Shown here in pieces: positions 1-28,994 of a stretch of 28,994 nt of DNA. Where the stretch lies: the IMG/VR virus record IMGVR_UViG_3300030101_001849, positions 1-28,994 of that record. One strand, written 5' to 3'. This stretch comes from a virus. Under the pieces are notes generated by a model. The model did no database searches. It was not told the origin of the DNA and worked only from the letters and a program-made list of their open reading frames with translations. Within the stretch, counting starts at the first letter, position 1. Each line of letters opens with the position of its first letter. The position numbers were made by a program, and so were the translations under genes.

Positions 1-413
1 TCAGTTCAACAGATTTAAAAAACGCAACAGTAACATTATCAGCCTCTCAATTACTTAGTTTAAATGGCGGGGGGACTTTATCATTAATTCCTGCGCCCGG
101 CGCCGGTAAATTACTAGCTGTAATGAATGTAGTTTATAAATTAGACTTCAACTCAGTTCAGTATAATTTTGCAGGAGCTTTAGGCGAAATAGTACAATTT
201 TACATAGGAACAGATCCCTCAAGGAATATATTATTTAGTGTATTTAATGCAGCTGCTGATCAATACGGAAGTCTTGATTTTCCATTTCAGGACGCAAACA
301 CTGATATTCAGCCAAATGTTCCTTTTACCCTTCAAGCTACCTCAGGGGTATCAGTATCCCAAGGAGATTCACCCTTTATAATTGATATTCTTTATAGAGA
401 AGTAACTATTTAA
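1..413 (+). CDS. Tail fibre / receptor-binding protein, C-terminal part (5' truncated)
   Basis: The reading frame is open from the first bases of the window, so the gene begins upstream. An internal ATG at 123 is not a convincing start because the coding pattern continues unbroken before it. The visible 136 or so residues contain an SASQLLSL stretch, then LIPAPGAGKLLAV at about residues 30-42 of the visible part, then beta-rich sequence ending in FIIDILYREVTI. The same plan is seen in the gene at 3147-3695 (LVAAPGANKVLDI ... VNVFYRVLTL), so the two are paralogues. From memory, the APGAGK-type beta domain is common at the C-terminus of marine phage fibres; receptor binding is inferred. It stops 11 bases before the next fibre gene. 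Confidence 0.7.
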   Translation, partial: SSTDLKNATVTLSASQLLSLNGGGTLSLIPAPGAGKLLAVMNVVYKLDFNSVQYNFAGALGEIVQFYIGTDPSRNILFSVFNAAADQYGSLDFPFQDANTDIQPNVPFTLQATSGVSVSQGDSPFIIDILYREVTI

Positions 414-424
414 ATAAATAAATT

Positions 425-1840
425 ATGGCAATAATTCCAGTAGGGCAAAAATTTCACACACTATCATCTAGTGTGGAAACAACTGACAGAGGATCGGCGG
501 AGTTTCAGTCTCAAAGAGAGATTTATACAATGCAAGACATCATTAATACTGTATCCGCAACCGGCGGATCAATTGATGGTTCGGGTGTACAATATGCACT
601 ACCGGTGTTTACAGACACCAACACTATAACTAATCTTGCGATAGGTACGGCAGGACAAGTATTAACTTCAAATGGCGCAGGAGCCAACCCTTCATTTCAA
701 ACATTAACAAGCACAGCTACACAGTTTGATGAAAGTTTTACAAATATTACATCTAGTTCAGATCCAAACAACTTAATAGGAAGGTTTGTTGTTTCACCAA
801 GCGCGCATCCTAATCTTGGAACTGTTTATCCATTAGACACTACTGTTCTCGGAAGCGAAATAGGCAATAATGGTTCTCTTGCAAATGGTTTTAGTGGTAA
901 AATATCAAATCTTAATGTTTTTCTTGGTCAGCAAATTATAAATAACATAACACCGGGTGTTGGAAGTTTTGTCGGGCCAATAAATCAAAGAAATAATATT
1001 ATAGGAAGTCAAATTTTAGACAACTACACAAGTAATGAATTTTCTTTTGCAACCGAAGCCAACATAATGGGTTTTAATATGCTGAGTGGATCGAGCCTTG
1101 CTTTTAGTGGCGGACTAGGTACTGGAGTTAGATATTCTACCATAATTGGTTCTGAATCCGGAAATCTTTTAACGGGCGGCGTAACCGGTTTTGAGCGTTG
1201 TGTTTGGATTGGCTATGAAATTGAAGGACAAGGGAGCACGGGTGGATTTAATGATCAAGTAATAATAGGCGCTAAAGCCTGTCAGTCAAATGGAGCCGCT
1301 CAAATTACTGTGGTTGGAGCACTGGCTGGTAATATCCCCCCTGGTGGAAATAGCACTTTGTTGGGATACAACGCACAACCCTCTGCATCTGGTGCATCTG
1401 ACGAATTTACTTTAGGAAATTCTTCAATTTCAGTTTTGAGATGTCAACAAACCTCTATTACATCATTGTCTGATGAAAGAGATAAAACAGATATAGTTGA
1501 TTTAGATAGCGGTTTAGATTTGATAACCTCATTAAAACCTCGCAAATTTGTTTGGGATATAAGAGAAGAAAAAATTGTTCAGACAAAAGAAGTAGTAGAT
1601 GATAAAACCGGAGAAATAACTAAAGTTGACGAAGAGATTGTTGTTCCAAATGCAAACAACGGGACTAAAGACGTCGGATTTATCGCTCAAGAACTCCAAA
1701 CTGTTGATGACGAATTTTTAAGATTAGTATATAGCGCTAATCCTGACAAGCTAGAGGCTAGCTACGGAAGATTAATTCCAGTGTTAGTAAAAGCTATTCA
1801 AGAATTAAAAGAACAACTAGACAATAAACAAGATAAATAA
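425..1840 (+). CDS. Tail fibre/spike with C-terminal peptidase S74 intramolecular chaperone
   Basis: This 471-aa protein has three parts. Residues 1-43 are an anchor-like segment (MAIIPVGQKFHTL ... REIYTMQDIINTV) shared with the next gene. The middle, about 50-345, is Gly/Asn/Ser-rich and repetitive in a beta-helix or YadA-head style (IGAKACQSN, LLGYNAQ, LGNSSISV). The C-terminus, from about 349, is a peptidase S74 chaperone domain: SDERDKTDI at 349-357 carries the candidate catalytic Ser349 and Lys354, GFIAQEL lies at 418-424, and a final helix ends LVKAIQELKEQL. In this family the domain trimerises the fibre and then cuts itself off just before the serine, so the mature fibre would be about 348 residues. 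Host-receptor binding is inferred. Confidence 0.88.
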   Translation: MAIIPVGQKFHTLSSSVETTDRGSAEFQSQREIYTMQDIINTVSATGGSIDGSGVQYALPVFTDTNTITNLAIGTAGQVLTSNGAGANPSFQTLTSTATQFDESFTNITSSSDPNNLIGRFVVSPSAHPNLGTVYPLDTTVLGSEIGNNGSLANGFSGKISNLNVFLGQQIINNITPGVGSFVGPINQRNNIIGSQILDNYTSNEFSFATEANIMGFNMLSGSSLAFSGGLGTGVRYSTIIGSESGNLLTGGVTGFERCVWIGYEIEGQGSTGGFNDQVIIGAKACQSNGAAQITVVGALAGNIPPGGNSTLLGYNAQPSASGASDEFTLGNSSISVLRCQQTSITSLSDERDKTDIVDLDSGLDLITSLKPRKFVWDIREEKIVQTKEVVDDKTGEITKVDEEIVVPNANNGTKDVGFIAQELQTVDDEFLRLVYSANPDKLEASYGRLIPVLVKAIQELKEQLDNKQDK

Positions 1841-1846
1841 TAAATC

Positions 1847-2800
1847 ATGGCACTAATTCCAGTAGGACAAAAATTTCATACATTAACTTCATCAACAGTT
1901 ACTTCAGACTTAGGATCGAGAAGAGCGAATAGCGGTAGAGAAATCTACACTATGCAAGATATTATTGACACTGTAGGGGATGACGGACTAAGTAAAATCT
2001 GGATTGTGATTCCAGACGGCGCTACTTTTTTATCTCCAGTGCCCACTACAAATATTATAAGGCTTGCTAACGAAACTAGTGTAAATGAATCTGCTATTAA
2101 AATTGGAGAAACAGTAGACTTCAAAGCTAGTCCATCCGGAACCGCTAATATAAATCAAATTAGATATTCTGAATTACAATTTTCTGGAGTTGCCTCAGGC
2201 GGCTTTCATCAATTGGTTAATTCTGAATTTAGGATTGATGTTGACAACGGCGGCGGCGGCGATATATTTACTGTAAGTCCATTAGTTTCTAGAGCTAGAT
2301 TGAGGGGAAGCGCTAACAAAGTAGTTAAAACAATGTATGGAGCATACTCAGGCGCTGAAGTAGAAGACAGTGGAACAACCACTGTAGACTTTCTTATAGG
2401 AGACACCAGTCATGTTGAAGTGTCAAACGCAAATGCAACTGTAGGTTTTGCGTATGGTCAATTTATTGACTGGAAGCTTACCGCAGCAGGGGCGACAGTA
2501 ACTGATGCGAGAAGTATATTTATTGATAGTGATGCAAGCGATGTTTCTACAATAACAACATATACAGGTATTCATCACGATGTAGGGCCAAACGGAGCAG
2601 CCACAAAATATTTCATTAACAATTTAATGAACGCTCCAATTAAAACGGCAGGTGGTATGACATTTAGTAATAGCTTACCTGCGCATGCAAATGACTCGGC
2701 AGCTGCTGCCGCTGGTTTAACAGCCGGTCAATTATATCAAACAGATGGAACTGCAGTTGCTCCATTAAATGCAGCAGGAATAGTAATGATAAAACAATAA
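1847..2800 (+). CDS. Tail fibre, second version with the shared N-terminal anchor
   Basis: This 317-aa protein begins with an anchor matching the preceding fibre at 31 of 43 positions (MALIPVGQKFHTL ... REIYTMQDIIDTV). After that the two diverge completely. The body is beta-rich with Asp/Asn/Gly turns and includes four consecutive glycines in DNGGGGD. It ends with an Ala-rich stretch DSAAAAAGLTAGQLYQTDGT at about 282-301 and IVMIKQ, a terminal peptide often seen in phage fibres. There is no S74 chaperone domain. The gene follows the S74 fibre after 6 bases. The likely role is an alternative or additional receptor-binding protein docked at the same site on the tail. The structural class is well supported; the receptor is unknown. 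Confidence 0.78.
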   Translation: MALIPVGQKFHTLTSSTVTSDLGSRRANSGREIYTMQDIIDTVGDDGLSKIWIVIPDGATFLSPVPTTNIIRLANETSVNESAIKIGETVDFKASPSGTANINQIRYSELQFSGVASGGFHQLVNSEFRIDVDNGGGGDIFTVSPLVSRARLRGSANKVVKTMYGAYSGAEVEDSGTTTVDFLIGDTSHVEVSNANATVGFAYGQFIDWKLTAAGATVTDARSIFIDSDASDVSTITTYTGIHHDVGPNGAATKYFINNLMNAPIKTAGGMTFSNSLPAHANDSAAAAAGLTAGQLYQTDGTAVAPLNAAGIVMIKQ

Positions 2801-2819
2801 TTTGTAAACATAAAAAAAT

Positions 2820-2885
2820 ATGTATAAATTTGACAAACCAGATGTACCGCCGGCGGCAGCAAATCCGCCCGGATTTCAAGATTAA
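2820..2885 (+). CDS. Possible 21-codon Pro/Ala-rich micro-gene
   Basis: A short frame, ATG to TAA, fills most of the gap between two real genes. It encodes 21 residues beginning MYKFDKPDVPP and ending AAANPPGFQD. It follows an A/T-rich leader (TTTGTAAACATAAAAAAAT), like other starts here. The codons are much richer in G+C than the neighbours, and the frame contains the perfect 10-base palindrome CCGCCGGCGG at 2848-2857. It could be a genuine small virion or regulatory peptide, or an untranslated element. I do not recognise a homologue. Confidence 0.35.
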   Translation: MYKFDKPDVPPAAANPPGFQD

Positions 2886-2905
2886 CTATAATTAAATAAA
2901 ATAAA

Positions 2906-3163
2906 ATGAGTGAACAATTAAGAAAAGTAAGTGAAGAACATTTAAGTAAACTTCAAGAATTAAACCAGAATTTTGCCAATCTTCATAAGCAAGTTGGAGA
3001 TTTAGAGGTAAGAAAACATCAAGTGCTGGGCGCTATAGATGGTCTTAGATCTGAATTCAAGTCTTTTGAAGCTGAGTTAATTAAAGAATACGGTGACAAC
3101 GTAGTTATTAATTTGGAAAGCGGCGAAATAAAAGACAAATCAGAAGATGGCGAAGATAAGTAA
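2906..3163 (+). CDS. Small coiled-coil protein (unknown role, tail-fibre cluster)
   Basis: This 85-aa protein is mostly one predicted coiled coil. Residues 5-62 have regularly spaced Leu/Val/Ile (LSKLQELNQNFANLHKQV, then VLGAIDGLRSEF). A short conserved-looking tail reads YGDNVVINLESGEI, followed by a Lys/Asp/Glu-rich end. There is no signal peptide, membrane segment or recognisable enzyme motif. Its last 17 bases overlap the start of the next fibre gene in another frame, which implies coupled translation. Small coiled-coil proteins in fibre clusters are often assembly helpers or minor structural subunits, but nothing here proves either. Confidence 0.75.
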   Translation: MSEQLRKVSEEHLSKLQELNQNFANLHKQVGDLEVRKHQVLGAIDGLRSEFKSFEAELIKEYGDNVVINLESGEIKDKSEDGEDK

Positions 3164-3695
3164 TATAACAGCATACCCTACAATTAGTAATCTAGATGGA
3201 AACGATTATTTAATTATAACAGATGCAAATAATTCATTAGCAACTAAAACCGTAACTCTTTCACAAATTCAAAGTTTTTTGGGGCTAGTTCCTGATTCTG
3301 CTGTAGTAGCAAATGTTTCTGTTAGTAGCGCAACTTTATTAACGTTAGCCACTACCCCGGCAACTCTAGTTGCAGCACCAGGTGCGAATAAAGTTCTTGA
3401 TATAGTAAGTATAATGTGTTATATGGATGCTGGTGGAACCGCATATGATTTTACACCAAATTTGCAAATAAAAATAGGCACTGAATCTATAGGCTCGATT
3501 TCAAATGGCAGTAACGCTATGAACTCAGCCGTAGACGCAACTTTCAAGCCTGAGACTCCTAATTCAACTACAGAAATTATAGCGCCAAACACCGCGTTAA
3601 CCCTACACGCTGGCGGAAGTAATCCCACACAGGGTACAGGGGTGTTGTTTGTAAATGTATTTTACAGGGTGTTAACTTTGGGTTCAAGCTTTTAG
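3147..3695 (+). CDS. Tail fibre / receptor-binding protein with APGAGK-type C-terminal domain
   Basis: This 182-aa protein has a short N-terminal module (MAKISNITAYPTISNLDGND ... VTLSQIQSFLG, residues 1-48). It resembles anchor modules I remember from phage fibres that begin with an NLDGND-type motif. The remainder is one beta domain with LVAAPGANKVLDI at about 77-89 and the ending VLFVNVFYRVLTLGSSF. It is the complete paralogue of the truncated gene at the left window edge, so it probably shows what that gene's missing front looks like. The start ATG at 3147 lies inside the end of the coiled-coil gene. It is probably a short fibre or adhesin; the function is inferred from domain type and position. 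Confidence 0.72.
   Translation: MAKISNITAYPTISNLDGNDYLIITDANNSLATKTVTLSQIQSFLGLVPDSAVVANVSVSSATLLTLATTPATLVAAPGANKVLDIVSIMCYMDAGGTAYDFTPNLQIKIGTESIGSISNGSNAMNSAVDATFKPETPNSTTEIIAPNTALTLHAGGSNPTQGTGVLFVNVFYRVLTLGSSF
3648..3680 (+). promoter_or_regulatory. Candidate Bacteroidota-type promoter (TTTG-N21-TAACTTTG)
   Basis: TTTG at 3648-3651 and TAACTTTG at 3673-3680 are 21 bases apart. This fits the Bacteroidota consensus of a TTTG/TTG -33 element and a TAnnTTTG -7 element. It lies in the last codons of the upstream fibre gene and ends 20 bases before the ATG at 3701. It could drive the unknown / GroES-like / terminase block. Because it lies in coding sequence, chance occurrence is possible. Confidence 0.45.
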
Positions 3696-3700
3696 TTAAA

Positions 3701-3925
3701 ATGGATATTAGGAAAATTTCAATAGGCGCTGACTATAAGTCAAGCTCTATGCATTACTTAGTAGGTCAGTCTATATTAAACGGAAGCTACACAATACATT
3801 TAATTCAACAAGATTTATCAAACAATTCAATAAAAATTTGGATCGAAAAAAATAATGAGGTATTATTATGGAAGGAATTTAATTCAAATATGCCAATAGC
3901 TATTGAATACAATATAAACTTTTAA
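3701..3925 (+). CDS. Conserved-looking small phage protein of unknown function
   Basis: This 74-aa protein begins MDIRKISIGADYKSSSMHYL and ends FNSNMPIAIEYNINF. It appears to be a compact alpha/beta protein with alternating hydrophobic residues and no membrane segment, signal peptide, cysteine pair or enzyme signature. It reads as a real gene: it follows the fibre gene by 5 bases, has a candidate promoter 20 bases upstream, and overlaps the next start by one base (TAATG). Its place between fibres and packaging genes suggests a small virion or assembly protein, but I cannot assign a family. Confidence 0.7.
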   Translation: MDIRKISIGADYKSSSMHYLVGQSILNGSYTIHLIQQDLSNNSIKIWIEKNNEVLLWKEFNSNMPIAIEYNINF

Positions 3926-4488
3926 TGAAGTCCCCACACTATTTTATTGTAAAACCTGTCAAGGGCAGAAGATATGATAATATAAAAAATATAGGAGGAA
4001 TTGATTTTTACACAAGTGTTTCTCAAGAAGATCATATCGCATCCAATAGATTTGCAGAGGTTGTCAGTTGTCCTTTAAATTATACCGGTGAAATACAAGT
4101 AGGTGATATATTGCTAGTACACCACAATGTATTTAAAATATATTATGACATGAAAGGTCGAGAAAAAAGCGGTAGAAGCTTTTTTAAAGATGATTTATTT
4201 TTTATTGATTATGATCAATTTTATATGTACTATCATAATGGTAAATGGCAAACACATTCTAAATATTGTTTTATAAAACCGGTTCCAGTAAGAAAATCAA
4301 TCATTATGAAGCCTGTTGAGGAAGAGCCTCTTGTGGGTATAATAAAATACACTAATCCAAAACTAACTGAATTAGGTGTAAAAGAAAATGATGAAGTGGT
4401 TTTTGAACCTGAATGTGAATATCCATTTTATATAAATGGAGAAAAGCTTTACAGAATGTTTTGGAATAACATAACAATGGTATTATGA
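3925..4488 (+). CDS. Putative phage co-chaperonin-like protein, two GroES-type folds in tandem
   Basis: The C-terminal part of this 187-aa protein (about 118-187) follows the order of GroES/Cpn10. A KPVEEEPLVGIIKY segment comes first, then LGVKENDEVVFEP, then NGEKLYRMFWNNITMVL, matching the family's 'G-x-V', 'VKxGDxVxF' and terminal 'Y-x-M-x-x-x-I-x-x-V/L' layout. The N-terminal part has a similar order (YFIVKPVKGRRYDN, GGIDF, FAEVVSCP, IQVGDILLVHHN), so two copies of the fold may be fused. Phage co-chaperonins such as T4 gp31 work with host GroEL to fold the capsid protein, a sensible role next to packaging and capsid genes. There is no search evidence; a fold-only relationship without chaperone activity is possible. 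It overlaps the next gene by ATGA. Confidence 0.5.
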   Translation: MKSPHYFIVKPVKGRRYDNIKNIGGIDFYTSVSQEDHIASNRFAEVVSCPLNYTGEIQVGDILLVHHNVFKIYYDMKGREKSGRSFFKDDLFFIDYDQFYMYYHNGKWQTHSKYCFIKPVPVRKSIIMKPVEEEPLVGIIKYTNPKLTELGVKENDEVVFEPECEYPFYINGEKLYRMFWNNITMVL

Positions 4489-4763
4489 AATCTTCAAAAG
4501 ATTTAAAGATAGAGATAATTAGCGCAGGTAGAGAAGCTGTAGCTCAACTAATCAAAGTTGCAAGGGAAGATATTATTAAGTATGACAAAGATGATGAGCT
4601 AGCAGCAGACAGATTAAAGAATGCAGCTGCTACAAAAAAACTAGCGATATTTGATGCATTTGAAATATTGACAAGAATAGAATTAGAAAAAGATTTGTTA
4701 AACGGAATTGAAAAAGTAGAAGAAAAATCAAGACAAGGATTTGCAGAAAGACGATCAAAATAA
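4485..4763 (+). CDS. Putative small terminase subunit or terminase-associated protein
   Basis: This 92-aa, almost entirely helical and charged protein contains IISAGREAVAQLIKVAREDI, DDELAADRLKNAAATKKLAI and an acidic/basic tail. Its position directly before the large terminase, with which it overlaps or nearly overlaps, and its size and helical character fit a small terminase subunit, which recognises phage DNA and regulates the packaging motor. I cannot see a clear helix-turn-helix, so the assignment rests mainly on context. The start overlaps the previous stop (ATGA), indicating translational coupling. Confidence 0.5.
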   Translation: MKSSKDLKIEIISAGREAVAQLIKVAREDIIKYDKDDELAADRLKNAAATKKLAIFDAFEILTRIELEKDLLNGIEKVEEKSRQGFAERRSK

Positions 4764-6987
4764 ATTATATAGTGTTGTAAAAAACCACGTGTCAAGACAG
4801 TCTATGTTGAAAATGAATCAGCACAAATCTTGGCAATATGGTTACAACCCCAAACATGATTTAGTGGTAATAAGTAAAGACGGAACAGTAGGGGAAATAT
4901 ATAATATCAATGGCTTACTAATAGGTTTGCCTAAAGCTCCTAAAACAATACACAAAAATTCTAAAAAAACAACAGATCAATATTGGGTAGCTTCGGAATA
5001 TCCAAAAGCCTTATCAAGAATTAGCTCGATATTTCAATGGCATGAAATGACTACAGAGTTTAAAAATGAATGGGTTGATTACATTGAAGCAGAATTTGAT
5101 AGAAGAGAGGAGGGATATTGGTTTTACAACAACGGAACACCCATTTATATTACCGGTACCCATTACATGTATTTGCAGTGGACAAAAATTGATATTGGTA
5201 AGCCGGAGTTTAGAGAGGCTAACAGAATATTTTATATTTTTTGGGAAGCATGTAAGGCTGATAAAAGAAGTTTTGGAATGTGTTATTTAAAAATAAGACG
5301 TTCAGGTTTTTCATTTATGGGTTCATGTGAGGCCGTTAACACCGCTACAATTAGCAAGGACGCAAGAGTAGGTATACTTTCTAAAACAGGATCCGATGCT
5401 AAAAAAATGTTTACAGATAAAGTTGTACCAATATCAAACAATTATCCCTTCTTTTTTAAGCCTATACAAGACGGTATGGATAGACCAAAAACCGAACTAG
5501 CATATAGAGTTCCTGCATCTAAGATTACAAAAAAAAATATGTTTAAAACTGAAGAGGAGGAGCTAGAGGGATTAGATACAACTATAGACTGGAAAAACAC
5601 GGCGGATAATAGTTATGATGGTGAAAAATTAAAATTATTAATACACGACGAATCAGGTAAATGGCTAAAGCCAGACAATATTATTAACAATTGGAATGTA
5701 ACAAAAACCTGTTTGAGGTTGGGTAGTAAAATTATAGGCAAATGCATGATGGGATCTACGTCAAATGCGCTTGACAAAGGTGGTGAAAATTTTAAGAAAT
5801 TATTTTATGATTCTGATGTAAAAAATAGAAATCAAAACGGTCAAACAAAAAGTGGGCTGTATAATTTGTTTGTTCCAATGGAATGGAACTTTGAGGGGTA
5901 TATAGATAAATACGGCATGCCAGTTTTTAAGACGCCAACAAAAGCAGTAGAAGGATCTGATGGTGAGCTTATATACCAAGGCGCTATTGATTATTGGGAA
6001 AACGAAGTAGATTCTTTAAAAAAAGATGCAGATGTACTAAATGAATTTTACAGACAATTTCCCAGAACAGATTCTCACGCGTTTAGAGACGAGAGTAAAC
6101 AATCACTATTTAATTTGACTAAAATTTATCAGCAAATAGATTACAATGATTCTTTAATTAAAGAACATTATTTAACTAGAGGTAGGTTTAGTTGGAAAGA
6201 TGGTATAAAAGATTCAAAAGTAATATGGTCACCTGACACTAGAGGTAGGTTTTTAATATCATGGATACCTGAAAAAAATCTACAAAATTGCAGGGTTAAT
6301 CAAAATGGAAAGTATGCACCAGGTAACGAACACCTAGGAAGTTTTGGATGTGATTCATATGACATATCCGGAACGGTAGGCGGAGGTGGATCTAACGGTG
6401 CATTACACGGATTAACTAAATTTAACATGGATAACGCCCCAAGTAATGAATTTTTTTTAGAATATGTTGCTCGACCTCAAACTGCAGAATTATTTTTTGA
6501 AGATGTATTGATGGCTTGTGTTTTTTATGGAATGCCTATATTAGTAGAAAACAATAAGCCTAGGTTATTATATCATTTTAAAAATAGAGGTTACAGAAAA
6601 TATTGCATGAATCGACCAGACAAAATATACACTAAACTTTCTAAATCTGAGAGAGAGATAGGCGGTATACCTAATTCATCTGAAGATGTAAAACAAGCTC
6701 ACGCTACTGCAATTGAAAGCTATATTGAAAAATATGTAGGCATAGATATGGATGGTTCGTTTAGAGATAAATTAGATATAGGCACTATGCATTTTAATAG
6801 AACATTAGAGGACTGGGCTCGATTCAATATTAATAACAGAACTAAGTTTGACGCCACTATAAGCTCGGGATTAGCAATCATGGCAAATCAAAAGCACTTA
6901 TATACACCGCAAAAAAAAGAGTCAAAAATAAAGATTAACTTTGCAAGATATAATAATAAGGGATTATATAGCCAAATACGTACTTAA
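4741..6987 (+). CDS. Terminase large subunit (DNA-packaging ATPase/nuclease)
   Basis: This protein is up to 748 aa and is the motor that translocates and cuts DNA. Numbering is from the TTG at 4741. The ATPase part has a P-loop-position motif KIRRSGFSFMGS (184-195), a Walker B motif LLIHDES (299-305, D303/E304) and a coupling motif GSTSN (338-342). The C-terminal RNase H-like nuclease part has GCDSYD (536-541, D538/D541) and PILVENN, with E603 as a likely second acidic residue. The Walker A position lacks the usual lysine (GF in place of GK). The TTG start would overlap the small-subunit gene by 23 bases; the first in-frame ATG is at 4804, which would give 727 aa. Overall it resembles crAss-like phage terminases. 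The stop overlaps the portal start. Confidence 0.9.
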   Translation: MQKDDQNKLYSVVKNHVSRQSMLKMNQHKSWQYGYNPKHDLVVISKDGTVGEIYNINGLLIGLPKAPKTIHKNSKKTTDQYWVASEYPKALSRISSIFQWHEMTTEFKNEWVDYIEAEFDRREEGYWFYNNGTPIYITGTHYMYLQWTKIDIGKPEFREANRIFYIFWEACKADKRSFGMCYLKIRRSGFSFMGSCEAVNTATISKDARVGILSKTGSDAKKMFTDKVVPISNNYPFFFKPIQDGMDRPKTELAYRVPASKITKKNMFKTEEEELEGLDTTIDWKNTADNSYDGEKLKLLIHDESGKWLKPDNIINNWNVTKTCLRLGSKIIGKCMMGSTSNALDKGGENFKKLFYDSDVKNRNQNGQTKSGLYNLFVPMEWNFEGYIDKYGMPVFKTPTKAVEGSDGELIYQGAIDYWENEVDSLKKDADVLNEFYRQFPRTDSHAFRDESKQSLFNLTKIYQQIDYNDSLIKEHYLTRGRFSWKDGIKDSKVIWSPDTRGRFLISWIPEKNLQNCRVNQNGKYAPGNEHLGSFGCDSYDISGTVGGGGSNGALHGLTKFNMDNAPSNEFFLEYVARPQTAELFFEDVLMACVFYGMPILVENNKPRLLYHFKNRGYRKYCMNRPDKIYTKLSKSEREIGGIPNSSEDVKQAHATAIESYIEKYVGIDMDGSFRDKLDIGTMHFNRTLEDWARFNINNRTKFDATISSGLAIMANQKHLYTPQKKESKIKINFARYNNKGLYSQIRT

Positions 6988-9422
6988 TGGTAGATGTAAA
7001 AATTGATATAAACCCAGTTGGGTTTCCGGATTTATTTGTTTCTGACAATGAAAAAGATACAGTCGAGTACGGACTACAAATCGGACAAGCAATTCAATAC
7101 GAATGGTTTCGTAAAGATAGTAGCACGTGTAGGTTTTATTCTCAATGGAGAGACTATCACCGATTGAGACTGTATGCTAGGGGAGAACAATCAGTTCAAA
7201 AATACAAAAATGAATTAGCAATAGACGGTGATTTAAGTTATTTAAATTTAGATTGGACGCCCGTTCCGATTATACCAAAATTTGTAGATATTGTTGTAAA
7301 TGGAATGTCCGATAGACTTTTCAAAGTACAGGCATACGCTCAAGATGCGCTTTCAGCTGAAAACCGATCATCATTTCAAGATATGATAGAGGCAGATATG
7401 GTTGCCAAACCCATTCTTACTCAAATACAAAAAGGATTTGGTGTGAATCCATTTGCTACAGATCCAGATGAGCTACCAAACAATGATGAAGAATTAGCTT
7501 TATATATGCAGCTAAATTACAAACCTGGGATTGAGATAGCCGAAGAAGAAGCTATTAATACCATGTTTGAAGAAAATCATTATTCTCAAATAAGAAAAAG
7601 AGTAGACTACGATATTACTGTACTAGGCATTGGTATTACTAAACAATATTTTTTACCAGGTGAGGGTGTCAAAATAGATTACGTTGATCCTGCAAACGTG
7701 GTTTACAGCTATACAGAAGATCCGTATTTTAAGGATTGTTTTTATTGGGGCGAAATCAAAACTGTTCCGATGACAGAGCTGCCAAAAATAGATCCCACGC
7801 TAACAAACGATGATTTAAAAGAAATAGCCAAGTATAGTCAGGCTTGGTACGATTATTATAATGTAGCGCAGTTTTATGAAAATAGTATTTTTTATAGAGA
7901 TACTGCCACGCTATTGTATTTTAATTACAAAACTACAAACTCAATTGTATACAAAAAAAAGAAATTAGATGGCGGAGGCGCTAGGGTTATTGAAAAAGAC
8001 GATCAGTTTAATCCACCAGAAGAAATGATGGAAGAAGGAAACTTTGAAAAAGTTGAAAAGAAAATTGATGTTTGGTATGAAGGTGTTATGGTAATGGGTA
8101 CAAATATAATGCTTCAATGGAAGAAAATGGAAAATATGGTTAGACCGCAGTCTGCCTCACAGCATGCAATGCCTAACTATATTGCTTGTGCCCCAAGAAT
8201 GTATAAGGGAATTATTGAATCATTAGTTAGACGAATGATTACATTTGCTGATTTAATACAAATGACTCACTTGAAACTGCAACAAGTTATTGCGCGAACC
8301 GTACCAGATGGTGTATTTATTGATGCAGATGGATTAAATGAAGTAGATTTAGGCACAGGCAATGCCTATAATCCTGAAGATGCGTTAAGGTTGTATTTCC
8401 AAACTGGTAGTGTTGTAGGTAGAAGTTACACACAAGATGGTGAGTTTAACAACGCAAGAGTTCCAATTCAACAGCTTACAGCAACAAGCGGCCAAGGTAA
8501 AATTAATAGTTTGATTGGAACTTACAATCATTATATGGATATGCTTAGAAGCGTAACAGGTCTTAATGAGGCTAGAGATGGAACAAAGCCTGATCCATAC
8601 GCATTGGTTGGTGTACAGAAGTTAGCTGCTTTAAACTCTAATACTGCCACCAGACATATATTGCATGGTAGTTTATATATAACTCAAACAATAGCCGAAG
8701 CTTTATCTATTAGAATAGCCGATATATTACAGTACGCTGAATTCAAAGAGGAATTTAAAATGCAAATCGGTAAATACAATGTAGGTATACTAGAAGAAAT
8801 TAATGATTTATATATTTATGATTTTGGTATTTTTATTGAGGTGGCGCCTGATGAAGAAGAAAAAGCCCAGCTTGAACAAAACATTCAAATGGCTTTATCT
8901 AAAAATGATATTAACTTAGAAGATGCAATTGATATTAGAGAGTTAAAAAATATAAAACTAGCCAATCAATTATTAAAAGTAAAAAGACAAAAGAAACAAG
9001 AAAAAGATCAGCAGTTTGCAATGACGCAAAAACAAATGGATGCTCAAACAAAAATGCAGGTGCAACAAATGCAATCGGAACAAGAGGTGAGAAAAATACA
9101 AATGGAGGCTCAAGTTCAAATGCAAGCCAAACAAGCTGAAGTTGCTTTTGATATTGAAAGACTTAAAAATGAAGCAATGTTGAAGCGAGAATTGATGCAG
9201 GTAGAATTTGATTTTAACATGCAGTTAAAAGGCAGAGAAGAGCAAGCAATAGACAAAAGAGAAAAAGAAAGAGAAAAAGCTAAAAATAAACGAATCAGCC
9301 AAGCTAATACTGAACAATCTCAATTAATACAACAAAGAAAAAACAATTTACCTCCAATTAGTTTTGAGTCTAATGAAGATACTCTAGATGGCTTTGACTT
9401 AGCTGAATTTGAACCCAGATAA
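6987..9422 (+). CDS. Portal protein
   Basis: This 811-aa protein is expected to form the dodecameric ring at one capsid vertex through which DNA enters and leaves. It follows the terminase directly (TAATG overlap), the canonical position. Family-like segments are LRLYARGEQSVQKY near the N-terminus, LNLDWTPVPIIPKFVDIVV at about 85-103, and SVTGLNEARDGTKPDPYALV at about 522-541, which recalls portals of crAss-like phages. Residues about 649-782 form a long Gln/Met/Lys/Glu-rich coiled coil (QKQMDAQTKMQVQQMQSEQ and onward), likely the barrel or crown helix inside the capsid. The length is typical of large podovirus portals. Recognition is by pattern and synteny. Confidence 0.85.
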   Translation: MVDVKIDINPVGFPDLFVSDNEKDTVEYGLQIGQAIQYEWFRKDSSTCRFYSQWRDYHRLRLYARGEQSVQKYKNELAIDGDLSYLNLDWTPVPIIPKFVDIVVNGMSDRLFKVQAYAQDALSAENRSSFQDMIEADMVAKPILTQIQKGFGVNPFATDPDELPNNDEELALYMQLNYKPGIEIAEEEAINTMFEENHYSQIRKRVDYDITVLGIGITKQYFLPGEGVKIDYVDPANVVYSYTEDPYFKDCFYWGEIKTVPMTELPKIDPTLTNDDLKEIAKYSQAWYDYYNVAQFYENSIFYRDTATLLYFNYKTTNSIVYKKKKLDGGGARVIEKDDQFNPPEEMMEEGNFEKVEKKIDVWYEGVMVMGTNIMLQWKKMENMVRPQSASQHAMPNYIACAPRMYKGIIESLVRRMITFADLIQMTHLKLQQVIARTVPDGVFIDADGLNEVDLGTGNAYNPEDALRLYFQTGSVVGRSYTQDGEFNNARVPIQQLTATSGQGKINSLIGTYNHYMDMLRSVTGLNEARDGTKPDPYALVGVQKLAALNSNTATRHILHGSLYITQTIAEALSIRIADILQYAEFKEEFKMQIGKYNVGILEEINDLYIYDFGIFIEVAPDEEEKAQLEQNIQMALSKNDINLEDAIDIRELKNIKLANQLLKVKRQKKQEKDQQFAMTQKQMDAQTKMQVQQMQSEQEVRKIQMEAQVQMQAKQAEVAFDIERLKNEAMLKRELMQVEFDFNMQLKGREEQAIDKREKEREKAKNKRISQANTEQSQLIQQRKNNLPPISFESNEDTLDGFDLAEFEPR

Positions 9423-9967
9423 TGTTTGAAAATTTTAACATTGAAAAGTATAAAAAAATTTCTTTTCCTAAAGATAATTCTTTAAGAACACTAGGTGAAA
9501 TAAAAAGATTAAAATTAATGCCACTAAACAAAACGCTGCCATTTAAATATGATAATATAATGAATGTATTTCAAAATATTTTTTCATATAGAATTGAGTC
9601 TTTTCCATACCGACTAGTAGAAAAATTGTTAGACGAATCTGAGCCAATAATCAAAAAAATTAAAAATTATCACAATAGACCAAGGCCCAATGTTAATGCA
9701 AAAAATTTCAAAATTGACTTAGATTATTTAAAAATGAAAAGTGCTCAAACCCCAGCTTTTCCATCGGGGCACTCAGCACAATCAAAATTAGTAGCACTTG
9801 CGCTCACAAACATGTACCCACATTTAAAAAAAGATTTTGATAAAGCAGCTGAAAATATATCTAACAGCAGAATAGTTGCAAGAGTGCATTATGAGTCAGA
9901 TAAGGTGGTTGGTGAAAAACTTGGACAAGATCTTTATAACCATATAAAGGATCTTAAATATATTTAG
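9422..9967 (+). CDS. Soluble PAP2-superfamily phosphatase
   Basis: This 181-aa protein carries the full three-part catalytic signature of PAP2 / class A acid phosphatase / haloperoxidase proteins. Motif 1 (K-x6-RP) is K79-IKNYHN-R86-P87, with a second overlapping match K81...R88-P89. Motif 2 is P114-S-G-H117. Motif 3 (SR-x5-H-x3-D) is S149-R150-IVARV-H156-YES-D160. In the family H156 is the nucleophile and H117 the proton donor. No signal peptide or membrane spans are visible, so it looks like a soluble enzyme, unlike most lipid phosphatases. It sits between portal and scaffold with a one-base overlap to the portal, so it is co-expressed with capsid genes. The substrate is unknown: phospholipid, nucleotide or another phosphate ester. 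Confidence 0.85.
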   Translation: MFENFNIEKYKKISFPKDNSLRTLGEIKRLKLMPLNKTLPFKYDNIMNVFQNIFSYRIESFPYRLVEKLLDESEPIIKKIKNYHNRPRPNVNAKNFKIDLDYLKMKSAQTPAFPSGHSAQSKLVALALTNMYPHLKKDFDKAAENISNSRIVARVHYESDKVVGEKLGQDLYNHIKDLKYI

Positions 9968-9977
9968 AATTATTGTT

Positions 9978-10004
9978 TAACTTTGTAAAAAATTAAATCA
10001 AATG
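9978..10004 (+). promoter_or_regulatory. Promoter -7 box (TAACTTTG) and A/T-rich leader of the scaffold-capsid operon
   Basis: TAACTTTG at 9978-9985 matches the Bacteroidota -7 consensus TAnnTTTG. A clear TTTG -33 partner is not seen at the usual distance. The leader AAATTAAATCAAATG (9990-10004, including the start) is repeated exactly at 12676-12690 before another gene. This suggests that it is the translation-initiation context in place of a Shine-Dalgarno sequence. Confidence 0.5.
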
Positions 10005-11162
10005 GAAATTAAAGTAAGAGATTTAGGTGAATTAGAATCTAAATCAACACAAGAAATAGAAAAAGAACTACTTGAAAAACATGAAGCTCAACAAGAGGCC
10101 CAAGAAAATGTGGAGCCAAAAGATGAGATGGATCGTGTAAATCTTCAAGAAGCACCGACTCAAGAAGAAAAAGTAGAAGAAGAAAAAGTTGAAGAACCTG
10201 TTGCTGCGCCCGTAGAGGCTGCTGCTCCAGAAATGTCAGAAACTGACGTTCTTTCATATATTGCAAACAAATACGGTGAAGAAGTAACTTCACTGGATGA
10301 CTTCATAGTAAAGCGAAATTCATCAGAAGAATTACCTGAAGATGTAAAAGCTTACTTTGAGTACAAAAAAGAAACAGGAAGAAGTATTGATGATTTTGTA
10401 AAATTACAACAAGATTATGATGACATGAATCCTGATTCTTTACTTGCTAGTTATTATTCTGTAACTGAAGAAGGATTAGACTCCGAAGATATTCAATATC
10501 TAATGGATGACAAATTTGGGTTTGATGAAGATTTAGATGATGAAAAAGAAAAAAAGAAAAAACAACTAGCAAAAAAAAGAGAACTATCTAAAGCTAAGAA
10601 ATATTTTAAAGAGCAGAAAGAAAAATACAAGCTACCTCTTGAGTCAAGAGAGGCTGTTTCTGAAAGCAATAAAAAGGAAATCGAAGCATATAGAAAGTAC
10701 ATAGAGGATAGTGCTGCATACGAAAAAGATGCGGCAAATAAGCTACAGTGGTTTAAAGAAGAAACTAATAAAGTCTTTAATAAAGATTTCAAAGGTTTTG
10801 AGTTTGTTATTAACGATAAGAAAATTTCTTATTTACCTGGATCTGTAGAGGATGTTAAATTAAGTCAGTCGTCTATTGAAAATTTTATCCAAAGATATGT
10901 TGACGATAGAGGATTGGTAAAAGACACCGCTCAGTATCATAGGGCTTTATCTATGGCAATGAATCCTGATAAGTATGCCAAGTTCTTTTACGAGCAAGGC
11001 AAGGCCGACGCAGTAGAAAATATATCTAAAAAAACTAAAAATATAAATATGGATATAAGGTCTACACCGCAGGTTACAACAAAATCCGGATTCAAAGTAA
11101 GATCTTTAAATCAAGACTCAGGTCGTGGTCTAAAGATTAGAAGTATAAAAAAGAGTAATTAA
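10002..11162 (+). CDS. Capsid scaffolding protein
   Basis: This 386-aa, highly charged protein sits directly before the major capsid gene, the standard scaffold position. Residues 1-75 are Glu/Gln-rich and low in complexity (EEKVEEEKVEE). A folded helical region follows (ETDVLSYIANKYGEEVTSL), then a Lys/Glu coiled coil at about 175-215, then a helical C-terminal part. The last 40 residues are basic and contain three (I/V)RS triplets at 352-354, 366-368 and 379-381 (NMDIRST, GFKVRSL, GLKIRSI). Scaffolds usually bind the capsid protein through a small basic C-terminal element. The role is building the procapsid shell and then leaving. No protease motif is seen. It is inferred from composition and synteny. 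Confidence 0.8.
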   Translation: MEIKVRDLGELESKSTQEIEKELLEKHEAQQEAQENVEPKDEMDRVNLQEAPTQEEKVEEEKVEEPVAAPVEAAAPEMSETDVLSYIANKYGEEVTSLDDFIVKRNSSEELPEDVKAYFEYKKETGRSIDDFVKLQQDYDDMNPDSLLASYYSVTEEGLDSEDIQYLMDDKFGFDEDLDDEKEKKKKQLAKKRELSKAKKYFKEQKEKYKLPLESREAVSESNKKEIEAYRKYIEDSAAYEKDAANKLQWFKEETNKVFNKDFKGFEFVINDKKISYLPGSVEDVKLSQSSIENFIQRYVDDRGLVKDTAQYHRALSMAMNPDKYAKFFYEQGKADAVENISKKTKNINMDIRSTPQVTTKSGFKVRSLNQDSGRGLKIRSIKKSN

Positions 11163-11184
11163 TAACAATTAAAAATTTAAAATT

Positions 11185-12615
11185 ATGCCAGGTTCAGTTC
11201 AGGCTACCCCCACATTTGCTTTACAGCCAAGTGCGGAAAGAGTAGCCGTTCAGTCAAACTACATAACTAATTTTAACTTCTTAAATCAGTATCTACCTGA
11301 TACTTATGAAAAGGAGTTTGAAAGATACGGGAATAGAACAGTGGCCGCATTCTTAAGAATGGTAGGCGCTGAAATGCCTTCTAACTCTGACCTTATCAAA
11401 TGGGCGGAGCAAGGAAGATTACACACTAAATACACTAACGTAACTTCAGGTGCAGCAGCAGCTCAAGATACAGCTACATTAACAGTAAATGACACACTTG
11501 TGCCAGGTACAGGTGGTATTGCTATTAGAGTAGGTCAAACATTTATGTTATCTGACAGCTCAATTGGTTCTACAAACAGTAACAAAGGTATCGTTACTGC
11601 AGTAAACTATGGCGCAGGTACTATTGATGTTGCATACTACGAAGCAGGTGGTCAGACAATGGCTGCAGGTGTACAGTGTTCATTATTTATTTATGGTTCT
11701 GAATTCCAAAAGGGATCAGTTGCTATGGAAAATTCATTAGAAGCTGACGACGTTATCTTCCAGAATAGCCCAATCATTATCAAAGATCTTTACGAAGTAT
11801 CTGGTTCTGATATGGCTCAGATTGGATGGATCGAAGTTACTACTGAAAACGGAGCAACAGGATACTTATGGTATTTAAAATCAGAGCATGAAACAAGATT
11901 AAGATTCGAGGATTACCTAGAAACAGCTATGGTGGAAGCAGTTCCAGCAGAGGCAGGTTCAGGTGTGGCAGCTATCGCAGCTGGTGTAGCATCAGGAGCA
12001 GGTAACAAAGGATCTGAAGGGTTGTTCTATGTATTAGGTCAAAGAGGAAATGTTTGGGGCGGTGGAATTCCAGCGGCTTTAGCAGACTTTGACGCTATCA
12101 TTCAGAGATTAGATAAGCAAGGTGCTATCGAGGAAAATGTATTATTCTTAAACAGAGAATTTTCTTTTGACGTTGATGATATGTTAGCTGCACAAAATTC
12201 ATATGGTGCAGGTGGTAGCTCTTACGGATTATTTGATAATGACGAAGAGATGGCTTTAAATTTAGGATTCTCTGGATTCAGAAGAGGTTATGATTTCTAC
12301 AAAACAGATTGGAAATATCTTAACGATCCTACTATGAGAGGTGATATTGTTGGAGGAAAAATCAATGGTGTACTTGTACCAGCTGGTTCTACTTCAGTAT
12401 ACGATCAAATCTTAGGTAAGAACGCTAAGAGACCATTCTTACACGTAAGATATAGAGCTTCTGAAACTGAAGATAGAAGATATAAAACATGGATTACTGG
12501 TTCTGCTGGTGGCGCTGCTACAACTGGAACAGACGTAATGCAAGTTAACTTCTTATCAGAAAGAGCGCTTTGTACTTTAGGTGCAAACAACTTCTTCTTA
12601 TTCCAAGATGCGTAA
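11185..12615 (+). CDS. Major capsid protein
   Basis: This 476-aa protein should be the shell subunit, probably of HK97 fold. It follows the scaffold gene and begins MPGSVQATPTFALQPSAERV. The segment SDLIKWAEQGRLHTKYTNV at about 68-86 resembles capsid proteins of crAss-like phages. A beta-rich insertion spans about 88-178. It ends ALCTLGANNFFLFQDA. Codon use differs sharply from the neighbours: ATC, TTC, AAC and GGT are frequent and ATA for isoleucine is almost absent (I see one, near the start), as expected for the most highly expressed virion protein. A strong terminator follows at once. Function is inferred from synteny, size and expression signature. Confidence 0.85.
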   Translation: MPGSVQATPTFALQPSAERVAVQSNYITNFNFLNQYLPDTYEKEFERYGNRTVAAFLRMVGAEMPSNSDLIKWAEQGRLHTKYTNVTSGAAAAQDTATLTVNDTLVPGTGGIAIRVGQTFMLSDSSIGSTNSNKGIVTAVNYGAGTIDVAYYEAGGQTMAAGVQCSLFIYGSEFQKGSVAMENSLEADDVIFQNSPIIIKDLYEVSGSDMAQIGWIEVTTENGATGYLWYLKSEHETRLRFEDYLETAMVEAVPAEAGSGVAAIAAGVASGAGNKGSEGLFYVLGQRGNVWGGGIPAALADFDAIIQRLDKQGAIEENVLFLNREFSFDVDDMLAAQNSYGAGGSSYGLFDNDEEMALNLGFSGFRRGYDFYKTDWKYLNDPTMRGDIVGGKINGVLVPAGSTSVYDQILGKNAKRPFLHVRYRASETEDRRYKTWITGSAGGAATTGTDVMQVNFLSERALCTLGANNFFLFQDA

Positions 12616-12629
12616 TAAGTAGTTTTATA

Positions 12630-12667
12630 ATATCAAGGGGTGCAAGTCACCCCTTAGATATTTTTTA
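12630..12667 (+). terminator. Intrinsic terminator after the major capsid gene
   Basis: A 13-bp stem is formed by ATATC plus AAGGGGTG (12630-12642) pairing with CACCCCTT plus GATAT (12648-12661), with one bulged A at 12656 and loop CAAGT. It is followed by TTTTTT to 12666. It starts 15 bases after the capsid stop codon and is the only strong hairpin-plus-T-run I found in the window. Confidence 0.85.
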
Positions 12668-12687
12668 TAAATTTTAAATTAAATCAA

Positions 12688-13440
12688 ATGAAAAAAAATA
12701 AAAAAGTATACGAGGATAAAGTATACAGACTCACCAGAGATGCAGCACCTCTTTCATATATGCTGTCATCAAAACATACAAAAAGAAAAGCCCTACTATA
12801 CTTCGACGAAGAAACAGGAATTAATAGAGCTTTACGTTATGCTAGAAATCAAAAATCAATCTTTGAAGATGAGCAGGATGGTAATGCAATATTAGAGCCT
12901 ATTATATTTGAAGAAGGAATGTTGAGGGTTCCAAGACAAAACCAAATTTTACAAGAATTTTTAAAACTTCATCCAGGTAATGGTAATGTTTTTTACGAAG
13001 TAAACAATGAGCAAGATGCTGCTGAAGCCATGGAAGTAATGAACTTTGAATTAGAAGCTCAAATCGCTGCACGTGATTTAAGCCTTTCTAAGCTCGAAAG
13101 TATTTCTAGGGTAGTATTAGGTATGCGAGCAGATAAAATGACCACAGCAGAGCTTAAAAGAGATATTATGGTGTTTGCCAGAAGAGATCCCCAAGAATTT
13201 TTAGATTTAATTAATGATCCAATGGTTGAGCTTCAAGATGAAGTAGTTAAAATGTTTAGCGCAACTTTGTTACAAATGAGAAATAAAAACAGAGATGTAT
13301 ATTTTAATTTGAAGAAAAACAAAACTAAAATGCTTACGGTTCCTCACGGCGAAGAAGTATCGTTTATTGTTGCTTCTTATTTTCAGACTGATGAAGGCGT
13401 AGAGTCTTACAAGCTGCTAAAGAAAATGCTAGAAAAATAA
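12688..13440 (+). CDS. Conserved-looking head-proximal protein of unknown function
   Basis: This 250-aa, mixed-charge, mainly helical protein has an N-terminal segment RLTRDAAPLSYMLSSKHTKR and then RVPRQNQILQEFLKLHPGNG and VFYEVNNEQDAAEAMEVMNF. A middle helical module (MRADKMTTAELKRDIMVFAR) somewhat recalls small DNA- or RNA-binding SAP/Rho-N-type helices, but this is weak. The C-terminus is VPHGEEVSFIVASYFQ. There is no signal peptide or membrane segment. It lies just after the capsid terminator with a leader identical over 15 bases to that of the scaffold gene, and before the neck genes. Head completion, decoration or DNA binding are options; none is proven. Confidence 0.65.
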   Translation: MKKNKKVYEDKVYRLTRDAAPLSYMLSSKHTKRKALLYFDEETGINRALRYARNQKSIFEDEQDGNAILEPIIFEEGMLRVPRQNQILQEFLKLHPGNGNVFYEVNNEQDAAEAMEVMNFELEAQIAARDLSLSKLESISRVVLGMRADKMTTAELKRDIMVFARRDPQEFLDLINDPMVELQDEVVKMFSATLLQMRNKNRDVYFNLKKNKTKMLTVPHGEEVSFIVASYFQTDEGVESYKLLKKMLEK

Positions 13441-13482
13441 AAGGGCATAACCTCGAATAAATCAAAACGTATTTTTTTTATG

Positions 13483-13490
13483 TATCTTTG
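13483..13490 (+). promoter_or_regulatory. Promoter -7 box (TATCTTTG) before the neck/tail operon
   Basis: TATCTTTG is an exact match to the Bacteroidota -7 consensus TAnnTTTG, 17 bases before the ATG at 13508, in a 67-base intergenic gap. The identical octamer precedes the gene at 21152. No clear TTTG -33 box is seen at 17-23 bases upstream; only a T-run is present closer in. Confidence 0.55.
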
Positions 13491-13507
13491 TATAAATACT
13501 AGATACA

Positions 13508-14461
13508 ATGATAAACGAAGTACGAAATGCTGTAATGGCTGTGATAAATAAAAACAACTACGGGTACATTTCTCCCAGTGATTTTAATTTATTTGCAGAA
13601 CAAGCCCAGCTTGATATATTCGAGGATTATTTTTATTTATACAACAATCAATTAAATGCTGAGGTTGTTCGTAAATCTGGAACCGGCTATGCTAATATTA
13701 CAAAAGGTATTGTTGAAGTAATTGATAGTTTTTCAGTAAATACTTTTTTAAGTCAAGTAAATGCTAATACATACAGTTTACCTAGTGATTATTATTTAGT
13801 AGATAAAATATTTTACTACTCAAACGTACTAACGTCAGGGGTTTCAGACGCCTCTGGAGGTGCATTTGATCTTACAGACATTGATCAGACTTTTCAAAGT
13901 ACAGTTCAGATTGGAAACCTAGTGGTTAACACGACAGACAAAACACAAGCTTTTGTTACAATAGTTGCAAGCAACAAACAAATTCGTTTAAGTGAAGATA
14001 TTTTAAGCACTGCAGGAAAAAATTATGTTATTTACTCAAACACTCACATAAGAGAAGTAGAAAGAGTTACACAAAATAAAATATTTTATCTAACCAATTC
14101 TAATATTGCTGCTCCAACTACAATGTTCCCAGCATATGTATTAGATAGCGCAACTGGAACGGCATTAGGAAATACAGTTACCGTTTATCCTACGACTATC
14201 ACTGGGGCAGCTGACATACACGCTCAATATGTGAGATACCCACTCGCACCCAAATGGACGTTTACCACATTGTCTGGGGGTGAACCAGTGTTTAATGCAT
14301 CGGCTAGTGATTATCAAGATTTTGAACTACCTACTTCTGACATGAATGGATTAGTAAATAAAATATTGCAGTACGCTGGTGTATCAGTAAGAGAAAATGA
14401 TGTAACTAAATTTGGTCAGTCATTGGAGGCAGAAGATAGATTAACCGAAACAACACAATAA
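13508..14461 (+). CDS. Neck / head-tail connector protein 1
   Basis: This 317-aa protein begins INEVRNAVMAVINKNNYGYI, followed by SPSDFNLFAEQAQLDIFEDY. This resembles the first neck protein after the capsid gene in crAss-like and related Bacteroidota podoviruses. The middle is beta-rich (SLPSDYYLVDKIFYY, GNTVTVYPTTI, AQYVRYPLAPKW), and a C-terminal helical segment (DMNGLVNKILQYAGVSVREN) resembles the oligomerisation end of connector adaptors. It has its own -7 box and is followed after 4 bases by another connector gene. The expected role is to form a ring below the portal and help seal the filled head. The assignment is by order and overall pattern. Confidence 0.65.
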   Translation: MINEVRNAVMAVINKNNYGYISPSDFNLFAEQAQLDIFEDYFYLYNNQLNAEVVRKSGTGYANITKGIVEVIDSFSVNTFLSQVNANTYSLPSDYYLVDKIFYYSNVLTSGVSDASGGAFDLTDIDQTFQSTVQIGNLVVNTTDKTQAFVTIVASNKQIRLSEDILSTAGKNYVIYSNTHIREVERVTQNKIFYLTNSNIAAPTTMFPAYVLDSATGTALGNTVTVYPTTITGAADIHAQYVRYPLAPKWTFTTLSGGEPVFNASASDYQDFELPTSDMNGLVNKILQYAGVSVRENDVTKFGQSLEAEDRLTETTQ

Positions 14462-14465
14462 GATT

Positions 14466-15386
14466 ATGGCATATTTAACAGGTTATCAATATTATGAAAA
14501 TTCAGGCAACATCCCAGAAGACGCAAACTGGGGTAGTTATCAATATATTTCATTGGAAGATATAGTAAATAACTTTATGCTTATTTACAACGATAATCTG
14601 CAGTTAATAAACAATGTTAACAGGTACCAAGTTTTATTCTTTGCCAAACGCGCTATACAAGAATTAAATTATGATGCATTCAAAGAAATTAAAGTTTTAG
14701 AGCTTGATGTTTGTGATAGATTGAGGTTTGTTTTGCCGCCAGATTTTGTAAATTATGTAAGAATATCTATGTACAAGGACGGACTGTTATTTCCTTTAAG
14801 CGAAAATATACAGATTAACTCAGCAACTAGCTACTTACAAGACCATGATTGTAAAATTTTATTTGATATAAACGGGAATATATTGGAAGCAGAATATTCA
14901 GCGGTAGATAGACAAAGAATTGCAGGAACCAAAAGATCAATTTATTTAGGAGAGGGCCCCTTTCACGGCAGAGAAGGATTCTGCATAGATGGATGCTGGT
15001 ACTTTGACTACAGAATTGGAGCTAGGTTTGGATTAAATAGTGAAACTGCAAATATAAATCCCACATATAGAATAGACAAAAAAGCCGGAGTAATCAATTT
15101 CAGTTCAGACATGGCGAATCAATTATGTGTATTAGAATATGTTTCTGATGGAATGGAAAATGGCAACGATGCTGCCGTTAATGTAAATAAATTATTTGAA
15201 GATTACGTCTATTCATATATTAAATATGCTATTTTAAATTCAAGATTGGGGGTACAAGAATTTATAGTTAATAGAGCAAGAAAAGATAAATCAGCGCTTT
15301 TAAGAAATGCAAAAATTCGCCTAAGCAACATACATCCAGGTAGGCTTTTAATGAATCTTAGAGGTCAATCAAAGTGGATTAAATGA
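14466..15386 (+). CDS. Head-tail connector / tail tube adaptor protein
   Basis: The N-terminal half of this 306-aa protein is helical (SLEDIVNNFMLIYNDNLQ, FFAKRAIQELNYDAF). It is followed by RLRFVLPPDFVNYVRISMY, a 'leucine-proline-x-D' pattern common in gp11/gp4-type tail adaptors. The C-terminal region reads NKLFEDYVYSYIKYAILNS, then RARKDKSALLRNAKIRLSNI and LLMNLRGQSKWIK, which recalls connector proteins of crAss-like phages that precede the hub gene. Its stop overlaps the next start as ATGA, so the adaptor and hub are translationally coupled. The role is joining the portal/neck to the short tail. Confidence 0.7.
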   Translation: MAYLTGYQYYENSGNIPEDANWGSYQYISLEDIVNNFMLIYNDNLQLINNVNRYQVLFFAKRAIQELNYDAFKEIKVLELDVCDRLRFVLPPDFVNYVRISMYKDGLLFPLSENIQINSATSYLQDHDCKILFDINGNILEAEYSAVDRQRIAGTKRSIYLGEGPFHGREGFCIDGCWYFDYRIGARFGLNSETANINPTYRIDKKAGVINFSSDMANQLCVLEYVSDGMENGNDAAVNVNKLFEDYVYSYIKYAILNSRLGVQEFIVNRARKDKSALLRNAKIRLSNIHPGRLLMNLRGQSKWIK

Positions 15387-18300
15387 CAGTAATACAAACT
15401 AATTTTATTAAAGGCCGAATGAATAAGTCGGTTGACGAGAGGCTACTTCCACCTGGTGAATATGTAGATGCTCAAAACGTACGCCTTGGCTCAACGGAAG
15501 ATACAGAAATAGGATCTGTAGAAAATTCAAAGGGTAATTCAATGATAGCTGAATTAAGCTATGATGGAGTTGTTTTAGATCCAGTAAGCACTAAATGCAT
15601 TGGCGTGCTAGAAGATGGTGCAAACAACACTATATATTGGTTTGTAAATGACTCTAACAATACTCAATCTGCAACAGGAAAAGTTGATATGATCGTGTCT
15701 TTTGATACTATAAACAACAACATAGTATATCATGTTATATCTACAAGTATACTGAATTTTGATTCATCTTATCTAATAAACGGTGTAAATAAAATAGATG
15801 ACTTATTGTTTTTTACTGATAATTTAAATCCCCCAAGATGTATCAATGTAACTAGAGCCTACCTACCACCAACCGCCCTTGATGTAGATCAAATTACTGA
15901 TGCAGAATTAAATGTTATAAAAGCACCGCCTGAAGCGGCGCCCAAAATAAATTTGCTTCAATCAGGACAAGAAGAAAACTTTTTAGTAAAAAACATAATT
16001 AGCTTTGCGTATAGATTCAGGTATTTAGATGATGAGTATTCCGCTATATCACCGTTTAGCGACATAGCTTTTAGCCCCGGCTTTTTTAGTTTAAACTCCA
16101 GTGATTTATCAAATGCAGGAATGGAAAACACTTTTAATACTGCGGAAGTTACTTTTAATACCGGAAGTAAATTGGTAAAAGAAATTGATTTGTTATTCAA
16201 ATATGCAAACCAACCTGGTGTATATGTAATTGAAAAATTTAACAAAGGAATACTAGGGTGGTCTAACAATATAAATAGAACAGAAGTATTTAGGCATAAT
16301 CAAATATACACGGCACTTAGCGATAATCAACTTACAAGACTGTTTGACAATGTTCCTAGAACTGCAAAATCTCAAACCATTATGGCTAATAGATTAATGT
16401 ATGGAAATTATGTTGATGGCTATAATGTAAACAATCAATTAAACTACACTGTTACAAGAACATCAGAGCTAATAAATCTACAAGAGTTTACAGGGGTATT
16501 ATCGAGCGGAGATTATACCATAGATATTAGCAAAACAATTAGTAATGCTGTGGTGACATTTGATTTTACAAACATTGACAACGCAGCTTCATTAAAACAA
16601 GATACCCAAATTGGATTTAAATTAAACTTTATTGGTGCTGATTTTGACGCTCCTGGTGGTGGAGCTCCTCCGGGTACCCCTAGTCAAACTTTAACAATCA
16701 TTTCTTTTACAATTACTTTAAATCAAGATTACAATAGTATATATGATTTATTCAGTGGGACTTTTGCAAACGAACAGATAGGCACCCCGGCAACTATAAT
16801 TGGTTCAACAACTGTTCCATTTACTACAACAAGTCCTTGCACCGGAACTACACTTACAGACATATTAAATTGTGCTATTGCAGATCAATCTCCTAATTTA
16901 CATACGTTTTCCGGCATAGACGGCAGAGATGAGCCAATTAAAATTACTACTAATCCAGGTAGTTCATCAGTTAGCCTGCAGTTAGTTGCCGCAGAATTCG
17001 ACGATCCCGGAGTGGCGCCAAATCCAGATATGTTTGGCTATTATAAATTTACCGCAGCTCAAGCCGATTATTCTTCTAATGGAAGTAGAAAAAGTTTACA
17101 CAGTAACAGAAATTATGATGTAGGTATTGTGTATATGGACGAGTATTCAAGAAGCACTACAGCGCTAACCTCTGGAGGCAACACAATATACATGCCACCA
17201 TCTAGCTCTATAACTGCTAATTCTATAAAAGCAACCATACCTATAACCATGGTGCCGCCACCATGGGCTAAAAAATATAAGTTTGTTATTAAGAGAGGTG
17301 AAGAGTCTTACGAAACAATTTACTCTGTCATTGCTTTTGATGATGATTCTACTGATTCAGTGTGGATTAGGTTAGAGGGAGATAATCAAGTTAAAACTAA
17401 GCAAGGTGATTTCTTAATTGTAAAAGCAGATATAAACGGCCCATTAAACACAATAGTAAAATCAAAAGTTTTAGCTATTGAGTCAAAAGAAAATAATTTT
17501 TTAACACCAGAAGCATCCACTGCAAATAATCCCTTTATTGTTGAGCCAGCGGGCTTGTACATGAATTTAAAACCACAAGGCTTTACCATTACAGATGATA
17601 TAAATGGATTTTTTGATAGTGGGCTTTCAAGCGCCAGCAGTAGTAAAAGAGGAGGGCCGGTTGCAAGACTTTATGTAAATTTATTTAGAACTATAAGTGA
17701 TGGTACTGGAACGGATCAATTTGAAAATGTAAGTATACCCGAGGGCTCCTTAGTTAATTTTTCAATACGAATTAATAGAAACGCATCTGACGGTGGGTTT
17801 TTAGTCGGAAGCTCGAATCAAGTAACGTATGATTATAATAGAACAGTGGAAGCATCTCAAGACTACAACACTCTCTATGAATTCGTTATCGGCGAAGGAA
17901 TAGATTTTACAGAAGGAGTAGCCTCTGGAACAGTAACAGTTGGTAATAATTTCAGCACTACGATAGGAGATAGAGATTTACCGCCTTTCTCTCCATTTAG
18001 TGGAGTAACATCTGACAATGAATATAAGTTTTTTACCGTTGGATCGGCCACTCCTGGGACAGGATTGCAAGCTGCTAACGATGCAGGTGCTAAAGTTTCT
18101 TTAGGAATAAAGAGTGCGTCAGGTGGAGATAGTGGTCAAAGAACTACTATAAAAGCAAAAATAACTATAAATATTGGAAGCGAATCATTAATACTGGAAA
18201 CTGAACCTTTAAATTCTAATATAGATTTATATTATGAAAATGACGAAGTGTTTGATATTACAGGTGGCTTTCATCAATCAGGCAGTAAAACAGGAGATCA

Positions 18301-20341
18301 AAATCAAACAGCAGTTCAACCGGGTATTGTAAACCTAGGGTTTTTTGATTGTTTCGCTTTTGGGAATGGAGCTGAAAGCTATAAGTATTTAGATGAACTG
18401 GACGGTTCAAGTTTTGATTTGGGGCAACGAACCACATCTGTGTCAGAAGAAGATTATAAAGAAGCTAACCGATACGCTAGTGTAACTTATAGTGGAGTAT
18501 ATAACGCGGATACAAACATAAATAGATTTAATGAATTTAATTTAAGTGATGCAAACTTTAAAGATTTAGAAAAATCATTTGGAGATATTAATATATTACA
18601 TTCTTTTGAAACAAATTTATTAGTATTACAAGAAGATAAAATATCAAATGTATTATTAAGCAAACAAGCTTTGCAAGCAGCAGAAGGCGGGGGGGTAGTA
18701 GCTACATCAACAGCGGTATTGGGAACTCAAGTAGCTAGAATTGAAGAGTATGGAATTAGCAATAACCCTGAAAGTTTTGCAGCGTACGGAGACAGCAGGT
18801 ATTTTACAGACACAAGCAGAGGAGCTGTGATTCAGTTAAAAGGAACGGGCGGTATTCAGGATAAACTTACCTTAATTTCTGAATTAGGAATGAGAAGTTA
18901 TTTTAGAGATAACTTTATTACCTACCCTGATACTCAAAAAATAGGGGCTTTCGATCCGTATATGAACGAGTATGTATTAAGCTCTAACACTATTGGATTA
19001 CCTAATGCTTATCAATCAAACACCGAAATACCTGTTGAATGTGGAGCTACATTTGGCCCCTACAATTATGACGATCCTATAATATATAACGTAAACTTAG
19101 GTGAAGCTCAAGGTAATGTGGTAGTGAATTATGTTATTACTGGAACGGTAACAATTGCTTATGAGTGGAGCTCTGTAAGCGCAAGCATACCCGGGGCAAC
19201 AGGATCAGGAAGCTTTAACTTTAATAAAAATACAGCCAATCCTACTAATTTAAAAATAACAATAACACCAACCGGTTCTTACACTGCTAAATTTAAAGTC
19301 AGTTGTCCAGCTGTAAATGAATTAACAATTATTAATGTGGCCCTTGGATCTGTATCTGATGACGGCTTATTTATACATGATGAATTTTATTGGAGTGATG
19401 GTACAATAACGAGCCCAGTGGAAAGCGTGCAAACAGCTTTTAGTTTTACTCCATTTGACACTAATAGATTAGCTAGGTATACTAGCATTACGGGTATTGA
19501 ATCTGAAGGGTTGTTTCCAGCCAATAATGCCACGGTATATATGGCATCAAATAAAATAGATTTTGATACATTAGTGTTCAGCCCCGCCGCCGGCTATTCA
19601 GGTTCTATTCCTGCGGCAGCAGATAAGTTTTCATTCTTAGTATCAAATACTCTTTACACATCTTCGCAAGCAGACATCAATGCATTAGTGGCGGCGGCAA
19701 CAGATATTACTACTGTAACTAACCCGTCAACAGGATATTATGAGGCAAACTTTACATACAGCAATCCAAGTAATCGAACTTATTTATACTTGATATATAA
19801 TTATTCCGGAGTATCTCCCATACAATTAAGATACGGAACAACTCCATTAAAGTCTTGTTGTTTAGGAACTTTTGTTGATTATTTTATAAATACAGATTCA
19901 TTTACAACAGCTACTTCAGTTTATAAAGATTCAGATTTAACCCTTTTGGCTATCGATGGATTTTATAGTACATCTGGTATTGTAAGAGAACAATCTAGTG
20001 GACTACTTATTTCTTCGGCTAGTTGTGCAAGTCCTTGTAATTATATTTATATATCAGCAGTACGATCAAATAAACTTGATCTTTGCGCAAGTTCAGGTAC
20101 AAACTATGTAATGTCAGTTCAAGCGCAAACCACAACTAATGATGCATTTGCAAGCGTATTACCGGGTGATGTGTTAAGTGTTTTACCCGCTGGATTACCA
20201 GGGTTTATAGCATATAGCGCAGTACAATTTGAAGACACGGCAACAGGCACAACATACAGAATTGCAGAAGTAAATGCTAGCGGTCAAATAATAACATTAT
20301 ATTTTGGAGGTAGCGGAGGTACCTGTGGGGCACCACTATAA
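15383..20341 (+). CDS. Tail stabilisation / hub protein (very large)
   Basis: This 1652-aa protein starts MTVIQTNFIKGRMNKSVDER, then LLPPGEYVDAQNVRLG and IGSVENSKGN, the signature opening of P22 gp10-type tail stabilisation proteins (closed beta-propeller or hub). Most of the remainder is beta-rich repeats with Asn/Ser/Thr/Gly turns. A conserved-looking region at about 1070-1200 contains FGDINILHSFETNLLVLQED and SRYFTDTSRGAVIQL. The C-terminal part, from about 1490, is a different module with SCC (C1492/C1493), ATSVYKDSDLTLLAIDGFYS, CASPC and a final Gly-rich GGSGGTCGAPL. That module resembles add-on adhesion domains of phage tails. The protein likely plugs the neck and carries tail appendages. 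It is much longer than P22 gp10 (about 470 aa). Confidence 0.75.
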   Translation: MTVIQTNFIKGRMNKSVDERLLPPGEYVDAQNVRLGSTEDTEIGSVENSKGNSMIAELSYDGVVLDPVSTKCIGVLEDGANNTIYWFVNDSNNTQSATGKVDMIVSFDTINNNIVYHVISTSILNFDSSYLINGVNKIDDLLFFTDNLNPPRCINVTRAYLPPTALDVDQITDAELNVIKAPPEAAPKINLLQSGQEENFLVKNIISFAYRFRYLDDEYSAISPFSDIAFSPGFFSLNSSDLSNAGMENTFNTAEVTFNTGSKLVKEIDLLFKYANQPGVYVIEKFNKGILGWSNNINRTEVFRHNQIYTALSDNQLTRLFDNVPRTAKSQTIMANRLMYGNYVDGYNVNNQLNYTVTRTSELINLQEFTGVLSSGDYTIDISKTISNAVVTFDFTNIDNAASLKQDTQIGFKLNFIGADFDAPGGGAPPGTPSQTLTIISFTITLNQDYNSIYDLFSGTFANEQIGTPATIIGSTTVPFTTTSPCTGTTLTDILNCAIADQSPNLHTFSGIDGRDEPIKITTNPGSSSVSLQLVAAEFDDPGVAPNPDMFGYYKFTAAQADYSSNGSRKSLHSNRNYDVGIVYMDEYSRSTTALTSGGNTIYMPPSSSITANSIKATIPITMVPPPWAKKYKFVIKRGEESYETIYSVIAFDDDSTDSVWIRLEGDNQVKTKQGDFLIVKADINGPLNTIVKSKVLAIESKENNFLTPEASTANNPFIVEPAGLYMNLKPQGFTITDDINGFFDSGLSSASSSKRGGPVARLYVNLFRTISDGTGTDQFENVSIPEGSLVNFSIRINRNASDGGFLVGSSNQVTYDYNRTVEASQDYNTLYEFVIGEGIDFTEGVASGTVTVGNNFSTTIGDRDLPPFSPFSGVTSDNEYKFFTVGSATPGTGLQAANDAGAKVSLGIKSASGGDSGQRTTIKAKITINIGSESLILETEPLNSNIDLYYENDEVFDITGGFHQSGSKTGDQNQTAVQPGIVNLGFFDCFAFGNGAESYKYLDELDGSSFDLGQRTTSVSEEDYKEANRYASVTYSGVYNADTNINRFNEFNLSDANFKDLEKSFGDINILHSFETNLLVLQEDKISNVLLSKQALQAAEGGGVVATSTAVLGTQVARIEEYGISNNPESFAAYGDSRYFTDTSRGAVIQLKGTGGIQDKLTLISELGMRSYFRDNFITYPDTQKIGAFDPYMNEYVLSSNTIGLPNAYQSNTEIPVECGATFGPYNYDDPIIYNVNLGEAQGNVVVNYVITGTVTIAYEWSSVSASIPGATGSGSFNFNKNTANPTNLKITITPTGSYTAKFKVSCPAVNELTIINVALGSVSDDGLFIHDEFYWSDGTITSPVESVQTAFSFTPFDTNRLARYTSITGIESEGLFPANNATVYMASNKIDFDTLVFSPAAGYSGSIPAAADKFSFLVSNTLYTSSQADINALVAAATDITTVTNPSTGYYEANFTYSNPSNRTYLYLIYNYSGVSPIQLRYGTTPLKSCCLGTFVDYFINTDSFTTATSVYKDSDLTLLAIDGFYSTSGIVREQSSGLLISSASCASPCNYIYISAVRSNKLDLCASSGTNYVMSVQAQTTTNDAFASVLPGDVLSVLPAGLPGFIAYSAVQFEDTATGTTYRIAEVNASGQIITLYFGGSGGTCGAPL

Positions 20342-20350
20342 AATAAAAAT

Positions 20351-21112
20351 ATGGGAGCAGTAACATTAACATATAGCGAAACTTCAAAAGGGTGGCCATC
20401 ATTCTATTCATTCATTCCTGAAAAAATGGTGGGTATGAATAACTATTTGTATTCATTTAAGGGGGGTAAATTGTACAGACACAACACAAACCCGAAAAGA
20501 AATAATTTTTATGACGTGCAACATAGTTCTACTATTTCGAGTATATTTAATATCAAACCATTAGAAGTTAAATTATTTAAAACAATTTATTTGGAGTCAG
20601 ATAGCGCCTGGGCAGCCACTTACAATTCAGACATGCATAATCCCGGTGGTAGTTTGTTAGCTTCTTACTTTGTTCAAAAAGAAACAGATTGGTTTTCTTT
20701 TTTAAGAGCAGATGAAAATACGGTTAACTTTAATTTAAGATCTGCGAATGGGTTAGGCGATGTGAGCAGTGTCGATTCAAGTGTGGCCGCAGCGGTTGTG
20801 CTTACATTTACATTTGACGTAGGATCAATTATTTCTATAGGAGACAAAGCATACCACGGGAACACACCTACCTTTGCGGGAGAGATAGTAGCAACAACAA
20901 CAAACACAATAACTATTAACACCACATCGGGTGGCTCAGTGCCTCCAGGTGGAGCATTTATTTGCTACATAAAAGATAGCGTAGCTGAATCACATGGGGT
21001 AAGAGGACATTACCTAGAATTTACATTAACTAATGGCCCTACTGAAAATCCAAATTCAGTTGCGGTCGAACTATTCGCCGTAAAAAGCAGTATGTTTAAA
21101 AGTTACCCTTAA
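20351..21112 (+). CDS. Accessory tail protein (hub-associated)
   Basis: This 253-aa protein opens with GWPSFYSFIPEKMVGMNNYL, then YSFKGGKLYRHNT and RNNFYDVQHSSTI. I remember this pattern from the gene after the stabilisation protein in many Bacteroidota podoviruses. The sequence is beta-rich with aromatic residues and contains a VGSIISIGDKAYHGNTPTFA-type beta stretch. There is no transmembrane segment. It follows the hub gene after 9 bases with an A-rich leader and is the last gene before a new -7 box. A tail-needle, nozzle or hub partner role fits the position, but the exact place in the virion is unknown. Confidence 0.6.
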   Translation: MGAVTLTYSETSKGWPSFYSFIPEKMVGMNNYLYSFKGGKLYRHNTNPKRNNFYDVQHSSTISSIFNIKPLEVKLFKTIYLESDSAWAATYNSDMHNPGGSLLASYFVQKETDWFSFLRADENTVNFNLRSANGLGDVSSVDSSVAAAVVLTFTFDVGSIISIGDKAYHGNTPTFAGEIVATTTNTITINTTSGGSVPPGGAFICYIKDSVAESHGVRGHYLEFTLTNGPTENPNSVAVELFAVKSSMFKSYP

Positions 21113-21118
21113 AATTTG

Positions 21119-21126
21119 TATCTTTG
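21119..21126 (+). promoter_or_regulatory. Promoter -7 box (TATCTTTG) before the internal virion protein genes
   Basis: TATCTTTG matches the Bacteroidota -7 element and is identical to the one at 13483. It lies in the 39-base gap before the ATG at 21152, 25 bases upstream of it. A weak -33 (TTTA at 21095-21098, 20 bases upstream) is present. Confidence 0.5.
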
Positions 21127-21151
21127 TTACTAATCTTTTAAATTTATCAAT

Positions 21152-22027
21152 ATGTCAGCAGCAGGAGCAGCAGGATCAACAGCAGGAGCAACAGGATTAT
21201 CCGCGGGAATGTCAACTGCACTTGGAGTAGTAGGGGCAGTTGGAGCATTATTTGGAATAGCTGGCGCCATATCACAAGCTACAGCAGCAAGAAGAGCTAT
21301 TGATAGGGCTAATGAAGAAGCGGCATTAGCTGTGGCTCAAGCTAGGGATAAATTAAGTAAAATTGATTCTTTAGAATTAGAATTACCTATGATTGAAATG
21401 GATCAAATACAAAAAGACTCTTTAAGACAAAGAAAACAACTACTAGACGCTGTAAGAGGTTCAGGACAAAGATCGGTGCTAGGAGCCGTGCCCGTTATAG
21501 GTGAACAGGTTTCAAAAGAAAAACAAAAAATAAGAGGTCAATTAGAAAAACAAATTAGGGATCGTCAAGATAAAATTTTAACTGAAGAAGCAAGAAAAGA
21601 ACAACTAGAATTAGAAATGTTAACTGCACAGGGAGTGGCTGCTAGACAAAGAGCGGCGGCAGCCGCACAAAATGAAGCAGTTGCAACAGCAGGAGCTGGT
21701 AGATCAGCTGCGGCATTAGGTGGAGAAATTTTAGGTTTGACTAACTTGTATGGAGGTGAAGGTAGATTTCAAAGAAATGTAGATAAATTTTTAGAAGGAA
21801 AAAATCTTGGTCAAAATTTTGATAGAGATGCGTTTGCTTCGTTTGTAGAAGAAAAAGCGGGAATCGGTGTTGATTCAGCTGCTACTTATAGAGATGCAAC
21901 TGATTTAATTAAGTCGGGAGTTACAAACGTAGATGGAACTGAGGTAGATTTATATGAATTATTTTTACAAGAAAATCCTTTTGGCCCTGAACTACCTCCC
22001 ACTAATATTTCACCAGTAGTAGAATAA
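21152..22027 (+). CDS. Internal virion protein with hydrophobic Gly/Ala N-terminus
   Basis: Residues 1-50 of this 291-aa protein are almost only Ala, Gly, Ser and Thr plus a hydrophobic stretch (LGVVGAVGALFGIAGAISQA) that could span or insert into a membrane. The rest, about 50-190, is a long helical, Gln/Lys/Glu/Ala-rich coiled coil (RAIDRANEEAALAVAQARDK; QRAAAAAQNEAVATAGAGRS). This layout matches small internal virion proteins of podoviruses (such as T7 gp14), which leave the head first and embed in the host envelope to build the DNA conduit. It stands first in a three-gene block, directly joined to the next gene. The role is inferred from composition and position. Confidence 0.65.
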   Translation: MSAAGAAGSTAGATGLSAGMSTALGVVGAVGALFGIAGAISQATAARRAIDRANEEAALAVAQARDKLSKIDSLELELPMIEMDQIQKDSLRQRKQLLDAVRGSGQRSVLGAVPVIGEQVSKEKQKIRGQLEKQIRDRQDKILTEEARKEQLELEMLTAQGVAARQRAAAAAQNEAVATAGAGRSAAALGGEILGLTNLYGGEGRFQRNVDKFLEGKNLGQNFDRDAFASFVEEKAGIGVDSAATYRDATDLIKSGVTNVDGTEVDLYELFLQENPFGPELPPTNISPVVE

Positions 22028-23758
22028 ATGGCACAAGACAATAGAACTTATTACAACCGTAGAGGAAACCAGTTTACAGGAATGTTTGATTCAGGCCCTG
22101 GAAGCGATTTTGTACCTGTAGATTGGGGTAAAATTACAGGGGATATTGTAAGCACGTTAAGATCTGTTGAGAAAGAAAGACAAGCTAAAAGGGATGACAT
22201 ACAAACCAAGACCGATGAGCTGCTTACAGACTTAAGAGATTATCAAGCTGGAGGCAACAATACATTTAATGGATATGTTTTAGACGGCTCCACTCAAGTA
22301 AAAGATTATATGTTAATGCAAAACAAATTATTAAAGCAGGGCAAGCTTGATCCTAATGCATATACAAGAAGTTCACAATTACTACAAGACGACTGGAATT
22401 CTTTTCAAGAAGCAGCTAAAACTTTTAATGCCGATTATGCTGCAGCGATAGAAGCGGTTAATGCAGGAGATGCTTCCAAATTAGCTTTGATGAGTTTTGA
22501 TGAAATGCAAGCAGCAACAGATATACAAAATAGTAGATTAGTAATAAATACTGATGGAAGATTATATTCTCAAACAGGAAATGGTAAGCTAGTAGGTTTT
22601 ACCAACATGAATGCAAGGCAAAAAGATTTACCAAAAAATTACAACATCGTAAATGGCGCTAAAGGTTTTTCGTCAACTTTGGGAAAATTTAAAGAGGCGT
22701 ATCCAAAAATGACAGTAGAAGATATTACTGCACAACCTGATTTTCTAAAGGCAAGAGATACTTATATTGAAGGAGTTTTAAATCAAGGAACAGGTAGAGA
22801 CTTCTTAAGTATATTAACACAAAACGGATACGAGCTAACTCAAGATCCAAATAAGGTAGACGACAACACCATACTGGTAAAAGCAGACTCAAATGGATTA
22901 CTACAACCAGATAAAGAATCTCTAGAAAAACATAGAGGGCGCGCCAAAGAAATACTGCAAGAAGCAATTAGTGTTCAGCTAGATTACCTTGAATCACCAG
23001 GTGGTACTGAAACATCAACTGACCAAGCAAATAATTCCAGACTACAAAAAATACAAAATGTATATGGTTATTTAGGGGATATTTTGTCAAACGACAAAGT
23101 AAAACGAGATAGAGCAAAACAATTTTTATTTCAAAATTATCAGGCAATTACCGGATTTGAATCGGATACTGAGGGAATTAGAATTACTACAAACACTGGC
23201 GATACACAAAAAATTACATGGGAAGATTTAAGTGGAGAAGGTGTGGCGAGTGTTAAAACTCCTGAACAAATTATAGATAGATTACTTCCAATAATTACCG
23301 GACAATTAGATAAAGACGAACTTGATAAAATTAAAAACAAATATTTAGCCAACCTAGATGAGCAGGGTAAGAAAAACTTTAGACTTCAATTTGGCAGAAA
23401 CGATGATTATGATATTAACGAGCAAAGAACTTCCGGAGACTTTGAGTTCCCAGAGGATGTACTTACTACTGTTAGCGAAAGTTTAACTGAGCTAGGTAAA
23501 ATACTTCCTGAAGCAAGAGAGGGTACAATACAAAAAGCAATTGCAAGAAATATCAATGATGCTCTTATTGGTGTAAGTGGAATTGGAGTAGAGGCTTCAG
23601 GACAAAACTTAATATTAAAATTACCTAATAACACAACTATAAATTTAGGTGATCCATTAGATTTAGGTGGCGCTGGACTTCTCAAAAGAATTCAAGATGA
23701 AATTAAAAGGTCAAAAACTGCTAAGCCACCTGCCTCTGGTGATCAAGGATTCGGATAA
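22028..23758 (+). CDS. Probable internal virion protein
   Basis: This 576-aa, soluble, charged and mainly helical protein begins MAQDNRTYYNRRGNQFTGMF and continues DFVPVDWGKITGDIVSTLRS, with long helical stretches (VKDYMLMQNKLLKQGKLDPN; SFQEAAKTFNADYAAAIEAV). The last third alternates helix and beta and ends GLLKRIQDEIKRSKTAKPPA with a disordered Gly/Pro tail. No enzyme motif is apparent and I see no lysozyme-like Glu/Asp pattern. It starts immediately after the preceding stop and its own stop overlaps the next start (TAATG). The three genes are therefore one translational unit, as in the gp14-gp15-gp16 ejection-protein clusters of podoviruses; by position it would be the middle member. Confidence 0.6.
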   Translation: MAQDNRTYYNRRGNQFTGMFDSGPGSDFVPVDWGKITGDIVSTLRSVEKERQAKRDDIQTKTDELLTDLRDYQAGGNNTFNGYVLDGSTQVKDYMLMQNKLLKQGKLDPNAYTRSSQLLQDDWNSFQEAAKTFNADYAAAIEAVNAGDASKLALMSFDEMQAATDIQNSRLVINTDGRLYSQTGNGKLVGFTNMNARQKDLPKNYNIVNGAKGFSSTLGKFKEAYPKMTVEDITAQPDFLKARDTYIEGVLNQGTGRDFLSILTQNGYELTQDPNKVDDNTILVKADSNGLLQPDKESLEKHRGRAKEILQEAISVQLDYLESPGGTETSTDQANNSRLQKIQNVYGYLGDILSNDKVKRDRAKQFLFQNYQAITGFESDTEGIRITTNTGDTQKITWEDLSGEGVASVKTPEQIIDRLLPIITGQLDKDELDKIKNKYLANLDEQGKKNFRLQFGRNDDYDINEQRTSGDFEFPEDVLTTVSESLTELGKILPEAREGTIQKAIARNINDALIGVSGIGVEASGQNLILKLPNNTTINLGDPLDLGGAGLLKRIQDEIKRSKTAKPPASGDQGFG

Positions 23759-26700
23759 TGAGCGAACAAATATTAAAAAATATATGGAATAACTTAACCC
23801 AAGCAGGGTTAACTACAAATGATTTTGAAGCATGGAACACCAACTTTCAATCAAATGAAGAAGTGCAAGCCAATGTTCATGAATATCTGACACGTCAACA
23901 ATTAACAACTAGTGATTTTTCAACTTGGTCAAACAATTTAGGTTTAAAAAAAAAAGACGAATCCGATTTTATTTCAGAAGAGGAAGTTACGGAATTGTCT
24001 ACACAGGAAGATCGAATCGCCGCTGGGCAATCGGCATCTTCAGTTCTTCCAACTCCAGAAGTTGAAGAAGTTACAGCTCTCAATGTAACTGAAAACATTA
24101 TTCCATTATCAGACGAGGAAGTTTCTAAAGGTGTGCTTTCAAATCAAGCTTCCAATCAAAATAATATTTTATATCAACAAGGCTATTATAATTTAAGTGA
24201 CGATCAAAAGAATAGTTTTGCCACTGCGGTTTTAAATGGAAGTACAAACCCTATAAACGACATGACTGATGTTCAGTTCCAAGGCGTTGATGTTTCAAAT
24301 TTAGTTGTGGACTACAAAACACCTATGGAACTTATTGAAGAAAATTTCACAGAAGATGGCGTAACTTTAAACGGAGTGTTCCATGCACCTGGCACAAAAG
24401 TTTATCAATTAGCAGAAAGCTTGATAGAGGATAAAAATATATCTAGAGGCAAACAAATAGATATAAATTCACCTACCTTAAATTATATTGCACCCCCTGG
24501 CTTAGATTTTTCTGAAGAAACCCTAGATGAATTAATAACTCAGTATGGTGCAGATATAGATGACAACACTCTTAGAAGAATGGGTGTAGATAAAAAAGAA
24601 TACATTGACTTTGTAAGAAAGAATTATAGAAAAGAAACGGGTGGATATAGATTTTTAAGAGCGATAGATAACTTTGGTCTTGGTAGATTTTTTGGTGAGG
24701 AAAATCAAATTAAAGCCAATGAGGTTCAAAGAAAAGCGAAAAGAGAAGAGGAGCAGTATCAAAGAGCAATGTTATTTAAAAAAAATAAACTTGAATCTCT
24801 TCTTAAAGATAAATCTTATTTAGAGGCACAATTAAAAAGAACAGAGGATCCGGCAGAATACAAAAGACTTCAAGCCGAAATAGATAAATATGATTCAATC
24901 ATTAACACCAACCTAGGTCAAATGATGAATTTAGATCAATACTTTCCGAATTACAAAGAGCATCTTTCAGCTGGAGGTACAGCACAAATTTTAAAAAAGA
25001 AAAGAGTTTATGATGCTGCTAGAGGAAATGCCGTGGATATATTTGGAGCACAAACCAGTGAAACTTTAAAAGAGGGTATCTACGGAATAGGAAATTTAGG
25101 TTTTGGAATTATAAACTACATACCTGAGTTAGCAGATGAATTTTTTTCAGTATTAGGTGGTGATAATAAAGGTATTTGGGCAGGGCTTAGTAAAAATATT
25201 AGAGATAATATGGAGGACTACAAAATGGGAGAAGAAGGCCAGGTAGAAAGAAAGCTAGTGCTTCAGGGAAAGCCTGTTGAATACAAGGGGGAGCTTTATA
25301 GAGTGGATGACAAAAGTAATGTGTATGATGAAAAAACCGGAGTAGAGATGACGGGTATTATTACTCCAACCGACTTAGATAATATTAGAAAAAATGCAGC
25401 AAATATACCCGATTCAGACTCTGGAACTGTTTGGGTGGGTAATTCTGCTATACCAAAGGTAGCTGGAGTTGCTAGTTACATGTACGGTTTAATTTATAGC
25501 GGCAGAATATTCAGCAATAAACTTCTAGGCTTAGGCATGAAGGGTAAAAAGGCTGGCTATGTAGGTATGGGGCTAGCATCATACACTGCTTCTATGACTA
25601 ACAATGTACAAAGCATCAAAGATGATTTAATGAAAAAAGGATTTACTGAACAAGAGGCTTTAGAAAGAGCCATGGTGTTTGGTCACACTATATCTACATT
25701 TGACGGATTATTTGCAGGACTAGCGGGTAGCAACCAAAAATTACTTACAGGTTTAGGCGGAGTAAGAAAACAGCTATACAATTTAATTATAAAAGATCCT
25801 AAAAAATTCAACAGCGCCGAGTTGAAAAGAAAAGCAAACGACTTGCTTAAAGAAAATTTTAGAGAAGTATTCATAGAAGAAATACCTGTATATCTTTCTG
25901 AAAAAGGAGTTAATTATTTAATGAACGAATATGTGGGGTCTGAAGTACGAGACGCTAAAGTTAGACGTGGAGAGATAGAGGAAGTTATGCTATTGACGGT
26001 GGGCGCAACTACAGGATTGGGCAGTAAACAGTTGTTTAGTAGTAAAGACCGAGCTCAAACTATAGATTACATATCACAAAACTTTACACAAGCAGACATA
26101 AAAAAACGCTTAGAGTCTTTGAGAAAAGAAGGATTGCTTGAAGAGAATCAAGCAGAAAATGTTTTTAATGAAATCTATAATATGAATGCTGCCAACAATC
26201 AAACGCAAGGCACTGTTCAAATGGCTGAAAATAAAGAGCCAATGGCTGATTTATTAAACAGGCGAAGAAAATTAATGGACAAAAGAAAAGGGTTAGAGGG
26301 GCCTTTAAAAGAAGATATAGACAAAGAAATAAGTGCAGTTGATAATCAAATAAGATTATTAGCCAATAAAGATAAAGAAGAAGTAGAACAAGAATATAAA
26401 AACCAAGAAGATGCCAGTACGAAGCAAAGCACAGTGGCGGAAACTAGCCAAGACGAATCCACAGTTACTCAAGAAGTGGCTGAAGGAGTATCCAGTGACA
26501 TACAGCAGCCTGCCAGCGAGACTGACACCCAAACCGAGGGTACAGTCGACACGACAACGCAAGAGGAAATAGATGACAATCAATATGCGTCAACTCCTTT
26601 CTTATTAAAAAGTCGACCAAAAACTGCAGACGAAGAAGTAGAACCACTCACAGGAAAAAAATTAGAAGCAGAAGAAAGACAGATTGAAAGAACAATAGAG

Positions 26701-28994
26701 AGAATGAAAAAGGAGGGTAAAACCGCAGATGAGATATTCCAGACTCTTGCAGGTAGGTACGGCCTGAATGATATTGAGTATTTAATGTTGAAAAAATATA
26801 TAGAAGGAAAATTAAGTGGTGAAATAACGAGCGACATTAGAACTTACAGGCAAGGTAAACCAAGGGTGGCTCCCCAGACGACGCAGGAGGAGGTAAGAAC
26901 AGATTTCCGAATCAACGATGTAGCTGGAAGACCAATTTCAATATCATACAACCAGGGTGGTAAAGTTGTAAACGAAGAAGTTGCAGACAAGAAAGCAGCA
27001 CGAAAACGAATCAATCAATTAAAGTTTGAAGACCAAGGATTTACCGGAGTATTTCAATCATCTAATCCTAATGTAGAATTAGAATTGGTAGAGGGCGAAG
27101 TCATAGCAACTAACAAAAAAACAGGTAATAAAAAAATAGCAACGCCAAAATTCTTTAATGAATACATGGAAGCTATAGAATTTACTGGAGTGGATTCTAA
27201 TGTTGAGACTATGATTAGCGAAGGAGAGATAGAGGGAGATCAAGCAGTAGATTTTATTATAGAAAACAGTCAGAACCCGGTTGAAATAGCCAGCCAATTA
27301 CAGCAAACACCTAAAACAAATGAGCAAAGAGTTGCGTTAGAACAAAAGTTTCAAGAGCTGACAGGATTAAAACCAACAGCTAGAAACATTAGAGGGGTTG
27401 CAGGTAAAGATATGATTACTCAACCTAAGTCAGAAACTGAAAGACAAGCAAGAGAAATTGAGCAAATGGAAGCTGTAGAAAGAGGTGAAGTGGATACAGA
27501 ACAAGACACTGAGGCAAAACAGCAGCTCGAAGAAGATTTAGATCCCGAAGCCCAATCAGACTCAGAATCAAGCATGGCTCCTGATTCAAAACAAACAGCC
27601 ACCAATTACTCTAACAATAAAAGTCAAGCATTATTAAATTTATTTGATAAAATTAAAGTGGCTAAAGACAAACTGCTAACCATGTTTTATGATAAATATA
27701 GACCAGTTAGAAATCTGCAAAAAGCTATCGAAAAGAAATTGGGTAGAAAAATGTCAGTTGACAAAAACTTTGATATAGCAGAAGATTTAGTCTATGGTAA
27801 AATAAGAAATAAGATAGACAACTTTAATACAGAAATGTTTAATTTCTTTGATAAGCTTAGTAAAAAAAATATAGACAGAGAAACCCTTGACGAATATTTA
27901 TATGCTAAACATGCAGTAGAAAGAAATGAGCATATTCGTAAAGCAACTGATGGAGAAAACGATGCGGGCTCTGGTATGACTGATGCTGAGGCTCAACAAA
28001 TTTTAGACAAGTTTGAAAGCGAAGGGCTGACACAAGACCTGGAGCAAGCGGCCGACTTTATATATGCAAAAACCAGGGAGACATTAGATATATTAAAGAA
28101 CGAAGATTTATTATCTCAAACAGAATATGATAATTTATTAAATAACGAGTATCAAAACTACGTACCATTAACAGGTTTCGACCAGTTAGATGTAGATAGA
28201 TCAAAGCAAACCAACATGGGTGAGGGCGGAAAAACACTTCCTGTTAGGGGTAAAGAAATTAAAACAGCCACAGGTAGAAAAACAAAAGCTGCTAGTCCTC
28301 TTGCGAATGTAATGAAGGCTAGAGAACGAGCTATTATGAGGGGTGGTAAAAACAACGTACTAGTAAACTTACTGGATATGTTAATTGAAAACCCAGATAA
28401 TGATTTGTATATGATTTATTCAGAAGACAAACCCTCTACTTACAAATCTATAAATAAAGACGGCAAAGTAATTGACCGGGCTCAATCTTTAAATGACATG
28501 AGAAACAACACTCAACTTATTAGGGTAGTGAAAGGAGGTAAAGACTACTTTATAAAGTTTAAAGATGACGCTTTACAACAATCCATAAATAATGGCATGA
28601 TCAATTCGGTAAAACAAACCAATGGAGTACTAAAAGGAATGAAGGGGGTAACTAATGTTATGAGAAAAGTATACACAACTTTATCTCCTGCCTTCATTGC
28701 TGTAAATTATATGAGAGATTTTCAAACCGGATTACTTAACGCTATGTCTGAATTAGACGCTCCCTTGTTTAGTAAGGATATGGGTAGGGTAATAGGTAAG
28801 ATAGCTAAAGTATCATTACAAATGCCTAAAACTATCTACGCATACAATCAAGGCAAAATGACTGATGAAAAAGGTAATTTACTTTCTGATCAAGAATTGA
28901 AAGATAAAGGGTATAATCCAGAATATGCAAAATATTACAGAGAATTTTTAGATAATGGAGGTCAGACTGGATATGGTTATTCTAAAAGTATAGA
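23758..28994 (+). CDS. Giant internal virion / polyvalent-type protein (3' truncated)
   Basis: An uninterrupted frame from ATG 23758 to the window end gives at least 1745 residues with no stop. Residues 18-30 and 49-61 are a repeat (LTTNDFEAWNTNF, LTTSDFSTWSNNL). Disordered linkers rich in Glu, Gln, Ser and Thr lie at about 66-128, 880-945 and 1228-1288. A glycine-rich, hydrophobic/amphipathic region spans about 440-780 (YGIGNLGFGIINYIPELADE; YVGMGLASYTASMTNN; EEIPVYLSEKGVNYLM). The segment from about 1382, with YAKHAVERNEHI, GSGMTDAEA, YVPLTGFD and LSPAFIAVNYMRDFQTGLLN (about 1641-1660), resembles LPD38-type regions of phage polyvalent proteins. It likely travels in the head and enters the cell with the DNA, acting at the envelope. 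An enzymatic domain may lie beyond the window. Confidence 0.75.
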   Translation, partial: MSEQILKNIWNNLTQAGLTTNDFEAWNTNFQSNEEVQANVHEYLTRQQLTTSDFSTWSNNLGLKKKDESDFISEEEVTELSTQEDRIAAGQSASSVLPTPEVEEVTALNVTENIIPLSDEEVSKGVLSNQASNQNNILYQQGYYNLSDDQKNSFATAVLNGSTNPINDMTDVQFQGVDVSNLVVDYKTPMELIEENFTEDGVTLNGVFHAPGTKVYQLAESLIEDKNISRGKQIDINSPTLNYIAPPGLDFSEETLDELITQYGADIDDNTLRRMGVDKKEYIDFVRKNYRKETGGYRFLRAIDNFGLGRFFGEENQIKANEVQRKAKREEEQYQRAMLFKKNKLESLLKDKSYLEAQLKRTEDPAEYKRLQAEIDKYDSIINTNLGQMMNLDQYFPNYKEHLSAGGTAQILKKKRVYDAARGNAVDIFGAQTSETLKEGIYGIGNLGFGIINYIPELADEFFSVLGGDNKGIWAGLSKNIRDNMEDYKMGEEGQVERKLVLQGKPVEYKGELYRVDDKSNVYDEKTGVEMTGIITPTDLDNIRKNAANIPDSDSGTVWVGNSAIPKVAGVASYMYGLIYSGRIFSNKLLGLGMKGKKAGYVGMGLASYTASMTNNVQSIKDDLMKKGFTEQEALERAMVFGHTISTFDGLFAGLAGSNQKLLTGLGGVRKQLYNLIIKDPKKFNSAELKRKANDLLKENFREVFIEEIPVYLSEKGVNYLMNEYVGSEVRDAKVRRGEIEEVMLLTVGATTGLGSKQLFSSKDRAQTIDYISQNFTQADIKKRLESLRKEGLLEENQAENVFNEIYNMNAANNQTQGTVQMAENKEPMADLLNRRRKLMDKRKGLEGPLKEDIDKEISAVDNQIRLLANKDKEEVEQEYKNQEDASTKQSTVAETSQDESTVTQEVAEGVSSDIQQPASETDTQTEGTVDTTTQEEIDDNQYASTPFLLKSRPKTADEEVEPLTGKKLEAEERQIERTIERMKKEGKTADEIFQTLAGRYGLNDIEYLMLKKYIEGKLSGEITSDIRTYRQGKPRVAPQTTQEEVRTDFRINDVAGRPISISYNQGGKVVNEEVADKKAARKRINQLKFEDQGFTGVFQSSNPNVELELVEGEVIATNKKTGNKKIATPKFFNEYMEAIEFTGVDSNVETMISEGEIEGDQAVDFIIENSQNPVEIASQLQQTPKTNEQRVALEQKFQELTGLKPTARNIRGVAGKDMITQPKSETERQAREIEQMEAVERGEVDTEQDTEAKQQLEEDLDPEAQSDSESSMAPDSKQTATNYSNNKSQALLNLFDKIKVAKDKLLTMFYDKYRPVRNLQKAIEKKLGRKMSVDKNFDIAEDLVYGKIRNKIDNFNTEMFNFFDKLSKKNIDRETLDEYLYAKHAVERNEHIRKATDGENDAGSGMTDAEAQQILDKFESEGLTQDLEQAADFIYAKTRETLDILKNEDLLSQTEYDNLLNNEYQNYVPLTGFDQLDVDRSKQTNMGEGGKTLPVRGKEIKTATGRKTKAASPLANVMKARERAIMRGGKNNVLVNLLDMLIENPDNDLYMIYSEDKPSTYKSINKDGKVIDRAQSLNDMRNNTQLIRVVKGGKDYFIKFKDDALQQSINNGMINSVKQTNGVLKGMKGVTNVMRKVYTTLSPAFIAVNYMRDFQTGLLNAMSELDAPLFSKDMGRVIGKIAKVSLQMPKTIYAYNQGKMTDEKGNLLSDQELKDKGYNPEYAKYYREFLDNGGQTGYGYSKSI

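Follow-up and report, generated by a model that had tools for sequence, protein, structure and literature searches.

Proteins that join an anchor to a swappable domain, their chaperone ends, and recombination motifs at the anchor end are already known, as the accessible parts of earlier reports document (PMC6872550, PMC10408124, PMC11414711). In the podovirus receptor-binding proteins of this anchor type (T7/K1F, Klebsiella KP32/KP34, and Escherichia coli tailspikes), the anchor spans approximately 140 to 300 residues, compared with 43 residues for the anchor described here, which we designate M1. Where the available sections of those reports describe a second receptor-binding protein, it uses a separate conserved peptide and not the same anchor, whereas the M1 anchor is common to two to five paralogues per genome (PMC6872550, PMC10408124). 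The branched tailspikes of the Ackermannviridae resemble the M1 arrays in having several receptor-binding genes per locus and exchangeable tip genes, and some of the spike genes are, as the M1 genes are, similar between phages at their 5' ends only; however, in the accessible portion of that report the spikes dock through domains of their own (XD and TD), whereas the M1 paralogues have one short module in common (PMC11414711).

A structural reference is provided by crAss001, a phage of related virion type (the window encodes a crassvirus muzzle domain) in which the head fibres gp21 and gp29 and the tail fibre gp22 bear N-terminal docking segments of 26 to 58 residues (residues 1 to 38, 1 to 58, and 1 to 26, respectively) and in which fibres dock in the tail hubs and in two kinds of hexon pocket. 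As far as the available text of that study extends, crAss001 has one gene per anchor (PMC10172136). Its anchors are without detectable sequence similarity to M1. The trimeric cement proteins of KHP30/KHP40, Pam1, and GP4, likewise from a partly available source (PMC9698820), may have a beta-sandwich in common with one of the M1-associated tips (tip 2), the scores being in the range of common folds.

Compared with these systems, what is new here is a very short anchor that as many as five paralogues, in tandem or close together, have in common; its subtypes are specific to the array slot, and different anchors draw on one pool of tips. Our literature searches, for which subscription papers were mostly outside reach, returned no description of the M1 anchor family. 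With these arrays, the modular design of an anchor plus a swappable tip also takes in crassvirus-like phages of Bacteroidota.

The window and its tandem anchor genes

The window, the whole stretch of DNA analysed, is an entire IMG/VR record of 28,994 bases and derives from a crassvirus-like podovirus. The large subunit of the terminase, which begins with TTG (4741 to 6987, + strand), matched the PHROG profile phrog_6681 with 617 bits and served as our yardstick of relatedness, and the portal matched phrog_6547. A protein with the crassvirus muzzle C-terminal domain (20351 to 21112, + strand; PF25729, 40.8 bits against a cut-off of 27) ties the virion type to the crAss001 structure. The closest GenBank terminase is that of MW202828 (72%), followed by Elemovirus (45%), and among the matches listed the Cellulophaga phage terminases are at 37 to 40%. 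A PAP2-superfamily phosphatase-like gene (9422 to 9967; PF01569, 38.5 bits, cut-off 27.2) separates the portal gene from the head gene that comes next; it has a counterpart in L014 and none in the annotation of L001 (L numbers denote related contigs and loci). A very long open reading frame (ORF) of at least 1,745 amino acids occupies positions 23758 to 28992 and extends past the contig end.

The M1 array is flanked by upstream genes on one side and by a fixed block on the other. This block comprises a conserved 85-amino-acid ORF (2906 to 3163, + strand; 86 to 100% identical in the close clade), which marks the 3' boundary of the array, then the M2 gene, a GroES-like gene with a small ORF on either side, and the terminase gene. 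The GroES-like co-chaperonin gene (3925 to 4488; phrog_13932, E value of 4.8e-19) lies just upstream of the terminase gene, and GroEL/GroES genes are also present in relatives.

The array contains ORF A (425 to 1840, + strand; 471 amino acids) and ORF B (1847 to 2800, + strand; 317 amino acids), for which the original prediction had described one shared anchor and unrelated distal parts. This description held. The first 43 residues are identical at 31 positions and the corresponding DNA at 84 of 129 nucleotides, with the differences distributed 14/9/22 over the three codon positions; past residue 45, the best local alignment score (37) is at the shuffled level (mean of 44 for whole-length shuffles), so the distal parts are without similarity. 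The anchor of A (codons 1 to 43; 425 to 553, + strand) is of the alpha subtype, and that of B (1847 to 1975, + strand) is of the beta subtype typical of the final array slot.

In A, the anchor is followed by a linker or stalk and, as predicted, by an S74 intramolecular chaperone (Peptidase_S74, residues 349 to 430; 1469 to 1714, + strand; PF13884, 38 bits against a curated cut-off of 22; E value of 2.1e-9). A Pfam scan of A and B returned this domain in A alone, no family in B, and T4gp10-like or XD adapter domains in neither. The tip of A belongs to cluster 0, the commonest M1 tip group, and A matches several PHROG tail-fibre families, although its top PHROG match falls in the head and packaging category. 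The tip of B (1976 to 2797, + strand) belongs to cluster 5 and is 90 to 96% identical in L005 to L007; B had a best PHROG match at chance level (E value of 0.19), tblastn found no match to its tip in named phages, and neither M1 nor A nor B had a credible match in a PDB sequence search. The S74 domain, a chaperone that assists folding and is normally released, is therefore not itself a receptor-binding tip. The Ala-rich terminus of B looks like an ordinary fibre C terminus, similar endings occur on other tips of the set (L050, L016, and L011), and presumably it resembles common fibre ends generally.

The two tandem copies first reported are real and are probably part of a set of three, the first of which is truncated at its anchor where the contig begins. 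This is indicated by a partial gene, preA (3 to 413, + strand), which begins at the anchor/tip boundary where the window itself begins and encodes tip 2, a predicted beta jelly-roll (the fold is taken from a predicted model of its L015 homologue). PreA is 95.7% identical over 463 nucleotides to a gene of L052 that starts 140 nucleotides further upstream and 91% identical to its counterpart in L015, and in both relatives 46 to 47 residues of M1 precede the tip. A second kind of anchor, M2, occupies the first ~45 codons of the gene at 3147 to 3695 (+ strand), ahead of a domain that resembles tip 2; at this position, a protein of ~640 amino acids is encoded in most close relatives. The M2 module is present in 70 records, mostly M1-bearing ones, with one or two copies in each. 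M1 and M2 may be homologous: they aligned in hhalign with a probability of 55%, colinearly over 40 columns, compared with at most 2.2% for the crAss001 N termini.

The M1 family and its tip pool

A profile of the M1 anchor found 139 genes in 78 records, a set that includes near-identical contigs, in which duplicate loci of single contigs had been merged via a hand-typed list, and which stands apart from loci L108 to L206. One copy was present in 35 records, two in 30, three in 10, four in one, and five in two. The 112 distinct full-length proteins, counting two short ORFs (L052, 152 amino acids; L095, 53 amino acids), formed 37 tip clusters (26 when any hit sufficed for linkage). The predicted duplicated N-terminal module with unrelated, exchangeable distal parts is supported. 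In Pfam and PHROG scans of A, B, and relatives, no model matched the anchor. Within one virion lineage, the module is conserved from phage to phage. Its 43 residues are easily searchable, flag surface proteins that would otherwise be unrecognisable, and define a tip pool across lineages. A pattern search of genome contigs yielded 36 pattern matches and no relatives, and hence no prophage evidence for M1.

A third anchor, M3, escapes the M1 profile and heads arrays of two to three genes in L110, L199, and L203 to L206 that parallel the M1 arrays; the portals of this lineage (L199 and L203) are at 51 to 52% to that of the window. Tip 10 was found behind both M1 and M2; tip 2 goes with these two anchors and also with other N termini. 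By sequence, the same tip families occur behind three anchor types.

Anchors follow phage ancestry. Across 44 contigs, after terminases (TerL) at 99.5% identity or above were collapsed and contigs without 200 amino acids of TerL were dropped, anchors were more alike where the TerL proteins were more alike (Mantel r = 0.43; P = 0.001). At 60 to 75% terminase identity, a shared tip did not raise anchor similarity (46% with a shared tip versus 48% without); among close relatives it did (78% versus 69%), which indicates that the decoupling of tip and anchor is incomplete. Anchors inside one contig (62%) are no more similar to each other than are anchors of close relatives.

Proposed docking of the anchor and display of the tips

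We consider it fairly probable that A and B are two of a tandem series of genes for surface appendages that share the ~43-residue M1 docking peptide and differ in an exchangeable distal module. M1, probably an extended strand with a short helix, would attach each protein to a virion site; the remainder of the protein would form the exchangeable module, and several tips would be displayed together and contact the host or the environment. That M1 is a docking plug is inferred by analogy with crAss001, and we do not claim membership in the crAss001 docking segments, since the M1 and M2 profiles had no significant match to crAss001 gp21 to gp26 and gp29 (probability of at most 2.2% in hhalign for the N termini). 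M1 also matched no PDB chain by sequence. An AlphaFold model of an M1 protein with tip 2 has an extended anchor, with low confidence (pLDDT of 54 to 73), one short helix at residues 36 to 42, and a well-folded tip; the model of B has a mean confidence of 54 and is unusable.

The M1 proteins could instead be head-docked capsid fibres or cement-like trimers whose tips stabilise or adorn the capsid and do not determine host choice, a possibility that we regard as real but less favoured. Tip 2 resembles the trimeric phage cements of KHP30 (Z of 7.3), Pam1 (6.7), KHP40 (6.6), and GP4 (6.4), yet these Z scores are all below 8, plant virus and polyomavirus capsids score alike, and the similarity may reflect the common jelly-roll only. 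The tip-2 profile also matches residues 136 to 266 of PDB chain 9eg4_H, named "orf16," with an E value of 6.6e-10 (seven chains of one entry), and the crAss001 head fibres have, in the available text, the N-terminal anchors of 38 and 58 residues (PMC10172136). Cultured Elemovirus isolates with different tips have one host in common, which would suit capsid decoration; on the other side, A, with its cluster 0 tip, matches the tail-fibre families mentioned above.

The distribution of anchor subtypes raises another alternative to a single type of docking site, namely, that alpha, beta, and M2 anchors read different pockets, so that each slot builds a separate appendage type. In the close clade (13 contigs with 29 genes, with the near-duplicates L009, L012, and L013 and contigs below 86% identity in the 85-amino-acid ORF left out), anchor subtype was concordant with array slot in 28 of 29 genes regardless of the tip, and tips were not. 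The last slot held a beta anchor in 12 of 13 contigs, and all 16 genes in other slots were of the alpha subtype (within-contig permutation, P = 0.00015). Only L018 departs from this pattern; the tip in its last slot is the same one that it shares with L110. The two hexon-pocket environments of crAss001, which the accessible text associates with different fibres, offer a precedent (PMC10172136). However, tip cluster 0 occupies slots 1, 2, and 3, the clade of L060, L063, and L067 is without the beta type, and plain orthology can yield slot tracking. We regard separate pockets as possible but less favoured.

A further step from the shared docking peptide, and one that we put forward tentatively, is that the two to five paralogues compete for identical sites, so that a particle shows a mixture of unrelated tips. 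If such mosaic virions exist, shuffling at the short plug would give distinct phage lineages access to one pool of tips, and slot-specific anchor subtypes would set the tip mix.

Exchange of tips at the anchor boundary

The original prediction proposed comparing related phages for recombination at the anchor boundary, and such recombination was found in a cassette, in anchor/tip pairs, and in cultured isolates. Nor are the tips fixed and always co-occurring: slots A and B carry differing tips in relatives whose terminases are 96 to 99% identical. Tips move as cassettes that extend from the YTMQDI codons to the stop codon. L018, of the M1 lineage, and L110, of the M3 lineage, have 1,432 nucleotides in common at 83.5% identity; this stretch starts at codon 34, ends slightly beyond the stop codon, and has lineage-specific DNA both upstream and downstream. 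The tip of B is 64% identical to one of L110, where it stands behind the unrelated M3 anchor, with no 25-mer in common. Three pairs of genes have kept the tip (98 to 100% DNA identity) and differ in anchor codons 1 to 34. Conversely, 18 pairs have kept the anchor (at least 95%) and changed tip cluster, although some of these include broken or short ORFs (L052 and L095) or tips that are alike just past the anchor (the L090 pairs); within L050, two genes are identical at 102 of 102 anchor nucleotides and have different tip clusters. In ORF A, the crossover zone (codons 34 to 43, YTMQDIINTV; 524 to 553, + strand) is where 32 sites that differ from L005 end, the last at nucleotide 529, followed by identity to nucleotide 1946.

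Tip variation also occurs in cultured phages. The Elemovirus isolates, for which the recorded host is Flavobacterium sp. BAL314, have two M1 genes, g1 and g2. When a 374-amino-acid g2 was compared with 68 Flavobacterium records, 62 matched at 99% or above and 6 at 95 to 99%, and among the matches listed four of these six align only over the first 118 residues of g2. The four isolates examined in detail have a g2 of 248 or 246 residues with other C termini; three alternative C termini occur behind ~135 shared residues. In isolate 3-5A, g1 has a different tip, of cluster 1 and up to 61% identical to contig tips, and retains 33 of 45 anchor residues. Since the isolates with differing tips were all recorded on one host strain, the swaps do not abolish growth on that strain, and the isolates would allow a direct test of the long-standing question of what the tips do. 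Tip exchange at a short plug probably helps the viruses to vary display or binding.

Metagenome assemblers might have switched strains within the conserved anchor and so produced false tip combinations, an explanation that we judge improbable for the data set as a whole. It does fit L017, which is of the M1 lineage for ~1,965 nucleotides and is then 99.96% identical to L110 over 4,803 nucleotides from YTMQDI; L017 may be two phage lineages joined by assembly error at an anchor at the contig end. The L017/L110 pair, with its near-identical tip behind different anchors, was accordingly dropped as evidence of a swap. The same worry applies to junctions with perfect identity, including that between the window and L005, and the window starts exactly at an anchor/tip boundary. 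On the other hand, L005 matches M1-lineage contigs for 5 kb upstream of its A gene (L007 at 87 to 91%). The case for tip movement rests instead on the L018/L110 cassette, whose two copies are no more than 83.5% identical and lie inside their contigs, on the 64% tip of B, and on the cultured isolates, for which metagenome chimerism is not an explanation; assembly artefacts thus cannot explain everything. Chance or convergence as the source of the similarity between A and B is refuted by their local alignment score of 158, a value that none of 500 shuffles of A approached (maximum of 78), and by the 139 family members.

The original prediction further proposed that the alternative tips might switch host range, which is disfavoured. 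The listed M1 copies of each locus share one orientation, most copies are intact, and searches for resolvase/invertase (PF00239), reverse transcriptase (PF00078), and tyrosine recombinase (PF00589) found none in eight long relatives, seven of which are possibly incomplete IMG/VR records. With no switching enzyme in these relatives, co-display of the tips is likelier than switching. Homologous recombination at the conserved ends of the anchors and at the starts of the following genes would shuffle the tips without a dedicated enzyme.

The repeated anchors may break or misjoin short-read assemblies. The reading frame is broken in the L018 gene that carries the cassette shared with L110, and the S74-type M1 genes of L018 (1801 to 3301) and L052 (2408 to 2866) have frames broken relative to those of relatives, with intact copies elsewhere. 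In L026, four M1 genes stand back to back (1288 to 3534), three of them with related tip-2 domains, and a fifth, of another anchor subtype, is found at position 8001.
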